Shown piece after piece: positions 1 to 64,000 of a stretch of 64,000 bases of DNA. Both the position numbers and the translations under genes were made by a program. The stretch is from positions 124,001 to 188,000 of the forward strand of contig JAOTXU010000001.1 in the NCBI GenBank assembly GCA_029862165.1, written 5' to 3'. The notes below the pieces were generated by a model. The model did no database searches. It was not told the origin of the DNA and was given only the letters and a program-made list of their open reading frames with translations. The stretch is from Gammaproteobacteria bacterium. GTDB taxonomy: Bacteria > Pseudomonadota > Gammaproteobacteria > Steroidobacterales > JABDKV01. The stretch's first letter is position 1. The number at the start of each line of letters is the position of its first letter.

Positions 1-294
1 GTCAATCGTTTGTTAATTAAACCCGGTGGTTCTCAGTCGTTACAAATGCACCAGCGGCGGGCCGAGCATTGGGTGGTCGTGCGGGGCAAGGCAGAGATTC
101 GCTGCGACACTGAGGTATTCGAGTTAATGGAGAACCAATCTACCTACATTCCTGTTGGAACACCGCACCGTATTCACAATCCCGGCGCCACACCACTGGA
201 AATAATCGAAATCCAGTCCGGTAGTCATATTGACGAAAGCGATATCGTGCGACTCGAAGATACCTATGGACGTGCCGGAGAGGATCAGAAATGA
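1..294 (+). CDS. Mannose-1-phosphate guanylyltransferase / mannose-6-phosphate isomerase, C-terminal cupin fragment
   Basis: The reading frame is open from base 1, so the gene begins upstream of the window and only the last 97 codons are seen. They form a type II mannose-6-P isomerase cupin: a KPGGSQSLQMHQRRAEHW segment supplies the metal-binding His/Glu residues, and IPVGTPHRIHNPG is the second cupin motif. The full protein normally makes GDP-mannose from mannose-1-P, with the cupin domain interconverting fructose-6-P and mannose-6-P. The stop codon overlaps the start of the phosphomannomutase gene by four bases (ATGA), so the two are translationally coupled and act in consecutive steps. The nucleotidyltransferase domain lies outside the window. 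Confidence 0.9.
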   Translation, partial: VNRLLIKPGGSQSLQMHQRRAEHWVVVRGKAEIRCDTEVFELMENQSTYIPVGTPHRIHNPGATPLEIIEIQSGSHIDESDIVRLEDTYGRAGEDQK

Positions 295-1652
295 GCGACG
301 AGTTGACATGTTTTATGGCGTATGACGTTCGTGGTCAGATCCCCAACCAGCTCAACGAAGACATTGTCTACCGGATTGGACGAGCTTTTGTGGAATTTCT
401 TACACCAAAGCGCGTCATCATCGGTCGCGATGTGCGTGAATCAAGTCAATTGTTTAGCCAGGCATTAACACGGGGATTGACCGACGGGGGAGCTGATGTA
501 TACGACATTGGCCTGTGTGGCACCGAGGAAGTCTATTTCGCTACCTTTCATGAAGGCATGGATGGCGGGATCATGGTTACCGCCAGTCACAACCCGCGAG
601 ACTATAACGGGTTGAAGTTTGTTCGTGAGGAAAGCCGGCCCATCAGTGCCGACACAGGTCTGAAAGACATACGCGCCATAGCCGAAGCTGGAAATTTCAG
701 TACATCGTCAGGCACCGGTGTGCGGCATGATCTCAATACGGACGCGTCGTACATTGAGCATTTGTGGCGTTACGTGGACAGAAGCCGATTACCGCCGCTG
801 CGGATAGTTGTTAATGCGGGTAACGGCGGTGCCGGTAAGATAATCGATTTGCTCGAGCCGCATTTGCCCTTTGACTTCATTAAAGTACATCATGAGGCAG
901 ACGGCTCATTTCCGAACGGCATTCCCAATCCGTTACTGCTGGAAAATCGCAGCGCTACAAGTGAGGCAGTCGTCGATGCCGGCGCCGATCTGGGCGTGGC
1001 CTGGGATGGGGATTACGATCGTTGCTTCTTGTTCGACGAAAGGGGCCAGTTCGTTGAGGGTTATTACATAGTTGGCCTGCTTGCGGCGAGCTTTTTATCC
1101 GATCCCTCAAACCACGGCAGCGCTGTTGTCCATGATCCCCGGTTGGTATGGAATACGATCGATATCGTAGAGAAACTAGGTGGTCAACCCGTGCAGAGCA
1201 AGTCCGGCCATGCCTTTATCAAGGATAAAATGCGTGAAGTAAACGCGGTTTATGGCGGTGAAATGAGCGCTCATCACTACTTCCGCGACTTCGCCTATTG
1301 TGACAGCGGCATGATTCCTTGGCTGTTGATTTCGCAATTGATGGGAAAGGAGGGGCAGCCGTTGTCTGCAATGGTGGCCGATCGCATCGCCAGGTATCCG
1401 ACCAGTGGCGAGATCAATCGAAAGCTGGATGACCCGAAGGCGACCATCGCACGTGTACGCCGGGACTACCTGCCCCAGGCGCTAAAGGAGGATTTGACGG
1501 ACGGGATCAGCTTGGAGTTTACTGAATGGCGCTTCAATCTGAGGGCGTCGAATACCGAACCCCTGGTCAGGCTCAATGTAGAGAGTCGGGGCGATATGGC
1601 CCTGATGGAGGCCAAAACAGCCGAATTGCTGGCCTTGATGGAATCTGTCTGA
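291..1652 (+). CDS. manB: Phosphomannomutase (CpsG/ManB type)
   Basis: A 453-residue alpha-D-phosphohexomutase that converts mannose-6-P to mannose-1-P for GDP-mannose synthesis. Visible motifs are the catalytic phosphoserine loop VTASHNP (about residue 100), the Mg-binding loop WDGDYDRCF (about residue 242), the sugar-binding GGEMSAHHYFRD loop (about residue 322) and the phosphate-binding RASNTEP near the C-terminus. Length and sequence are close to enterobacterial CpsG, including GTEEVYFATFH and YCDSGMIPWLL. The start overlaps the upstream guanylyltransferase stop. I favour phosphomannomutase over phosphoglucomutase because of this similarity and the neighbour; dual activity cannot be excluded. 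Confidence 0.95.
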   Translation: MSDELTCFMAYDVRGQIPNQLNEDIVYRIGRAFVEFLTPKRVIIGRDVRESSQLFSQALTRGLTDGGADVYDIGLCGTEEVYFATFHEGMDGGIMVTASHNPRDYNGLKFVREESRPISADTGLKDIRAIAEAGNFSTSSGTGVRHDLNTDASYIEHLWRYVDRSRLPPLRIVVNAGNGGAGKIIDLLEPHLPFDFIKVHHEADGSFPNGIPNPLLLENRSATSEAVVDAGADLGVAWDGDYDRCFLFDERGQFVEGYYIVGLLAASFLSDPSNHGSAVVHDPRLVWNTIDIVEKLGGQPVQSKSGHAFIKDKMREVNAVYGGEMSAHHYFRDFAYCDSGMIPWLLISQLMGKEGQPLSAMVADRIARYPTSGEINRKLDDPKATIARVRRDYLPQALKEDLTDGISLEFTEWRFNLRASNTEPLVRLNVESRGDMALMEAKTAELLALMESV

Positions 1653-1727
1653 GGGGCACTGGGCGGTGGAGACCCGTGGCTCATAACGGTAGAATCGCGG
1701 CACTTTTAGGCCAAAAACGATAGCACA

Positions 1728-3182
1728 GTGAATGCCATATCTGATGCCAAGCTGAAGCGCCACGGTTCGAGTCTGTTCGAGTACTCGACGGCCGTGCGTG
1801 TGCTGTACGCAGTAACTGATTTAGCTGCGGTCACATTGGCCGCGGTGGTTAGCTACTTTCTCGTGTTTGGTTACCAAGGCGTACCCACCAGTTATCAGGT
1901 CGGCGTTTTGGTCGGTGTGTTACTGACCAACATCATTTATTCGCAGGCGGGCGCATACGATTCGTGGCGTGGTCGTAGTCTCTTCGATCAATTGCGGACT
2001 CTTCTCATCGGTTGGTTCAGTGTCATGGCGCTAATGATACTGCTGGCGTTTCTCCTGGATGCCGGAGAACAATTCTCCAGGCTCTGGTTGTTGTATTGGG
2101 CTGTGGGTGGTCTGGGGATGTTGTTGTTGTCGCGTTTGGGCGCGACGCTTGCGGTGCGTGAGGCACGGGCACGAGGATGGAACCATAAACGCATTGTGGT
2201 CGTCGGCGCCGGAGAGTGGGGCAGCGAGGTTATGCGACGTATTCGCGAGGCGGCGAACTGGATCGGCATAGACATATTGTGCGCGCTTGACAATGATGCC
2301 GCATTGCATGGCCAGGCTGTGCACGGTGTTAGCGTGCTGGGTGGCTATGACAAGTTGCCCGCTTTGCTGGAAAGAAAAATATTCGATGAAGTGTGGATTT
2401 GCTTGCCCCTCAGCGGACGACGTACAGCGACTGTCGACGATATAGAACACATACGTTATTTACTGCGTCACAGTACAGTTGAGCAAAGATTGATACCGGA
2501 CATGGCCGAGGCAAGACTCATTAACAAGCCGGCAACAGAAATCATGGGACTGCCAGTCATTACGCTGAACAGTTCTCCGATGCGCGGCATCAATCGACTG
2601 ATAAAAGAATTCGTCGACAGGCTAGTCGCCGTCGTGATGCTCCTGGTGTTGAGCCCTTTGCTGGCAGCGATCGCCGTTGCAATTCGAATTGACTCAAAAG
2701 GCCCGATAATTTTCAAGCAAATGCGTCATGGCTGGGATGGCAAAGCAATCCGTGTCTATAAATTTCGTACGATGCGCGTACACGAAGAACGGAGTGATAC
2801 GTTCATTCAGGCAGTACGCGGCGATGATCGTATAACTGGTGTGGGCGCATTTTTGCGGCGTACCAGCCTTGATGAGCTGCCCCAGCTATATAACGTGTTT
2901 CAGGGCAAGATGTCTCTGGTCGGGCCGAGGCCGCATCCTATCCAGCTCAATCACTATTTCATGGATCAGATTGATTCCTACATGCAACGGCACAAGGTCA
3001 AACCCGGTATCACCGGTTGGGCGCAGGTCAATGGACTGCGCGGGCCTACCGACACATTAGAAAAGATGCAGCTGCGGGTCGAATACGATCTCCATTACAT
3101 TGAAAACTGGTCGTTATGGTTCGACTTTCGAATCTTGTTAATGACGTTCTACAACGGCTTTGTCCACGAGAATGCCCATTAG
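1728..3182 (+). CDS. Undecaprenyl-phosphate sugar phosphotransferase (WcaJ-like initiating transferase)
   Basis: A 484-residue polyprenyl glycosylphosphotransferase that would load the first sugar-1-phosphate onto undecaprenyl phosphate at the inner membrane. The N-terminus has four hydrophobic helices (about residues 25-130), followed by a Rossmann-like domain ([12 protein letters not shown], about 154-165), a fifth membrane segment (about 297-318) and the C-terminal bacterial sugar transferase domain with [29 protein letters not shown] and [16 protein letters not shown]. The start is GTG. It lies 75 bp after manB and just before a UDP-glucuronate decarboxylase, in a polysaccharide operon. 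The sugar may be glucose-1-P as in WcaJ, but specificity cannot be read from the sequence. Confidence 0.92.
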
Positions 3183-3222
3183 GCGTCTCGCAATCGGCCC
3201 AAAGCGGCCAGGCGAAAAAAAG

Positions 3223-4191
3223 ATGAATGACTTGATTCGAAAACGGGTCCTGGTGACCGGTGGGGCTGGGTTTCTGGGCTCCTTTCTTTGTGAGCGATTG
3301 TTGAAGGAAGGTCATGAAGTAATCTGCGTCGATAATTTTTTCACCGGGCGCAAAAAGAACATTCTTCATTTGCTTGACGATCCTTATTTCGAGATAGTCC
3401 GTCATGACATTACTTTTCCGTTGTATGTTGAGGTGCAGGAAATCTATAATCTCGCGTGCCCGGCGTCACCGATTCATTATCAGCTTGATCCGGTGCAAAC
3501 AACAAAAACCAATGTGCATGGCGCGATCAACATGTTGGGATTGGCAAAAAGACTGAATGCAAAAATATTTCAGGCCTCCACAAGCGAAGTCTATGGCGAC
3601 CCGGAAGTTCACCCTCAGTCTGAAGACTATTGGGGGCACGTCAATCCCGTAGGTCATCGTTCTTGCTATGACGAGGGTAAGCGTTGCGCCGAAACTCTGT
3701 TTTTTGACTATAATCGTCAACATCGTCTCAGGATAAAGGTGGGACGTATATTCAACACGTATGGCCCCCGTATGCACCCTGACGATGGTCGCGTGGTATC
3801 CAATTTTATCTGTCAGGCGTTGAGAAACGAGGATCTATCGATCTTTGGCGATGGCACGCAGACGCGTTCATTTTGCTATGTCGACGATCTTATTGACGCG
3901 TTTGTGCGGCTGATGGAAATCACGGAAGACGATTTCACCGGCCCAGTCAATTTGGGTAATTCAAGTGAGTTTTCGATCCGTGAGCTCGCCGAGACGGTAA
4001 TCGAATTAACGGGATCGAAAGCAAAAGTGGTTTATCAACCGCTACCCAGTGACGATCCGCGACGGCGGCGCCCTGACATCTCTTTAGCCCGGGATGCCCT
4101 GGGTTGGGAGCCGCGTACGCCTCTGAAAGATGGCCTCATCCAGACGATTACGTATTTTGATGAATTGATGAAAGAGTGGTCTGCGAGCTGA
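3223..4191 (+). CDS. UDP-glucuronate decarboxylase (UDP-xylose synthase)
   Basis: A 322-residue extended short-chain dehydrogenase. It has the N-terminal NAD-binding [16 protein letters not shown], the active-site [14 protein letters not shown] segment, and [14 protein letters not shown] holding the Tyr-x3-Lys catalytic pair. The [10 protein letters not shown] block and [18 protein letters not shown] are typical of UDP-xylose synthases, which oxidise and decarboxylate UDP-glucuronate. I chose the ATG at 3223 because it puts the Rossmann motif near the N-terminus; the ATG at 3160 would overlap the upstream gene by 23 bp and add an unrelated leader. It suggests that xylose, or a sugar derived from it, is part of the polysaccharide. 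The gene ends against tRNA-Val on the other strand. Confidence 0.93.
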
Positions 4192-4195
4192 AAAA

Positions 4196-4270
4196 TGGTG
4201 GGCGATACTGGGATTGAACCAGTGACCCCTGCCGTGTGAAGGCAGTGCTCTCCCGCTGAGCTAATCGCCC
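4196..4270 (-). tRNA. tRNA-Val(CAC)
   Basis: The reverse complement folds into a 75-nt cloverleaf: acceptor GGGCGAT/ATCGCCC, D arm GCTC/GAGC, anticodon stem CTGCC/GGCAG with loop TTCACAC (anticodon CAC, reading GTG), and T arm ACTGG-TTCAATC-CCAGT. The 3' CCA is encoded, and five T residues follow directly and could end transcription. It is convergent with the UDP-glucuronate decarboxylase gene. Confidence 0.96.
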
Positions 4271-4410
4271 ATCGCCAGGCCCGCAACAGAGACTAGAATT
4301 CTATGTGCCGGCTCATCGCCGCGTCAAACACCCGGACCCTGACCAGATTGTGATAGCTTCGGGGCCGGCCCAACCAGCAGCCGGACCCATTTAATAGTGG
4401 AAGTTAGTTT

Positions 4411-5811
4411 ATGACGGTAAGAACCCGTTTTGCGCCCAGCCCGACCGGTTATTTGCATATCGGTGGAGCACGTACGGCGTTGTTCTGTTGGCTTTATACG
4501 CGTCGTATGGGCGGGACTTTCATATTGCGCATTGAAGACACTGACCGCGAGCGATCCACCGATGCATCTGTGCAGGTCATCCACGATGCGATGGCATGGC
4601 TGGGGCTTGGCGCCGATGAAGGCCCGTATTACCAGACTGAGCGCTTCGATCGTTACAACGCGGTCATTGATGAATTACTGGCCAATGGAAAAGCTTATCG
4701 TTGTAACTGCAGTCGTGAGCGTCTGGATGAACTCAGGCAGCAACAACAGGCCGCCGGTCTGAAACCGCGTTACGACGGAAAATGCAGAAACGCTCGGGTC
4801 GAAGATTGCAATTGCGTCATTCGTTTCAGCAATCCGCTGGACGGGCAGGTTGTCTTTGATGACCTGGTACACGGCCGGACGGTGTTCGATAACGCCGAGC
4901 TGGACGACCTGATTATCCGACGCTCGGATGGCAGCCCAACCTACAATCTGTCAGTGGTTGTCGACGATATGGACATGAAAGTGACACATGTCATCCGTGG
5001 CGATGATCATCTGAACAATACGCCCCGACAAGTCAACATTTATCAGGCACTGAATGCACCGGTCCCGGCGTTTGCGCACTTGCCAATGATACTGGGTGCC
5101 GACGGCGCACGTTTGTCCAAGCGGCACGGCTCAGTCAGCGTGCTGGAGTATAGGGATGAGGGGTTTCTGCCTGAGGCTTTGTTGAATTACCTGGTTAGAC
5201 TGGGTTGGTCATGCGGTGATCAGGAGATTTTTTCGCTTAATGAGATGATCAATCTGTTTGATCTGTCTGACGTTAATAAGGCGGCGTCAAAGTTCAATCC
5301 GGAAAAGTTGTTGTGGCTGAATCAGCATTACATCATGGGGGGCGATCCCGCACGTCTGGCAGAACTATTACGATCGTATTTGCAAAAGCTTGGTATCGAC
5401 CCCGGCGACGAGCCGTCGCTCAGCGACGTCGTCCGTGCGCAGCAGGAGCGTTCGAAGACGATGGTAGAAATGGCCATGGCCAGCGAATTCTTTTATCGCG
5501 ATATTCATGAGTACAACGAAAAGGCTGCAAAGAAACATCTAAAAGCTGCGGCTGCCGAGCCGCTTAGGCGTGTGCGCACTGAGTTGGCCGATCTGGATGC
5601 CTGGCAGACAGCTAATATTCACGAGGCGGTCAATCGGGTTGCGGAGCAGCTCGGCCTCAAGTTGGGCAAAGTAGCGCAGCCGGTCCGGGTGGCGGTTTCA
5701 GGCGGCCCGATTTCGCCGCCTATCGACACGACGCTGCACCTGCTGGGCCGCCAGCGTACGCTGGCCCGTCTGGATCAGGCGATCTCATTCATTGCGGAAA
5801 GGGCGGACTAG
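4411..5811 (+). CDS. gltX: Glutamyl-tRNA synthetase
   Basis: A 466-residue class I aminoacyl-tRNA synthetase that charges tRNA-Glu. The HIGH-type motif is seen in FAPSPTGYLHIGGAR (residues 7-21) and the KMSKS-type motif in RLSKRHGS (about 236). Between them lie Cys residues in RCNCSRE, GKCRN and DCNCV (about 97-135), in the place where E. coli GltX binds zinc. The C-terminal helical part is the anticodon-binding domain. The gene sits 48 bp upstream of a tRNA operon that itself contains tRNA-Glu, the substrate of this enzyme. Length is normal for the family and nothing looks damaged. Confidence 0.97.
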   Translation: MTVRTRFAPSPTGYLHIGGARTALFCWLYTRRMGGTFILRIEDTDRERSTDASVQVIHDAMAWLGLGADEGPYYQTERFDRYNAVIDELLANGKAYRCNCSRERLDELRQQQQAAGLKPRYDGKCRNARVEDCNCVIRFSNPLDGQVVFDDLVHGRTVFDNAELDDLIIRRSDGSPTYNLSVVVDDMDMKVTHVIRGDDHLNNTPRQVNIYQALNAPVPAFAHLPMILGADGARLSKRHGSVSVLEYRDEGFLPEALLNYLVRLGWSCGDQEIFSLNEMINLFDLSDVNKAASKFNPEKLLWLNQHYIMGGDPARLAELLRSYLQKLGIDPGDEPSLSDVVRAQQERSKTMVEMAMASEFFYRDIHEYNEKAAKKHLKAAAAEPLRRVRTELADLDAWQTANIHEAVNRVAEQLGLKLGKVAQPVRVAVSGGPISPPIDTTLHLLGRQRTLARLDQAISFIAERAD

Positions 5812-5818
5812 CGTTCCG

Positions 5819-5848
5819 TTGACAGCGCGCAGCGCGCTGGCGTAGATT
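5819..5848 (+). promoter_or_regulatory. Promoter of the tRNA-Ala/tRNA-Glu operon with GC-rich discriminator
   Basis: TTGACA (5819-5824), a perfect -35 box, lies 18 bases before TAGATT (5843-5848), a fair -10 box, ending 11 bases before tRNA-Ala. The bases right after the -10 are GCGCGC, the kind of discriminator linked to stringent (ppGpp/DksA) control of stable RNA genes. Initiation near 5855 would leave a very short leader. The -35 and spacing are seen; stringent control is inferred. Confidence 0.7.
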
Positions 5849-5859
5849 GCGCGCTGCGT

Positions 5860-5935
<76 letters not shown>

Positions 5936-5948
5936 AAGTTTCTCGCGC

Positions 5949-6024
5949 GTCCCCATCGTCTAGTGGCCTAGGACTCCGCCCTTTCACGGCGGCAACAGGG
6001 GTTCGAACCCCCTTGGGGACGCCA
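5949..6024 (+). tRNA. tRNA-Glu(TTC)
   Basis: A 76-nt cloverleaf: acceptor GTCCCCA/TGGGGAC, anticodon stem CCGCC/GGCGG with loop CTTTCAC (anticodon TTC), T arm with TTCGAAC and encoded CCA. Its last 17 bases (from 6008) are also the first bases of a 245-bp unit that is repeated in tandem directly downstream, so the gene end and the repeat overlap. Confidence 0.97.
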
Positions 6025-6252
6025 TTCTTCTGGTCACGGCTCTGGCCGCGATTTTCTGGCGAGCTTAGAAGACGGCATTTGTTTGCGGCTCCGGCGGAGG
6101 AACCGCAGTCGCTGCAAACAAACGACCGTCTTCTTTCTCGCCGTCTTCATGCCTGGCCACGCACCCAGTGATGCAGAATGCGCGCTTTCCTGCGTCGATC
6201 AGGTTGTCGCAGCGTGATGTTGGTCGCGTCGGCCTTAGCCGATCCGAGGCAG
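6008..6252 (+). repeat. 245-bp tRNA-Glu-linked tandem repeat, copy 1
   Basis: This unit starts with the last 17 bases of tRNA-Glu (CCCCCTTGGGGACGCCA) and runs 245 bp, after which the same sequence starts again. Inside it is a long imperfect hairpin: GAAGACGG (6068-6075) pairs with CCGTCTTC (6126-6133) and TTTGTTTGC (6078-6086) pairs with GCAAACAAA (6114-6122). No protein-coding frame is credible. The layout matches the E. coli tyrT locus, where tandem repeats containing the tRNA 3' end give rise to the small rtT RNA; an analogous processed RNA is possible here but not shown. Confidence 0.9.
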
Positions 6253-6497
6253 CCCCCTTGGGGACGCCATTCTTCTGGTCACGGCTCTGGCCGCGATTTT
6301 CTGGCGAGCTTAGAAGACGGCATTTGTTTGCGGCTCCGGCGGAGGAACCGCAGTCGCTGCAAACAAACGACCGTCTTCTTTCTCGCCGTCTTCATGCCTG
6401 GCCACGCACCCAGTGATGCAGAATGCGCGCTTTCCTGCGTCGATCAGGTTGTCGCAGCGTGATGTTGGTCGCGTCGGCCTTAGCCGATCCGAGGCAG
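6253..6497 (+). repeat. 245-bp tRNA-Glu-linked tandem repeat, copy 2
   Basis: By eye this copy is identical to copy 1 over all 245 bp, again beginning with the 17-base tRNA-Glu 3' end, including a CCA triplet that could be seen by tRNA-processing enzymes. Its hairpin lies at 6313-6378. Such identity points to a recent duplication or ongoing homogenisation. Confidence 0.9.
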
Positions 6498-6523
6498 CCC
6501 CCTTGGGGACGTCATTTCTTCTG
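6498..6523 (+). repeat. Degenerate start of a third tRNA-Glu-linked repeat
   Basis: CCCCCTTGGGGACG (6498-6511) matches the first 14 bases of the repeat, then similarity fades (TCATTTCTTCTG in place of CCATTCTTCTG). It marks the end of the tandem array, so the array is bounded on both sides by the tRNA 3'-end sequence. From here to the channel start at 6648 I see no further gene. Confidence 0.75.
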
Positions 6524-6647
6524 TCTTGCCGCGCAGTTCTTCGGCAAACGAGACCTGAACCGTCAAGTTTTCTGGCAACCAGCCGACATCTGGTCCGATG
6601 GAAAGCTTTTCTCCCGGGCCGGATCAGATCCCGTCCGGCGATCTGAT

Positions 6648-7640
6648 ATGAAAAAATATCGTCGACGCGCACACGAGCTGCTCAATCTCACTATTCCCGG
6701 CGATCGACATCGGGTCATTTTCGATGTTTTGCTGGTAACGCTGATAGCCACGAACGTATTGGCGGTCATGCTGGAGTCGATGGATTCTCTTTACGAGAAC
6801 TACCGCGAGTTCTTTTTCGCATTCGAAGTGTTCTCTGTCGTTGTTTTTACTTGTGAGTACCTGACACGGCTGTGGGTTGCGCCGGAGCGCAGGCGGCTAC
6901 AGGCTCAAGGATTGGGCCCTCTGCGCAGTCGCTTTGCATGGGCCAGGTCGCCATCGGCGGTTGTCGACTTTATGGCGTTTGCACCCTTCTACATGATCCA
7001 GTGGGGACTCTTTGGAGGTCTGGATCTGCGTTTCCTACGCGCGTTGCGCCTGCTGCGCATGTTCAAACTCACACGTTATTCGCACACCATGACACTGCTG
7101 CTGGTCGTATTACGCGACAACGCACGCACATTGGGTGCGGTACTGGTTGTGATGCTGATCGTCATGACGCTCGCAGCCTGTGGCATGTATCTATTCGAAC
7201 ATGAGGCCCAGCCGCTGGCCTTTGCGCATATTCCCGCGGCGATGTGGTGGGCCTTTTCCACGCTGACAACGGTCGGCTATGGCGATGTCACACCGATTAC
7301 CGCTGGGGGCAAAATGTTTGGTGCCTCTATTACCGTGATGGGTGTGGGTATGGTTGCATTACCGGCAGGTATTCTTGCGTCAGCGTTCTCCGAGCAGATT
7401 CGGTTGCGGGAAGATCTTTATCGGCAAGTGGTGGATCGCGCGCTGGCTGATGGCGATATAACGCGCGAAGAAGAAAGTGAGTTGGAAGAAACTCGGCTAA
7501 ACCTGGGGCTGAGCCAGGATCGCGCGAAATACATACTTACCGGCGAACGGCAACAACTGCGCGGCGGACCGGTGCCGACATGTCCGCACTGTGGCGGTAT
7601 GCTGCATCATGTGGAGGCGTCGATGGAATTCGCGGACTGA
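6648..7640 (+). CDS. Voltage-gated-type potassium channel protein
   Basis: A 330-residue inner-membrane protein of the six-helix ion channel family. The selectivity filter TVGYGD is at about residues 208-213, preceded by the pore helix MWWAFSTLT. An S4-like helix with spaced arginines (LRFLRALRLLRMFKL) lies at about 125-139, so voltage sensing is plausible. The cytoplasmic tail has a charged helix and a CPHCGG motif that could be half of a zinc site. I place the start at the ATG at 6648, because the open frame farther upstream runs through the tRNA-linked repeats and has no channel-like sequence. The stop abuts the convergent HDOD gene. Confidence 0.9.
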   Translation: MKKYRRRAHELLNLTIPGDRHRVIFDVLLVTLIATNVLAVMLESMDSLYENYREFFFAFEVFSVVVFTCEYLTRLWVAPERRRLQAQGLGPLRSRFAWARSPSAVVDFMAFAPFYMIQWGLFGGLDLRFLRALRLLRMFKLTRYSHTMTLLLVVLRDNARTLGAVLVVMLIVMTLAACGMYLFEHEAQPLAFAHIPAAMWWAFSTLTTVGYGDVTPITAGGKMFGASITVMGVGMVALPAGILASAFSEQIRLREDLYRQVVDRALADGDITREEESELEETRLNLGLSQDRAKYILTGERQQLRGGPVPTCPHCGGMLHHVEASMEFAD

Positions 7641-8495
7641 TTAACCCCGGAGCATCGAGCGGATCTGGTCGACTTCTGCGTTGGCATCGACCAGTGCCTG
7701 CAAACTCATTTGCTCAGTGAGAAGTCCAACCGGCAGTTTCTTGTACGCAGGTATTTCGTTAATTAGCGGGCAATTCTCTGATCGTTTCTTGCCCGAATAT
7801 GAATGCAGTCTCGCCAAGGTCACAATGTCAGCCAAGTCAGGTTTATCCGATTGGTCACGCATCCAGTCATGACGTGCTTTCACAACGTCGATGTAACGCT
7901 GATCGAATTCCCAGCTTTCCAGCAGCATCTGCCCAACACGTGGTGCCCACTCTTCCAGGCCGTCGTGTAATTTGTCCGGTGCCGGGAAATCCTCTCCATA
8001 ATCGGCCAACGCGCCGAGCAAGACGACCATGCCGACATCTTGTAACAGCCCTGCCAGCAGGGCGTCGTCGGGATCGAAACCGGCACAGAATGTAGCCAGT
8101 ACAGCAGTGAGGGCAGACAATTCGCAACTGTCTTCCCAGATTTCCCGAAAAAGCCGATTCAGCCCCTGGCTGTAGCTGTGAAACAGGTTTTGTAGTGCGA
8201 ATGTGGTGGCAAAACTTCGCGCTCCGGGCACACCGATACGATGCACGGCAGCACGCACATTGGTGACCGGGACACGGCTCATGTAGAGCGGGCTGTTGGC
8301 CATTCGAATGAGGTGTGCGGACAAAGCCGCGTCGCTTTTGATGACTTTACCGATCGAATCGAAGGTGCAGTTGGGATCTCTTGCGGCCTTCTGCACACGC
8401 ATTGCAATGTCGGGCAGGCTGGGCAGGCTCAGTTCCTGCGAGCAAAAGTTCTGATAGATGTCCTCGAAGACGTCTGTCACGACCATGATGATCAC
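7641..8495 (-). CDS. HDOD domain protein
   Basis: A 284-residue soluble protein with an HDOD domain over most of its length: LPSLPDIAMRVQKAARDPN (about 23-41) and IGKVIKSDAALSAHLIRMANSPLY (about 47-70) are typical opening motifs of the family, and LAGLLQDVGMVVLLG holds a remnant of the HD region. HDOD proteins are thought to act in signalling and usually lack HD phosphohydrolase activity; no catalytic HD pair is evident here. The annotated Met could be replaced by the Met at 8486. It is convergent with the channel gene and divergent from the DUF47 gene. Its partner is not known. Confidence 0.85.
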   Translation of the reverse strand: MIIMVVTDVFEDIYQNFCSQELSLPSLPDIAMRVQKAARDPNCTFDSIGKVIKSDAALSAHLIRMANSPLYMSRVPVTNVRAAVHRIGVPGARSFATTFALQNLFHSYSQGLNRLFREIWEDSCELSALTAVLATFCAGFDPDDALLAGLLQDVGMVVLLGALADYGEDFPAPDKLHDGLEEWAPRVGQMLLESWEFDQRYIDVVKARHDWMRDQSDKPDLADIVTLARLHSYSGKKRSENCPLINEIPAYKKLPVGLLTEQMSLQALVDANAEVDQIRSMLRG

Positions 8496-8666
8496 TCCGC
8501 GAGGCCACCGGCGAATGCGGGGGCTACTCAGACTGTATCGGTCGATCGCGGATTGGCTTTAGGCCTGGGCTGTAGGCGACCGGCTTTCTATTCGTCGTCC
8601 GAGTCTATATGATCGCGCTTGAAATCGGCCCTGCTGACCTTCTTCCGGCAAACCAGAGGATCCGAA

Positions 8667-9341
8667 TTGGCTAACCTGTTGGCAAATATGTTTGGCTCGT
8701 CGCCGGTTCAACCGCTCGAAAAGCATGTCGATATTGCCTATCGCTGCACAAAGGAACTGGTAGCGTTTTTCGAAGCAGTCATTGCCGGTGACTGGAACAA
8801 AGCTGCAGAATTTCGCAACGCGATCGACGCCTACGAGCACGAGGCTGACGACCTGAAGAAAGAGATTCGGCTGCACCTGCCCAAGAGTCTATTCATGCCC
8901 GTGCCGCGAGAGGACCTACTTGAACTACTACTGGTTCAGGACAAAATGGCCAACCGGACCAAGGACGTTTCGGGGCTTGTCATGGGCCGCAAGTTACAAA
9001 TCCCCGCGCCGATCGCCCAAGATTTCCTGGCCTTCGTGCGCCGTAACGTCGATGCGGCAAAAAAGGCGAGAAAAAGTGTTCGCGAATTGGACGAGTTGTT
9101 TACAACAGGGTTTCGAGGTGCGGAAGCAGCTCTTGTCGAATCCTTGATCGAAGAGTTGGATAATATCGAGACCGATACCGATAACCTGCAGGCCAAATTG
9201 CGAGGACAGCTTTTCGAGATCGAGGCAACACTCGATCCAGTCTCGATCATATTCCTCTACCGAGTTATCGAGTTAACAGGCGAAATTGCCGACATGGCTG
9301 AACGGGTCGGTCGACGCCTCGAGCTCTTATTGTCCCATTAG
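8667..9341 (+). CDS. DUF47/PhoU-like phosphate transport regulator (TIGR00153 type)
   Basis: An all-helical cytoplasmic protein of the PhoU-like DUF47 family, usually the partner of PiT-type phosphate transporters, where it is thought to control the carrier. Family features are the opening MFGSSPVQPLEKHVDIAYRC and the middle VPREDLLELLLVQDKMANR. I chose the TTG at 8667, which has AGAGGA six bases upstream and gives 224 residues, the usual family length; an open frame reaches back to a TTG at 8619, and the first ATG is 8688. A PiT gene follows 54 bp later on the same strand. Confidence 0.88.
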   Translation: MANLLANMFGSSPVQPLEKHVDIAYRCTKELVAFFEAVIAGDWNKAAEFRNAIDAYEHEADDLKKEIRLHLPKSLFMPVPREDLLELLLVQDKMANRTKDVSGLVMGRKLQIPAPIAQDFLAFVRRNVDAAKKARKSVRELDELFTTGFRGAEAALVESLIEELDNIETDTDNLQAKLRGQLFEIEATLDPVSIIFLYRVIELTGEIADMAERVGRRLELLLSH

Positions 9342-9395
9342 TAGCGTTAAGCGTCTCAAAACAAAAATGCCTTGCCTCAGGCGCGAATTTAGTTG

Positions 9396-10646
9396 ATGGA
9401 AGCACAATATATTTATATTGGTCTGGCGGCGGTATTCGGCATCTTCATGGCTTGGGGAATCGGTGCCAACGATGTCGCCAATGCAATGGCGACGTCGGTC
9501 GGTTCCAAGGCGCTGACTATCAGGCAGGCGATCCTTGTGGCGGCGGTTTTTGAATTTCTGGGTGCAGTTCTCGCTGGCGGCGCGGTTACGACCACGATTC
9601 GCAAGGGCATCGTCGATGCGACCCTGTTGAGTGACACACCGGAATTGTTGATATACGGCATGCTGGCTGCGTTGCTCGCTGCCGGTACGTGGCTGTTTAT
9701 CGCATCCCGCAATGGCTGGCCAGTGTCAACAACACATTCAATCGTTGGTGCGATCGTCGGTTTCGCTGCCGTCGGCATTGGAATCGACGCGGTGCAATGG
9801 AACAAAGTTGTCGAAATCGTAATGAGTTGGGTCGGGTCGCCATTGCTTGCAGGCGTTATTGCATATCTGATCTTTACCAGCGTGCAGAGACTGATTCTGA
9901 GGCATGACGATCCGCTGGCCCAGGCGAAACGCTACGTTCCCGTGTATATGTTTCTCGCGGCTTTCACGATGACACTCGTGACGATTCTCAAGGGATTGAA
10001 GCACGTTGGCCTGAACATCAGCTTGACCGGCAGCTACATACTTGCCATGGCAATAGCGCTTGTTGTTGCACTAATAGGCGCTTTCGTAATTCGGCGGATA
10101 CAGCCTGATAAGAAGCTCGACAGGAAACAGCATTTCTATACAGTCGAACGCGTATTTGCGGTCTTGATGGTCGTCACGGCTTGTTCGATGGCATTCGCGC
10201 ATGGATCAAACGATGTGGCTAATGCTATTGGGCCACTCGCGGCCGTTGTAAGTGTTGCGCACACCGGCGTTATCGGAGCAGAGTCGGCTCTGCCGATCTG
10301 GGTCCTTGTACTGGGTGGGGCTGGCATAGTTATCGGACTGGCAACCTATGGCCGACATGTCATCGCAACAGTCGGTCACAAGATAACTCAGCTCACGCCC
10401 AGCCGCGGGTTTGCTGCAGAGCTGGCGGCCGCGACCACGATCGTTATCGCCTCGGGTACCGGAATTCCGATCTCGACCACACATACACTGGTCGGTGCTG
10501 TATTGGGTGTCGGACTCGCGCGTGGCATAGAGGCGATCGATCTCCGCGTCGTTAGCCGGGTTTTTATATCTTGGGTCGTCACGATTCCGGCTGGCGCGCT
10601 GTTGGCTATTCTCTTCTTCACTATTTTCAAGGCGGTCTTGCCTTAG
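9396..10646 (+). CDS. pit: PiT-family inorganic phosphate transporter
   Basis: A 416-residue polytopic membrane carrier that takes up inorganic phosphate (often as metal phosphate) driven by protons or sodium. The protein shows the internal duplication of the family: [15 protein letters not shown] near residue 23 and [17 protein letters not shown] in the second half, with the paired [11 protein letters not shown] and [11 protein letters not shown] motifs. Ten or more hydrophobic helices flank a hydrophilic middle loop near residue 240. The ATG at 9396 is preferred to the adjacent TTG at 9393. It forms a two-gene unit with the DUF47 regulator. Confidence 0.95.
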
Positions 10647-10647
10647 T

Positions 10648-10871
10648 CAGTGCTCGGCACACCACGCAAGGATCGAAGATCTCATCGATGATTTGCGACG
10701 TAGCTACACGATTTGTATCTTGACACACTCCGTGCAGCAGGGCGTGCGTGTGTCGCAACGCACCGCCTATTTTCGTTTGGGCCGACTGGTCGAGGTGGGT
10801 CCGACTGACCGGATCTTCACCACTCCGCGGCAAAACTGATGGAAAACCACATCATCGGCCGCGTCAGTTGA
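10648..10871 (+). pseudogene. pstB: Remnant of pstB (phosphate ABC transporter ATPase), 3' end only
   Basis: Translation from 10672 gives [20 protein letters not shown] and then [34 protein letters not shown] and a stop at 10837. This matches the C-terminal end of PstB, including the H-loop region (ILTHSVQQ). The last residues of the family (TEDYITGR type) reappear in another frame as ENHIIGRVS, ending at 10871, so a frameshift separates them. Nothing upstream encodes Walker A, the signature motif or Walker B. I read it as a decayed pstB whose remaining part sits just after the PiT gene. The rest of the gap to 11002 shows no gene. Confidence 0.8.
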
Positions 10872-11002
10872 TGCAACTTCCGTCCATCTGCAGCGGTCCA
10901 ATACCTGCGGAACGCCCTGCTGGGGCCGGCATCTGGTGTCCGGAGTAGGGCGCAATCGGATAAAATGAAAGCCGTTGCTGGCTTAGACCTTGGAGTTCAA
11001 AC

Positions 11003-12472
11003 ATGAATCGGGGAAATCGCTACATCCGGACGACGCTGCTCATTGGCATACTCACCGGCCTGACTGGTTGTGGCACCAACCCGGCTACGGGTGGAAAGGA
11101 CATCATGGTCATGTCCGAAGAGAAAGAGGTGGCAATCGGTCGTCAGTATCATCAACTCGTAATGCGCGAATACAGTGTCTATCAGGACAAGGACCTGCAG
11201 AGCTATGTGCAGGCCATCGGTGAGCGCCTAGGGGCGAATAGTCATCGTCCCGAGCTGACCTATCATTTCACACTGCTCGACAGTGAAGAGATAAATGCCT
11301 TTGCACTTCCCGGGGGCTACATTTACATTACTCGCGGAATCATGGCCTATATGAATACCGAGGCCGAGCTGGCGGCGGTTCTAGGCCACGAAATCGGACA
11401 CGTAACCGCGCGTCACGCCGCTCGTAAACACAGCCGTAGCTTGCTTGGCGGCGTCCTGTCTACGGTGGCCGCTGTCGCGACCGGCAGCCAGGCGGTCGGC
11501 TCATTGACCAATCTGGTCGGTGGGGCGTTGATTAGCGGGTATGGCAGAAACCTGGAGCTGGAGGCCGATGGTCTGGGCGCAGAATATTTGTCGCGGGCCG
11601 GCTACAAACCCGAGGCAATGATTGATGTCGTCAGACAACTCAAGGCGCAGGAGTCATTCGAGGTCGAGCGTGCTAAAGAAGAAAATCGTGAGCCACGCGT
11701 CTATCACGGCTTGTTCTCGAGCCATCCCGACAATGACACACGGTTGCGCGAAGTCATAGCGTCGGCAGAAAGCGTTGAGACGGCCGGCACTTACGAGTCG
11801 GATCCGGCAACGTATATGAATCTCATGGACGGCGTGACATTCGGCAAGAGCAAAGTGGAGGGATTTGGCGGTACCGGCGAGGTCTATCACGGCGGGATGG
11901 GCATCGCGTTGACCTTTCCCCGTGGTTGGAAGGTCGATGAGAAATCCATGCGTTTGCAGGCTTCCTCACCGGAAGGTGATGCTGTTCTTGTGGTTACGCG
12001 TCGCAAACTTGATCGGGCCATGACACCGCAGGAAGTCATGCGTAGCAAGCTAAAGCTTACTGATCTTCACGAAGGGCGTTCGATTCAGCCCGACGGCCTT
12101 GCGGGATACACTGCGATCGCGCCGAAAGCGAATTCTCCGTTTGGCGAACGCCCCGTTCGTTATGGCGTCGTAGTCCATAATAACTATTCGTACATCTTCG
12201 CCGGCGCATCTCAGCGCTCCAGCATCAATATTCCTGGTGACTGGCGCTATGTCGGTGCGATTAACAGCATGCGTATCCTGGAGGGGCTGGAGCGGCGTCG
12301 CGTGGCGCGTCAGAACTTGCGCGTCGTGGAAAGCGACGAAAACACGACTTTTGCCACCCTGGCGGAAATGACGCCGCTGGGGCGGTATGCTGAGCAGGAG
12401 CTGCGGCTGATAAACGGCCTGTATCCCGACGGAGAACTCGAACCCGGCCAGCTCATTAAAACGGTGCAATAA
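11003..12472 (+). CDS. M48-family metalloprotease lipoprotein (BepA/YfgC-like N-terminal half)
   Basis: A 489-residue predicted lipoprotein: a signal peptide ends in the lipobox LTGC (about residue 24). The peptidase M48 domain follows, with zinc motif HEIGH at residues 129-133 and the third ligand in LELEADGLGAEYL. Other M48 landmarks are INAFALPGGYIYITRG and SSHPDNDTRLREV. Related periplasmic proteases act in outer-membrane protein quality control. The C-terminal 200 residues are not the TPR domain of BepA and I do not recognise them. It may be cotranscribed with the TPR/TonB-like gene 24 bp downstream. Confidence 0.9.
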   Translation: MNRGNRYIRTTLLIGILTGLTGCGTNPATGGKDIMVMSEEKEVAIGRQYHQLVMREYSVYQDKDLQSYVQAIGERLGANSHRPELTYHFTLLDSEEINAFALPGGYIYITRGIMAYMNTEAELAAVLGHEIGHVTARHAARKHSRSLLGGVLSTVAAVATGSQAVGSLTNLVGGALISGYGRNLELEADGLGAEYLSRAGYKPEAMIDVVRQLKAQESFEVERAKEENREPRVYHGLFSSHPDNDTRLREVIASAESVETAGTYESDPATYMNLMDGVTFGKSKVEGFGGTGEVYHGGMGIALTFPRGWKVDEKSMRLQASSPEGDAVLVVTRRKLDRAMTPQEVMRSKLKLTDLHEGRSIQPDGLAGYTAIAPKANSPFGERPVRYGVVVHNNYSYIFAGASQRSSINIPGDWRYVGAINSMRILEGLERRRVARQNLRVVESDENTTFATLAEMTPLGRYAEQELRLINGLYPDGELEPGQLIKTVQ

Positions 12473-12496
12473 AGACTTTCGGAAGAATCGCAAGAC

Positions 12497-13828
12497 ATGC
12501 GCTCATCATTGCTACTGGTTACGTTACTCATTGCGGGACTCTCTGAGTTCGCGTACGTACAGGAGGTAGACGACAGCGCTGCCGCCGATACCGCACCATC
12601 CAAGGATGATGTGCAGCCGCAAAGCGAAAATACGAGCAATGGCGAGGATCTGGCTACCCTGAAAGCGTCAATAGCCCAACTTAGACAGCGTGGCAAAGTT
12701 GCCGAAGCCTTGCCATTGGCCAAGAGAGTCGCAACGCTGGTGGAAGAACAGCATGGCGCGACTTTAAGACTTGGCCCGCCGCTGATTACCGTGATCGAAT
12801 TGCAACTTGAACTGCCGGACAACCCGGCAGCAGAGCAGACGCTGGGTCGCCTGATCCGGATTATCGAATCACAGGACAGTGTGTTTTCACTCGATTTGGT
12901 TGACCCGCTCACCGTCCTGGCCGAACTGTATTCCTCAGCCAGTCGCAAGGATGAGGCAATCACGGCATTGCGACGTGCCCGCCATATTTCGCATCGCAAC
13001 CTGGGGATACTCAACCTGGAGCAGATAGAGCTGGCGGATCAACTGGCCATGAATTACTACGAGATGGGAAGTATTAAGGAAGCGAATCGGGAGAATCGTT
13101 TTGCTTTTAGGGTCAACATACACGAATACGGTGCCGATTCGGCAGAACTGGTACCGGCTATAAACAAGCTTGCCAGCTGGTACGAGCTGATAGGTGAGTT
13201 TGGAATCGCGCGTCAACACTACAAGAAATCAGTCGATCTGATTGAAAAGGACTATGGCGAGAATGACCTGCGTCTAGTCGCGCAGCTACAAAATATTGCC
13301 GGCACCTATCGCAAGCAGAATATTCTCAAGGGTGAGGGCAAAGATGCGCTCTTTAGAGCGGTTCAAATACAGCAACAGCACCCGGAGGCTGACGTGGTTT
13401 CCCGTGCGCGCGCACTCACGGATATTGGAGACTGGTTCATGCTCACATCGCGGCGACGTGACGCGATAGACTTGTACGCACAGGCCTGGAATCTACTGAC
13501 CGCTGACGGCGCCAGTCCGGAGAAGGGCGACGTTATTTTTGGCCGGCCCAAGCGATTGCGGTTTAACCCACCACTACCTAATCCGCTGGCCCTGGGAGGC
13601 GTTTCAGAAATCCATGTCGACGTGGAGTTTTCGGTTACGCCCGAAGGCTCCGTCACAAACCTCTCAGTCAAAGACGCATCCGCCCACTGGCGCGTTCAAA
13701 ACGAAGTGCGGCTGGCCATGCGTAATGCACGTTACCGGCCACAGTTTGCAGACGGTAGGCCGACGACTGCGGATATGACTTTTCGGTGGACCTTTCGTGT
13801 GCCGGAGAACGCAAGCGCGCCGGAGTAG
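12497..13828 (+). CDS. Exported TPR protein with TonB-like C-terminal domain
   Basis: A 443-residue protein with an N-terminal signal sequence and an acidic low-complexity linker to about residue 50. Helical TPR-like repeats follow (RQRGKVAEALPLAKRVATLV, ALRRARHISHRNLG, GEFGIARQHYKKSVDL). The C-terminal 90 residues look like a TonB C-terminal domain: VDVEFSVTPEGSVTNLSVKD and RLAMRNARYRPQFADGRP, as in periplasmic TonB-family proteins. No N-terminal Pro-rich TonB membrane anchor is present, so classical energy transduction is unlikely. It probably acts in the periplasm. It is convergent with two lipoprotein genes. Confidence 0.75.
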   Translation: MRSSLLLVTLLIAGLSEFAYVQEVDDSAAADTAPSKDDVQPQSENTSNGEDLATLKASIAQLRQRGKVAEALPLAKRVATLVEEQHGATLRLGPPLITVIELQLELPDNPAAEQTLGRLIRIIESQDSVFSLDLVDPLTVLAELYSSASRKDEAITALRRARHISHRNLGILNLEQIELADQLAMNYYEMGSIKEANRENRFAFRVNIHEYGADSAELVPAINKLASWYELIGEFGIARQHYKKSVDLIEKDYGENDLRLVAQLQNIAGTYRKQNILKGEGKDALFRAVQIQQQHPEADVVSRARALTDIGDWFMLTSRRRDAIDLYAQAWNLLTADGASPEKGDVIFGRPKRLRFNPPLPNPLALGGVSEIHVDVEFSVTPEGSVTNLSVKDASAHWRVQNEVRLAMRNARYRPQFADGRPTTADMTFRWTFRVPENASAPE

Positions 13829-13848
13829 TTACATTTTCTAAGCCGAAT

Positions 13849-14514
13849 TCAATCGAGCGGATCTGCCACCAGAAATTCGCGCAGTTGTTTTGCCAGACCG
13901 CCACACGCCGCGTTTTTTGTTCTCGCAATGATTGGTATAGGAACGATTACAGCCGGTAAATAGGAGGTGCCGACAGCGTCCGCACTGATTGTGCCGACAT
14001 GCTCGACGCTTTTTAAGTCCCAGATTGCGGCTTCGTACGAAGAATCGTTTTCCCACCACTGAAATCCAAAGCAACCGGCGCCACCGGCCCCTACGGTGCA
14101 AGAAAGATTGCCGCCACCGTCAACGGTTTGCGTCGTCCCGTCGACCCAAACCAGGTAACGGACACCGGTTTCGGTAATCCGTTCAGGTACACCGGGGCGA
14201 GCGAGCAGTACGCGCAACGCATCGGCATGGGTTGGGGCATGCGATGGTTCAAACCAGGGAAATAGCTGGTCCATAAATTCTCTTTCGCCGCGCAGATTGA
14301 TACCGCCTTTCAATTCATCACCCAGGCACTGCAGGAAACCGTCCTCGGTCTGGTAATCAACATTTTGCCGTTGCGTGAGGATAACTACCGCCTCACCCTT
14401 GCTTATGCCAGTGGCGGTGTGCCGTGCTTCCTCGATGCGCGCCGTGACACAGGCGCTCAGCGTTGTTACCACAAAGCACAGCACCGTTACCCGAAGGAAT
14501 CTATTGGTTGTCAT
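13849..14514 (-). CDS. Predicted lipoprotein of unknown function
   Basis: From the ATG at 14514 this gives 221 residues with a signal peptide and the lipobox LSAC, so it is likely a membrane-anchored lipoprotein. The middle contains a Gly-rich stretch with two Cys (NLSCTVGAGGAGCFGF) and the C-terminal part one more. Hydrophobic PAVIVPIPIIART near the end may be a strand rather than a helix. I do not recognise the family. The gene overlaps the end of the upstream lipoprotein gene by 14 bp, so the two are one transcription unit. Upstream in-frame Met codons (to 14538) are less likely. Confidence 0.65.
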   Translation of the reverse strand: MTTNRFLRVTVLCFVVTTLSACVTARIEEARHTATGISKGEAVVILTQRQNVDYQTEDGFLQCLGDELKGGINLRGEREFMDQLFPWFEPSHAPTHADALRVLLARPGVPERITETGVRYLVWVDGTTQTVDGGGNLSCTVGAGGAGCFGFQWWENDSSYEAAIWDLKSVEHVGTISADAVGTSYLPAVIVPIPIIARTKNAACGGLAKQLREFLVADPLD

Positions 14515-15139
14515 TACTTTCAGCATTGATTTGCTCACCGTTGATTAGGGCAAGAATTTCCGGTTGGGTGGGCAAGGAGACTATAGCGCCCGCGGCGGCG
14601 TCTCGCATCGCCAGATCCGTGGCATTTTGCAGCGGGCCTGTTTTGCCTCTGCCGGCATTAAATATTCCGCTCCTGCTCTGGCCATAGGCATTGATCGGCC
14701 AGTCGGCCAGTTCGGTTCCGGCTGTGTCGTAGAGAATCAGGCGATATCGGATTGACACGGCGTAAAAACGGGAACCGAGTTCGTTTGGTGTCAGGAATGC
14801 ATATTCTTCCAAAATCGGTTGAATGATAGCCTGGATATCATCCGGGCCGTTTTCAATATCGTCAACTCTGGTCGTCCTGCTGAACATGGCGCCAAAGAGA
14901 CGGTCAAATAATCGCGTGTTGTTTTGGCCAAGCTCTATCGTCCAACTGCTGCCGTCAGACACTGTCTCGTTGTACGTAAAATTGCGCAGGTCGTCGTCGT
15001 AGTACACGCCGATAGAGATTGGTAGATTCTCGATGAGCGGTGTCGGAAATTCCATATTCATCGCTGGTACAGTTGTACCGCAACCGCTCGACACGACTGC
15101 GCAAAACGCCACCAGTTTCACAGCAAGGATTCTGATCAT
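14501..15139 (-). CDS. Predicted lipoprotein of unknown function
   Basis: The open frame extends to 15340, but a good signal peptide starts only at the ATG at 15139 (MIRILAVKLVAFCAVVSSGC), giving 212 residues with a lipobox SSGC. The mature part has PLIENLPISIGVYYDDDLRN and IQAIIQPILEEYAF and looks like an alpha/beta periplasmic domain. I do not recognise the family, although such sequences occur among envelope proteins that present a beta-rich domain. It is the first gene of a two-lipoprotein unit divergent from the region-4 cluster, with 278 bp between the two starts. Confidence 0.65.
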   Translation of the reverse strand: MIRILAVKLVAFCAVVSSGCGTTVPAMNMEFPTPLIENLPISIGVYYDDDLRNFTYNETVSDGSSWTIELGQNNTRLFDRLFGAMFSRTTRVDDIENGPDDIQAIIQPILEEYAFLTPNELGSRFYAVSIRYRLILYDTAGTELADWPINAYGQSRSGIFNAGRGKTGPLQNATDLAMRDAAAGAIVSLPTQPEILALINGEQINAESNDNQ

Positions 15140-15417
15140 CGGATAATTATGACGGTTTTTTGCGTCTCCCTGACGAGCCCGGCTTTTGCCACGCCATGTC
15201 ATGTGGAACACACAGCGCGGCAAGAGTTCCGGAATCTTCCAATAATCAGGTACATGCGAGGCGTAAACCACGCTTTTTGGGTTCTGCTCAGGGCCCTCCG
15301 GGGGTCCGGATTGTTGTAAGCTAGTGCCTCCTAGCCGCAATCATGCTGAACCCTGATTGAATCCGGTCGTCTAACTTTTTGCCCGTGCAATCACCCAAAA
15401 CCGACGTGGTGACCCCA

Positions 15418-17034
15418 ATGTACAAATCTGCCCGCCTGAATGTCGTAATCCTGGCCGTGGCCTTGCCGTTAGTACTCAGTGCTTGTACGACCGGGGGTTC
15501 AATTGGCCGACCCGGTGGGGAAGGCGGGGAACAAGGTAGTACGCCGTCAACGTCAGGGGGTTCGTCCAGTCCTTCCTCAAATCCCGCCGGCACACCTAAT
15601 ACTTCAGACAGTGGCTCGAACCAACCCAGTCAAACCGGTTCGCAAAGCGGTGTTCCGGGCTCCAGCGACGGTTCGCGTAGCGGCCAACGGGATGGCACAC
15701 AAACAGACGGCGCGGAAGGAACGTCCGATGTTCGGGTTGCCACTGCTGACCAATCCCGTACAGGCAGCAGTTCGTCCGGTGCTTCGGAAAGTGACGTCGG
15801 TGGTGCGGAAGGTACGATCAGCGACGAACCTGAAGTTGGCGTCGCCGAAGCACTGGAAGGCGCCAATGCCGCAGTAGATGCTGCGGCCGAGGCTGTGAGC
15901 GAAGCTGAGGCAACAATCGCCCGGGCCCGTGAAATCGAATCGGACTCAGCGGGTAGCGGTGACGAGGATTCTTTTGATCCATGGATGAAACCGAGTGCTA
16001 GCGAAGAAAGCCCGACCGAGGAGTCTGGTGACGGTGGTAGTCAGGCCGCACAAAGCAGTGAGCCCGCATCGACCGGTGGCGATAACGACGAAGACGAAGA
16101 AAATTTCGATCCGTTTGCGAACTATGGCGATGAGACCAGCGCGTCCGGAAAGTCCGGTGGCAAGGCCTCCAGCGCTTCGCTGCAAATTGCAGATGATTCG
16201 GTCGCTGTTGCACGTGCAGCGCTCAATCGCGCACGCCGGGCGCTGATTACTGCTGCAGGTGCCAGTACTGGGGATACCGACGCCGATGCCGAAGCCGTGC
16301 AGCTTGCGGCTGCCCGTGCAGCGATGGAAGCTGCGGCAGAGGCCGTAATTGCCTCGGCTATTGCAGTCATGGCAGCGTCTGATGTATTTGACCCACAGGA
16401 CGTCGATCCAAATGATGCTGCAGCGGCTGAGGAAGCGCTGGCCGAGGGCATTGCCACGGTCGTGAGTGTAATGCAACGCGACATGCGCAATGCCGGTGAG
16501 GCACTGGAGGCCACCGGGGAATTGCTGGCGGCCGCGGGAGCGCTGATGGGCATGCTGGGGACAACCGATCAGAAGGACGACGGCGATGGCTCGGAGAGCG
16601 CCGAAGAACGGGTTGCCAACCTGGAGGCAGAACTGGATCGCTCGTTGACTGTTTTCGACGACCGCATGCAGGTTGAGGGCAGCACTGTCGCAACGGGCGT
16701 GAGTAGCGAGGATAGTGAACTTGCGGGCGTTACCGAAGGATCGGGTGTAACGGATCCGAGAGGCAATCCGAACGGCGGCGGCGGCGCGCGGCGTGAGAAT
16801 GTGGAATGGAATAATCCGCGCTATCAGCCACCTGCCAGTACCGCGAAAAACGATTCAGAATTTGAGGATCTGTCGGACGACACTGTTGGTCGGCCGCAGG
16901 ATGACGATATCGTGGCCAGACAGCTGCGGGAAGCGGCGATGGCAGAAAGCGATCCGGAGTTGCGTGAAGCACTTTGGCAGGAATACAGGAACTACAAAGA
17001 AAGCCTGGAAACCGGAGAGGCTGAAGCAAATTAA
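15418..17034 (+). CDS. Large low-complexity Ser/Gly/Ala-rich lipoprotein
   Basis: From the ATG at 15418 this gives 538 residues with a lipobox LSAC. After the lipid anchor comes about 130 residues of Ser, Gly, Thr, Pro and Gln with almost no hydrophobic residues, then Ala/Glu-rich helices (AAAEAVSEAEATIARAREIE, VAVARAALNRARRALITAAG, AARAAMEAAAEAVIAS), each separated by acidic linkers. The short acidic motif DEDSFDPWM recurs as DEENFDPFA. It looks like a long flexible tether plus helical modules, perhaps a spacer between outer membrane and periplasmic partners. No family is recognised. It overlaps the next lipoprotein gene by one base and starts the kinase/vWA cluster. Confidence 0.75.
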   Translation: MYKSARLNVVILAVALPLVLSACTTGGSIGRPGGEGGEQGSTPSTSGGSSSPSSNPAGTPNTSDSGSNQPSQTGSQSGVPGSSDGSRSGQRDGTQTDGAEGTSDVRVATADQSRTGSSSSGASESDVGGAEGTISDEPEVGVAEALEGANAAVDAAAEAVSEAEATIARAREIESDSAGSGDEDSFDPWMKPSASEESPTEESGDGGSQAAQSSEPASTGGDNDEDEENFDPFANYGDETSASGKSGGKASSASLQIADDSVAVARAALNRARRALITAAGASTGDTDADAEAVQLAAARAAMEAAAEAVIASAIAVMAASDVFDPQDVDPNDAAAAEEALAEGIATVVSVMQRDMRNAGEALEATGELLAAAGALMGMLGTTDQKDDGDGSESAEERVANLEAELDRSLTVFDDRMQVEGSTVATGVSSEDSELAGVTEGSGVTDPRGNPNGGGGARRENVEWNNPRYQPPASTAKNDSEFEDLSDDTVGRPQDDDIVARQLREAAMAESDPELREALWQEYRNYKESLETGEAEAN

Positions 17035-18248
17035 TGAACAAAACGTGGCTGATATTAGCACCCGTAATTCTACTTAGTGCTTGCGTTTCGAAGCAGGTGA
17101 TCACAATCAATGCCACGCCCGCGCTGGCGGCTGTGGCTGATGTTGCGGAAGACTTGCTGCTGGATGTTGGGATTACGGTATTCGACCCGAACGTGCCAGA
17201 AGATGTCGTCGAACAAAATGAGATGCAGCTCGTGGCTGGCGTGCGCAACGCGGAGGCGCGCTATATGCCATATGTCTTGCGGGATACTTTGCAAGACACA
17301 GGGCACTGGGGTGCGGTCCGGGTCGTGCCACGGGGATCGGAAACGGTCGATCTGATAGTCACGGCGCGCCTTATGACGTCGGACGGCGAAAGGCTATCGC
17401 TCGTTGCGCGAGCTTATGATTCCACCGGCCGAGTCTGGTTAGACGACGAAAAATATGCCGATGTCGCGGGCAAGCTGAATTATCGCGAAGACCTGACCAC
17501 ATCGCGACAGGATCCTTTTCAAGATCTCTATAACCAAATCGCAAACGATTTGCTCGAATTTCGAGAGGCGATGTCACCGAAAGACCTCAGCCGAGTTCGA
17601 CAGGTCTCACAAATAAAGTTTGCTGCCGATCTTTCGCCTGAAGCTTTTGGCGACTATCTGGTAGAAAATAACGGTCGGACTGCACTGCAGCGGCTGCCCG
17701 CGCTGGACGATCCCATGCTGTTACGCGCTGAGAAGATTCGCGAACGTGACTATGTGTTCATCGATACGCTGGATCAGCATTACGGCTCGTTTCACAATCA
17801 AGTCCGGCCTGCCTATAACGACTGGCGACGTTTCAACTATGAAGAAGTCGTACGGTTGCGTTATTTAGAACGCGAAATTCGGCGACGGACGATCACGGGT
17901 GCGGCCCTCATCGTTGGCGGTCTCGCGGTAAGTGCTAATTCAGATGACCCTTACACTGAGTACGGTGGTTTGGTCGCGACAGTAGGCGGGATCTATTCGA
18001 TTTATAATGGAATCAAGCTACGCCCAAAACTGTTGGTGCACGCTGAGACCATGCGCGAGCTTGGTGATTCTTTCGAGTTGGAAGTGCGTCCGGCGGTGCT
18101 GGAAGTGGAAGGCAAGACGATTACGCTAAGCGGCTCTGTCGATTCGCAATTTGAGCAATGGCGCGAACTGTTGCGGGAGATTTACGTTACCGAGACGGGA
18201 TTGCCGGACGTGAAAGCTGCAGATAAACCGGACTTGCCGGGCGGCTGA
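17034..18248 (+). CDS. Predicted lipoprotein, first partner of the kinase gene
   Basis: A 404-residue lipoprotein with signal peptide and lipobox LSAC at about residue 17. A conserved-looking N-terminal domain (residues 30-190) contains RYMPYVLRDTLQDTGHWGAV and LIVTARLMTSDGERL, and a Gly-rich hydrophobic stretch near residues 285-330 could insert in or lie on a membrane. The C-terminus is charged. I do not recognise it beyond a general likeness to proteins found next to ExbB/vWA clusters. It is coupled at both ends: TAATG with the upstream lipoprotein and ATGA with the downstream kinase, which argues for one complex. Confidence 0.7.
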   Translation: MNKTWLILAPVILLSACVSKQVITINATPALAAVADVAEDLLLDVGITVFDPNVPEDVVEQNEMQLVAGVRNAEARYMPYVLRDTLQDTGHWGAVRVVPRGSETVDLIVTARLMTSDGERLSLVARAYDSTGRVWLDDEKYADVAGKLNYREDLTTSRQDPFQDLYNQIANDLLEFREAMSPKDLSRVRQVSQIKFAADLSPEAFGDYLVENNGRTALQRLPALDDPMLLRAEKIRERDYVFIDTLDQHYGSFHNQVRPAYNDWRRFNYEEVVRLRYLEREIRRRTITGAALIVGGLAVSANSDDPYTEYGGLVATVGGIYSIYNGIKLRPKLLVHAETMRELGDSFELEVRPAVLEVEGKTITLSGSVDSQFEQWRELLREIYVTETGLPDVKAADKPDLPGG

Positions 18249-20353
18249 TGGAACGGTTGCGAGCGGGTTTACAGCTAGCCGGTCGTTACTCACTCGAAAA
18301 ACCTCTACGCAGTGGCGGTAACGCCGACTTATGGCGAGCGCTGGACGAGCAGACTGGCGTCTCTGTCGCACTGAAGTTCAGTCGCACAGGTTCCACTGCA
18401 ACGCTGACCACAGAATTCAAGAATTTACAACGCCTCTCCCACCCGGCCATAGTTGGGGCCCATCGGTTGGCGACACACGACGGCGTGCCTTTTATCGTGA
18501 TGGATCTGATTGATGGCCCCGAGCTGAGTCAGTACATGGGGGCCGACCACCGCCAGTGGTTGCCGATATTTCGGCCGGTAGTGGATGCGGTGGCCTATGC
18601 TCACAGCCGCGGTGTGGTGCATGGCGATCTAAAACCGGAGAACATGCTCGTCGCCGCCGACGGTAGTGTGCGTTTGATCGATTTTAGTGGCGGGCCCGGA
18701 CGCACCGTGGCCGACGACATTCGCGCCCTCGGCGCAGTACTGTGCGAGCTGGCAACGGGTCTGCCGGAGTTGGGGCAGAGCGCGAGAGTGCCACCGGCAC
18801 TGGCAGAACTGATTGTCGGGCTACGCGACGGTTCAGAGGAATTGCAGGGTGTGGTCAGCAGAATCGACGCGTTGTTAAATGACGATATGACATCTGATAA
18901 AACCGAACAATTCGAGCGCATCGCGCCAGTCGCGCGACGGGTGAGCGCCCCGACCGAACAACAGGTTGAGACGCAAAAGCGCACGTCGGCCGGGTGGTGG
19001 GTGGCCGGGGCGGTGCTGGTACTACTTGCCGTCGGCTCAACACTTCTCTTCCTGCCACGCTTCTTGGCGCAGTCCACAGCCGATATCGCGACCGCTACAG
19101 ATACAGTTGCAGAGGCGCAAGCGCGACTGGACAACCAGGCGGCAGTGGCCAACCAGGAACGCGCAGCGGTATATGAAAAATGGTTGTTGCTGGAGGCTAT
19201 GAATGTCTCAAGTTGGGCACAGCTACGCGCGCAGCGTGCATTGGAGTTGTTGCAGGAAGGCGAGCAGCTAATAAGCAAACTGGATCATTTGGCCGCGATA
19301 CGACTATTAGAAGAAAGCGACCAGCTCTTCGGTGCGCTGCTGGAACAATCAGCGGGAATTGCGGCGGACCATCGCGCGGCTGGTTGGCAGGCCTTTAACA
19401 GCGGTAACGGAGAAAAAGCGGGGGAGCACTTTCGTATCGTGTTGGCGATTGAGCCGAACGACGACGAGGTACGCGATGCGCTGTTACGCACAGGCTCTCT
19501 CGATCGGGTTACTGCATTAACCCGCCAGGCGCGCGAACGTGAAAGCGCCGGTGACCTGGACGGTGCACTGGCGGCAATGAACGATGCATATAGAATCGAT
19601 CCTGGCAATACAGACGTCGAGCGGGAAACACACCGCTTGAAGTCCACCCTGGCAGCAAGGGGGTTTCAAGCAACCATGTCGCAGGTGTATGCGGCACTTG
19701 CGTCGAAAAACTATCCTGCAGCCCGCAAGGCGCTCCAGCGCGCCAGCGGCTTACGTCCGGCCGCGCCGGAAGTGCGTGATGCACAAACCCAGCTCGAGCT
19801 GGCCGAACGCGACGTGATGATTACCAGTCTGTTGGCACGGGCAAACGAGGCAGAGACAGTACAGGACTGGGAAACAGCGATAGGACTGTATAGTGAACTG
19901 CTGGAAATCGATTCGGCGCTGGTATTGGCACAACAGGGTCGCGATCGCGCCCGGCGTCTGGCGTCACTGACTACTCGCACCGAAGCCTTGCTGGCGGCGC
20001 CGGAATTTTCAAAGGACGATGTGCGGCGTCGTGCTGAGACGCTGCTGCAACAAATCGACAGCGTCGAGGCGCACGCACCGGAACTACGATCGCTTGCAGT
20101 CAGGCTGGGTGAAGCCCTGAGTTTGTCCAGATTGCCAGTCAAAGTACGGTTTGAATCGGACAATCTCACGGAGATTCAGGTGTATCGTGTCGGGCGTCTC
20201 GGTTTGTTCGATACGCGTGAGATTGAATTGATGCCAGGGCAATACACCGTGGTTGGCACGCGTGCGGGTTATCGCGATGTCCGCGCCAAGTTGATCGTTG
20301 AGGCCGGCAAAGAGCCTACACCCATGATGATTCGTTGCGAGGAGCAGATTTGA
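18248..20353 (+). CDS. Membrane Ser/Thr protein kinase with periplasmic TPR-like tail
   Basis: A 701-residue protein with a short N-terminal kinase domain. VALKF carries the ATP-binding Lys (about residue 43), HGDLKPEN the catalytic loop with Gly in place of Arg of HRD (about 123), and DFSGGPG replaces DFG. The activation segment and C-lobe are much shortened (domain ends near residue 215), so substrate recognition must differ from standard kinases. One membrane helix follows at about 247-272, then TPR-like helices to about residue 620 and a beta-rich end (ELMPGQYTVVGTRAGYRDVR) like a PEGA motif. The gene overlaps its neighbours at both ends. Activity is probable but not certain given the altered motifs. 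Confidence 0.85.
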   Translation: MERLRAGLQLAGRYSLEKPLRSGGNADLWRALDEQTGVSVALKFSRTGSTATLTTEFKNLQRLSHPAIVGAHRLATHDGVPFIVMDLIDGPELSQYMGADHRQWLPIFRPVVDAVAYAHSRGVVHGDLKPENMLVAADGSVRLIDFSGGPGRTVADDIRALGAVLCELATGLPELGQSARVPPALAELIVGLRDGSEELQGVVSRIDALLNDDMTSDKTEQFERIAPVARRVSAPTEQQVETQKRTSAGWWVAGAVLVLLAVGSTLLFLPRFLAQSTADIATATDTVAEAQARLDNQAAVANQERAAVYEKWLLLEAMNVSSWAQLRAQRALELLQEGEQLISKLDHLAAIRLLEESDQLFGALLEQSAGIAADHRAAGWQAFNSGNGEKAGEHFRIVLAIEPNDDEVRDALLRTGSLDRVTALTRQARERESAGDLDGALAAMNDAYRIDPGNTDVERETHRLKSTLAARGFQATMSQVYAALASKNYPAARKALQRASGLRPAAPEVRDAQTQLELAERDVMITSLLARANEAETVQDWETAIGLYSELLEIDSALVLAQQGRDRARRLASLTTRTEALLAAPEFSKDDVRRRAETLLQQIDSVEAHAPELRSLAVRLGEALSLSRLPVKVRFESDNLTEIQVYRVGRLGLFDTREIELMPGQYTVVGTRAGYRDVRAKLIVEAGKEPTPMMIRCEEQI

Positions 20354-22746
20354 CCAAGTCCATCCATGTTCACGACGATCACGGCGAACGCATATTTCTT
20401 CCGGGAGATTTCCCACTGGAAATAGGCGGCGATGAAGCCGATGTGCGCATGATCGGTGTCAACGGCAAATCGCTTGCCCAGGTCGGGCTGGAGGCTGATA
20501 CGCCCTATTTGCATCCGGGGACCGAACCGGTGCGGGTAAACGGCACATTGAAGACCTCGGCCTGCTGGTTGAGCGATGGTGACATCATCACCTTTGGCGA
20601 TGGTCATGTGATTTACCGCCAGCGCGGCGAGCAGATGTTTGTGCATGCGCGTTCACGCGTGGCCAAGGCGACACCGCCTCCGGCGGACGCCGACGGCGAC
20701 GCGGCCCACGAGATCATTGAACCCATAGCCTTTCAGCCGAAGCGGGGCAACGTGATCTCGGTTCATCGAGGAACCAGAATCCTCCAGGTCGCGGTCATTG
20801 CAATATTTGCGCTACTCGCTGCAGCCACGTGGTTCATGTTCACGGCCCGTTCGGTCAACTTGATCATAGAACCCGAACCTCCACGTATCGCATTATCGGG
20901 CGCATTGCTTACACCCCGGGTTGGTGGCCGCTATCTCTTGCGACCCGGCACCTATCAGGTCAGGGCGGACTTGATGGGCTATCTACCGTTGGATTCTGAA
21001 ATCAAAGTTGGCGGCTCAAGCAATCAGCAGTTCGTCCTGCAGATGGAGAAACTTCCCGGTCTGATATCCGTTTCGGCAACTGATTTGCCGGGGGCAGAAG
21101 TGCTGATAGATGGTACACAGGTCGGGGTTACGCCGCTTACGGATTTTGCAGTTCCCGCGGGCCTGCATCGTCTGGTAGTGCGGGCAAAGAAACACTTGTC
21201 GCATGAACAAGAGATTGAAGTCGAGGGTTTACATGTACAGCAGTCGATTGCTGTATCGCTGCAACCGAATTGGGCGCCGGTCAGCTTTAGTAGCAAACCA
21301 CCGGGTGCGATCGTGGCCATCGATGGCGAAAGCGTTGGCGAGACGCCGCTTTCTGCGGAGGTCGAGGCCGGCGACCGTGAGCTGAAGATTTCGCTGGCTG
21401 GTTACAAGCAGAACTTGCAGTTGATCAGCATCAGCGCGGGTGTGCCGCTGACTGTGCCGGAGCAAACACTGGTCGAAGCCGACGGGAAGCTGATCGTTAA
21501 GACCAGTCCCGCAGACGTCAGTGTCACGGTTGATGGCCAGTTTCGTGGCCGTAGTCCACTGGAACTTAGTATCAGGCCGGGCAAGAAACATCGCGTCAGC
21601 TTTACAAAGCCCGGCTATGAATCGGCAAACCGCACTGTCGAGCTCACGCCCGATCAGCGCGCACCGCTGTCAGTAAGTCTGACGCCGATAGTCGGTTCGT
21701 TGCGTATTGTGACAAGCCCGGCGGATGCAGAACTGATCGTAGACGGTCGTTTGCGTGGGGCCGCAGACCAAGTGTTATCGCTCAACGTCCGGCCGCACAC
21801 GATCGAAATTCGTAAGGCCGGATACGCGTCGCACGTGGAAACGGTTACCCCAAGACGTGGTCTTGAACAGCGCATAACGGTCGTGCTCAAGACTGTTGCT
21901 GAGGCTGCATTAGCAGAGCTGCCAACGTCAATTCCGTCAGCCGCGGGATCGTTGCGGCTAATTCGTGGTGGCACGCTGCGGATGGGCTCAGTGCGGCGGG
22001 AACAGGGCAGGCGCAGCAATGAGGTACGGCGCGATGTTGAGTTGACTCGTGAGTTCTATATCGGAGAGACGGAAGTATCGAATGCTGCGTTTCGCGAGTT
22101 TCTGGCCACGCACAGCTCAGGTTTTGTGGGCGGCGTTAGTCTGGACGGAGACGATCAGCCAGTAGTACGGGTAAGCTGGCAACAGGCAGCACGATTCTGT
22201 AATTGGCTCAGCGATCGTGACGGTCTGGCCAATGCCTATGTTGACAGGGAAGGCCGCCTGGTAGCAGTACGACCGATGAACACAGGCTATCGTTTGCCGT
22301 CGGAAGCCGAATGGGCCTGGGTCGCACGTTTTGCTGCGAGTGCCCAGCCACGCAAGTTCATTTGGGGATCGGCGGTGCCACCACCGGCCGGTGCCGGTAA
22401 CTTCGCTGACCATGCGGCCGGAAGCCTGGTGGCGCAAAGACTGGACAATTACGACGATGCGCATTCGGTCACCGCGCCGGTGGGCAGTTTTCCGGCCAAC
22501 CCGCTGGGTTTGAGTGAACTGGCCGGCAATGTTACGGAGTGGACGCACGATTACTACGAAATCGCGGCGGTGGATCCTTTCCTGTCCCTGGTCGATCCAC
22601 TGGGCCCGGAATTTGGCGATCAGCACGTCATTCGCGGCGCCAGCTGGATGAAGGGTACGATTGGAGAACTACGCAGCGCTTTTCGCGATCATGGTGCTCA
22701 GGGGCGGCCGGATCTGGGTTTTCGCGTCGCACGTTACGCACGATGA
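20350..22746 (+). CDS. FHA-like / membrane helix / PEGA-repeat / SUMF1-like protein
   Basis: The start is a TTG at 20350, five bases after GAGGAG and overlapping the kinase stop (TTGA), giving 798 residues. Residues 1-100 look like a forkhead-associated fold (ADVRMIGVNG, LSDGDIITFGDGHVIY) but lack the Arg and Ser-x2-His that bind phosphothreonine. A membrane helix follows at about 147-167, then at least four PEGA repeats (AEVLIDGTQVGVTPL, AIVAIDGESVGETPL, VSVTVDGQFRGRSPL), and a C-terminal formylglycine-generating/SUMF1-like domain (about 535-798: RLPSEAEWAWVARF, GLSELAGNVTEWT, RGASWM...GFRVAR). The catalytic Cys pair of true formylglycine enzymes is not seen, so this part is probably a binding domain. 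Confidence 0.85.
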   Translation: MTKSIHVHDDHGERIFLPGDFPLEIGGDEADVRMIGVNGKSLAQVGLEADTPYLHPGTEPVRVNGTLKTSACWLSDGDIITFGDGHVIYRQRGEQMFVHARSRVAKATPPPADADGDAAHEIIEPIAFQPKRGNVISVHRGTRILQVAVIAIFALLAAATWFMFTARSVNLIIEPEPPRIALSGALLTPRVGGRYLLRPGTYQVRADLMGYLPLDSEIKVGGSSNQQFVLQMEKLPGLISVSATDLPGAEVLIDGTQVGVTPLTDFAVPAGLHRLVVRAKKHLSHEQEIEVEGLHVQQSIAVSLQPNWAPVSFSSKPPGAIVAIDGESVGETPLSAEVEAGDRELKISLAGYKQNLQLISISAGVPLTVPEQTLVEADGKLIVKTSPADVSVTVDGQFRGRSPLELSIRPGKKHRVSFTKPGYESANRTVELTPDQRAPLSVSLTPIVGSLRIVTSPADAELIVDGRLRGAADQVLSLNVRPHTIEIRKAGYASHVETVTPRRGLEQRITVVLKTVAEAALAELPTSIPSAAGSLRLIRGGTLRMGSVRREQGRRSNEVRRDVELTREFYIGETEVSNAAFREFLATHSSGFVGGVSLDGDDQPVVRVSWQQAARFCNWLSDRDGLANAYVDREGRLVAVRPMNTGYRLPSEAEWAWVARFAASAQPRKFIWGSAVPPPAGAGNFADHAAGSLVAQRLDNYDDAHSVTAPVGSFPANPLGLSELAGNVTEWTHDYYEIAAVDPFLSLVDPLGPEFGDQHVIRGASWMKGTIGELRSAFRDHGAQGRPDLGFRVARYAR

Positions 22747-22814
22747 GTTGAATGACTTGCGAGAATTGGAGTCCTAACACTAGCAGCCGGGGTTCCGGTA
22801 ACGAGGAGTAAACG

Positions 22815-22988
22815 ATGCGATCTATCGCTTTTTTGATTTTGACCGGCATGCTTACGATCGGTCTGTTGGCAACCGCCCAGGAAGACACCGCAACAGAGGC
22901 TGAGGAGCCTGAGGCCCGTCCGGGTAGTTTTGTGCCAAGTGAGGATGTGGAAGCCGACACCGCGGTCGCCTTCCCGACGGACATCTGA
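22815..22988 (+). CDS. 57-residue exported small protein
   Basis: This short gene has a strong ribosome site (GAGGAG at 22803-22808, six bases before the ATG). It encodes a signal-peptide-like start (MRSIAFLILTGMLTIGLLAT, then AQ) followed by an acidic mature part of about 35 residues ending in AVAFPTDI. The stop is one base before the start of the MotA/TolQ/ExbB-like gene, so it belongs to that operon. No family is recognised. An envelope accessory peptide of the stator-like complex is possible; this is inference from position only. Confidence 0.7.
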   Translation: MRSIAFLILTGMLTIGLLATAQEDTATEAEEPEARPGSFVPSEDVEADTAVAFPTDI

Positions 22989-22989
22989 G

Positions 22990-23808
22990 ATGGCAGCACT
23001 CGAAGGCATTAGACGCCACAATATCCCGTTCGAATTCCTGTTTCAGGTTTTCGCCCTCGTTATTTCCGTCATCGTCATACATGGAATGTATGTTTCTGTC
23101 GTCAGACCACGTGCGGCAGAAGTTCTTGCCGAGCAGCGAGCACAACTGGCCATAGACAGGGATTACGTACCAGAGCGATCAATTTACGTGCTTATTCGCG
23201 ATTTTGAACAGGAAACCTGTTTTATCCTGATGTTTTGGGCCATGGCGATCATGGGCTACAAAGCGGTGGAAGGCGTGAACGAGCGCAAGATGTTGCTGCG
23301 AGATTTGATACCGGTGAACGTTGGAATGAGCATACTGCCGGAAGACACTCGTCAGTTTTCCCGACCCGTGCAGGCATTGTCCGAGCAGGAACGAGACTAC
23401 CTGCTGCCAAAAGCACTACTGACCGCGCTGCATCGTTTTCGATCGACACGCAACATCCAGGACGTGTCAACGTCGGTACGCACAGTATGTGAATCGGCGT
23501 CCGAGCGGCTGGATTCCGAGTTATCCATGGTTCGCTACATCGCATGGGCAATTCCGTCAATTGGTTTTATAGGCACGGTGCGAGGTATCGGTGAAGCGCT
23601 CAGTCAGGCGCATCAGGCCGTGGAAGGAGACATATCAGGGGTCACTGAGAGTCTGGGTGTTGCCTTCAATTCAACATTCGTCGCCTTGTTATTGAGCATT
23701 GTTTTGATGTTTCTCTTGCATCAGCTCCAATTGCGTCAGGAGCGGTTAGTTCTGGAGGCACAAGATTATTGTGACGAGCGCCTGGTGCAACACTTACAGG
23801 TTCGATAG
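22990..23808 (+). CDS. MotA/TolQ/ExbB-family proton channel subunit
   Basis: A 272-residue membrane protein. Membrane helices are at about 14-38, 76-93, 183-201 and 224-246. The last two carry the family signature: IPSIGFIGTVRGIGEAL with Thr196, and GVAFNSTFVALLLSI with Thr229, the places of the conserved Thr residues in TolQ and ExbB that line the proton path. A cytoplasmic loop of about 90 residues lies between helices 2 and 3. Such subunits form a pentamer around two copies of an ExbD/TolR/MotB-type partner. No classical partner is adjacent, but two vWA proteins with a similar N-terminal Asp helix lie downstream. The ATG at 22990 is preferred over the upstream TTG at 22930, which lies inside the small gene. 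Confidence 0.88.
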   Translation: MAALEGIRRHNIPFEFLFQVFALVISVIVIHGMYVSVVRPRAAEVLAEQRAQLAIDRDYVPERSIYVLIRDFEQETCFILMFWAMAIMGYKAVEGVNERKMLLRDLIPVNVGMSILPEDTRQFSRPVQALSEQERDYLLPKALLTALHRFRSTRNIQDVSTSVRTVCESASERLDSELSMVRYIAWAIPSIGFIGTVRGIGEALSQAHQAVEGDISGVTESLGVAFNSTFVALLLSIVLMFLLHQLQLRQERLVLEAQDYCDERLVQHLQVR

Positions 23809-25182
23809 ATGAAAACGCTCGTATTAGAAGTCAACGATGCTGGTCTGCGGGCGCGCGACGAAAGTGGGGAATTAAGCGACAGCCCGGGCTGTGCACTGGT
23901 CGATGGATCGGTGATCGTCGGCGTTGAAGCACGTGCGCAGGCACGCTTACAACCCGGCCGCGTGTTTAGTGACTTTTGGGGCGATCTGAGTCTTGAGGCG
24001 TTGCCAGCTGGTGCCGTGGGAGCCGCAACATTCGCCGATCTGGCCTATCACCATCTAAAAAGCGTTTGGTCAGGGCTCGAAGACAAGTTTGGTCAAGTGA
24101 TACTGGCAATGCCCGGCAGTTACACACGCGAGCAACTCAGTCTATTACTGGGCATCGCACGTGAATGCGGAATTCCGGTTGCCGGCTTGGTTGATGTTGC
24201 CGTGGTCTCTGCTGAACGTCCGGCGCCAGGGCGACAGATGATGCACCTTGATCTGATGTCGCGCCGTGCGGTGTTGACGGAACTGGGCCAGGGAAAGCGG
24301 CTGCGACGTACACGGGTGTCGAGCATCGAAGACGCAGGTCTGGCGGATTTTTACGATGTCTGGGCTAATGTCATTGCTGACGCATTTGTTCGTAATACGC
24401 GTTTTGATCCGATGCACTCGGCGCAGTCTGAGCAACAACTATACGATCAGCTACCAGACTGGGTCAGTGAAATCAGTCACGCCGGGCGGGCAGAGTTGAG
24501 TTTGCAAAGTGGAAGTGGCGAATTGCCTTTGGTTGTGAGCTCGGAAACCCTGGCGGTTGCTGCACAACCGTTGTATCGGAAGATTACCCGCCACATCGCT
24601 GCATCGAGCCGACCGGGTGAGGCTCTGACGCTATTGGCTACCGACCGGCTGCATGCTTTCCCAGGTCTGCACGAGGCGCTGGCTGACAACTTGCCTCAGT
24701 GTGATGTGGTCGAGCTTGCGTCCGGTGCGGCGGCGCTAGGGGCGTTGCGACACCAGGACGAGATACTGTCGAGTGGTGAATCTGTGGCGTTTGTAACGAG
24801 CGTAAGCTGGCATCGTGCGGCACAGCCACTGTCACCACCACAGGACGAACGACCTGCGAGGACCGATTTGCCGACCCATGTGCTTTATCGGGGCAGGGGA
24901 TGGGTCATCGGCAGCGATCCCTTGCATCTCGGTTCTCACCCGCATGAGCGCGAGCACTCGATCGTTCTGACGGGTGATTTATCCGGTATCTCGCGGGATC
25001 ATTGTCAGATTGCTCAGCGTGATGGTGCAGTGATCATTGAGGACCACAGTCGCTATGGAACTTTCCTCAATGACCGGCGGATTGAGGGTGAGGCCCGGGC
25101 GCATTACGGTGATGTTTTGCGTTTGGGTGGATCAGAGCAGGTAGCGCAGCTCATTACTGTGTCGAAGAGCAATGGCGCGTAA
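23809..25182 (+). CDS. Hsp70/actin-fold-like protein with C-terminal FHA domain
   Basis: A 457-residue protein without membrane segments. The first 320 residues resemble an Hsp70 nucleotide-binding domain: VILAMPGSYTREQLSLLLGI and ECGIPVAGLVDVAVVSAER match the DnaK segment around IINEPTAA, and LASGAAALGAL matches the end region. The Gly-rich phosphate-binding loops are not conserved (HLDLMSRRAVLTELG where DnaK has DLGGGTFD), so ATP binding is doubtful. Residues about 375-450 are an FHA domain with ISRDHCQI and GTFLNDRRI, keeping the Ser-x2-His and Asn but with GS where the usual GR occurs. It likely reads phosphothreonine made by the kinases of this cluster. It overlaps the next gene by 11 bp. 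Confidence 0.8.
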   Translation: MKTLVLEVNDAGLRARDESGELSDSPGCALVDGSVIVGVEARAQARLQPGRVFSDFWGDLSLEALPAGAVGAATFADLAYHHLKSVWSGLEDKFGQVILAMPGSYTREQLSLLLGIARECGIPVAGLVDVAVVSAERPAPGRQMMHLDLMSRRAVLTELGQGKRLRRTRVSSIEDAGLADFYDVWANVIADAFVRNTRFDPMHSAQSEQQLYDQLPDWVSEISHAGRAELSLQSGSGELPLVVSSETLAVAAQPLYRKITRHIAASSRPGEALTLLATDRLHAFPGLHEALADNLPQCDVVELASGAAALGALRHQDEILSSGESVAFVTSVSWHRAAQPLSPPQDERPARTDLPTHVLYRGRGWVIGSDPLHLGSHPHEREHSIVLTGDLSGISRDHCQIAQRDGAVIIEDHSRYGTFLNDRRIEGEARAHYGDVLRLGGSEQVAQLITVSKSNGA

Positions 25183-26269
25183 ACAGCGACGATTCACCGT
25201 ATTTAGTCTGTCATTTTTGGACATCATGTCATGTGGTTTCGGCGCGACAGTTCTGGTGTTCATGCTGATCCATCACTCAACAGTAGAGCGCGCCGACGAA
25301 ATCAATAAAGAGTTACTAATCGAGGTGGACTCTCTAACCCGAGAAATCACGTCGACAGAGATCGCTATAAGCAATGCCAGCACCGAAATCGAAAAATCTG
25401 ACAACGCCCTGGTCCAGCTCAAAGCCCGTACTGCGCAGGCGACCGAAGAGTTAGCCAGGGCGCGAGACGAGCTTGCCAATCGGAACGAAATGACCATGGC
25501 GCAACGAGAACACCTGAGTAAGCTCATGGCAGATGTTCAGGCACTGGAGGAGCAGACCAAGCGTCTTGAAGGTGAAGTTGAGGAGCGTCGTCTCACAACT
25601 GCCGACGGTCTCAGTTTTGTCGGTGAGGGTGATCGTCAGTACCTCACAGGGTTGAAACTTGGTGGACGCCGCTTACTCATCATTCTGGATGCATCCGCAA
25701 GCATGCTCGACACGACCCTGGTCAATATTATTCGTACGCGTAATATGCCGCTGGAAAGAAAACTCCAAGCCGACAAATGGGTGCGTTCATTACGGACTGT
25801 CGAATGGATTTTGACCCGATTGCCTGAAACTACTGAATTTCAGGTTTTCATATTTAACGAAACGGCGCGTCCCCTTATCTCGGGGACCGAGAATGAGTGG
25901 TTTGCATCAGACGACCAGAAAGCAGTGGGCCGGGCAGCGGCTGCGCTGAGACTTGTCGACCCGGGCAAGGGGACCAGTCTGTATCAGGCGTTTAATGTCG
26001 TAGGCCAGTTAGACCCGATGCCCGACAATGTTGTTTTGATCACGGATGGCCTGCCCACGGTTGGGGACGCACCACCAAAACGCCGCACGATTTCATCGCG
26101 CAATCGAATACGCCTGTTCCAGCGCTCGCTGCAAGTGTTGCCATCGGGTATACCGGTGAACACTATTCTTTTTCCGATTGAAGGTGATCCGGCGGCCTCC
26201 AGTCAGTTCTGGCGCCTGGCGATGGCGACCGGTGGTTCGCTGATGAGTCCATCCCGGGACTGGCCGTGA
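25172..26269 (+). CDS. Membrane-anchored vWA protein 1 with ExbD-like N-terminal helix
   Basis: A 365-residue protein. Residues 11-33 form a single membrane helix opening with SLSFLD (Asp17) followed by IMSCGFGATVLVFMLI. This resembles the start of ExbD/TolR helices (PFIDVMLVLL type), where the Asp carries protons. A charged coiled coil spans about 40-140, then a vWA domain with the metal-site motif DASAS at 173-177, the Thr-containing GTSLYQAF and VVLITDGLPTVGD. The N-terminal tail is basic, so the vWA domain should lie in the periplasm. The gene overlaps the FHA gene by 11 bp and precedes a paralogue of the same layout. Confidence 0.85.
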   Translation: MARKQRRFTVFSLSFLDIMSCGFGATVLVFMLIHHSTVERADEINKELLIEVDSLTREITSTEIAISNASTEIEKSDNALVQLKARTAQATEELARARDELANRNEMTMAQREHLSKLMADVQALEEQTKRLEGEVEERRLTTADGLSFVGEGDRQYLTGLKLGGRRLLIILDASASMLDTTLVNIIRTRNMPLERKLQADKWVRSLRTVEWILTRLPETTEFQVFIFNETARPLISGTENEWFASDDQKAVGRAAAALRLVDPGKGTSLYQAFNVVGQLDPMPDNVVLITDGLPTVGDAPPKRRTISSRNRIRLFQRSLQVLPSGIPVNTILFPIEGDPAASSQFWRLAMATGGSLMSPSRDWP

Positions 26270-26282
26270 GTACGGTTAACTA

Positions 26283-27275
26283 ATGGTTAAGCGTCGCGAA
26301 ATGCAGCCTTTTGGTCTGTCCTTTTTGGACGCCATCGCTTGTGGATTTGGTGCGATCTTGCTTTTGCTGGTAATAACCAAGGTGACCCAGCCGATCGTGC
26401 TGCAACAGAGTACCGATGCGTTGCGAACGCAGGTCATTGAATTAGGTGAGCGCGTCGTAGCCTTACGCAGCCAGCTGCAGGTCGTGCAGACCGAGCGAGA
26501 GGATCGACGAGATCAGATTTCACGCCGAGAGGGGCAGCTCGCCAAATTGACCAACAGACTCGAGATGATGCGCGGGGAATTCAATGTATCTGACAAGGAC
26601 TCGACCGTCACCAATATTTTGGAGAAGCGTCTGGAGTTCGCACGTACGGAATTAACCCGTGACATTGATGAAATGATGGTTTATGACGCGGCTCCGACCA
26701 GCATCATCGGTGGCATCCCGGCTGACAGCGAGTACATAATTTTTGTCATCGATACATCGGGCAGCATGGTGCAGTTCGCGTGGCCACTAGTATTGAGCAA
26801 GGTAACCGAGACACTGGCAGTTTATCCTGACGTCAAGGGTATTCAGGTAATGAATGACAACGGGCAGTACATGTTTCCGCGTTATCGCGGACAATGGATT
26901 CCGGATTCGCGCGCACGACGCAAAGCGATAGTCAATACCTTGCGTACGTGGACGCCGTTCAGTAATTCCAGCCCGGTAGAAGGCATCACCCGCGCGATTT
27001 CGTCTTTCTATTCAGAGGACAAGAAAATCAGTATCTACGTTTTTGGTGACGAGTTTACTGGTGGTTCTATCCAACCGGTACTGGACGCGGTTGACAAGGT
27101 TAACCGGTTCGGATCGGACGGTAACCGGCTCGTGCGAATTCATGCGGTCGGTTTTCCTGTGATGCTGGAGCAGGATCCGCGTCTGCATGTTACTGGTGAA
27201 CGTTTTGCTACGCTCATGCGTCTGATGTGCGATGCACACGGCGGTACTTTTATCGGATTGAACAGAACACACTAG
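26283..27275 (+). CDS. Membrane-anchored vWA protein 2 with ExbD-like N-terminal helix
   Basis: A 330-residue paralogue of the upstream vWA protein in layout. The basic N-terminus is followed by GLSFLDAIACGFGAILLLLV (Asp16 in the SFLD motif), a coiled coil at about 45-110, and a vWA domain with DTSGS at 157-161 and a second-loop SSPVEGI. FGDEF follows near residue 257 in the place of the conserved Asp loop. Two such partners next to one MotA/TolQ/ExbB subunit suggest a heterodimer inside the channel ring, but this is inference. It begins 13 bp after gene 1 and ends overlapping a convergent glycosyltransferase gene by three bases. Confidence 0.85.
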   Translation: MVKRREMQPFGLSFLDAIACGFGAILLLLVITKVTQPIVLQQSTDALRTQVIELGERVVALRSQLQVVQTEREDRRDQISRREGQLAKLTNRLEMMRGEFNVSDKDSTVTNILEKRLEFARTELTRDIDEMMVYDAAPTSIIGGIPADSEYIIFVIDTSGSMVQFAWPLVLSKVTETLAVYPDVKGIQVMNDNGQYMFPRYRGQWIPDSRARRKAIVNTLRTWTPFSNSSPVEGITRAISSFYSEDKKISIYVFGDEFTGGSIQPVLDAVDKVNRFGSDGNRLVRIHAVGFPVMLEQDPRLHVTGERFATLMRLMCDAHGGTFIGLNRTH

Positions 27276-28450
27276 GCGATTGGGCTTTTGACTCGATCAA
27301 AAAGTTTTATTTGCCCGCGACTCGTATCATCCCAGCTAAAGCGTTTTGAATAACTCAATGTATCGGCGGGCAGCGGATAATTATCAAATAACTGCCTGAC
27401 CCCGGACACTATGGATGCCGCTGAACGGTCCTGCATTAGAACGCCTGCCGCCGGATCTGCAACGACCTCTGGTGTGCCCCACAGTGGAGTAGCAACAACG
27501 GGTGTACCGCAGGCCAGCGATTCTAGTAATACATTAGCCATGCCCTCGCGACTGGACGCGAGGATCAGCGCATTGGCGGCCGAATAATAGGCTGGTAGCT
27601 GGTCCTGTGGAATTCTGCCGGCAAAATGAACCCGCTCAGCAACCTCGAGACGGGATGCCAGCGCTTCAAGTGCACCACGCTGCGGGCCGTCACCGACGAT
27701 TACGAGCCGCACACCGGGCAGTTCTGACAGGGCCTCGATGATCAGGTGATGACCCTTGCGTTCAATCAGTAATCCGACTGACAGCAGCGTATTCGCCTCC
27801 ATACCTGTCTGCGCACGTGCCTGTGTTTCCGGCACTGGACTGAACAGATCGAAATCAACACCGTTACGCAACACTGTGATCTTGCTGCCGTCGACGCCCA
27901 TCTCGACTAGCGTGTCCTTGAGAGCTGAGCAAACCGTAATGATTCCGGCGGCACGTTCGGCGGCCCAGAGTATGCGTCGTCTGGGTCGGGCGTATTCGGG
28001 TATCAGATTGATATCGGTACCGCGTGCAGTGATGAATACCGGCAGACCCATCCGCTCACCGAGCATTGCCGCAGCTACACCATCCGGATAGAAGTAATGC
28101 GCATCAAGCAACCGGATGGCCGGATCGTTATTGAGTACTTCGGCCACCGCCCGTCGTGAAAATCGCTCCAGCAGCGCCGGAGCCAGATTCATGCCGATTT
28201 TGGGTATCACGGGATAACGCGGATGCAGTACGTGGATACCGTGCCGGGTCTCCTCGTGTGGTGCGGCGGCAAAGCCTGCATATTCGCCGAATAGAGGATT
28301 CCTGGATGGAAACCAGGGTACGGGTGCGACCACGGTCGAGGCCACCTCACCGGTGCCAAGCAGCTGGCGCAGACGATGCTCGACGAACGGGCCGTGACCC
28401 GGCCTGGCGGCATTGGGGTAGAGCGTGCTGAAAGTCAGTATCCGGATCAC
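27272..28450 (-). CDS. Family 4 glycosyltransferase
   Basis: A GT-B glycosyltransferase of 392 residues from the GTG at 28450, which starts just before the beta strand IRILTFSTLYPN. The N-terminal acceptor domain (PGHGPFVEHRLRQL) is followed by the GT1/GT4 donor domain: LLSVGLLIERKGHHLIIEAL, LVIVGDGPQRGALEALA, HFAGRIPQDQLPAYYSAANA and ILASSREGMANVLLESLACG, with the E-x7-E donor motif. It would transfer a sugar from a nucleotide donor in a polysaccharide or glycolipid pathway. It lies in the opposite direction inside the vWA/kinase cluster, between the second vWA gene and the second kinase, and looks like an insertion unrelated to that system. Confidence 0.88.
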   Translation of the reverse strand: MIRILTFSTLYPNAARPGHGPFVEHRLRQLLGTGEVASTVVAPVPWFPSRNPLFGEYAGFAAAPHEETRHGIHVLHPRYPVIPKIGMNLAPALLERFSRRAVAEVLNNDPAIRLLDAHYFYPDGVAAAMLGERMGLPVFITARGTDINLIPEYARPRRRILWAAERAAGIITVCSALKDTLVEMGVDGSKITVLRNGVDFDLFSPVPETQARAQTGMEANTLLSVGLLIERKGHHLIIEALSELPGVRLVIVGDGPQRGALEALASRLEVAERVHFAGRIPQDQLPAYYSAANALILASSREGMANVLLESLACGTPVVATPLWGTPEVVADPAAGVLMQDRSAASIVSGVRQLFDNYPLPADTLSYSKRFSWDDTSRGQIKLFDRVKSPIA

Positions 28451-28515
28451 TGGTTCGCAATCGTCGCATACAGTTTCACGGGCAGCCAGCCGCAGAGTCA
28501 CGTAAACTTCTGCCG

Positions 28516-29823
28516 ATGGGAACCGGCTTGCTAAAACGCAGACAAAAATTAGGTAAATACCGGATTGAGAAACGGCTGGCCGTCACAAATTTCGCATCCG
28601 TCTACGAAGCCTACGACACGATTCTGGGAGTTCGCGTAGCGCTTAAGATTCCGCACAAACCACAGCTGGGCGAGAAATTCCCGGAGGAATTCAGAAAAGA
28701 AGGCAGGGTGGCGGCCAAGCTGGATCATCCGCATATCTTGCCGATCAAGGATGCGGGGATTATTGATGGTCACTTTGTTATCGTCAGCCCGCTGGGCGTT
28801 GGCACGCTGGCGGACCGCATAGGCTACCGGCTTGCTACGGACAAAATTCTGGATCTATGCGCACAGATGCTGGAAGCGGTAGCGCATGCGCACGGGTTGC
28901 GGGTAATTCACTGCGATATCAAGCCAGAGAATTTTATTCTCTTTCCGGATAACGAGCTGCGGTTGGCAGACTTTGGTATTGCAAAAATTGCATTGCGCAC
29001 CGTAAAGGCGTCGGGTTCGGGTACCTTGGGTTATCTGGCGCCGGAGCAGGCAATGGGCCGTCCTGGTTATCGCTCCGATGTGTTCTCGTTGGGATTGATA
29101 ATTTACCGGATGCTCGCCGGCAAGCTACCCGAGTGGCCATTCACATGGCCGGGACCCGGCTACGACAAACTGCGTCAGCGAGTGCCGGCCGAATTTGTTG
29201 CTTTTGTCAGGAAATCCGTCGATGTCACCCCGTCACGGCGGTTCGCCAACGCCGCCACGATGTTGGCTGAATTTGAGCGGATCTTGCCGCGCACACAGGC
29301 ATGGCTGCGAAAGTCGCGTCGGCGCCGTACGCGTGAGACCAACGGTCCGTCATGGCATGAGGTGCGATGGCGGCAATTCAGACGACGCTATGGAAAACAA
29401 CTCGAGACACGTTTCAACTGTCGCAAGTGTCACGGCCCAGTTGCTGAGTCGATGCAGGCTTGTCCCTGGTGTGGCTCGGCCGGCCGATTCCTGGACGGTC
29501 AAACGACGTTTCCGGCTGAGTGTCCGCGTTGTCAGCGTGGCAGCAAACTGGACTGGCACTATTGTCCGTGGTGCTACGGGCCGAAATTTGAAGACGCAAC
29601 TGAAAGAGAGTACGCCGACAAGCGTTATAGCGCACGCTGTGCCAACCCGCGGTGCGCACGCAAGCAACTAATGCCTCATATGCGTTATTGCCCCTGGTGT
29701 CGTACCAAGGTCAGGAAACGCTGGAAGCTGGCTGACGGCTCACCCTGTGATCGTTGCGGGAATGGTGTTCTGCCGGAATTCTGGGGATGGTGTCCCTGGT
29801 GTGCGGGTCATCTGGAGAGCTGA
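28516..29823 (+). CDS. Ser/Thr protein kinase with four C-terminal zinc ribbons
   Basis: A 435-residue soluble protein. The kinase domain (about 14-255) has VALKIPHK with the ATP-binding Lys, HCDIKPEN (catalytic loop, Cys in place of Arg), ADFGIAK and GTLGYLAPEQA, so it should be active; the Gly-rich loop is altered (LAVTNFASVYEAYD). A basic linker (RKSRRRRTRE) leads to four zinc-ribbon units of the same plan, each a Cys pair followed by CPWC: CRKC...CPWC, CPRC...CPWC, CANPRC...CPWC and CDRC...CPWC. I do not know a described kinase with this array. The PP2C gene follows seven bases later, so this kinase and phosphatase are a likely opposing pair. Confidence 0.88.
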   Translation: MGTGLLKRRQKLGKYRIEKRLAVTNFASVYEAYDTILGVRVALKIPHKPQLGEKFPEEFRKEGRVAAKLDHPHILPIKDAGIIDGHFVIVSPLGVGTLADRIGYRLATDKILDLCAQMLEAVAHAHGLRVIHCDIKPENFILFPDNELRLADFGIAKIALRTVKASGSGTLGYLAPEQAMGRPGYRSDVFSLGLIIYRMLAGKLPEWPFTWPGPGYDKLRQRVPAEFVAFVRKSVDVTPSRRFANAATMLAEFERILPRTQAWLRKSRRRRTRETNGPSWHEVRWRQFRRRYGKQLETRFNCRKCHGPVAESMQACPWCGSAGRFLDGQTTFPAECPRCQRGSKLDWHYCPWCYGPKFEDATEREYADKRYSARCANPRCARKQLMPHMRYCPWCRTKVRKRWKLADGSPCDRCGNGVLPEFWGWCPWCAGHLES

Positions 29824-29830
29824 CGCGCGC

Positions 29831-30649
29831 ATGCCAAATACGCTCAATCAACCGCTTATCGTTGCTGAATGTGTGGAGAGTGAACCCGTGCACGTGAGCG
29901 TCGCCGGTGGCGAAGCGGTAATTTGTTCCTTCCGGTCGCCCGACAAGGATAGTCCAAATGAAGATGCCGCGGTGATTGTGCCACTCAACAGTAAGACGGC
30001 GATATTGGCAGTCGCCGATGGCGTTGGGGGTTCGCGGATGGCGCACACTGCTTCGGCGGAGGCGGTAAAGGCACTGAGCCGGATTTACGAACAGGCAAAA
30101 AAAGGTGAGCCGCATTCGCGGGCGGCCATAGTCAACGCAATAGAGCGTGCGAATGAATCAGTACGCGACAGCGGTAACGGCGCAGCAACAACACTTGCTG
30201 TAGTCGAAATCGATGACTATTACGTGCGCCCCATCCATATTGGCGATTCTGCAGTACTGGTTTTGGGTCAACGTAGACGTGTGCGCATGCAAACCGTTGC
30301 CCATTCGCCCATTGGCTATGCCATAGAAGCTGGTGTAATGGATGAGGGAGAGGCAATGCATCACGAAGACCGTCATCTTGTTTCCAACGTCATTGGAGCT
30401 GACGATATGCGCATCGAGATCGGGCATCGCCTGCGGTTGGCCCGGCGCGATACTGTGGTTCTGGTAACCGATGGCGTGCTCGATAATCTTCATCTGGACG
30501 AACTGATTGATTTTGTCCGTGTCGGATCATTGGAAGTGGCGGCGGAACGCGTGATGACTGCGGTGCAACAACGTATGATCAAACCTGAGGACAATGCGCC
30601 CAGCAAACCAGACGATACAACCATGATTCTCTATCGACGCAGCCAGTAG
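29831..30649 (+). CDS. PP2C-family Ser/Thr protein phosphatase
   Basis: A 272-residue protein from the ATG at 29831. It shows the metal-binding PP2C motifs in order: SPNEDAAVIV (about 41), AVADGVGGSRMA (about 61-72), HIGDSAVLVL, VTDGVLDNL (about 216) and a C-terminal PDDTTMILYRR with the last Asp. It would reverse Thr phosphorylation made by the kinases nearby and thereby release FHA partners. The open frame upstream overlaps the kinase in another frame and is unlikely to be used. It ends the signalling cluster; the next gene begins an ABC transporter. Confidence 0.92.
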   Translation: MPNTLNQPLIVAECVESEPVHVSVAGGEAVICSFRSPDKDSPNEDAAVIVPLNSKTAILAVADGVGGSRMAHTASAEAVKALSRIYEQAKKGEPHSRAAIVNAIERANESVRDSGNGAATTLAVVEIDDYYVRPIHIGDSAVLVLGQRRRVRMQTVAHSPIGYAIEAGVMDEGEAMHHEDRHLVSNVIGADDMRIEIGHRLRLARRDTVVLVTDGVLDNLHLDELIDFVRVGSLEVAAERVMTAVQQRMIKPEDNAPSKPDDTTMILYRRSQ

Positions 30650-30712
30650 GCAAAATACGCGTGTTAGAGTCCGGTGCAATGCGGTGCCGGATTGCACAGA
30701 AAGGCGGGAAAA

Positions 30713-32512
30713 ATGACATCAACATTGAAAATTCTGGGCGCACTCGCGCTCATTTGTATCGCGATGGCAGGCTGTGGCGATGGGGGAGGCAGTCGTGATC
30801 CTGCCGCATCCAATCAAAAGGTCTACCGGCATTCGATGGATCAGGCGCCGGTCAGCGTTGATCCCACACAGGCGGCGACGGTCTACTCCAACTTTGTTGT
30901 GCTTAACGTTTACGACACGCTGTATGCTTACAAATATCTCGCGCGGCCCTACGAATTGACGACCAATCTCGCCACGGGATTTCCAAAAATTTCTGACGAT
31001 GGTCTGAGCTATGTGATCTCATTAAAACCGGGCGTGCATTTTATCGATGACCCTAGTTTTCCCGATGGCATAGGCCGTGAAGTAGTCGCGTCCGATTTTG
31101 TTTATTCGCTGAAACGGCATTTTGATGCAACAACCCTGTCGCAGGCCGCCTGGGTGTGGCAGGGACGCATCGTCGGTTTGGACGAGTGGAAGGAAGCCGG
31201 CAGCGACTACGACAGCGAGATCAGCGGGCTGCGGGCACTCGACGCACACACCATACAGATCACGCTGTCCAAGCCGTATCCTCAGCTCGTGCACACGTTG
31301 ACGATGGGTTTTTCGGCCCTGGTGCCGCGCGAGGCGGTCGAACATTATGGGCGTGAGTTTTCCATACACCCGGTGGGGTCTGGTCCTTTCAAGATGGAAC
31401 GCTTTGACACCGCTCGCGCCACGTTGATCAGGAATCCGCGTTTTCGCGCCGAGTCGGTTGATTTGGCCGCGTTGGGTTTTGATCCGGCATTGCATGCGGG
31501 TTTGGGCTTGGAGGCTATAGAAGGGCGTACGCCACCTTTCGTGGACCGCGTGGATGTTAATTTTGTCACCGAGGATGCAGCACGCTGGAATTCTTTCTCA
31601 AAGGGCAGCGAGATACAGTTCGCAAAAATCCCTACTGAGCAATTCGACACCGTATTGTCTTCCAAAACACCGCCGACGCTAAAAAAAGAACTTGAGAATC
31701 GCTACAACATGGTCGATTTTGTCGAACCGGGTGTCATATTCAACACTTTCAATATGGATTTCGACGAGTTCGGATATCATCCCGATCCGGCACAGGCTGA
31801 GCGCAACACGGCATTGCGTTGTGCTGTAATCAAGGCTTTCGACTGGGAGCAGCGTAGCGAACGATTCTATAACGGCATTGCCAAGATATATCCCGGAATT
31901 ATCCCGCCTGCGGTGCCGGAAATGGATTCCGGCATGTCGCGTGACAGCGTTACCCGCGACGTGGAAGGCGCAAAGCAACTTCTGGCCGACCATGGCTGGA
32001 ATGCCGATAATCTGCCTGAACTGGTATATGGTGTGGCCGCTTCGGTAAAACAACGGCAACTATTCGAGCAGTTTCGTGGTTTTCTTACTGAGATTGGTTA
32101 TCCGTCCGAAAAAATAGTACTCGAACAGTTTGCTACGTTTGGCGATATCAGCAAGGCGTGGAAACAAAGCAAGTTACCGTTTGTTTCCAAGGGCTGGAAT
32201 CTGGATTATCCGGACGCCGAAAACGTGCTGCAGCTGTTCTATGGTCCCAATGGATCACCCGGCTCCAACGATGCGAATTTTGCAGATCCGGAGTACGACC
32301 GGCTTTACGAACAGTCGGCAGTCATGCAGGAAGGACCTGAGCGCACGGCGATTTACCGGCGCATGAACGAGATACTGGTTGACAGTTGCGTCGCCATCAT
32401 GGGGCTTTCACGAACTAATCTGCTCATGTGGCACGAGAACGTCATCGGCTATCCGGACAGAAATATTGTTGGTGGCTTCTGGTTGCGCTACGTAGATTTG
32501 CGCGAAGAGTAA
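30713..32512 (+). CDS. ABC transporter substrate-binding lipoprotein (peptide/DppA-OppA family 5)
   Basis: A 599-residue periplasmic binding protein of solute-binding family 5. From the ATG at 30713 (AAGGCGGGA upstream) it has a signal peptide with lipobox MAGC. Typical segments are QAPVSVDPTQAATVYSNFVV near the N-terminus, YVISLKPGVHFIDD and HPVGSGPFKMERFD. The ligand could be an oligopeptide or another solute; the family also binds opines, nickel and sugars, so specificity is open. It is the first of five genes of a complete importer, all on the same strand and closely spaced. Confidence 0.92.
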   Translation: MTSTLKILGALALICIAMAGCGDGGGSRDPAASNQKVYRHSMDQAPVSVDPTQAATVYSNFVVLNVYDTLYAYKYLARPYELTTNLATGFPKISDDGLSYVISLKPGVHFIDDPSFPDGIGREVVASDFVYSLKRHFDATTLSQAAWVWQGRIVGLDEWKEAGSDYDSEISGLRALDAHTIQITLSKPYPQLVHTLTMGFSALVPREAVEHYGREFSIHPVGSGPFKMERFDTARATLIRNPRFRAESVDLAALGFDPALHAGLGLEAIEGRTPPFVDRVDVNFVTEDAARWNSFSKGSEIQFAKIPTEQFDTVLSSKTPPTLKKELENRYNMVDFVEPGVIFNTFNMDFDEFGYHPDPAQAERNTALRCAVIKAFDWEQRSERFYNGIAKIYPGIIPPAVPEMDSGMSRDSVTRDVEGAKQLLADHGWNADNLPELVYGVAASVKQRQLFEQFRGFLTEIGYPSEKIVLEQFATFGDISKAWKQSKLPFVSKGWNLDYPDAENVLQLFYGPNGSPGSNDANFADPEYDRLYEQSAVMQEGPERTAIYRRMNEILVDSCVAIMGLSRTNLLMWHENVIGYPDRNIVGGFWLRYVDLREE

Positions 32513-32524
32513 GGCACAGCCTTA

Positions 32525-33478
32525 GTGGACCTGCTTCAGTTTGCTATTCGAAAGCTGATCAGCGGTATCCCGCTGGTACTTGGCGTAACGTTTATCAGCT
32601 TTGTGCTGATGGTCTATTTTGGGCCGGACAAGACCTATGAATTGCTTGGCAAGAACCCCACCGCTCAGCAGATAGAAGAAGTTCGCCACCAGCTCGGATA
32701 CGATCGGCCATTCTTGAGCCGTTACAGCGACTACTTGCGTGAGTTGTCCACGCTGGATTTTGGTCATTCTGATTCGACCGGCGAACGCGTCATCGGGCTC
32801 CTGGGCAGAACGATTCCAGTGTCTCTCGCATTGACGACGCCCGGTTTTGTGTTAGGGAATCTGCTCGGCGTCCTCCTGGCGTTGATTGCGGCGTACCACC
32901 GTGGCGGCTGGATCGACAAGTTTATTATGGGCGGGGCGGTTGTTGGCATGAGCGTCAGTTTTCTTATCGCCATCGTTGGTTTTCAGCTCATATTCTCGTC
33001 CAGTTACGGGCTAAACATGTTTCCCGTCCGTGGCTGGGACGTCTATTCCCTGACCGACTATCTGCGCTATATCACGGTGCCTACAATGGCAACGGTATTC
33101 GTGGCGCTGGGCTACAACACCCGGTTTTATCGCGCTGTGATCGTCGAGGAAATGACGCGTGATCACGTGCGTACGGCCCGGGCATTTGGCACACGACCGT
33201 GGAAATTACTTTACAAGAACATACTCAAAAACAGCCTGATTCCGATCATCACGCGCATTATGTTTTCCATCCCATTAGTCATTATCAGCGGTAGCCTGCT
33301 AATTGAGAGTTATTTTGGCATCCCCGGTGTCGGCAAGGTAACCTATGATGCGATCACCACCGGTGATCAGCCGGTGTTAAAGGCTGTGGTGGGTCTCACC
33401 GCAGTATTGTTCGTACTCACGTTGTTATTGACCGATATTCTTTACAAGATGGTCGATCCTCGGGTGTCGCTGAAATGA
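32525..33478 (+). CDS. ABC transporter permease (OppB/DppB type)
   Basis: A 317-residue inner-membrane permease starting at a GTG 12 bp after the binding protein. It begins with a membrane helix (ISGIPLVLGVTFISFVLMVY) and shows the family features QQIEEVRHQLGYDRPF and the coupling (EAA) loop RTARAFGTRPWKLLYKNIL. The C-terminal SLLIESYFGIPGVGK is typical of DppB/OppB. It pairs with the next permease to form the channel. Confidence 0.95.
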   Translation: MDLLQFAIRKLISGIPLVLGVTFISFVLMVYFGPDKTYELLGKNPTAQQIEEVRHQLGYDRPFLSRYSDYLRELSTLDFGHSDSTGERVIGLLGRTIPVSLALTTPGFVLGNLLGVLLALIAAYHRGGWIDKFIMGGAVVGMSVSFLIAIVGFQLIFSSSYGLNMFPVRGWDVYSLTDYLRYITVPTMATVFVALGYNTRFYRAVIVEEMTRDHVRTARAFGTRPWKLLYKNILKNSLIPIITRIMFSIPLVIISGSLLIESYFGIPGVGKVTYDAITTGDQPVLKAVVGLTAVLFVLTLLLTDILYKMVDPRVSLK

Positions 33479-34365
33479 GTGGCGCCGTCGAAATCGCCGC
33501 AACTACCGAACGACGCAGTCGAGGTTCCCTTTGGTCCAAGGCTGTTTACAAGCTGTCACGTGATCGTTTCGGGATGGTCGGGCTGGCGGTCGTGGGTATC
33601 TACCTGATCGTCGCCCTGGGTGTCTGGTTTGGCGTCTGGGGACAAGGCTGGAGTGACGTAACCGGTCCAATGTGGGCAGCGCCGTCCGACGAATACCGTT
33701 TTGGTACCAATGTCATTGGTCAGGATATTTTCGAGCGGGCAATTTACAGCACCAAGGTTGCATTCGAAGTTGGCTTGGTCGTTGCTGTGCTGTCAACGGT
33801 CATCGGCGCAATTCTGGGCGCGCTGGCAGGCTATTTCAGTGGCACTTGGATTGACGAAATTGTCTTGTGGCTGAAAGGCGTGCTCGATTCGATTCCGTTC
33901 TATCTTTTTGTGGCTGCGCTGGCTTTTGCGTTACAGGGTTTTGCCTATTCAATGCATGTTGCAATGATTGCAACTTTCTGGACAACTACTGGACGTCTCG
34001 TCCGTGGCGAAGTGATCAAGTTGCGGGGCTTTGAGTTTGTGGAAGCGGCCCGCGCACTGGGTGTCCCGGAGTTAACAATAATATTTCGGCACATTATTCC
34101 CAACACGTTCCACATACTCCTCGTGCAGGCAACGATTGTCTTTGTTGCCGCTATCAAGTCCGAGGTCATACTCAGCTTTCTGGGACTGGGTGTGAAAGAC
34201 GGCGTGAGCTGGGGTCTGATGATTGCCGAATCCACGCAAGAAGTGTTGGCGGGACAGTTTAATAATTTCATCTGGGCATCTGTCTTCCTGTTTGGCCTGG
34301 TGATGGCGTTTAATTTGTTTTCAGATGCGCTCCAGGATGCGCTGGATCCGAGATCGGTGACGTGA
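33475..34365 (+). CDS. ABC transporter permease (OppC/DppC type)
   Basis: A 296-residue inner-membrane permease overlapping the previous gene by four bases (ATGA). It has the OppC N-terminal extension with a first helix at about 36-58, the HLLGTD-like [19 protein letters not shown] segment, the EAA loop [21 protein letters not shown] and [19 protein letters not shown]. Together with the upstream permease it makes the membrane part of the importer. Confidence 0.95.
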
Positions 34366-35348
34366 GACCGGAGCCACTTCTATCGGTGCGCAATCTCAGT
34401 ATCGAGTTCAACACTGAGCGTGGTGTTGTGCGTGCCGTGGACGACGTAAGCTTCGACGTCGCTCCAGGCGAAACATTGGGCGTAGTTGGAGAATCCGGTT
34501 GCGGCAAGACGGTTACGGCATTGGCGCTAATGCGTCTAATTCCGTCGCCGCCCGGCCGCGTTGTGTCCGGTTCTATACGTCTGGCAGGACGCGACATACT
34601 CGCTATGTCGGAAAAGGATATGCGCGACATACGCGGCAGTGAGGTCTCGATGATCTTCCAGGAGCCGATGACCGCTTTAAATCCGGTCTTTACGATCGGC
34701 AATCAGATGATCGATGTCATTCGCCGTCACGAAGCTCTGGACCGGAAATCTGCGAAACAACGCGCATTGGAAATGCTCGAGCGAGTCGGGATCCCGATTC
34801 CCGACAAACGCATATCGGAATACCCGCATGAGTTGTCCGGTGGTATGCGTCAGCGTGTCATGATTGCCATGGCACTGTCCTGTGGCCCAAAGTTGTTGAT
34901 TGCCGACGAACCAACGACCGCACTCGATGTGACTACACAGGCGCAGGTCATGGAGCAAATCGTCAAACTGCAAGAAGATTTTGGCATGGCGGTCATGTTG
35001 ATCACACATGATCTCGGCGTGATCGCCGAAAGCTGCCGGCGGGCGCTGGTGATGTACTGTGGCCAAATGATTGAGGACGCTGCGATCGAACAGTTGTTCG
35101 CCCAGCCACAACATCCGTACACGCAAGGCCTGCTGCGTTCGATACCCAGGATACGCGAGCAGAAACTCGAATCGCTGCCAGTCATCGAGGGAACCGTGCC
35201 GGATCTGTTGCATTTGCCGGCGGGCTGTCGCTTTGCCGACCGGTGTCCGCGAGCCACGACAGACTGTCACGAATCACAACCGCCACTGGTCGCCAGAGAG
35301 CAGGCGCGCGTCGCCTGTTTTCATCCGGGTCTGCAAGATCATGCCTGA
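34362..35348 (+). CDS. ABC transporter ATPase (OppD/DppD type)
   Basis: A 328-residue ATPase with GTG start overlapping the permease stop (GTGA). Walker A is GESGCGKT (about 44-51), the signature [15 protein letters not shown] (about 158) is followed by Walker [13 protein letters not shown] and the H-loop LITHDLGV. The C-terminal oligopeptide/dipeptide domain has a Cys cluster ([17 protein letters not shown]) like the one thought to bind iron-sulfur in some DppD proteins. It drives uptake with the OppF partner. Confidence 0.95.
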
Positions 35349-36333
35349 CGACAAATTGCTGCAGGTTCGTGATCTCAAGAAATACTTTCCGGTGCGGGGT
35401 GGCTTACTACGCCGTGTAGTCGCGCATTTAAAGGCGGTCGACGGTGTGAGCTTTGACGTCGCGGCTGGTGAAACCTTTGGGCTGGTGGGCGAATCGGGTT
35501 GTGGCAAATCTACGTTGGGTCGCGCGGTCCTGCGACTGCATGAGCCAACATCTGGTGAGGTGGTGCTCGATGGGACTGATATCGCTGTGTTGCCGAAGTC
35601 AGAACTCATTGCCTGGCGTCGACGCATGCAGATTATTTTCCAGGATCCATATGCCTCACTCAGTCCGCGGCGTACCGTGCGGCAGACGATCCGCGAGGCA
35701 TTGGATATACACGAGATAGGCGACGGCGCCGGGCGGGATGCTGAAGTACAGCGGTTGCTGGAAGTTGTCGGGCTGCATTCACATGTTCTGGACCGCTACC
35801 CGCATGAGTTTTCCGGCGGGCAGCGGCAGCGTGTCGGTATTGCACGCGCGCTCGCTCTGAAACCGGATTTTATCGTGGCGGACGAACCCGTCTCGGCGCT
35901 GGACGTATCGGTCCAGTCGCAGGCGCTAAATCTGCTTTCTGAGCTACAGCGCGATCACGGCATCGCTTTTCTTTTTATTTCACACGATCTGGCCGTCGTT
36001 CAGCACATCAGCGATCATGTCGGCGTGATGTATCTTGGAAAAATCGTCGAAACGGCAACCGCCGTAGATATTTATCGCGAACCCAGGCACCCCTACACCA
36101 GGGCTTTGATGTCGGCGATACCCATACCCGATCCGAGGACTCGACGGGAGCGCATCGTATTACCAGGTGATGTTCCGTCGCCAATTTCGCCGCCATCGGG
36201 TTGTCCATTTCATCCGCGGTGTCCCGAAGCTATGCCAATTTGCTCCCAAGAGCTGCCGCCGACGGTCAATGTCGGCACCCACACCCCGCACGAAGTCACC
36301 TGCCATCTGTATGCGGATTCCACGCGGGTGTAA
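35341..36333 (+). CDS. ABC transporter ATPase (OppF/DppF type)
   Basis: A 330-residue ATPase from the ATG at 35341, overlapping the OppD-type gene by eight bases; a longer open frame upstream runs within that gene and is not used. It has Walker [13 protein letters not shown], the Q-loop [15 protein letters not shown], signature [15 protein letters not shown], Walker [13 protein letters not shown] and the H-loop FISHDLAVV. The C-terminal domain contains [15 protein letters not shown]. It completes the importer. Confidence 0.95.
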
Positions 36334-36339
36334 CAATTC

Positions 36340-37209
36340 ATGACGCACCGCCTGGCGTTTGTCGGTCTTGGCGTCATGGGATATCCCATGGCCGGACATC
36401 TGGCCGCAGCCGGTCACGAAGTGATCGTGTTCAACCGTACACCCGCGAAGGCTGATCGTTGGGTCAGGCGATACGGTGGGCAAGCCGCAGCCACGTCGGC
36501 AGCTGCCGCCACCGGGGCCGATTATGTGTTTTGTTGTGTCGGTAATGACGACGACCTGAGAGATGCTCTGAGCGGGCCTGGTGGCGTTTTTGAAACGATA
36601 CGTAGTGGCACGGTGTTGGTGGACCATACGACGGTGTCTGCGACAGTGACGCGGCAGCTGGCTGCAAACGCCGCCGAACGTGGTGTCTCATACATAGATG
36701 CACCGGTGTCAGGCGGGCAAGCCGGAGCCGAAAACGGCACGTTATCGATCATGGCGGGGGGCGAACCTGACGTGTTTGAACGGCTGAAGCCCCTACTTGA
36801 TTGCTATTCGGGCTACGCACGTTTGTTGGGGCCCGCAGGTTCCGGACAGATGGCCAAAATGGTCAACCAGATTTGCATTGCCGGTCTGGTGCAGGCGCTG
36901 TCTGAAGGCTTGCACTTTGCACAATGTGCCAGCATGGATGTAGACGCGGTCGTCGATGTGATCTCACGAGGTGCGGCCCAGTCGTGGCAGATGGAAAATC
37001 GCAGCCAAACCATGATCGAGAACAAATTCGATTTTGGTTTTGCGATTGACTGGATGCGCAAAGACCTCGGTATCGCGCTGGCCGAAGCGCGGCAAAATGG
37101 CGCACAGCTGCCGGTGACGGCAATTGTGGACAAGTTCTATGCCGAACTGCAGTCGGCTGGTGCAGGTCGCTGGGACACCTCTGCGCTAATTTCGCGTCTG
37201 AACAAATAG
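36340..37209 (+). CDS. NAD(P)-dependent beta-hydroxyacid dehydrogenase (3-hydroxyisobutyrate dehydrogenase family)
   Basis: A 289-residue enzyme with the N-terminal Rossmann motif FVGLGVMGYPMAGHL, the substrate-binding loop DAPVSGGQAGAENGTLSIM and the catalytic Lys in GSGQMAKMVNQ (about residue 171). The family reduces or oxidises short beta-hydroxy acids such as 3-hydroxyisobutyrate, tartronate semialdehyde or succinic semialdehyde; which one is not clear here. It begins six bases after the ABC transporter and may be in the same operon, which hints that the imported solute or its product is its substrate. No catalytic residue is missing. Confidence 0.9.
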   Translation: MTHRLAFVGLGVMGYPMAGHLAAAGHEVIVFNRTPAKADRWVRRYGGQAAATSAAAATGADYVFCCVGNDDDLRDALSGPGGVFETIRSGTVLVDHTTVSATVTRQLAANAAERGVSYIDAPVSGGQAGAENGTLSIMAGGEPDVFERLKPLLDCYSGYARLLGPAGSGQMAKMVNQICIAGLVQALSEGLHFAQCASMDVDAVVDVISRGAAQSWQMENRSQTMIENKFDFGFAIDWMRKDLGIALAEARQNGAQLPVTAIVDKFYAELQSAGAGRWDTSALISRLNK

Positions 37210-37426
37210 ACGCGGTTCCCGCCATAGCGGGGCAATGGCTTTCGTGAGGCCCAAACGCCGTGCTATTGGCCAGGCTGAGAGTTTTTTTCAGCGCCGGGCA
37301 TCAGCACTAACTTCAGAAAAACCCTTTTAAATTCAGCGATCTACACCGTATGGTTCCCCGGGCCAACATTTTTGACAGAACCGTCACAGTTGTTCGCTTT
37401 ACTGCTCTTTTTAAGGTGGCGATTCG

Positions 37427-37963
37427 ATGATTCAATCCAGTCACGCGTTGCCTGACCCGGAGGACATGATGCCAACAGCACTGAAATCCGTAGAAGAATC
37501 GGTAGTCGGTTCCGAGTTGCTGGACTGGCTCGCCGAGAGCCCCATATTTGAAGGACTCGGGCAAACAGCCTTAAGGGCATTCGCGCATGGCTGCGAGCTG
37601 CGCAGCTTCGATGCGTTGGACGAAGCTATCGTAGAGGGCGAGCTCCCGGCCGCCTTGAATATCGTTATCTCAGGTCGATTCATTGTTCTGCTGCCCAGTG
37701 AAAGGCTTACGCGACTGGGCGACAACGCCATGTTGTCTCTGGACAGTTATATCGTCGGCGACAGTTTTGGCGAAGCTGCTTTGATCGAAGACAACGAGTT
37801 GCCCGCGTCGGCATCTGTTGTTGCAACAGAGGCGGCGCAGGTTCTCTCAATTTCACGAGATACGTTCGAACGTGTCACGACTGCCGATGGACGCATTGGC
37901 AGCGTGGTCTATCGCAACCTATTTGGACTTCAGACGCGTCGACTAAGTTCTTTGTGTGCCTAA
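37427..37963 (+). CDS. Cyclic-nucleotide-binding-fold protein with altered phosphate cassette
   Basis: A 178-residue protein with one cNMP-binding beta barrel (about 40-150): IFEGLGQTALRAFAHGCE opens the domain and GDSFGEAALI is the phosphate-binding cassette. The Arg that normally follows in this cassette and holds the cyclic phosphate appears as Ala (ELPASASVVA where the family has RSA), so normal cAMP or cGMP binding is doubtful. No DNA-binding domain is attached, so it is not a CRP-type regulator. It may act as a stand-alone regulatory subunit. The gene overlaps the end of the coiled-coil gene on the other strand by four bases. Confidence 0.8.
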   Translation: MIQSSHALPDPEDMMPTALKSVEESVVGSELLDWLAESPIFEGLGQTALRAFAHGCELRSFDALDEAIVEGELPAALNIVISGRFIVLLPSERLTRLGDNAMLSLDSYIVGDSFGEAALIEDNELPASASVVATEAAQVLSISRDTFERVTTADGRIGSVVYRNLFGLQTRRLSSLCA

Positions 37964-40900
37964 CTGGAGGGTCGTTTGCCGCGTTGGACAACTGCGGTTA
38001 GCGTCGGAAATTCTTCGCTGTCGTCCTTGCTGAGCTTGTCGGCACGCATCCTTACAATCGTTTCACGTTGTGCCTCAAATTTCTCGCTCAGCGATTCGTG
38101 CTTTGAGTTCAAAGCAGCGTGTTTATCCACCCAGTCGGCAGCAAACATCTCCAATTCATCTATGCGCTCCGTCTTCTCCGAGAGATCTTTTTTCAGCCTG
38201 GTTATTTGCTCACGGTTTTTCTCAAGCGCTATCTCCGCCAGATCTGCACTTCGGACAGCACCTTGTGTTTTTTCGAGTTCAGTTCGCATTGCTTTGATAT
38301 CGATTTGATATTCATTCAGCTGGTGTTCCATAGCCTCCCGATCTTCTGCGAAGTGTTCGTTGCGCGACAGCGTTTCCTGAGCTTCGTCGAACTCGCTGCG
38401 TAACCCGTCCATTTTCGACTTCACGGCGTTTACCGCCGCTGGCCAGCCGGGTATTGAGACTTTATCCTCGGCGAGAGCAGAAAATTCCTCCAACAGAGAG
38501 TTGATTGTCTGCTCACGTTCCCGCAGCTCTCCACGCAGTGTGGTAATTGTAGAATCCCAGGTGGCCAGTTTTTCCTCGGCTAACTTCAATTCCTCAAGGT
38601 CCAGCTCAAGGTCTTTCCTGGCTGTCGCCTCCCTGTCGAGCTGTGCATCTTTTTCGCGCAGACTCGATTCCATGCCGGTCATTTTTGCGCGCCAGTCTGC
38701 CAGCTCCCGCTCCAGGCCGTGTTTTTCTTCCTCGCTGGATCGGGTTTTGCGCTGTAGCAGATCGATCTCGTTTTCCCGCGCCAACAGAGAATCTTCCAAT
38801 GGCGGAATACGAGCACGCCATTCGTCGCGCTCTGTGCGCACCGCCGCTAACTCGTCGCCAAGCGTTTCGATATCCTGTTCGTGTTTGCCAGCCAGTTGCC
38901 TGAATTCGCGCAAGTCATCGACGTCGTTTTTCAATTCATGGGCTAGGGTGGACTGTCTGTCCAGTTCGTTTTCAAGTTCCGCAATCGTCTCATGCTGATC
39001 AACAACCTGTTGTTTCGTATCGCCTAAATGTGCCGTGTCTGCCCGCAGCGTATCGATGACGCTATCGCGCGCGCGCAGATCCGATTTATAAGTATCCAGT
39101 GTGGATTCCCACGCGCGCATTTTTTCCTTTTGATCTTCAATGTCGCCGAGGCCGGTTTCGAGGTTGATGATTTGTTGTTGGTCAGCCTCGATCTCGCGCC
39201 GTAGCTCCTCTACCAGACTGTCGCGCTCAGTCTGTTTTTCGTCTACCAATCCTAGTTGGCGTATACGCTCGCCAATTTCAGCCTCCAGTTCGTCGATTTG
39301 CCTTTCTTGTTTCCTTTTCTCAGCTTCAAATTCACTTTGTCGCGTGTCCAGACGTGTTTGCAGCACAGTAACGGTATCTTTCAGTCCGTTCCGTTCGATG
39401 CTGAGGCTGTCCACACGCTCGCGTTTTTCATTCAGCTCTTCCTCTAGCTGATCGATGGTCTCCGCGCGCGTTTCGATGTCTTTTTCCAGCGACGTCACTG
39501 AATCCTGCCAATTCGCAAGCTCCGTCTTGCGGCTGGATAGATCGCTACTCGCCTCTTCCAGCTCGGTATTTCGCGATGCGAGCTGTTTGGTCAGCGTCTC
39601 GATTTTTTCCTGCAGGCCGGTACATTGACCGTCCAATCCGTCCCGGTCAGTCTGCAGCTTGGTCAGCTCTATCTTGCGGTCTGCCAGATCTTCGCGAAGT
39701 TGCTCCAGCTCCTCATTTTGAGATGTCAGCTGTTTCGTCAGCGATTCAATCTCGTCCTGCCGGCCGGAACTTTGGCCTTCAAGTGTCTCCCGGTCGCTGT
39801 TCAGGTCGGTCAGCTCTCGGCTGCGGTCCGCTAGATCACCGCGCAGTTGCTCCAGCTCGGCATTTTGAGATGTAAGCTGTTTCGTAAGCGATGCAACCTC
39901 GTCCTGCTGGCTGGAACTTTGGCCTTCAAGCTTCTCCCGGTCGCTGTTCAGGTCGGTCAGCTCTCGGCTGCGGTCCGCTAGATCACCGCGCAGTTGCTCC
40001 AGCTCGGCATTTTGAGATGTAAGCTGTTTCGTAAGCGATGCAACCTCGTCCTGCTGGCTGGAACTTTGGCCTTCAAGCTTCTCCCGGTCGCTCTTCAGGC
40101 TGGTCAGCGCCAATTTGCGGTCGTCTAGTACTCGGCGTAGTTCTTCGAGCTCGGTATCTTGAGATGTTACCTGTCTAGTCAGCGTCTCGATTTCTTCCTG
40201 CATGCCCGATTGCTTTTCTTCGATGCTATCGCGCCGACTGCGTGAAGCGGACAGTTCGTCCTGCAAGGCGGTGTTCTCGCCACGCCGTGCCGACAGGTCT
40301 TGCTCCAGTTGCTTGATATCGCGAGCCTGCTCGCTGATACGCCGCTCCAATGGTTGATCACGGTGACCCAGCTCAGCAATTTCGCTTTCCAGCGCCTCCA
40401 GCCGGGCGATTTTTTCTTGTAACTCCACACTCTGCGTGGCGATGCGCGCATCCCTTGCTGCCAGATCGTCTGTGACTGCACTTATCGTCTGTTCGTACTG
40501 TTCGAGCTGTTGTTGCAACGGCGCGTTCAGTTCCGCCGCTGCCGAAACCGCGCGTCTTTCAATGCCCTTTTCCAGGTCATAAATGGCATCACTACGCTCG
40601 TCGAGCTCCGCGCGCAGTTGTGCAATCTGACCACTATCTCCTGCCGATGCCTCGACGCCACGCACCTTGCGCCTGCTTCCGGCCAAACCCAGAAATAAAC
40701 CGATCAAACTGGCTGCACCGAGATAGGCCAGGTACCGCGATCGCGTTGTATCCAATCGCGTCAACGGGGCCAATCGGGAGCGTGCGCCAAACACGAGCTG
40801 ATTCAGTTTATTATCGGCAACCGGCTGGCCACGTTGCGGCGGCGCATGCGCGAGGCGCGGGGATAGCTTGAGCTGCAGTGTGCTGTCGATGCCCGGCTCA

Positions 40901-41004
40901 GGCGCAGATACCGGCGTTGCCGTAGAGCCGATATCACGCAGAAAGAACGCAGCGAGAATGACCAACGCGGCGAGGCTGGCAAAGCCCGCGAGGAGTCGTT
41001 TCAT
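37960..41004 (-). CDS. Giant membrane-anchored coiled-coil protein with 49-residue repeats
   Basis: A 1014-residue protein. A membrane helix at about 5-23 and a second at about 91-109 (YLAYLGAASLIGLFLGLAG) are followed by some 880 residues of almost unbroken coiled coil rich in Glu, Leu, Arg and Gln. Residues about 279-474 are four copies of a 49-residue unit (consensus LTSQNAELEQLRGDLADRSR then ELTDLNSDREKLEGQSSSQQ and DEVASLTKQ), a fifth being degenerate. Forty-nine is seven heptads, so the coil stays in register. It may be a spacer or scaffold; likeness to SMC or myosin comes only from the coil. No head domain is present. Confidence 0.88.
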   Translation of the reverse strand: MKRLLAGFASLAALVILAAFFLRDIGSTATPVSAPEPGIDSTLQLKLSPRLAHAPPQRGQPVADNKLNQLVFGARSRLAPLTRLDTTRSRYLAYLGAASLIGLFLGLAGSRRKVRGVEASAGDSGQIAQLRAELDERSDAIYDLEKGIERRAVSAAAELNAPLQQQLEQYEQTISAVTDDLAARDARIATQSVELQEKIARLEALESEIAELGHRDQPLERRISEQARDIKQLEQDLSARRGENTALQDELSASRSRRDSIEEKQSGMQEEIETLTRQVTSQDTELEELRRVLDDRKLALTSLKSDREKLEGQSSSQQDEVASLTKQLTSQNAELEQLRGDLADRSRELTDLNSDREKLEGQSSSQQDEVASLTKQLTSQNAELEQLRGDLADRSRELTDLNSDRETLEGQSSGRQDEIESLTKQLTSQNEELEQLREDLADRKIELTKLQTDRDGLDGQCTGLQEKIETLTKQLASRNTELEEASSDLSSRKTELANWQDSVTSLEKDIETRAETIDQLEEELNEKRERVDSLSIERNGLKDTVTVLQTRLDTRQSEFEAEKRKQERQIDELEAEIGERIRQLGLVDEKQTERDSLVEELRREIEADQQQIINLETGLGDIEDQKEKMRAWESTLDTYKSDLRARDSVIDTLRADTAHLGDTKQQVVDQHETIAELENELDRQSTLAHELKNDVDDLREFRQLAGKHEQDIETLGDELAAVRTERDEWRARIPPLEDSLLARENEIDLLQRKTRSSEEEKHGLERELADWRAKMTGMESSLREKDAQLDREATARKDLELDLEELKLAEEKLATWDSTITTLRGELREREQTINSLLEEFSALAEDKVSIPGWPAAVNAVKSKMDGLRSEFDEAQETLSRNEHFAEDREAMEHQLNEYQIDIKAMRTELEKTQGAVRSADLAEIALEKNREQITRLKKDLSEKTERIDELEMFAADWVDKHAALNSKHESLSEKFEAQRETIVRMRADKLSKDDSEEFPTLTAVVQRGKRPSS
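39583..40170 (-). repeat. 147-bp tandem repeats inside the coiled-coil gene (four copies)
   Basis: The DNA encoding residues 279-474 consists of four 147-bp units. The two middle units are the most alike: 39787-39945 and 39934-40092 read as the same sequence shifted by 147 bp. The near identity at the DNA level suggests recent unequal crossing-over, so copy number may vary among strains. Confidence 0.85.
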
Positions 41005-41153
41005 GCGCTGCCCCGAGTGAGATGAGATACGTTGATTATGGCAAAGAATTCAATCTCGAAATATGCTTCAGCGCACATCCGGCGGACATTTTAGCCCTAT
41101 TTGACGCCGGACTGGCGATCCCGGATTATCCGCTCGTCATGCAAGCTTACCCA

Positions 41154-42632
41154 ATGGCGTTGATCAGGCGGTCGGGAATTCTTGTCCTATTGCTGGTCGC
41201 TATCTCTGCCACCCCGGTGCAGGCCGACACGCTGCTGTTGCCCGACGATTTGGCATTGCGTAGCGATATTCAGCTTTTGTCGGATGCGGGCTTGCTGAGT
41301 CAGCCGCTTACTGGCTGGCCCTTGTCGGCGCACGCGCTGAAAGAGGAGATGCAGACGGTCAACGTCCCGGCACAATACCGGTCGCATATCCGCGCTGCCT
41401 GGTATCGTGTCATGAACCGGTTACAGGCAAAACCACGCTACTCTTTGCGTTTGTTCGCGATCGATGACCCCGTCGCCATGAGGCGCTACAGCGACACTCC
41501 GCGTGGCAGCGGAGCGCGCGCCACGTATCACATGCACGGTAAATCGCTGTCTCTGCGTTTGAGTGCAACTCTTCAGGAGCGCACTAGCGACCGACGTTCG
41601 GCGCGTGCCGACGGTTCGTATGCTGGTTTTCGTTTGGGCAAATGGCAGTTGTCCGCGGGTCAGATTCCCCGGTGGTGGGGACCCAGTTATGAATCGAGTC
41701 TGATTCTATCCACCAACGCCCGGCCGGTCCCGGCTGTTGCACTCGATACCATAAAGCCAATCCGGTTTCGGTCACGGTGGCTCAGCTGGCTTGGCGGAAT
41801 GAACTGGAGTCTATTTGCCGGCAAACTCGAGGGTGGACGTTTTGTCGCCGACGCCAATTTATTGGGTGCACGATTGAGTTTGCGTCCGACACACAAACTG
41901 GAGATTGGTTTTTCACGAACCGCACAGTGGGGTGGAGAGGGTCGTCCAGAGGACCTTGATAGTTTCATCAACTTGATTTTAGGGCGCGATAATCGGGGCG
42001 GTGCAGGGATTACTCTTGACAACGAGCCCGGTAATCAGCTCGGTGGCGTAGATCTGCGCTGGCTGTCGCCTCTTGGTGACGCGCCTTATGCTCTATATTC
42101 GCAGTTTATTGGTGAAGACGAAGCCGGCGGACTGCCGTCGCGCCTGATTGGGCTGGCTGGCGGTGAATACTGGGGCGGGTTCCGGGGTGGCAGTTTCCGA
42201 ATCTATGGTGAGGTTGCTAACACGACGATTGAATTTTACAAATCCATGTCACGTGACAATTTGGCTTACGAGCATGGGATTTATCAGGACGGATATCGGT
42301 ATCGTGGCCGAGCAATCGGACACGCGATGGACAACGACGGGCTGATGCTCTCATTGGGAACGTTATGGAACACAACGGGACGTACCTGGGAGGGTTTAAT
42401 TCGTCGGGTCGATGTCAATACTGATGGCGCGTCCCCCGGGAATCGGCACACCGTTTCGCCGACCGGACAGGACCGCTGGGAACTCTGGCTGGCTTCTGGC
42501 ATGCCTGCGGTTGCTGGCGTCTTGCAGTTGGGTCTTGGCGTGCAATATGTCAATCCCACCGACACCGCGACGAAAATTGACCTCAGCGTGTATGCAAGCT
42601 GGGAGCGAACCTGGGGGTGGGGCGCTCAGTGA
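41154..42632 (+). CDS. Wzi-like capsule/exopolysaccharide assembly outer-membrane protein
   Basis: From the ATG at 41154 this gives 492 residues with a signal peptide ending ATPVQA. The N-terminal helical part (LALRSDIQLLSDAGLLSQPLTGWPLS) and barrel strands such as GSYAGFRLGKWQLSAGQIPRWWGPSYESSL and FRIYGEVANTTIEF match the Wzi capsule assembly family, outer-membrane barrels that hold polysaccharide on the cell surface. The open frame extends upstream to 41022 but without a signal sequence. It is divergent from the coiled-coil gene and lies between two polysaccharide gene sets, so it could serve either polymer. Confidence 0.85.
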   Translation: MALIRRSGILVLLLVAISATPVQADTLLLPDDLALRSDIQLLSDAGLLSQPLTGWPLSAHALKEEMQTVNVPAQYRSHIRAAWYRVMNRLQAKPRYSLRLFAIDDPVAMRRYSDTPRGSGARATYHMHGKSLSLRLSATLQERTSDRRSARADGSYAGFRLGKWQLSAGQIPRWWGPSYESSLILSTNARPVPAVALDTIKPIRFRSRWLSWLGGMNWSLFAGKLEGGRFVADANLLGARLSLRPTHKLEIGFSRTAQWGGEGRPEDLDSFINLILGRDNRGGAGITLDNEPGNQLGGVDLRWLSPLGDAPYALYSQFIGEDEAGGLPSRLIGLAGGEYWGGFRGGSFRIYGEVANTTIEFYKSMSRDNLAYEHGIYQDGYRYRGRAIGHAMDNDGLMLSLGTLWNTTGRTWEGLIRRVDVNTDGASPGNRHTVSPTGQDRWELWLASGMPAVAGVLQLGLGVQYVNPTDTATKIDLSVYASWERTWGWGAQ

Positions 42633-42711
42633 GTGATACCCAAAAGCATTCAGGACATTCCGTTGTTGTGCCGCAACAATTGGTGACTTGTCAGCGTCAG
42701 AAAACTTTACG

Positions 42712-42733
42712 GTTTTTGCTATAGAGCAAAAAC
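42712..42733. promoter_or_regulatory. Perfect palindrome upstream of a sigma-54 promoter (possible PrsR site)
   Basis: GTTTTTGCT-ATAG-AGCAAAAAC is a perfect inverted repeat with 9-bp arms, centred about 78 bp before the expected start of the sigma-54 transcript. That is the usual distance for an enhancer site of a sigma-54 activator. The activator PrsR is encoded at 48740, which makes it the leading candidate to bind here. A second, smaller inverted repeat (TTGTTG/CAACAA at 42663-42679) lies farther upstream. Confidence 0.55.
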
Positions 42734-42774
42734 GCGGACTCTAAAATGTTATGAATAACAAGTAGTTACAAAAC

Positions 42775-42790
42775 TGGTACGCTTCTTGCT
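42775..42790 (+). promoter_or_regulatory. Sigma-54 (-24/-12) promoter of the PEP-CTERM-like gene
   Basis: TGGTACG-CTTC-TTGCT matches the sigma-54 consensus TGGCACG-N4-TTGCW with one change. GG at 42776-42777 and GC at 42788-42789 are exactly ten bases apart, as required. Transcription should start near 42801, 17-29 bases before the two possible start codons. The match is seen directly; use by sigma-54 is inferred. Confidence 0.8.
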
Positions 42791-42817
42791 TCTATTTAGG
42801 CAACCAATTTAAGGTTT

Positions 42818-43216
42818 ATGGGCACAACTATGAATAAGAACATATATGGAACAGTCGTTGTCTTGCTCGCGAGTTTGCTGGCAGTGTCGGCCAACGCCAC
42901 ACCGATCAGCACGAACAGTACACAGCTGAAGCCTTTTGATGAAGTCCGGGTCCCGGTTGTTATCGAGGATTCAACGCTGCTGAAAATCTTCAGAGGGGCG
43001 GGTGCTCCGTTGCTTGATCTTTCGTCAGCTGATTCCGCGGCGACTCGTATTAAGCCTACCCTGGTGACTCAGGCGATGAGTCCGCCGTCTGGTACTACGG
43101 CAAGAGCTCCTTCATCCGGGGCGCAGGCCCTTGTGGTTGTCGTTTCTGAGCCTTCGCTGCTGTTATTGATTGGATTCGGTCTGTTGCTCGCGGGAGTGTC
43201 GCGTCGTAACGCCTGA
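42818..43216 (+). CDS. Exported protein with PEP-CTERM-like sorting signal
   Basis: A 132-residue protein (128 if the second ATG at 42830 is used). It has a signal peptide ending in SANA, a short mature region without known domains, rich in Ser, Ala and Thr, and a C-terminus VSEPSLLLLIGFGLLLAGVSRRNA: a Ser-Glu-Pro motif, a hydrophobic helix and an Arg pair. This is the three-part layout of the PEP-CTERM signal processed by exosortases, with SEP in place of the usual PEP. It sits close to the XrtA locus and has a sigma-54 promoter. A rho-independent terminator follows, so it is a single-gene unit. Confidence 0.8.
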   Translation: MGTTMNKNIYGTVVVLLASLLAVSANATPISTNSTQLKPFDEVRVPVVIEDSTLLKIFRGAGAPLLDLSSADSAATRIKPTLVTQAMSPPSGTTARAPSSGAQALVVVVSEPSLLLLIGFGLLLAGVSRRNA

Positions 43217-43235
43217 TACACAGAAGTCTGCTAAG

Positions 43236-43266
43236 AAAACCCCGCTTTTAGGCGGGGTTTTTTTTT
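43236..43266 (+). terminator. Rho-independent terminator after the PEP-CTERM-like gene
   Basis: AAAACCCCGC-TTTTAG-GCGGGGTTTT is a perfect GC-rich stem followed by a run of T residues, about 20 bases after the stop codon. It separates the PEP-CTERM-like gene from the CDF transporter gene at 43311. Confidence 0.92.
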
Positions 43267-43310
43267 GTCTGGTATCGGGCACCGCGCGTCTCGATTAGGA
43301 TAGAACGCCT

Positions 43311-44201
43311 ATGAACGAGACCCAGCCACAAGCCGATCGCTTGTTGCACCTGGCGACCAATGCCTCGGTGGCAACGGCCGTTTTGTTGATAATCGTCAAA
43401 CTGGGTGCATGGGGTTTGAGTGGCGCTGTGAGCATACTCGCCTCATTGGTTGATTCTATGATGGACGCACTGGCCTCCATTATTAATCTTATCGCTGTAC
43501 GCTTTGCGCTCACTCCTGCAGACGACGAGCACCGCTTCGGCCACGGTAAGGCGGAATCGCTGGCGGCGTTAGGGCAAGCCACTTTTATTGCTGGTTCGGC
43601 GGTTTTTCTCGTCTTGCACGCCATTGAGCGACTGCTGCATCCAGCGCCGCTGGAACATATAGGCATCGGAATTGCGGTGATCTCGTTTGCAACTGTCGTT
43701 ACGGTCATCCTGCTTGGAATTCAGCGCTATGTGATTCGGCAGACGCAGTCGACAGCAATCCGGGCTGATTCTCTGCACTACACCAGCGACGTGTTGGTCA
43801 ATCTGAGTGTTATTGCCGCACTGGTGCTGAGTGGGCTGGGATGGACCCGGATCGACGCCATAATGGGGATCGCAATTGCCGGGTACGTTTCATACAGCGC
43901 CTGGCAGATTGGATGGGACGCAGTACAGATGCTCATGGACCGAGAGCTGCCGGCCGACGTGCAGGGACGATTGCGCGAAATCGCAAACCAGAATTCACAA
44001 GTCCATGGTGTGCACGAAATGCGCACACGCCAATCGGGCCGGGACTATTTTATCCAGATGCACCTCGAATTCGATGCTGATATGCCTTTGAGTGAAGCAC
44101 ATGGGATTGGAGATGCTGTGGAGGCCTCGATACGTGCCGAATTTCCCAACGCAGATGTCCTGATCCATCACGACCCGGTCAGCGCGGAATCCCAGGCATG
44201 A
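43311..44201 (+). CDS. Cation diffusion facilitator (FieF-type divalent metal efflux)
   Basis: A 296-residue CDF transporter that exports divalent metals such as Zn, Fe or Cd in exchange for protons. Six membrane helices are seen; the metal site residues lie in LVDSMMDALASIINL (helix 2, DxxxD) and DSLHYTSDVLVNLSV (helix 5, HxxxD). The C-terminal cytoplasmic domain (residues about 205-296) contains HGVHEMRTRQSG, HLEFDADMPLSEAH and DVLIHHDP, typical of the metal-sensing domain. The stop overlaps the next start (ATGA), so the pair is cotranscribed. Confidence 0.93.
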   Translation: MNETQPQADRLLHLATNASVATAVLLIIVKLGAWGLSGAVSILASLVDSMMDALASIINLIAVRFALTPADDEHRFGHGKAESLAALGQATFIAGSAVFLVLHAIERLLHPAPLEHIGIGIAVISFATVVTVILLGIQRYVIRQTQSTAIRADSLHYTSDVLVNLSVIAALVLSGLGWTRIDAIMGIAIAGYVSYSAWQIGWDAVQMLMDRELPADVQGRLREIANQNSQVHGVHEMRTRQSGRDYFIQMHLEFDADMPLSEAHGIGDAVEASIRAEFPNADVLIHHDPVSAESQA

Positions 44202-45085
44202 AGCCCGCAATGCTGTTTATTCTACTGATATCCGCGACGGCTTTTGCCGACGTAAAGACTTTGGGCAATTTAGCGAGCCCCATGTTGACCGAGACCAGCG
44301 GTATTGCTGTCTCCAAACGTTACCCGCAGTTGATCTGGGGAATAAACGATGGGGGAAACCCTGCGTTGCTGCACGCATTTTCTCTGGATGGGTCAGATCA
44401 GGGTAGTGTTGCGATCAGCCGGGGCCCAAACTTCGATTGGGAAGATCTCGCATCCTTTGTCGTGGATGGCACACCGTATTTGTTGATTGCCGATACCGGA
44501 GATAATATCGGTACGCGCCGGACCAGTTGGCTGCTCATTGTCATCGAACCGCAGCGCGGTGAGGATGGACTATTTGCTCGAGAAGTCGAGCTGGCCACGC
44601 GGTTGCCGTTTCAATACGAGGATGGCCCGCGCGACTGCGAGGCGGTTGCAGTCGATGTCGCCAGTGATCGCATCCTCCTGGTCAGCAAGCGGGACGCGGT
44701 CGTTTATGAGCTTCCGCTCACGCTGGTTAAGGGGGTCCGACGACCGCTAATAGCAAAAAAGATTGCAAGTATTGCTTCATTACCCCGGCCGACAGTTGGC
44801 GAACTTCTGGAATCACCTCTGTTGGGTCTATGGCGCCATCAGCCCACTGCAATCGATATCGCTGACGATGGTAGTTTTATTGCAATGATGACCTATCAAC
44901 ACGTGTATTTGTTCAAACACGCCGTCGGTCAGGATTGGGGTGAGAGCCTCCGCGCCTTGCCGCAAGTATTGTCCCTGCCGGCTTTGTCGCAGACCGAATC
45001 GGTGACATTTGTCGAGGACCGGCTGATCGCCGTGGCGGAGGGCCGATCCGCTCCGATTATCAGCATCGGTCCGATCTCGCATTGA
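44198..45085 (+). CDS. Secreted protein of unknown function, probably beta-propeller
   Basis: A 295-residue protein with a signal peptide ending in TAFA. Motifs LTETSGIAVSKRYPQLIWGINDGG and WEDLASFVVDGTPYLLIADTGDN recur in a family of secreted proteins with a predicted beta-propeller fold; DCEAVAVDVASDRILLVSKRD is a further blade. I do not know its reaction or ligand. The four-base overlap with the CDF gene points to cotranscription, but a role in metal handling is only a guess. It is followed by the upstream region of the XrtA locus. Confidence 0.75.
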   Translation: MKPAMLFILLISATAFADVKTLGNLASPMLTETSGIAVSKRYPQLIWGINDGGNPALLHAFSLDGSDQGSVAISRGPNFDWEDLASFVVDGTPYLLIADTGDNIGTRRTSWLLIVIEPQRGEDGLFAREVELATRLPFQYEDGPRDCEAVAVDVASDRILLVSKRDAVVYELPLTLVKGVRRPLIAKKIASIASLPRPTVGELLESPLLGLWRHQPTAIDIADDGSFIAMMTYQHVYLFKHAVGQDWGESLRALPQVLSLPALSQTESVTFVEDRLIAVAEGRSAPIISIGPISH

Positions 45086-45163
45086 GCCTGTGGCTCAATG
45101 TGACCGATTTCACATAATCCAGACCACGAAATCACCTACACTCCGCAGACGCGGTCATGATCT

Positions 45164-45181
45164 GGCATGGAGTACCATGCC
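45164..45181. promoter_or_regulatory. Perfect inverted repeat upstream of the XrtA-locus sugar transferase
   Basis: GGCATGG-AGTA-CCATGCC has 7-bp perfect arms and lies about 77-94 bp before the TTG start at 45258. It could be an operator for the exopolysaccharide operon. It does not fit the sigma-54 promoter, since no GC occurs at the needed distance after GG. It differs from the palindrome at 42712. Confidence 0.35.
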
Positions 45182-45257
45182 CGGTCAGCGGTATGTGCGG
45201 CCTGCGCGGGCGCACGGTGTTGATGCGATTGTAGCGGCAGTCGGGAGCCCTGGTGTC

Positions 45258-46637
45258 TTGAGAATATTCAAACAATATATTCAGTTGCCCGTCTTGTTAC
45301 TCGGAGCGGCCGAGGGGCTACTGCTGATTGCCGCGATTTACTTCGGCGCCTGGGTGCGTTTCTCGGGGAACGTCGAAATCGTCGGTGCGATCTATACGAC
45401 ACCGCTTGCGTTCGCCGTGGTTGTTATGGTTTGCATGGTAGCGATGGGTCTCTACCAAACAGGCGCCTATCCGCAGAAACTCAGCATGCTAATCCGCATA
45501 GGGGCCAGCTTCATGCTGGCTACGGTTCTGATCGCCTTGATGTTTTATATCATCCCCGATTTGTATCTCGGACGCGGCTCGATGGCTATTTCTCTAGCGA
45601 CAGGGTTCGTCTCTCTGTCGGGTTTGCGGCTGATGCTCTATGCCGTGGTTGGTGAGAATTTCTTCAGACCCCGTGTGCTCGTGTACGGTGCCGGCGAAAA
45701 AGCGGCCAACCTGATTAATGTCACAGGCAGTTCCGATCAACGGCATTCAAATGTTATCGGTTTTGTGCGGTCGACGGGTGATATCAGTACCCATATTGAC
45801 GACAGCGATATCGTAGATTATCCCGTCAGGCTCGTTGATTACGCAGTCGACAACAGAATCGACGAAATTGTCGTTGCTATAGATGATCGCAGAAAGGGTT
45901 TGCCGGTTCAGGAATTACTGGACTGTAGACTCAATGGATTACGCGTTACCGACGCGCTAACCTATTTTGAGCGTGAGACTGGCAAAGTAAAGTTGGATTT
46001 GCTGTATCCCAGTTGGATGATTTTTTCGGAAGGCTTTGCTCGAAATTCGTTGCAAGCGGCGGTTGGCCGCACGTTCGATATAACGGCTAGTATTATTCTC
46101 TTGCTTGTGACCTGGCCGATCATGCTGCTGGTTGCTTTAGCGATCCTGCTCGATGATGGGTTGCCCGTCTTGTATCGACAGTCACGGGTGGGGTTCCGGG
46201 GTGATTTATTTGATGTAAACAAATTCCGAAGTATGCAGATTGATGCTGAGAAAGACGGTGTGGCTCAATGGGCGGCACGCGACGATGCCCGCGTCACACG
46301 AGTCGGGAGAATTATCCGCAAGTTTCGGCTGGACGAGTTGCCTCAAATTATCAACGTGTTGCGTGGTGACATGAGTTTCGTTGGACCACGGCCGGAACGA
46401 CCGGATTTTGTCGACCAGCTGAGTCAACGAATTCCCTACTATCGAGAGCGTCATTGCGTCAAACCCGGTATTACCGGCTGGGCGCAACTCAAGTATGAGT
46501 ATGGGGCGTCACAACAGGATGCGCTGGAAAAACTGCAGTACGATCTGTACTACGTAAAAAACCACTCGTTTTTGCTCGATCTCATGATTCTGCTGCAAAC
46601 CGCGGAAGTTGTGTTGTGGCGTACGGGCGCCAGGTAA
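45258..46637 (+). CDS. XrtA/PEP-CTERM-system initiating sugar transferase (TIGR03013/EpsB type)
   Basis: The open frame extends to 45090, but the family start RIFKQYIQLPVLLLGAAEGL follows a TTG at 45258, giving 459 residues, the usual length. Four membrane helices occupy about 10-120, a Rossmann-like part has RVLVYGAGEKAANLI, and the C-terminal bacterial sugar transferase domain has KFRSMQIDAEKDG, FRLDELPQIINVL, SFVGPRPERP and [16 protein letters not shown]. It puts the first sugar phosphate on undecaprenyl phosphate for the exopolysaccharide. It is the second initiating transferase in this window (the other is at 1728), so the organism can start two polymers. Confidence 0.9.
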   Translation: MRIFKQYIQLPVLLLGAAEGLLLIAAIYFGAWVRFSGNVEIVGAIYTTPLAFAVVVMVCMVAMGLYQTGAYPQKLSMLIRIGASFMLATVLIALMFYIIPDLYLGRGSMAISLATGFVSLSGLRLMLYAVVGENFFRPRVLVYGAGEKAANLINVTGSSDQRHSNVIGFVRSTGDISTHIDDSDIVDYPVRLVDYAVDNRIDEIVVAIDDRRKGLPVQELLDCRLNGLRVTDALTYFERETGKVKLDLLYPSWMIFSEGFARNSLQAAVGRTFDITASIILLLVTWPIMLLVALAILLDDGLPVLYRQSRVGFRGDLFDVNKFRSMQIDAEKDGVAQWAARDDARVTRVGRIIRKFRLDELPQIINVLRGDMSFVGPRPERPDFVDQLSQRIPYYRERHCVKPGITGWAQLKYEYGASQQDALEKLQYDLYYVKNHSFLLDLMILLQTAEVVLWRTGAR

Positions 46638-46664
46638 TGCTTCAAGTGTGCCGGAGTTTCCTTA

Positions 46665-48740
46665 GTGGTGAATAGTGTAGGCCTGATCAGTTACGTCTCG
46701 GGCGGAATTGCGTTTGCGCTGTTGGGTATAGCGCTTCTGACAGTTTGGCGTGGCCGGCTCGGGCCGCTACTATTAATTGCAGTTGCAGTCACCGTGGTTT
46801 GGTGTCTCGTGCTAGCAATCAATGCCAGCATCGCGACGGTTCCAGCGATACTGCTGTTTTTGATCGAATTGGCTCGTGACGCCTTTTGGTTGATTTTCCT
46901 GATTAGCCTGATCCTCAGTCGCAATGAGTCGGCGTTCGCTTCACGTTTGCGTTTGTCAGTTCATGGCCTATGGATCGCGCTGCTGTTGATCGGATCTGGA
47001 ACCATGCTTTTTGGCAGCGGTGATGCAGTTGGTGCAGTTTTTGTCTTTGGTTTTTTCGTGATGGCGTTAAGTGGCCTGGTGGTGACGGAACAGGTTTATC
47101 GCAACACGGTGGTAGCAGAGCGTTGGTCAGTCAAATTTCTCTGCCTGGCTTTGGCAGGGTTATTTGCTTTCGATTTGATCTTCTATGCAAAGGGGATAAT
47201 GTACCGTGGACTGGATCACGAACTCTGGAATGCTCGCGGGTTTATCCACGCCTTGATTGCGCCGCTGATTGCGCTGTCGGCCTCCAGAAGCGCGAAATGG
47301 TCGGCCGGTCTTTTTGTGTCACGTCAGATCGCTTTTTATACGACCAGCTTGTTCGGCGCCGGTCTTTACCTGTTGGCAATGTCCGCCGGCGGTTATTACG
47401 TCAGGATCCGGGGTGGTGACTGGGGAACTGTCGCTCAGGCGACCGTCGTGTTTGGCGGAATGCTGCTTCTACTGGTCATTTTATTTTCGGGCCAGATTCG
47501 CGCCCGGATCAGGGTTTTTCTCAACAAGCATTTTTTTCGCTACAAGTACGACTACCGCGAGGAATGGTTGCGGCTGACACGGCTGTTGTCGTCGGATGTC
47601 TCCGATATGCCGCTGCGAGACCGCGCCATCATGAGTGTTGCAAATCCTGTCGAAAGCCCCGGAGGCGCACTATGGCTGGCTTCTGACGGTGGCACTTTTG
47701 ATTTGCTGTCTCGGTGGAATATGCAGGTGCCCGGAGCTGTAGCCGAAAGTCTGGACGGCGATCTCGCCGTATTTCTGTCCGAACGCAGCTGGGTGATAGA
47801 TATTGGCGAGTATCGTAAGGATCCCGGGCTCTATGGCAATCTGAAAATTCCGCAATGGCTGGACACAATGAATGACGCATGGTTGGTGGTGCCGCTGATT
47901 CGAGACGATGTGTTATCCGGTTTTATCGTGCTCGCCCAGCCACGTGCGCCGCAAACACTCACGTGGGAAGATCTCGATTTGCTTAAGACGGTAGGGCGCC
48001 AGGTTGCCGGTTATCTTGAGCAGGATCGGGCCGCAAGAATGCTGGCCGAAGCAAGTCAATTTCAGGCCTTCAATCGTTTTACTGCTTTTATCATGCACGA
48101 TCTGAAAAACCTGATCGCGCAGCAAAGTCTGGTGGTCAAAAATGCTGCGCGACATAAGCACAATCCAGAATTTATCGATGATGCCATATCGACAGTGGAT
48201 AATTCAGTGCGACGTATGAGTCGCTTACTGGAGCAGTTACGCCAGGGCGAGGCACCCGAACTGACGCGGCGACTAAGAGTTGAAGAGACGTGTGAGGAGG
48301 TTGCGACACAATGCACACCACGTAGTCCCGACGTAGATGTCACTATTGATGAGGCCGGCATGGAGATTGAAGCCAGTCGCGACGGGCTTGTGTCCGTTCT
48401 TGGCCACGTTGTGCGCAACGGGCAGGATGCCGCGGGACCGAATGGTCGCGTTGGCATCAGAATCTGTCGCAGAGATGATAACGCAGTAATCGAAGTAATG
48501 GATAACGGACCCGGCATGAACGAGCAATTCATACGCGAGCGCCTGTTCCAGCCGTTCGAGTCAACCAAGGGAAGTAAGGGAATGGGAATTGGCGCGTACC
48601 AGGCACGAGAATTTGTGTCGGCATTGGGCGGAAGGGTCGAGGTAGAAAGCACCGTGGGACGGGGAACGGTATTCAGGCTGGTTTTTCCCTTGGTGGATTC
48701 ACTTGGCCATGAAGTTATGCAAAAAACGGGAGCAGTGTAG
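46665..48740 (+). CDS. prsK: PEP-CTERM system sensor histidine kinase PrsK
   Basis: A 691-residue inner-membrane sensor kinase with GTG start. About eight membrane helices fill residues 5-285, then a cytoplasmic GAF domain (about 315-455) and the transmitter: the phosphorylation site His478 in FIMHDLKNLIAQQ, an N box GHVVRNGQDAA, and the ATP-binding loops VMDNGPGMNEQF and GSKGMGIGAYQAREF. Layout and position match PrsK (TIGR02916) of XrtA loci. It should phosphorylate PrsR, whose GTG start overlaps the prsK stop by one base. The input signal is unknown; the GAF domain could read a small cytoplasmic ligand. Confidence 0.92.
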   Translation: MVNSVGLISYVSGGIAFALLGIALLTVWRGRLGPLLLIAVAVTVVWCLVLAINASIATVPAILLFLIELARDAFWLIFLISLILSRNESAFASRLRLSVHGLWIALLLIGSGTMLFGSGDAVGAVFVFGFFVMALSGLVVTEQVYRNTVVAERWSVKFLCLALAGLFAFDLIFYAKGIMYRGLDHELWNARGFIHALIAPLIALSASRSAKWSAGLFVSRQIAFYTTSLFGAGLYLLAMSAGGYYVRIRGGDWGTVAQATVVFGGMLLLLVILFSGQIRARIRVFLNKHFFRYKYDYREEWLRLTRLLSSDVSDMPLRDRAIMSVANPVESPGGALWLASDGGTFDLLSRWNMQVPGAVAESLDGDLAVFLSERSWVIDIGEYRKDPGLYGNLKIPQWLDTMNDAWLVVPLIRDDVLSGFIVLAQPRAPQTLTWEDLDLLKTVGRQVAGYLEQDRAARMLAEASQFQAFNRFTAFIMHDLKNLIAQQSLVVKNAARHKHNPEFIDDAISTVDNSVRRMSRLLEQLRQGEAPELTRRLRVEETCEEVATQCTPRSPDVDVTIDEAGMEIEASRDGLVSVLGHVVRNGQDAAGPNGRVGIRICRRDDNAVIEVMDNGPGMNEQFIRERLFQPFESTKGSKGMGIGAYQAREFVSALGGRVEVESTVGRGTVFRLVFPLVDSLGHEVMQKTGAV

Positions 48741-50101
48741 TGAGCGAAGACAAGAAAGCGCTACTGATAGTCGAGGATGACACAGGTCTGCAGAGCCAGC
48801 TCAAGTGGTGTTTTGAAGGTTATAATGTTCTCATCGCCGAAGATCGCGAATCGGCGATTGCGGAGTTGCGTCGCAACGAACCCAAGGTGGTACTGCAGGA
48901 TCTGGGTTTGCCGCCTGATCCTGAGGGAGTCAGCGAGGGGATGGCCACCCTGCAACAGATGCTGTCCATTACCCCTGATATCAAAGTCATAGTCGTAACG
49001 GGTAACGCCGATACTGATAACGCAGTTCGGGCCGTCGGTCATGGCGCTTACGACTTTTATCAAAAGCCGCTTGATACGGAAGTTCTGCAACTCATCGTTC
49101 AGCGTGCGTTTAGCATGTGGGAACTTGAGGAAGAGAATCGGTTATTGCTGGCACGCAATGCTTCTTCGCCGTTGGAGGGTTTCATTGCCACCAGCGATAA
49201 GGTTATACAAGTCTGCCGATTGATCGAAAAAGTTGCGCCGACGACTGCGACTACGTTGCTATTGGGCGAAAGTGGAACGGGCAAGGAGTTGCTGGCTCGT
49301 GCCCTACACAATCTCAGTCCGCGTGCCTCGGAGGCTTTTGTCGCAATCAACTGTGCGGCAATCCCTGAGAATCTATTGGAAAGCGAACTATTCGGCTACG
49401 AGAAGGGCTCTTTTACGGGGGCTGCCAAAACTACGCCTGGCAAGATCGAGTTTGCTAATGACGGCACACTATTTCTCGACGAGATTGGCGACATGCCGTT
49501 GGCCCTGCAGGCAAAGCTATTGCGATTCCTGCAGGAAAGAACGGTGGAACGGGTCGGCGGTCGAAAAGAGATCCCGGTGGATGTGCGTGTAGTTTGCGCG
49601 ACCAATCAGGATTTAAAGGTGGCAATAGCGGATAACCGTTTTCGCGAAGATCTCTATTATCGGATCAGCGAGGTTACCGCAGCGATCCCGCCCTTGCGGG
49701 ACCGTCCCGGTGATGCGGTTGTGATGGCCCGTGCTTTTCTCCAGGAAAATGCTGCCAAGCAGAGCAGTCCATTACGGAACTTCACGCAAGGCGCTTTACA
49801 GGCTATTGAGACACACGAATGGCCAGGAAATGTGCGTGAATTGGAGAACAAGGTCAAGTCAGCGGTAATTATGGCTGAAGGCAAGCAGGTTACAGCAGCG
49901 GACCTCGGTCTGGACGTTGCCGGAACTGGCTCCTACCCAATGAATCTGCGCGCCGTTCGGCTTGAGGCCGAGCGACGAGCGCTGACACAGGTGCTGACGA
50001 TCACTGACGGAAATATTTCAAAGGCTGCCGAGTTGCTCGGTATCACGCGGCCGACGTTTTACAATCTGATGCAGAAACACGATATTACCGAAACTGCTTG
50101 A
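48740..50101 (+). CDS. prsR: PEP-CTERM system response regulator PrsR (sigma-54 activator)
   Basis: A 453-residue NtrC-family regulator with a receiver domain (phosphorylated Asp54 in VLQDLGLPP), an AAA+ domain with Walker A GESGTGKE (about 176-183), the sigma-54 contact loop GSFTGA (about 223; GAFTGA is usual), Walker B LFLDEIGD, and a C-terminal Fis-type helix-turn-helix NISKAAELLGITRPTFYNLM. It would activate sigma-54 promoters of exopolysaccharide and PEP-CTERM genes; the promoter at 42775 is a likely target. The start is GTG, coupled to prsK. No key residue of the ATPase is lost. Confidence 0.95.
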   Translation: MSEDKKALLIVEDDTGLQSQLKWCFEGYNVLIAEDRESAIAELRRNEPKVVLQDLGLPPDPEGVSEGMATLQQMLSITPDIKVIVVTGNADTDNAVRAVGHGAYDFYQKPLDTEVLQLIVQRAFSMWELEEENRLLLARNASSPLEGFIATSDKVIQVCRLIEKVAPTTATTLLLGESGTGKELLARALHNLSPRASEAFVAINCAAIPENLLESELFGYEKGSFTGAAKTTPGKIEFANDGTLFLDEIGDMPLALQAKLLRFLQERTVERVGGRKEIPVDVRVVCATNQDLKVAIADNRFREDLYYRISEVTAAIPPLRDRPGDAVVMARAFLQENAAKQSSPLRNFTQGALQAIETHEWPGNVRELENKVKSAVIMAEGKQVTAADLGLDVAGTGSYPMNLRAVRLEAERRALTQVLTITDGNISKAAELLGITRPTFYNLMQKHDITETA

Positions 50102-50150
50102 TCCAAGCTGCAACTTGCGAAGACATGACTAGACGACATGGGATTGCGTA

Positions 50151-52955
50151 ATGAATAGCATCAAACTCGTCCGTATGACGGCTTCAGTAGTGTTACTTGC
50201 CGGTTTGGGCGCGTGCAACGCTGGTGTTGATGACGCTACACGTATCGAGCGTGCGGAGCAGGCGATGGCCCGGAATGAATACCGTGCAGCCGGTATCGAG
50301 CTAAAGAATGTTCTGCGTTCGGACCCCGCCAATATCAGAGCTCGCGTGTTATTAGGCAGAGTCGCGCTTGAAGCAGGCGATCCGGCCACGGCCGCCAAGG
50401 AATTGCAGCGAGCCCGTGAGTTAGGTGCCGAAAGCAGCGACTATGTAGTACCGCTGGCACGCGCGATGTTAGCGATTGATCAGCCTGATGATGTGTTTAC
50501 TCTTCAGGCGGAAGGCCTCGACAATCCCTCGGACCAGGCGGATCTTAACGCAGTGTACGGCAACGCACATCTGCAAAAGGGAGACATTACACAAGCAGAA
50601 AGCAGTTTCCAGGCGGCGCTTGCGTTACAAACGGACCACCCTGATGCACTGGTCGGTATGGCACGCGTGTATCTGGACAACGGAGACTCAAAGGCAGCTG
50701 AGAATTCTCTGCGTCGCGTGATTGCACAACACGGTGATGCGCACGCGGCGTACGCTGCCCTGGGCCGATTGCAAATGAACAGTGCTGACTACGTTGACGC
50801 TGAATCGAGCTTCAGAGAAGCGATACAAATCTCCAGCACTCCAGCCTTGCGACGCGAGCGCCTGACCTATCTGGGGGGTCTGGTCGACGTGCTGTTGGCG
50901 CAGAAAAAACCCGGTATGGCTCAGGATGTGGCAACAGAAATGCTGAATATCGCACCGGACCATCCGCTCTCGCTATATCAGGCGGGACGCGCCGACTTTG
51001 AGGCAGGCGAGCTGGATAATGCGATTGAAAAGGCCCAGCGCGTGATTACCGCATTTCCTGACTATCAACCGGCACGGCTACTTCTGGCGGCTGCCGCGAT
51101 GTCCCAGGAAAATTATGCTCTGGCAGAAGTGCATCTGCGTTCGGTAGTCAGTGCCGATCCCGGAAACGAGCAGGCGCGCAGACTATTGGCACAAACGCAA
51201 TTGAGTCTGGGAAGTCCAGACGAGGCTTTCAACGTGCTGGAACCGTTGGTACAGGGTAGTTCTGCCGATCCACAAATACTGGCAATGGCCGGTACAGCAG
51301 GTGTCCGTAGTGGTCAGACCGAAAAGGGTCTGGAATTTCTTTCGCGGGGCATTGCCGCCGGAGGTGAGGATCCGGTTGTGCAAATGCAAGTGGCAACGAG
51401 CTTTATTGCTGCCGGGCAGATCGACCAAGCAATTGCCCTGCTGGAAGAAATGCCGGATAAGCCAGGGCCGCAGCGCGACTACCTTTTGATCCTGGCACGT
51501 CTGCGCGGTGGAGATGTTGAGGGCGCCCGAGCCGATGCTGCTGCTGTCCTGGCGCGAAATCCAGATAATGGAGTGGGTCACAGGCTCATGGGTAGTTTTC
51601 ACATGGCGGTGAGCGAAAACGCCCTTGCACGCGATCAGTTTGAGGCGGCCGCTAAGCTCGACCCCGATGACGTGGGTGCGGTGATTAATCTCGCACGGCT
51701 GGATACCATCGATGGTGACCTGGCGGGTGCCGAAAAACGTTACGACGCTTTGTTGTCCCGATCACCAGGTGATCTGATTGCCTTGCTTGGCTTGTCGCAA
51801 CTTGCCGAGAAGCGCGGCGATCAGGACCGGGCGGTGGAAATCCTGGAGACAGCGCGCGACGCTAATCCTGAAGCAGTGCAGCCGGCGTTGTTGTTGGCGC
51901 ATTTTTATTTGCGCACAAACCGTCCGGAGCTGGCCGAACAACGCGCAGACCAGGCCCTAGCTATCGCGCCCAATAGTGTTGACGCGCTCAATATGGTCGG
52001 GCTGTTGCAGCTTCAAACGAACCGACATAGCGAAGCGTTGGGTACATTCGAGCGTACGCTCCAGCACGGCCCCAATTCTGTGGATACGCACTTCTATCTC
52101 GCTCAAGCGCGGCTAAAGCTCGGCATGAACGAGGCTGCACGGAGGTCATTGGATAAGGTGTTGGAGCTCAACCCCAGGCACCTGGGCGCAAAGATTGCTG
52201 TGACACGAATGGAGGGTCTGGCAGGAAACTACTCCGCAGCACTCAAGTTAGTGGAGAGTTTGAAGGGCGAATACCCAGACCGACCTGAGGCCGACGTAGT
52301 AGCAGGCGATATTCATATCATGCGTGGTCACTACAACGACGCTATCGCCGCGTATGACAAGGCAGCACAATTGTTACCAACCGAAGCAATTACAATCAAG
52401 CGTTATCAAGCGCGCAACCGCGCCGGCCACGCCGATTCCCATCTGGTCCTGGAAGAATGGTTGTCTAAAGATTCTGACAATTTGCACATAAGGGTCGAGT
52501 TGGCCCAAGCCTACGAGGGCAATGGGCTCACGGAGAAGGCAGTTGTCGAATACGGGCGCGTTTTGGAGCAGGACAAGGATAATGTCGTTGCGTTAAACAA
52601 TCTGGCCTGGCTTTACGCTGAGGCAGGTGGTGCCGACAACCTGAGGCAGGGAATTGATATTGCGAAACGTGCGCACGAATTGATGCCTGGCGTCGGGCAG
52701 GTAACCGATACCTACGGCTGGTTGTTGTTAAAGCAAGGCGAAGTCAGCGAAGCAACCACTTGGCTGCGGCAAGCGGCAAATCAGGCTCCCGACGATCCAG
52801 ACATCCGATACCACCTCGCGGTAGCCTTGCAGCGTAATGGGGCTTCAGGTGAAGCAAAGGATTTGCTGGATGCCATATTGACTGACGGCGGTGGCTTCAG
52901 TAGTCGTGACGATGCCAAAGCACTATTGGAGGAGCTGGGGCAGCAGGATCGGTAA
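50151..52955 (+). CDS. prsT: XrtA/PEP-CTERM system TPR lipoprotein PrsT
   Basis: A 934-residue lipoprotein (lipobox LGAC at about residue 24) built from some 20 tetratricopeptide repeats, such as ARVLLGRVALEAGDPATAAK, LQKGDITQAESSFQAALAL and HFYLRTNRPELAEQRADQAL. It matches the PrsT family (TIGR02917) that follows PrsKR in XrtA loci and probably acts in the periplasm as a scaffold for polymer or protein export, like AlgK or PelB. It lies 49 bp after prsR. A smaller paralogue in the opposite direction ends two bases after its stop. Confidence 0.92.
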   Translation: MNSIKLVRMTASVVLLAGLGACNAGVDDATRIERAEQAMARNEYRAAGIELKNVLRSDPANIRARVLLGRVALEAGDPATAAKELQRARELGAESSDYVVPLARAMLAIDQPDDVFTLQAEGLDNPSDQADLNAVYGNAHLQKGDITQAESSFQAALALQTDHPDALVGMARVYLDNGDSKAAENSLRRVIAQHGDAHAAYAALGRLQMNSADYVDAESSFREAIQISSTPALRRERLTYLGGLVDVLLAQKKPGMAQDVATEMLNIAPDHPLSLYQAGRADFEAGELDNAIEKAQRVITAFPDYQPARLLLAAAAMSQENYALAEVHLRSVVSADPGNEQARRLLAQTQLSLGSPDEAFNVLEPLVQGSSADPQILAMAGTAGVRSGQTEKGLEFLSRGIAAGGEDPVVQMQVATSFIAAGQIDQAIALLEEMPDKPGPQRDYLLILARLRGGDVEGARADAAAVLARNPDNGVGHRLMGSFHMAVSENALARDQFEAAAKLDPDDVGAVINLARLDTIDGDLAGAEKRYDALLSRSPGDLIALLGLSQLAEKRGDQDRAVEILETARDANPEAVQPALLLAHFYLRTNRPELAEQRADQALAIAPNSVDALNMVGLLQLQTNRHSEALGTFERTLQHGPNSVDTHFYLAQARLKLGMNEAARRSLDKVLELNPRHLGAKIAVTRMEGLAGNYSAALKLVESLKGEYPDRPEADVVAGDIHIMRGHYNDAIAAYDKAAQLLPTEAITIKRYQARNRAGHADSHLVLEEWLSKDSDNLHIRVELAQAYEGNGLTEKAVVEYGRVLEQDKDNVVALNNLAWLYAEAGGADNLRQGIDIAKRAHELMPGVGQVTDTYGWLLLKQGEVSEATTWLRQAANQAPDDPDIRYHLAVALQRNGASGEAKDLLDAILTDGGGFSSRDDAKALLEELGQQDR

Positions 52956-52957
52956 TG

Positions 52958-55135
52958 CTATTGACGTCCGGCACTCGCCAACATCTTCTTCACGCTTTCA
53001 TCTTCTGGATGAGACGTCAGCCATTGTTGCAACAATCGTACGGGTTTCGGCGAGCCGGCTTCTCTTGCTGCGATAAAACCTTTTAATGCAAGCACTGGAT
53101 CGTCCGATAAGGCCATAGCCGTCTGATAGGCTGAGAGTGCTTCTCCGAAACGTCGCTCGGCCATGTGCAAATCACCCGCAGCGGTATACCCATGTGGCAA
53201 ATTTTCAGCGACTGATTGCAGATGACTCGCCAGGCTTAGTGCTTGAGATCGATGATTGCTATGGGCCAGTTCCAGTATCAGCGCCACTGCTTTCGGTAGC
53301 AGCGTCGTGTCCAAGTTAACGGCCTTGCCAAGAAAGTCACGGGCGCTATCTAAGTCATCGCGTCCTACCGCAGCGCGCGCCAGCCCAAGATAGGCCTGAC
53401 CGGATTCCGGTGATGCACGCAAGGCTTCCTGCAGCGTTGCAACGGCTTGTTCAGCTTGTCCTAACGCCATCTTCTCAGCTGCCAATGCTACCAGCGCATC
53501 GGCCTGGTGCGGACGGATTTGTACTGCCTCAACCGCAATGTTGTGCGCCCGCTCGTGATCGTCGCGTTCATTGTAGTAACGCACCAGCAGCAACCTGGGC
53601 TCTACCGAGTCTGGATTGCGGTTGCGCGCCATCTCCAGCCATTCAATCGCCCGCACCGGATCGCCGCGGTTTTCCGCGAGCTCAGCCAATGCAAGCATGG
53701 CGTGCAGATTGGCCGGCACGGCCTGGCGCAGCTGCTTTGCATACTGTAACGCGCGTTCACTCTCTGTCTTACGCATCAGCAACACCAAACCCAGCAGCGA
53801 TCGTGCCCGTTGCATTTCCTGCGTATCTGGTAGGGCGGTGAGGCTCTGTTCGGCCTTGTCGGTTTGTCCGGATCCGATTTGTGCCACAATCAGACTGATA
53901 CGTATGTCGTGATTATCGGGCGCATTTCTGATGGCCTTTTCCAGATAATCTGCTGCTGATTCAGCATCGCCACTATGCAGACTGGCCTTGCCTAACAGAG
54001 CAAGGAATTGTGCATCGTCAGGTGTATGTTTGACGACCGGCAGCAGCGTAGCAAGTGCGCCGGTAGGATTTCCCAACCGCAATTGCGCGCGCGCCAGTAG
54101 ACGCCTCATTTCAATGTCGTCCGGAGCCTGTTTCAGATAGTTTCTGAGTAGCAGCTCCACATTGCTGTAGTTTCCAATCTCGTATTCGCTTGCCGCTAGC
54201 AACTGCTGCGACGGCCGATGCCGCGGCACAGACAGCCTGACTTCTCGCAGAAATTCTGTGGCGAGACGATATTCTCCAGCGTCGTAGGCGAACAGTGCAC
54301 GCAGATAAAGTGGCAGTGGGTGCCAGGGATAGGCGTCGAGCAGGTCTTTGGCGTTACCGAGCGCCTTGCCCGTTTCGCCCCTTCGCCATTGTGATTCTGC
54401 GAGCCCAACCCGCGCGAGCAATAACTCACCAGGCGTCTGTCGTACCGCTGTCGCCTCCACCGCGCTGATAAAAGCGCGCTCCGCGTCGTCGTAACGCTCT
54501 TGCTGGTGACGTAGGGCGCCGAGCGCCCGAAAGGATGCGACTGAAAAAGGATCAAGCTCCAACGCGGCGTTGATCAGACGTTCCGCCTCATCGAGCTGGT
54601 CGCGAATCATCGCGGTCCGCGCGAGCCCGGTCAATCCGATAGCGGCGGAAGACTTCGTTTCGCTGGCTTTGCGGAATGCGTCTTCGGCTTCGTCGAGTCG
54701 CCCCAATCCCAGCAATGCGTCACCGCGGAGCACCTCGACCGCACCCCTCGAGTCCGCGGGGATAGTGCTGGTCTGGAATTCCTGCAGCAGCCTTTCAAGT
54801 TCACCTTGCGCGAGTAGGGCTTGCCCCAATGTCTCCATGACAACCGGGTCGGTGGCACCGAGCTGCTTAGCACGTGTCAGGTATTGTACGGCCTGGGCCG
54901 ACTGTCCGACGTCGACAGACAAGCGACCTAACTCCGCGAGTGTTGCCGGGTGATCCGGGTCCGTTTGGAGTATGTTCTTCAGCTCCAGGATAGCGGTGAT
55001 AGGTTCGCCGCGGCCCTCGTTTTCCAAAGCAATTTGCAGACGCGTTTCGGTATCCACTGACGGCGAGCATGCCGTTAACGAAAGGACGAGCGTCAATACA
55101 ATGAGCTGGAGTCTCGTGACAATGGCTTGGAACAT
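52958..55135 (-). CDS. Second TPR lipoprotein, PrsT paralogue
   Basis: A 725-residue lipoprotein with lipobox LTAC (about residue 23) and about 15 TPR repeats. Its start (TRLQIALENEGRGEPITAIL then ELKNILQTDPDHP) is clearly related to the same part of PrsT (TRIERAEQAMARNEYRAAGI, ELKNVLRSDPANI), and SNYSNVELLLRNYLKQAPDD fits the family. It is convergent with prsT, ending two bases away, and divergent from the export-lipoprotein gene. It is an extra copy compared with the usual XrtA locus, shorter by about 200 residues, and could serve a second polymer or form a heteromeric scaffold. Confidence 0.88.
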   Translation of the reverse strand: MFQAIVTRLQLIVLTLVLSLTACSPSVDTETRLQIALENEGRGEPITAILELKNILQTDPDHPATLAELGRLSVDVGQSAQAVQYLTRAKQLGATDPVVMETLGQALLAQGELERLLQEFQTSTIPADSRGAVEVLRGDALLGLGRLDEAEDAFRKASETKSSAAIGLTGLARTAMIRDQLDEAERLINAALELDPFSVASFRALGALRHQQERYDDAERAFISAVEATAVRQTPGELLLARVGLAESQWRRGETGKALGNAKDLLDAYPWHPLPLYLRALFAYDAGEYRLATEFLREVRLSVPRHRPSQQLLAASEYEIGNYSNVELLLRNYLKQAPDDIEMRRLLARAQLRLGNPTGALATLLPVVKHTPDDAQFLALLGKASLHSGDAESAADYLEKAIRNAPDNHDIRISLIVAQIGSGQTDKAEQSLTALPDTQEMQRARSLLGLVLLMRKTESERALQYAKQLRQAVPANLHAMLALAELAENRGDPVRAIEWLEMARNRNPDSVEPRLLLVRYYNERDDHERAHNIAVEAVQIRPHQADALVALAAEKMALGQAEQAVATLQEALRASPESGQAYLGLARAAVGRDDLDSARDFLGKAVNLDTTLLPKAVALILELAHSNHRSQALSLASHLQSVAENLPHGYTAAGDLHMAERRFGEALSAYQTAMALSDDPVLALKGFIAAREAGSPKPVRLLQQWLTSHPEDESVKKMLASAGRQ

Positions 55136-55305
55136 AGGGGCCTGGTATGCGGTCTTAGCTGAGAGGGCACATTACTATAGACAGGTCGCCGACATCCGGC
55201 CAATTTGACGGAATATGAAGCTTACAACGAGATCTGATACCGCGACGGCCTCTGGCTGGTGTGCTAGAGTTTTCAACCGGCTGGCGCTGTGCTGCAGTAA
55301 AATCA

Positions 55306-55971
55306 ATGTTGATGCCCCCTAAATTGACCCTTTTTGTTATCGTTGTGTCGGTGCTTTTGATGTCCGGCTGCGCTCCGACCGCTGGAGTTGTAGTTGATAA
55401 TGGCGTAACCGAGGTACCGGCGGTCGCCTCTGACGAATCGGCCGCCGAACCCGCACCGGCTCCGGGCGAACACTATCTAATCGGTCCTGGGGACCAACTG
55501 GAGATTTTTGTTTGGCGACACGCCGACGTGTCAGCTGCATTGCCGGTCCGGCCTGACGGTAAAATTTCCACTCCGCTGGTAGAAGACATGCAGGCGGCCG
55601 GCAAGACGCCCTCCGAGCTGGCTCGCGATGTCGAGGCGGTCCTGGCCGAATACATCAAGAGTCCCGTAGTCACAGTCATAGTGACAGGCTTCGTGGGTGA
55701 CTTGAGCGAACAGGTGCGTGTTGTAGGTCAGGCCATGCAACCCCGATCACTGAGTTACAGACAACATCTGACTTTGCTGGACGTCTTGATTGAGGTTGGC
55801 GGGCTGACCGATTTGGCGGCTGGCCGCCGCGCCAAAATCATTCGACGGCAGGGGGCTGAGATGATTGAGATCAATGTGCGGCCAGATATACTGCTGGACA
55901 AGGGCGACCTTCGGGCCAATGTGAAGATGATGCCCGGTGATGTTTTGATCATTCCGGAAGCCCGTTTCTAG
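55306..55971 (+). CDS. XrtA-system exopolysaccharide export lipoprotein (Wza/EpsE type)
   Basis: From the ATG at 55306 this gives 221 residues with lipobox MSGC. The polysaccharide export domain begins with YLIGPGDQLEIFVWRHADVS and VRPDGKISTPLVEDMQAAGK, followed by a SLBB-type domain (VVGQAMQPRSLSYRQHLTLL, VLIEVGGLTDLAAGRRAKII) and ends PGDVLIIPEARF. It is the outer-membrane or periplasmic part of the exporter, short as in the XrtA-linked subfamily. An earlier start at 55261 is possible but would add a non-signal leader. The intergenic region shared with the divergent PrsT paralogue should hold both promoters. Confidence 0.9.
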   Translation: MLMPPKLTLFVIVVSVLLMSGCAPTAGVVVDNGVTEVPAVASDESAAEPAPAPGEHYLIGPGDQLEIFVWRHADVSAALPVRPDGKISTPLVEDMQAAGKTPSELARDVEAVLAEYIKSPVVTVIVTGFVGDLSEQVRVVGQAMQPRSLSYRQHLTLLDVLIEVGGLTDLAAGRRAKIIRRQGAEMIEINVRPDILLDKGDLRANVKMMPGDVLIIPEARF

Positions 55972-56055
55972 CCAACATTCCCTCTTTATGACAAATCTGT
56001 GAACTGGGTCACTCTGGTGCCTCAAGGGAAACGGAGAACATCATGTTTGGGGGTG

Positions 56056-56061
56056 TATAAT
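56056..56061 (+). promoter_or_regulatory. Possible -10 box very close to the chain-length gene
   Basis: TATAAT, a perfect -10 hexamer, lies only 14 bases before the ATG at 56076. A transcript from it would have a leader of about 7-8 bases and no ribosome site. No good -35 is seen 17 bases upstream (GGAGAA). It may be a minor promoter, or chance. Confidence 0.35.
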
Positions 56062-56075
56062 TCAAACACTTAGCG

Positions 56076-57626
56076 ATGCACGACCTCATACAACAAACAT
56101 TTAGTCATGCCCGCGGGATGTGGCGATTCCGGTGGCGGGCGCTCGTGGTGTCATGGCTGGCCTGTGTAATCGGCTGGGCGGTGGTCTACAGCCTGCCAAA
56201 CGTCTACGAGGCGACCACGCGTGTTTTCGTGGACACCGATTCGGTCCTGCGTCCTTTGCTGCGCGGTCTGACTACCGAATCGAATGTCATGAATCAGGTC
56301 AATATGATGACCCGCGCATTGCTCAGCCGACCGCATCTGGAGGAGGTTGCGCGTGAGACAGATCTGGACTTGCGCGCCGACACACCACGTGAGATGGAAG
56401 GTCTGATCGACAAACTCCAAACCAGCATCCAGATTAGGCAGTCCCGCGATCGACTCTACACAATTTCATTCCGCGATCGCGACCCGCGAACGGCGCACGC
56501 TGTCGTACAGACACTGTTGTCTAATTTTGTTGGCGATACACTGCAGGGAAATCGCAGTGACTCACAGGTCGCTATGCGATTCTTAAATGAACAAATTGCT
56601 GAACATGAGCTCCGACTGGTCGATGCGGAAGAGCGCTTGGCGGAGTTCAAGAAAGAGAACGTCGGCGTTATGCCTAACACGACCGGAGATTACTATGCCA
56701 GGTTGCAGGCTTCGACTGCCACGTTGCAAGAACTCGAGGCGCAGCTGGGATTGGCGCAACGCACTCGACTGGAGTTATTGCATCAGCTTGAGACCGAAGA
56801 ACCGGTGCTGCGCGTAGATAGCGTCACCAGCGAGTATGATCTGCGGATCGCGGCAGCGGAAAATAATCTGCGTGATCTGAGTTTGCAGTACACGGACCGC
56901 CATCCGGATGTTATTGCACTCCAAGACACTCTTGAGCGGTTGAAGGAGCAACGTGACGACGCTGTTGCGAGGGGTACGGCAGGTGGAACTACCGACCCGG
57001 CGGATCTCAATCCGGTGTATCAGAGCATGAAGATCGAACTGAATACTACGGAGGTCGAAGTAGCCCAGCTGCGGGCAAAAATCGAGCAGCAGAGGCAAAC
57101 CGTGCTGGGCTTGCAACGGTCGGTCGATACGATACCCGGAGTAGAGGCCGAATTGACAAAACTCAATCGCGACTACGAGGTGACCAAAGCACGCTACGAA
57201 GCATTGCTGGACCGTTTCGAATCAGCACGGTTGACGGAAAATGCGGAGCAGAGCAGTGAGGACGTCAAGTTTAGGGTGATCGATCCGCCCACGATCCCGC
57301 TGGACCCGATCGGACCGAATCGAATTCTATTTCTGTGGGTAGCGTTGGTGTTTGGCTTGGCCGGTGGGGGTCTGTTCGCTTATTCAATGAACCAGATTGA
57401 TCCGGTTTTTGGCGGCCTGGCCAGCCTGGCGCCAAAAACCGGTGTCAGTGTGCTCGGCACAATTAGCGTCATACTGACGCCCGGTCAGAAATTTGCTCGC
57501 CGCCTGCAAATGGGTGTGTTCATGCTGGGTTTGACGTTATTGCTCAGCGCGTTTGTCGCAGCAATAATGCTGCGTGCCCCAGCGGTCTTGCTGGCATCTA
57601 AAATCGTCGCCAGGATATCAGCATGA
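56076..57626 (+). CDS. XrtA-system polysaccharide chain-length determinant (EpsF/Wzz type)
   Basis: A 516-residue inner-membrane protein. A Wzz domain with membrane helix at about 25-45 (LVVSWLACVIGWAVVYSL) leads to a long periplasmic coiled coil (about 170-395) and a second helix at about 412-432, with a third at about 480-507. The start MHDLIQQTFSHARGMWRFRW is typical of the XrtA-linked family (TIGR03007). It controls polymer length and partners the tyrosine autokinase, whose start overlaps its stop (ATGA). No clear ribosome site precedes the ATG. Confidence 0.92.
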   Translation: MHDLIQQTFSHARGMWRFRWRALVVSWLACVIGWAVVYSLPNVYEATTRVFVDTDSVLRPLLRGLTTESNVMNQVNMMTRALLSRPHLEEVARETDLDLRADTPREMEGLIDKLQTSIQIRQSRDRLYTISFRDRDPRTAHAVVQTLLSNFVGDTLQGNRSDSQVAMRFLNEQIAEHELRLVDAEERLAEFKKENVGVMPNTTGDYYARLQASTATLQELEAQLGLAQRTRLELLHQLETEEPVLRVDSVTSEYDLRIAAAENNLRDLSLQYTDRHPDVIALQDTLERLKEQRDDAVARGTAGGTTDPADLNPVYQSMKIELNTTEVEVAQLRAKIEQQRQTVLGLQRSVDTIPGVEAELTKLNRDYEVTKARYEALLDRFESARLTENAEQSSEDVKFRVIDPPTIPLDPIGPNRILFLWVALVFGLAGGGLFAYSMNQIDPVFGGLASLAPKTGVSVLGTISVILTPGQKFARRLQMGVFMLGLTLLLSAFVAAIMLRAPAVLLASKIVARISA

Positions 57627-58474
57627 GCATTGTCGAAAAGGCGGTAGACAAACACCGGAAGTTAGACAAGCTCACACCGATCAAGGATAAACGGGTGATA
57701 AACGACGCCCGCATCGGAGGCGGTCCCCATATCCCAACCGGTGCTGGGCAGGTCGATATCGAACTCAATCACGAGCAATTGGCCAAGGAAGGTCTTACGC
57801 CATACGGCGAGACTGCAGACAAAATAGTCGACGAATTTCGGCGTATTAAACGCCCGTTGTTAAGTGCTGCTTTTGAAGAGCATCAAGAGGGGGCAGAGCG
57901 CGAGAATCTTGTAATGATAGCAAGCGCACTGCCAGCCGAAGGTAAGACATTCACCGCCATGAATCTTGCAATGTGTATCGCGCTGGAGCGTGATCGCACT
58001 GTTCTACTAGTTGACGCCGATGTCGCAAAGCCACACGTCAGTCGCATACTCAACGTGCACAACGAACCTGGCCTGATGGACTTGCTGCAGGATCATACAA
58101 TCGACATCGGCGACGTGCTGCTGCAGACCGACATGCCGTCACTGAAGATTATCCCTGCCGGACAACGCCATCGTCACGCCGCCGAAATGTTATCGAGTCA
58201 GCGGATGGAGGCAATTGCCGAGGAATTGGCGACACGTTATTCCGATCGCATAATTCTTTTTGATACCTCCCCTATCCTGCAAACCAGCGAGGCTCAGTCG
58301 CTTGCAACACTGATGGGGCAGTTGGTACTGGTTGTGCACGCGGGCCAGACGCCACAACGCGCAGTAAACAGGACTTTGGAATTATTAGGAGACAGGAAAA
58401 TCGATATCGTTCTGAATAAGTGCCGTGCGCCTGCCAGTTCGCCATACTATGGGGGCTATTATGGGCAGAATTAG
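57623..58474 (+). CDS. XrtA-associated tyrosine autokinase (BY-kinase)
   Basis: A 283-residue cytoplasmic kinase of the bacterial tyrosine kinase family. Walker A is ALPAEGKTFTAMNLA (about 100-114), Walker A' LLVDADVAKPHVSR, and Walker B IILFDTSPIL. The C-terminus SPYYGGYYGQN is the tyrosine cluster that is autophosphorylated in such kinases. It acts on the chain-length protein encoded just upstream, by which it is translationally coupled. An extended N-terminal segment of about 90 residues precedes the P-loop domain, as in TIGR03018 members. Confidence 0.93.
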   Translation: MSIVEKAVDKHRKLDKLTPIKDKRVINDARIGGGPHIPTGAGQVDIELNHEQLAKEGLTPYGETADKIVDEFRRIKRPLLSAAFEEHQEGAERENLVMIASALPAEGKTFTAMNLAMCIALERDRTVLLVDADVAKPHVSRILNVHNEPGLMDLLQDHTIDIGDVLLQTDMPSLKIIPAGQRHRHAAEMLSSQRMEAIAEELATRYSDRIILFDTSPILQTSEAQSLATLMGQLVLVVHAGQTPQRAVNRTLELLGDRKIDIVLNKCRAPASSPYYGGYYGQN

Positions 58475-59858
58475 AGGCATTGCGTTTGTCACCGGCATCC
58501 TGTGCTGTTCTACAGTCTTAGCTGTGGAATGGGAGGTCGAGCCTTCGATTATCGTGGCAGAAACCTACACCGACAATTTGGAACTGGATACGGACGCCCT
58601 GAAAGATGATGAGTTCGTCACCGAGATAAAACCGGAACTGAAATTAACCGCAGTCGGCAAGCGATTCGATATCGAATTTGACTATCGCTTGCAGGGACTG
58701 ATTTTTTCCAGACGTGATGACCTGGATGAAGTTCTAAACTACTCTCGCACCCGAGGCACAGCGCAACTGATCGGAGATTCTGTGTTTATAGATTTTTCAG
58801 GATCTCTCGGGCAGCAAATTGTCAATCCAGAGGGTCGTATTGGTATTAGCGGTATTACGCCGGGTCAAAATCGGAACGAAGTCGGTTACTTCCGTGTCAA
58901 TCCATACTTTCAGCGGCAGCTTGGCAGGAACAGCAACATTGTAGTCGGCTATCAATACGGATTGGTGGAGTACGACGACGTATCATTGGTCGACAGCGAG
59001 AGCAATGGTCTGAGTGCGAGCATTTCCGGAACGCCACCGAGCTCGTCCTGGTCCTGGCGCATTGATGCCGACAGTTCGCGCATAGACTACGATTCTGGAG
59101 CCAGAGTTGATTTGCAGCGAATCGGTGGCGAGTTTTCGTGGTCGTTAGGCAAAACAGCGATATTCGTCGGTGGTGGAGACGAAGACAACGAATTCAATCA
59201 AATCCTTGGTGCCAGCAAAATTGACGGGGCTTTTTGGAACGTTGGCTTGCGCGGTGATTTGGATCGTCTGACGACCTTTAGTATTTCTGTCGGCGAACAG
59301 CATTTTGGGGATTCATATAGCTTCAGCCTGAAGCGTGCAGCGGGCCTGCTGCAAACAGATATTTCCTATCTGGAAGAAACGACGACCATTGGACAACAGC
59401 AGCAAGGCTATGAGGCGCTGTTCAAGTTTTTGAGCAATATTACCGGTGTCGAGTTACCTACGCCCGGCGCCGAAGTGTACGTACGCAAGCGCTTATCAAC
59501 GGTAGCAACACTCGAGCTGGCGCGCAGCCGATATCGCTTCAACGCCTATTCTGAAGATCGTGATTATCTAACGACAGCGCTCGGAGATTCGGATGGCATC
59601 TTTGGTGTGGCGTTATCATGGACCTGGACGGCGCTGCCTCGGACTGAGTTTAGTGTTGATGCCGGCTGGCAACGATTTGATCTTCGATCCGGCTCAAACG
59701 ACCCCGAAGATGTGCGCCTGCAGTTTCGTCTGCAACGGGAAATCAAGAACGGCTTCTTTGTTAACGCGCGTGTGTGGCAGAACAGCCGATTTTCGACCGC
59801 CGAGTCGCAGGAATATACCGAGAATACTATTAGTGTCGGCGTAGGCAAAAGGTTCTGA
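58461..59858 (+). CDS. PEP-CTERM system-associated outer-membrane beta-barrel protein (TIGR03016 type)
   Basis: From the ATG at 58461 (overlapping the kinase gene by 14 bp) this gives 465 residues with a signal peptide ending VLA. The mature part EWEVEPSIIVAETYTDNLEL is a family hallmark, followed by many amphipathic strands with aromatic ends and a final strand closing on Phe (SVGVGKRF), as expected for an outer-membrane barrel. It is probably the secretion pore or an anchor of the exopolysaccharide system. The 5' extension of the open frame lies inside the kinase gene. Confidence 0.9.
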   Translation: MGRIRGIAFVTGILCCSTVLAVEWEVEPSIIVAETYTDNLELDTDALKDDEFVTEIKPELKLTAVGKRFDIEFDYRLQGLIFSRRDDLDEVLNYSRTRGTAQLIGDSVFIDFSGSLGQQIVNPEGRIGISGITPGQNRNEVGYFRVNPYFQRQLGRNSNIVVGYQYGLVEYDDVSLVDSESNGLSASISGTPPSSSWSWRIDADSSRIDYDSGARVDLQRIGGEFSWSLGKTAIFVGGGDEDNEFNQILGASKIDGAFWNVGLRGDLDRLTTFSISVGEQHFGDSYSFSLKRAAGLLQTDISYLEETTTIGQQQQGYEALFKFLSNITGVELPTPGAEVYVRKRLSTVATLELARSRYRFNAYSEDRDYLTTALGDSDGIFGVALSWTWTALPRTEFSVDAGWQRFDLRSGSNDPEDVRLQFRLQREIKNGFFVNARVWQNSRFSTAESQEYTENTISVGVGKRF

Positions 59859-59859
59859 A

Positions 59860-60810
59860 ATGTATTTGGAAGCTTATAAATTCAGTGCGAGACCCTTTCA
59901 ACTTACACCGGATCTGCGATTTCTGTTTCCGAGTCGTAGTCATAAGCGTGCCCTAAGTTATCTGCGTTTTGGCCTGGAACAGGCCGAAGGCTTCGTTGTC
60001 ATTACGGGCCACATCGGTACCGGTAAGACGATGCTGATTCAAACCTTATTGGCCGAGATGGCGGATCAGGAAATGGCTACGGCACGAATCGCGGCTGCAA
60101 ATCTGAATGAGGACAATGTTCTGTCTGCGGTTGCGGCAGCACTCAATCTCCCCTACGAGGGCAAGAGCAAGGTCTCCATAATGACAAATCTGGAGAAGTC
60201 ATTGCGTCATGCGCATGATCGGGTATCCGGCGTAATGTTGATTGTGGATGAGGCACAGACTCTATCACCCGAAGCGCTGGAAGAGTTGCGCATACTGTCA
60301 AACCTTGATACACGGGGTCGCGCGCTGATGCAGATCTTTCTGGTCGGGCAATCAGAACTGCGTGTTACGTTGCAGGCCAGGCGCATGGAGCAGTTGAGGC
60401 AGCGTATTGTCGCCTCCTATCACCTCGAGCCGTTGTCACCGGAAGAGACCAAGCGCTATATCGGTTTTAGATTGGTTGCCGTTGGCTGGAACGGCGATCC
60501 GTCTTTTTCTTCCGAAGTCTACGAGTACATCTATGAAGCGAGCGGTGGGATACCCCGCAAAGTCAATATTGTCATGGATCGCCTGTTATTGTTCGGCTAC
60601 CTGGAAGAAATACGCGATTTTGATGTCGAACACATTGAAGAAGTCATTAGAGAGATGAGTCAGGAAATGTCAGGCGATCTGGTGACGCCCGCACCAGAGA
60701 CAGCTGTTGAGACGGAAGGACAGCCACGCAGCAAATCAGAGCTTGAAGAACGGCTGCGCGTACTGGAATCCAAGTTGGAAGACCTCGTCGGTGCCGCTGG
60801 TACCGGTTGA
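59860..60810 (+). CDS. XrtA-associated AAA ATPase (ExeA-like)
   Basis: A 316-residue ATPase starting one base after the barrel gene's stop codon. The opening MYLEAYKFSARPFQLTPDLR is typical of ExeA/GspA-like ATPases of the general secretion AAA family. Walker A is GHIGTGKT (about 50-57), Walker B MLIVDEAQTLSPEALEELR (about 127), and sensor-type RQRIVASYHLEPLSPEE follows. The C-terminal 50 residues are a charged coiled coil. It may power or control export or assembly of the polymer; its exact role in XrtA loci is not known. Confidence 0.92.
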   Translation: MYLEAYKFSARPFQLTPDLRFLFPSRSHKRALSYLRFGLEQAEGFVVITGHIGTGKTMLIQTLLAEMADQEMATARIAAANLNEDNVLSAVAAALNLPYEGKSKVSIMTNLEKSLRHAHDRVSGVMLIVDEAQTLSPEALEELRILSNLDTRGRALMQIFLVGQSELRVTLQARRMEQLRQRIVASYHLEPLSPEETKRYIGFRLVAVGWNGDPSFSSEVYEYIYEASGGIPRKVNIVMDRLLLFGYLEEIRDFDVEHIEEVIREMSQEMSGDLVTPAPETAVETEGQPRSKSELEERLRVLESKLEDLVGAAGTG

Positions 60811-60834
60811 GATTACATTTGGGTATTGTCTGCG

Positions 60835-61743
60835 ATGCCGGCACCGGACCCCATTCCCTCGCACGAGCGTTTTAGCTCATCCGCACCCGTCAACGCCATG
60901 ACGGTGGACGTAGAGGACTATTTTCAAGTTTCCGCATTCGAAGAGCAGGTCGGTCCTGAGCGTTGGCAAGAATGGCCACTGCGAGTATCGCAAAATACCA
61001 ATCGCCTGTTACAGTTATTCGCCGAGTACGATACTAAAGCCACATTTTTTATGTTGGGCTGGGTAGCGGAAAAAGAACCGCAACTCGTGCGCAGAATTGT
61101 CGATGCGGGTCACGAACTGGCCAGTCATGGGTGGTCGCATCGTCGTGTCACAAGTCAGAATAGTGAGGAGTTCAGGGCAGATGTCAGACGGACACGCCGA
61201 TTGCTGGAGGATATTTCCGGTTCTGTCGTGCGTGGATATCGTGCCGCTAGCTATTCAGTCTCAATTGACACACTTTGGGCACTACAGGTCCTGGCGGAAG
61301 AAGGTTATCGCTACTCGTCCAGTATCTGTCCAATTCGTCATGATCATTATGGAATTCCGGGATTTCCGAGGTTCGCTTTTCGACTTGCTGAGGACGGCAT
61401 ATTGGAGGTGCCGGTTACCACGATTGCTATTGGGCAGAAAAATATACCCTGTGGTGGTGGTGGCTGGTTCAGGCTGGCACCTTATTGTTTTTCCAGGTGG
61501 GCATTGCGTCGGATCAATCGTGTCGAACACCAGCCCGCCGTCTTCTATTTGCACCCCTGGGAGATCGACACTGATCAGCCAAGGGTGCCCGGTATCTCAG
61601 CACGTGCACGGTTCCGCCATTACCTGAACCTGCGACATACCGAATCGAGGCTCAAGTCTTTGTTGCAGGATTTCGACTGGGACAGAATGGATAACATATT
61701 TGCCAAAACTAGTGATGAGTCCGGTGACCTCCGCCGTGCTTGA
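60835..61743 (+). CDS. XrtA-system polysaccharide deacetylase
   Basis: A 302-residue NodB-homology deacetylase (TIGR03006 type) from the ATG at 60835; a TTG at 60826 is an alternative. The first motif is AMTVDVEDYFQV with the catalytic Asp pair, the second HELASHGWSHRRV gives the metal-binding His residues, the third RGYRAASYSVS, and the end has YLHPWEID. It would remove N-acetyl groups from the exopolysaccharide. No signal peptide is seen, so it may act on a lipid-linked intermediate or leave by another route. Downstream, the FemAB-like gene overlaps its end. Confidence 0.93.
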   Translation: MPAPDPIPSHERFSSSAPVNAMTVDVEDYFQVSAFEEQVGPERWQEWPLRVSQNTNRLLQLFAEYDTKATFFMLGWVAEKEPQLVRRIVDAGHELASHGWSHRRVTSQNSEEFRADVRRTRRLLEDISGSVVRGYRAASYSVSIDTLWALQVLAEEGYRYSSSICPIRHDHYGIPGFPRFAFRLAEDGILEVPVTTIAIGQKNIPCGGGGWFRLAPYCFSRWALRRINRVEHQPAVFYLHPWEIDTDQPRVPGISARARFRHYLNLRHTESRLKSLLQDFDWDRMDNIFAKTSDESGDLRRA

Positions 61744-62791
61744 GTCGCCGTCAGCCGGAGTGGCTGCGGTGACCGTGAGAGTCTGTGACGACACAGATGA
61801 ACTGGCGTGGGAGCGTTTTGTCGTCAATAGCGCTCAAGCCAGTTTTTTCCATCGTTATGGCTGGAGGCGCGTTATCACTCGTGCGTTTGGTCATCGTGCT
61901 CATTACCTGATCGCCGAACGCGGCGGTACGATTTGTGGTGTGCTACCGCTGTTTCATGTTCGCAGTCTGTTATTCGGCAAGGCACTCATCTCGGTTCCCT
62001 TTTGCGTATACGGTGGTGTTGCCAGCGCGGATCCGGAAGCGGTGACCCATCTGATCGACCGGGCGATGCAGCTGGCCGGCGATCTTTCAGTTGATTATCT
62101 GGAGCTACGCAACGAGACGCCCCAAAACCCATGCTGGCCGACAAAAGATTTGTATGTCACGTTCAAGAAAGAAATTTCCAGCGTTGACGAAGAAAATCTT
62201 AGTGCGGTTCCACGCAAACAACGCGCGATGATTCGCAAAGGAATCAAGGCCGGCCTTGACTGCCACGTCGACGACGATATCGACGTGTTGTACGACATGT
62301 ACTCGCAAAGTGTCCGCAATCTTGGGACGCCGGTCTTTTCCAAACGGTACCTGGAGCTCCTGAAAGCGGAGTTCGGCGATGATTGTGAAGTCACCATTGT
62401 CAGCAGCGATTCGAGGCCGGTTGCAGGCGTGATGAGTTTCTACTTCCGCGACCACGTGCTCCCTTACTATGGCGGTGGTACGAGCGAGGCGCGTGTGCTT
62501 TGTGCCAATGATTTTCTGTATTGGCAGGTAATGTGTCAGGCGGCGCAACGCAGCGTGCGGGTTTTCGACTATGGCCGCAGCAAAGTGGACACGGGCTCCT
62601 ATCGATTCAAAAAACACTGGGGTTTCAGTCCAGAGCCGCTGTATTACGAATACGGCCTTGTGCGTGCGACGGCCATGCCGAATCTAAGTCCGACTAACCC
62701 CAAGTACCGTCTGTTCATCAATCTTTGGAAACGGATGCCGTTGCCACTGTCTCGACTGATCGGGCCATTTATTTCGCGCAACCTCGGATGA
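61715..62791 (+). CDS. FemAB-like acyltransferase of XrtA locus (TIGR03019 type)
   Basis: A 358-residue protein of the FemAB/GNAT superfamily. N-terminal ASFFHRYGWRRVITRAFGHR and C-terminal FDYGRSKVDTGSYRFKKHWG are typical of the PEP-CTERM-linked FemAB family. Such proteins transfer aminoacyl or acyl groups; here the target may be the exopolysaccharide or its lipid-linked precursor, but substrate is unknown. The ATG at 61715 is inside the deacetylase gene (29-base overlap), so expression is coupled. It in turn overlaps the next gene (ATGA). Confidence 0.9.
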   Translation: MSPVTSAVLESPSAGVAAVTVRVCDDTDELAWERFVVNSAQASFFHRYGWRRVITRAFGHRAHYLIAERGGTICGVLPLFHVRSLLFGKALISVPFCVYGGVASADPEAVTHLIDRAMQLAGDLSVDYLELRNETPQNPCWPTKDLYVTFKKEISSVDEENLSAVPRKQRAMIRKGIKAGLDCHVDDDIDVLYDMYSQSVRNLGTPVFSKRYLELLKAEFGDDCEVTIVSSDSRPVAGVMSFYFRDHVLPYYGGGTSEARVLCANDFLYWQVMCQAAQRSVRVFDYGRSKVDTGSYRFKKHWGFSPEPLYYEYGLVRATAMPNLSPTNPKYRLFINLWKRMPLPLSRLIGPFISRNLG

Positions 62792-63999
62792 GTGACGTAC
62801 TACTGCTCACGCATCGAATCCCGTGGCCGCCAAACAAGGGCGATAAGATTCGTTCCTATCATATTTTTCGTCACCTGGCTGAACAGTACCGGTTGCACCT
62901 AGGCACTTTTATTGACTCGGCCGATGATTGGCGCCACTTGCCTGAGCTTGAGAAACGATGTGAAAGTATTTGCGTCAGACCGGCCGGGTATCTACGCACC
63001 GTTTTACGCGGTCTACAGGCAATAGCCACTGGCCGCTCGGTAACCATGTCTTATTATGGCGATCGCAAGTTGTCCAGATGGGTATCCGATCTAAACCAGC
63101 GCTGCCGTGTTGGCTCGGTTCTCGTATTTTCCACTGGGATGGCGCCATATGTTGCCGCGTTACCACAGTCTGCGCGTACGGTGTTGGACATGGTGGATGT
63201 CGATTCCGAAAAATGGCGGGAATATACAAGGTTGAACGTCTGGCCACGAAGTTGGTTATACGACCGAGAGGCGCGCTTGCTCAGCGAGGCAGAAACCGCT
63301 CAAATCTCAAACTTCGATTACACATTGTTGATTTCGGAAGATGAGGCCGAATTGTTGCGAAAACGAAGTGGCAATCAGAGTCAAAAGATCCAGGTCATGC
63401 CAAATGGTGTCGACAGCGATTATTTTTCGACGCGGGCCGAATATAGCAATCCCTATTCGAATGACACGACAGTGATCGTTTTTACTGGGGCGATGGACTA
63501 TTGGGCTAACATGGAGGGTGTAACTTGGTTTGCCCGCTCAGTCCTGCCGATGATCCGGAAACAGGTCGCCAAAGCACAGTTTTTCATAGTGGGGTCAAAT
63601 CCCGGCTCTGACGTGCGTGCCCTGGCTGAGTTACCGGGCGTAGTCGTAACCGGGCGAGTTCCCGATGTGCGCCCTTATCTTGCGCACGCGCACATCACGG
63701 TGGCGCCCCTGCGTGTAGCCCGTGGATTGCAGAACAAGGTGCTGGAGGCGATGGCAATGGACAAGCCGGTCGTGGCAACCAGCGCGGCTATGCGTGGAAT
63801 CGATTATCGAGGACCGGGCATCGGTATTGCCGACACACCTGAGCAGTTTGCCGATTTGGTTCTGCGCCAGCTGACTGCGACAGTGGTCCTTGCCAATCGC
63901 GACCATGTTGTAGACCATTTTTCATGGCACGCCGCACTGACCCACCTGGATCGCGTTCTGGCGGGCGAAAAGGACACTGCAGAGGTAGCGCGTGTCTGA
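62788..63999 (+). CDS. XrtA-system family 4 glycosyltransferase (TIGR03087 type)
   Basis: A 403-residue glycosyltransferase whose opening VLLLTHRIPWPPNKGDKIRS is diagnostic of the PEP-CTERM/XrtA-linked family. The middle part has LDMVDVDSEKWREY and the donor domain contains VIVFTGAMDYWANMEGVTWF, FIVGSNPGSDVRALAEL, VVVTGRVPDVRPYLAHA and GLQNKVLEAMAMDKPVVAT. It would add a sugar to the repeat unit. The stop is two bases before the end of the window; in other XrtA loci the exosortase gene usually follows here. Confidence 0.92.
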   Translation: MSDVLLLTHRIPWPPNKGDKIRSYHIFRHLAEQYRLHLGTFIDSADDWRHLPELEKRCESICVRPAGYLRTVLRGLQAIATGRSVTMSYYGDRKLSRWVSDLNQRCRVGSVLVFSTGMAPYVAALPQSARTVLDMVDVDSEKWREYTRLNVWPRSWLYDREARLLSEAETAQISNFDYTLLISEDEAELLRKRSGNQSQKIQVMPNGVDSDYFSTRAEYSNPYSNDTTVIVFTGAMDYWANMEGVTWFARSVLPMIRKQVAKAQFFIVGSNPGSDVRALAELPGVVVTGRVPDVRPYLAHAHITVAPLRVARGLQNKVLEAMAMDKPVVATSAAMRGIDYRGPGIGIADTPEQFADLVLRQLTATVVLANRDHVVDHFSWHAALTHLDRVLAGEKDTAEVARV

Positions 64000-64000
64000 G

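Follow-up and report, generated by a model that had tools for sequence, protein, structure and literature searches.

Pairs of heterologous vWA proteins that are encoded beside TolQ and carry a TolR-like Asp helix were described, with AF3 models, in June 2025 (Mol Biol Evol, PMC12204202, Fig. 4c,d). The query was taken from Idiomarina loihiensis and, according to the main text of that paper, the pairs are predominantly heterologous; a further vWA family, marked by the motif SHLS and accompanied by tolR-like genes, is also presented there. Among other ion-driven motors, AglRQS of Myxococcus has a single MotA homologue and two different MotB-like partners, AglRQ and AglRS having been discussed as alternative motors (PMC9389320), and the Zorya motors have been proposed to transmit a signal via ion flow and rotation (PMC11890865).

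Here we describe a nine-gene operon found in a stretch of 64,000 nucleotides of gammaproteobacterial DNA (the window). It encodes two lipoproteins, a kinase, a PEGA/FGE-fold protein (SUMF), a tiny secreted protein, a MotA/TolQ/ExbB-family protein (MotA below), an FHA protein and two vWA proteins, vWA1 and vWA2. By every feature described for the motors of PMC12204202 in its main text, the system of the window appears to be of the same family, the match being one of description. Like those TPH-vWA/TolQ-like motors, it has a TolQ-like gene tightly linked to a heterologous vWA pair, without tolR or exbD, and the two also have in common an Asp-bearing helix, conserved channel Thr residues (a Thr ring in that paper) and an occurrence in both Proteobacteria and Verrucomicrobia. 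The nearest relative to the Idiomarina system that we tested, from Pseudoalteromonas (L174), is identical to the window proteins at 55% (MotA), 40% (vWA1) and 47% (vWA2). The initial annotation had proposed a new candidate stator complex, a novelty that has to be given up, since the motor core had already been predicted in PMC12204202. In contrast to the window operon, however, the main text of that paper uses none of the terms kinase, forkhead, PEGA and sulfatase and describes no small secreted protein. It appears that the operon combines a known type of motor with a component apparently unreported, a tiny secreted protein that has P-x-(D/N)-I at its C-terminus, and the kinase/FHA/PEGA/lipoprotein context of the motor, judged against the same main text, also seems to be new.

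Table. Coordinates of the operon genes and of two downstream genes in the window
Feature	Position	Strand	Basis
Lipoprotein, 551 aa, low-complexity, weak conservation	15379..17034	+	sequence and order-level locus comparison
Lipoprotein, 404 aa, early operon gene, conserved position	17034..18248	+	lipobox LLSAC read from sequence
Membrane Ser/Thr kinase, C-terminal TPR-like part	18248..20353	+	PF00069 E 7.5e-19
SUMF, PEGA/FGE protein	20335..22746	+	PF08308, PF03781
Small secreted protein, 57 aa	22815..22988	+	read from sequence
MotA/TolQ/ExbB-family channel subunit, 272 aa	22990..23808	+	PF01618 E 6.3e-15
FHA protein, C-terminal FHA domain, probably cytoplasmic	23809..25182	+	PF00498 E 3.1e-12
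vWA1	25172..26269	+	motif SLSFLD-x3-CGFGA, MIDAS motif DASAS
vWA2	26283..27275	+	motif SLSFLD-x3-CGFGA, MIDAS DTSGS, AlphaFold2, Foldseek
Second Ser/Thr kinase with zinc ribbons, operon membership uncertain	28516..29823	+	PF00069 E 1.6e-32
PP2C-type phosphatase, operon membership uncertain	29747..30649	+	PF13672 E 1.3e-16

Resemblance to TolQR/ExbBD (PF01618 with PF02472) extends to the channel fold, its two Thr residues and an Asp-helix partner with a periplasmic domain, but the partner in the window has a coiled coil and a vWA domain and is encoded by two genes, with no TolA/TonB-like gene in the operon. A single MotA homologue with two different partners recalls AglRQS, although the operon differs and, to our knowledge, neither AglQ nor AglS has a vWA domain. 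As in GldKLMN/PorKLMN of type IX secretion, a predicted PMF-driven motor stands alongside an FGE-fold protein; unlike there, it is of the MotA/vWA kind and not GldL/GldM, and SUMF was rejected as GldK/PorK, scoring 103 bits where the cut-off of NCBIfam GldK is 350 (E 1.7e-29). Zorya ZorAB also has a MotA-like A subunit and an Asp-helix B subunit, an assignment that we discarded because the PADLOC search matched ZorA only weakly (best E 7.8e-5) and ZorB not at all.

The MotA, vWA1 and vWA2 genes lie where the initial annotation had located them. MotA scored 55.5 bits in the Pfam search with PF01618 (curated cut-off 22.9), its AlphaFold2 model is a TolQ/ExbB-like channel (pLDDT 94.5), and TolQ and ExbB were the top structural matches of this model in Foldseek, with TMq of at most 0.60 and modest E values (best 1.6e-3). 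The SLSFLD-x3-CGFGA motif, previously noticed at both vWA N-termini, is indeed common to the two proteins (chance expectation within the window 0.00). In vWA1, N-terminal basic residues are followed by a membrane helix with Asp17 (in SLSFLDIMSCGFGA), a coiled-coil-like stretch and a vWA domain; vWA2 follows the same plan, with Asp16 in GLSFLDAIACGFGA. The vWA helix resembles TolR/ExbD helices of the same genome (INVVPYIDVMLVLLIIFM and INITPMLDIVFIMLIFFI against SLSFLDIMSCGFGATVLVFML). The N-terminal 45 residues of vWA1 and vWA2 had no match to the Pfam ExbD and MotB models even at E 10, nor did the full-length proteins match the ExbD/TolR (PF02472) or MotB profiles.

The helix Asp and the two channel Thr, singled out in the initial annotation, proved to be invariant: Asp17/Asp16 and Thr196/Thr229 are conserved in 41/41 and 39/39 cases in loci picked without use of the motif. 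In a larger set, Thr196 was found in 146/146 and Thr229 in 147/147 sequences, and the Asp of the two vWA paralogues in 163/163 and 166/166, this set being partly retrieved by the motif, so that one or both paralogues of such a locus have the Asp by selection. The suggestion of a coiled-coil stalk bearing a vWA domain holds well for vWA2, whose AlphaFold2 model has helices at 14-33 and 41-132 and then an alpha/beta vWA fold, with a vWA-containing protein as the best Foldseek match (E 1.4e-7). For vWA1 the vWA domain is indicated by the MIDAS motif and by a match to Pfam VWA_2 below the threshold (E 0.0011). Profile searches of PDB sequences from both proteins matched mainly coiled-coil. The MIDAS residues (D-x-S-x-S) are conserved in vWA2 (D157 166/166, S159 166/166, S161 165/165) and in vWA1 (D173 157/168, S175 168/168, S177 164/168).

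MotA and vWA1 are encoded in one operon in all 40 order-level relatives chosen without the motif, with vWA2 displaced from it in two (L066 and L067). In a blind DNA scan of genome contigs for FLD-x3-CGFGA, all 80 loci listed belonged to the MotA-vWA1-vWA2 system. MotA adjoins vWA1 in 45 of the 46 loci scorable for this linkage (vWA1 present and enough upstream sequence), the exception having MotA elsewhere in its genome; vWA1 and vWA2 form a one-to-one tandem pair with short spacing in 62/62 motif-scan loci. A MotA gene was found in the genomes of all four apparent exceptions to the link (L114, L126, L145 and L189), the first three of which have an orphan vWA2 away from the operon. In three genomes (G553, G052 and G074) no MotA match was found, the last two having weak vWA1 matches only. 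All 20 relatives without vWA1 also lack this MotA subfamily. In Verrucomicrobiota, the genes are reduced to a minimal MotA(-FHA)-vWA1-vWA2 unit with opposite-strand genes on both flanks. Plasmid records contained no vWA1 relative, and four motif matches in viral contigs were judged to be chance matches. The outcome that would have counted against the initial annotation, such vWA genes usually lacking an ExbB-like neighbour, was thus not seen, and the motif scan and the joint absence, together with the AF3 models by which PMC12204202 independently predicted this assembly, leave the motor reading of the initial annotation well supported.

We consider it very probable that the operon encodes an ion-driven inner-membrane motor of the 5:2 type with a vWA pair, set in a larger envelope machine. 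ExbD/TolR/MotB would be replaced by two vWA proteins, most likely a vWA1-vWA2 pair, whose membrane helices would be encircled by five MotA copies. At the head of each vWA helix, the invariant Asp would take the ion, most likely a proton, past the two invariant channel Thr. The resulting movement would travel along the coiled coil to the pair of periplasmic vWA domains with their MIDAS motifs. In the lineage of the window, the membrane Ser/Thr kinase and the FHA protein would act on the cytoplasmic side of the motor, and the PEGA/FGE-fold protein and the tiny P-x-(D/N)-I protein would make up the periplasmic side of the machine, of which the lipoproteins may also be part.

Instead of a heterodimer, the MotA pentamer might hold either a vWA1 or a vWA2 homodimer in two alternative motors, a possibility raised for AglR and its partners AglQ and AglS (PMC9389320). 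Each paralogue keeps its own invariant Asp and vWA2 lies away from the operon in some genomes, as such motors would allow, but the strict tandem pairing at short spacing and the predominance of heterologous pairs stated in PMC12204202 make this arrangement unlikely. The presence of kinase and FHA genes, as well as the proposal for Zorya (PMC11890865), could also fit a gated signalling channel that a vWA ligand opens and that does no mechanical work on the outer membrane, the kinase and FHA proteins sensing its ion flow or its movement. This seems rather improbable, since the motor core persists where the kinase and, in some branches (L057, L068-L070 and L115), the FHA gene are missing, and long coiled coils and lipoproteins suit a trans-envelope machine. 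It is very doubtful that vWA1 and vWA2 act as force transducers of the TolA/TonB type at the side of a MotA/ExbD-type motor with its ExbD encoded elsewhere. Although the SHLS-motif family with tolR-like genes in PMC12204202 offers a precedent, the vWA helices have FLD-x3-CGFGA and an invariant Asp, not SHLS/His, and the Verrucomicrobiota unit is self-contained. Moreover, as the initial annotation had stated, no ordinary partner lies nearby: a profile search of the genome found no ExbD/TolR/MotB in the operon, and its seven ExbD matches and one MotB_plug match all adjoin other MotA/ExbB genes. Pilus proteins with vWA domains exist and the Asp of vWA2 lies at +5 from a possible cleavage site (G11), but a pilin-like or TadG-like identity, with the Asp as the pilin position-5 residue and MotA as a bystander, was rejected because position -1, where prepilins have Gly or Ala, is occupied mainly by Ser and Asn (S 107, N 42, G 5 in vWA1; S 116, N 23, G 13 in vWA2), every sequence has Asp in place of the Glu of pilins, and the linkage with MotA is almost without exception, leaving it hardly credible.

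Regarding the other operon genes, the 404-aa lipoprotein had no match in the Pfam search, and the kinase, with a membrane segment at about 246-275 (hydropathy), is found in nearly all order-level loci. SUMF begins with a cytoplasmic part and continues with a single membrane helix, four PEGA domains and an FGE-sulfatase-fold domain (Pfam, hydropathy). It was rejected as a formylglycine-generating enzyme, given that the C-terminal catalytic Cys pair is not conserved and the only conserved Cys column of the family alignment is position 622. The second kinase is found downstream in some relatives only (L041, L042 and L045), which also have the PP2C-type phosphatase gene, possibly part of the same regulation.

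The small secreted protein (MRSIAFLILTGMLTIGLLATAQ...FVPSEDVEADTAVAFPTDI) had no match in the Pfam search. A small protein with its conserved C-terminal P-x-(D/N)-I follows the SUMF gene in 103 of 106 distinct loci, against 0/106 in an opposite-strand control, and its gene shows synonymous codons and the use of all three stop codons across loci. The region delimited in the initial annotation starts exactly at this ORF, and neither the ORF nor the upstream operon was mentioned there. Tentatively, the protein might serve the motor as its own peptide ligand or tether, with its C-terminus bound either by SUMF, through the non-catalytic FGE-fold domain, or by a vWA MIDAS, so linking the remaining envelope to an ion-driven motor under kinase control. 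If true, this would be an envelope machine of a new kind, coupled by a peptide and controlled by phosphorylation; the small protein, conserved and easily overlooked, offers a concrete molecule for experimental study.

If the motor reading is right, metal-dependent vWA adhesion-type domains would be driven directly by a 5:2 ion motor that spans several classes of Pseudomonadota as well as Verrucomicrobiota, and for which no phenotype has been reported so far. The conserved operon points to the kinase, the FHA protein, the PEGA/FGE protein and the lipoproteins as likely partners of this motor. It is widespread in one order of Gammaproteobacteria, which suggests that it has an important envelope function there.

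The putative motor genes of the window lie in a co-directional operon (see table), and locus comparison showed the kinase, FHA and lipoprotein genes to be stable neighbours of the motor core in Gammaproteobacteria. For the N-terminal 350 residues of the FHA protein there was no Pfam match; inspection by eye suggests an actin/Hsp70-type ATPase fold. Also by eye, positions 55261-63999 look like a cluster for polysaccharide export/synthesis, with genes for an export lipoprotein, a chain-length protein, a kinase-like ATPase, a deacetylase and a glycosyltransferase.

Operon of the channel subunit and vWA proteins, with genes downstream
Feature	Position in window	Placement
Lipoprotein	15379-17034	co-directional operon
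Lipoprotein	17034-18248	co-directional operon
Membrane Ser/Thr kinase	18248-20353	co-directional operon
SUMF (PEGA/FGE-fold protein)	20335-22746	co-directional operon
Small secreted protein	22815-22988	co-directional operon
MotA/TolQ/ExbB protein (MotA protein)	22990-23808	co-directional operon
FHA protein	23809-25182	co-directional operon
vWA1	25172-26269	co-directional operon
vWA2	26283-27275	co-directional operon
Second kinase	28516	downstream of operon
PP2C phosphatase	29747	downstream of operon

The AlphaFold2 model of the MotA protein (pLDDT 94.5) has long helices at residues 14-55, 72-102, 179-205 and 216-264, and its best PDB matches were TolQ and ExbB chains, followed by PomA, MotA and ZorA (E-values modest, probabilities 0.99-1.00). 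vWA2 was modelled with a mean pLDDT of 78.8, the helix and coiled coil scoring below the rest, as a helix (14-33), a long helix (41-132) and a well-predicted alpha/beta domain that matches vWA domains (best E 1.4e-7). Residues flanking the Asp at the head of each vWA membrane helix are similar to those of the TolR and ExbD helices of the same genome; the Pfam ExbD and MotB models did not recognize the vWA helices. The ExbD and MotB genes of this genome adjoin other MotA/ExbB genes. A further ExbB-type gene (426 aa; locus L007, contig C37) has a TonB-like gene as its neighbour, and the stretch examined there gave no match to ExbD.

Among 147 relatives, 122 carry vWA1. Forty large loci were selected from 15 families of the order independently of the motif, and in all 40 a single operon holds both the MotA gene and vWA1. 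In L066 and L067, which belong to the same family, this operon has no vWA2, and in four loci (L057, L068-L070) it has no FHA gene. On the chromosome L145, of the same family as L066 and L067, vWA2 is located elsewhere. The motif-free alignments showed Asp17 of vWA1 (41/41), Asp16 of vWA2 (39/39) and, in the MotA protein, the channel threonines T196 and T229 to be invariant. The same held in a larger set from several classes and phyla (163/163, 166/166, 146/146 and 147/147, respectively), which was partly retrieved by the motif, so that for the Asp the motif-free counts should be relied on. The L057 locus (2260-10082, contig C9 of G025) is a divergent extra copy of the operon, the standard operon being present in the same genome, and the small protein of this copy takes a short form of 33 aa ending in LPADI. 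In L260 the operon is rearranged, with the MotA gene after vWA2 and the small gene still between SUMF and FHA.

All 20 genomes of the order without vWA1 also lacked the MotA subfamily. Of 12 genomes that do match vWA1, most of which had been chosen because the match was partial or weak, 10 have the subfamily, and G052 and G074, which do not, match vWA1 only weakly. The system occurs in 15 of 398 genomes of a phylum sample, and 12 of the 15 belong to a single family in a different class. The unit found in two Verrucomicrobiota genomes consists only of MotA(-FHA)-vWA1-vWA2, flanked on both sides by opposite-strand genes, and is a self-contained minimal set.

A genome search for the motif, suggested by the initial annotation, was made with a degenerate DNA pattern for FLD-x3-CGFGA, which hit at least 119 stretches (80 loci listed). 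Among the matches listed, every genome locus carries a vWA gene of this system, either vWA1 or vWA2, and record titles name Gamma- and Alphaproteobacteria, Deltaproteobacteria/Desulfobacterota and Verrucomicrobiota. The MotA gene was present in 45 of 46 listed loci whose sequence extends 2.6 kb or more upstream of vWA1, and vWA2 in all 62 with 0.7 kb downstream, as that annotation had led us to expect. Exceptions (L114, L126, L145 and L189) have the MotA gene elsewhere in the same genomes; in G553 a MotA match was absent at the threshold used. Orphan vWA2 genes, apart from the MotA/vWA1 operon, were seen in L114, L126 and L145.

TolQ-linked heterologous vWA pairs with a TolR-like Asp helix have already been described (PMC12204202, Mol Biol Evol 2025, section 8, Fig. 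4c,d). By every feature that the paper describes for this system, for which it used an Idiomarina query, the window appears to hold the same one. A Pseudoalteromonas locus (L174) shares 55% (MotA), 40% (vWA1) and 47% (vWA2) identity with the window. The initial annotation thus read the motor with vWA partners correctly, although its candidate was not new. The main text of the paper mentions no kinase, forkhead, PEGA or sulfatase; what seems to be new here is the small gene after SUMF, the non-enzyme-like FGE domain and the kinase/FHA/lipoprotein context.

The conserved C-terminal Cys pair was not found in the FGE-fold domain of SUMF by family comparison, and the domain is therefore probably a binding fold and not an enzyme. 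The match of SUMF to the GldK model (E 1.7e-29) is below cut-off. At its N-terminus, inspection by eye suggests a degenerate FHA domain.

The small gene lies directly 3' of SUMF in 103 of 106 distinct SUMF 3' ends, whereas a search of the opposite strand with that pattern gave none in 106. Its ORF starts exactly at 22815, where the finding of the initial annotation also began, and was not described there. The product has a signal peptide or membrane anchor, then a linker that varies and is often acidic; in its conserved end, position -4 is P, position -2 is D (96) or N (7) and position -1 is I. Only these three positions were fixed in the search pattern, and free ones were also conserved: F/L at -5 (99/103), V/I/A at -7 (96/103), D/N at -10 (99/103) and I/V/L at -13 (98/103). 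All four Pro, both Asp and all three Ile codons and all three stops are used, a variety which indicates selection at the level of the peptide. At their shortest (33-48 residues), the products amount to about a bare hydrophobic segment and a 15-20-residue tail. Where the MotA gene is displaced (L066, L259, L260), the small gene remains with SUMF, and in the Verrucomicrobiota loci it was not found near the core, where SUMF is missing too; the small protein is thus probably a partner of SUMF. A small protein with a P-x-(D/N)-I C-terminus has apparently not been described before.

In the most likely mechanism, Asp17/Asp16 carry ions past Thr196/Thr229 through the MotA pentamer, and this flow rotates or shifts the vWA pair relative to the pentamer, with the coiled coils passing the movement on to the vWA domains. 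We infer in this the stoichiometry, the heterodimer, the ion and the output. The vWA domains may hold SUMF together with its small partner, or else the lipoproteins or peptidoglycan, and the kinase and FHA proteins probably serve as the motor's on/off switch. The motor core is of a published kind.
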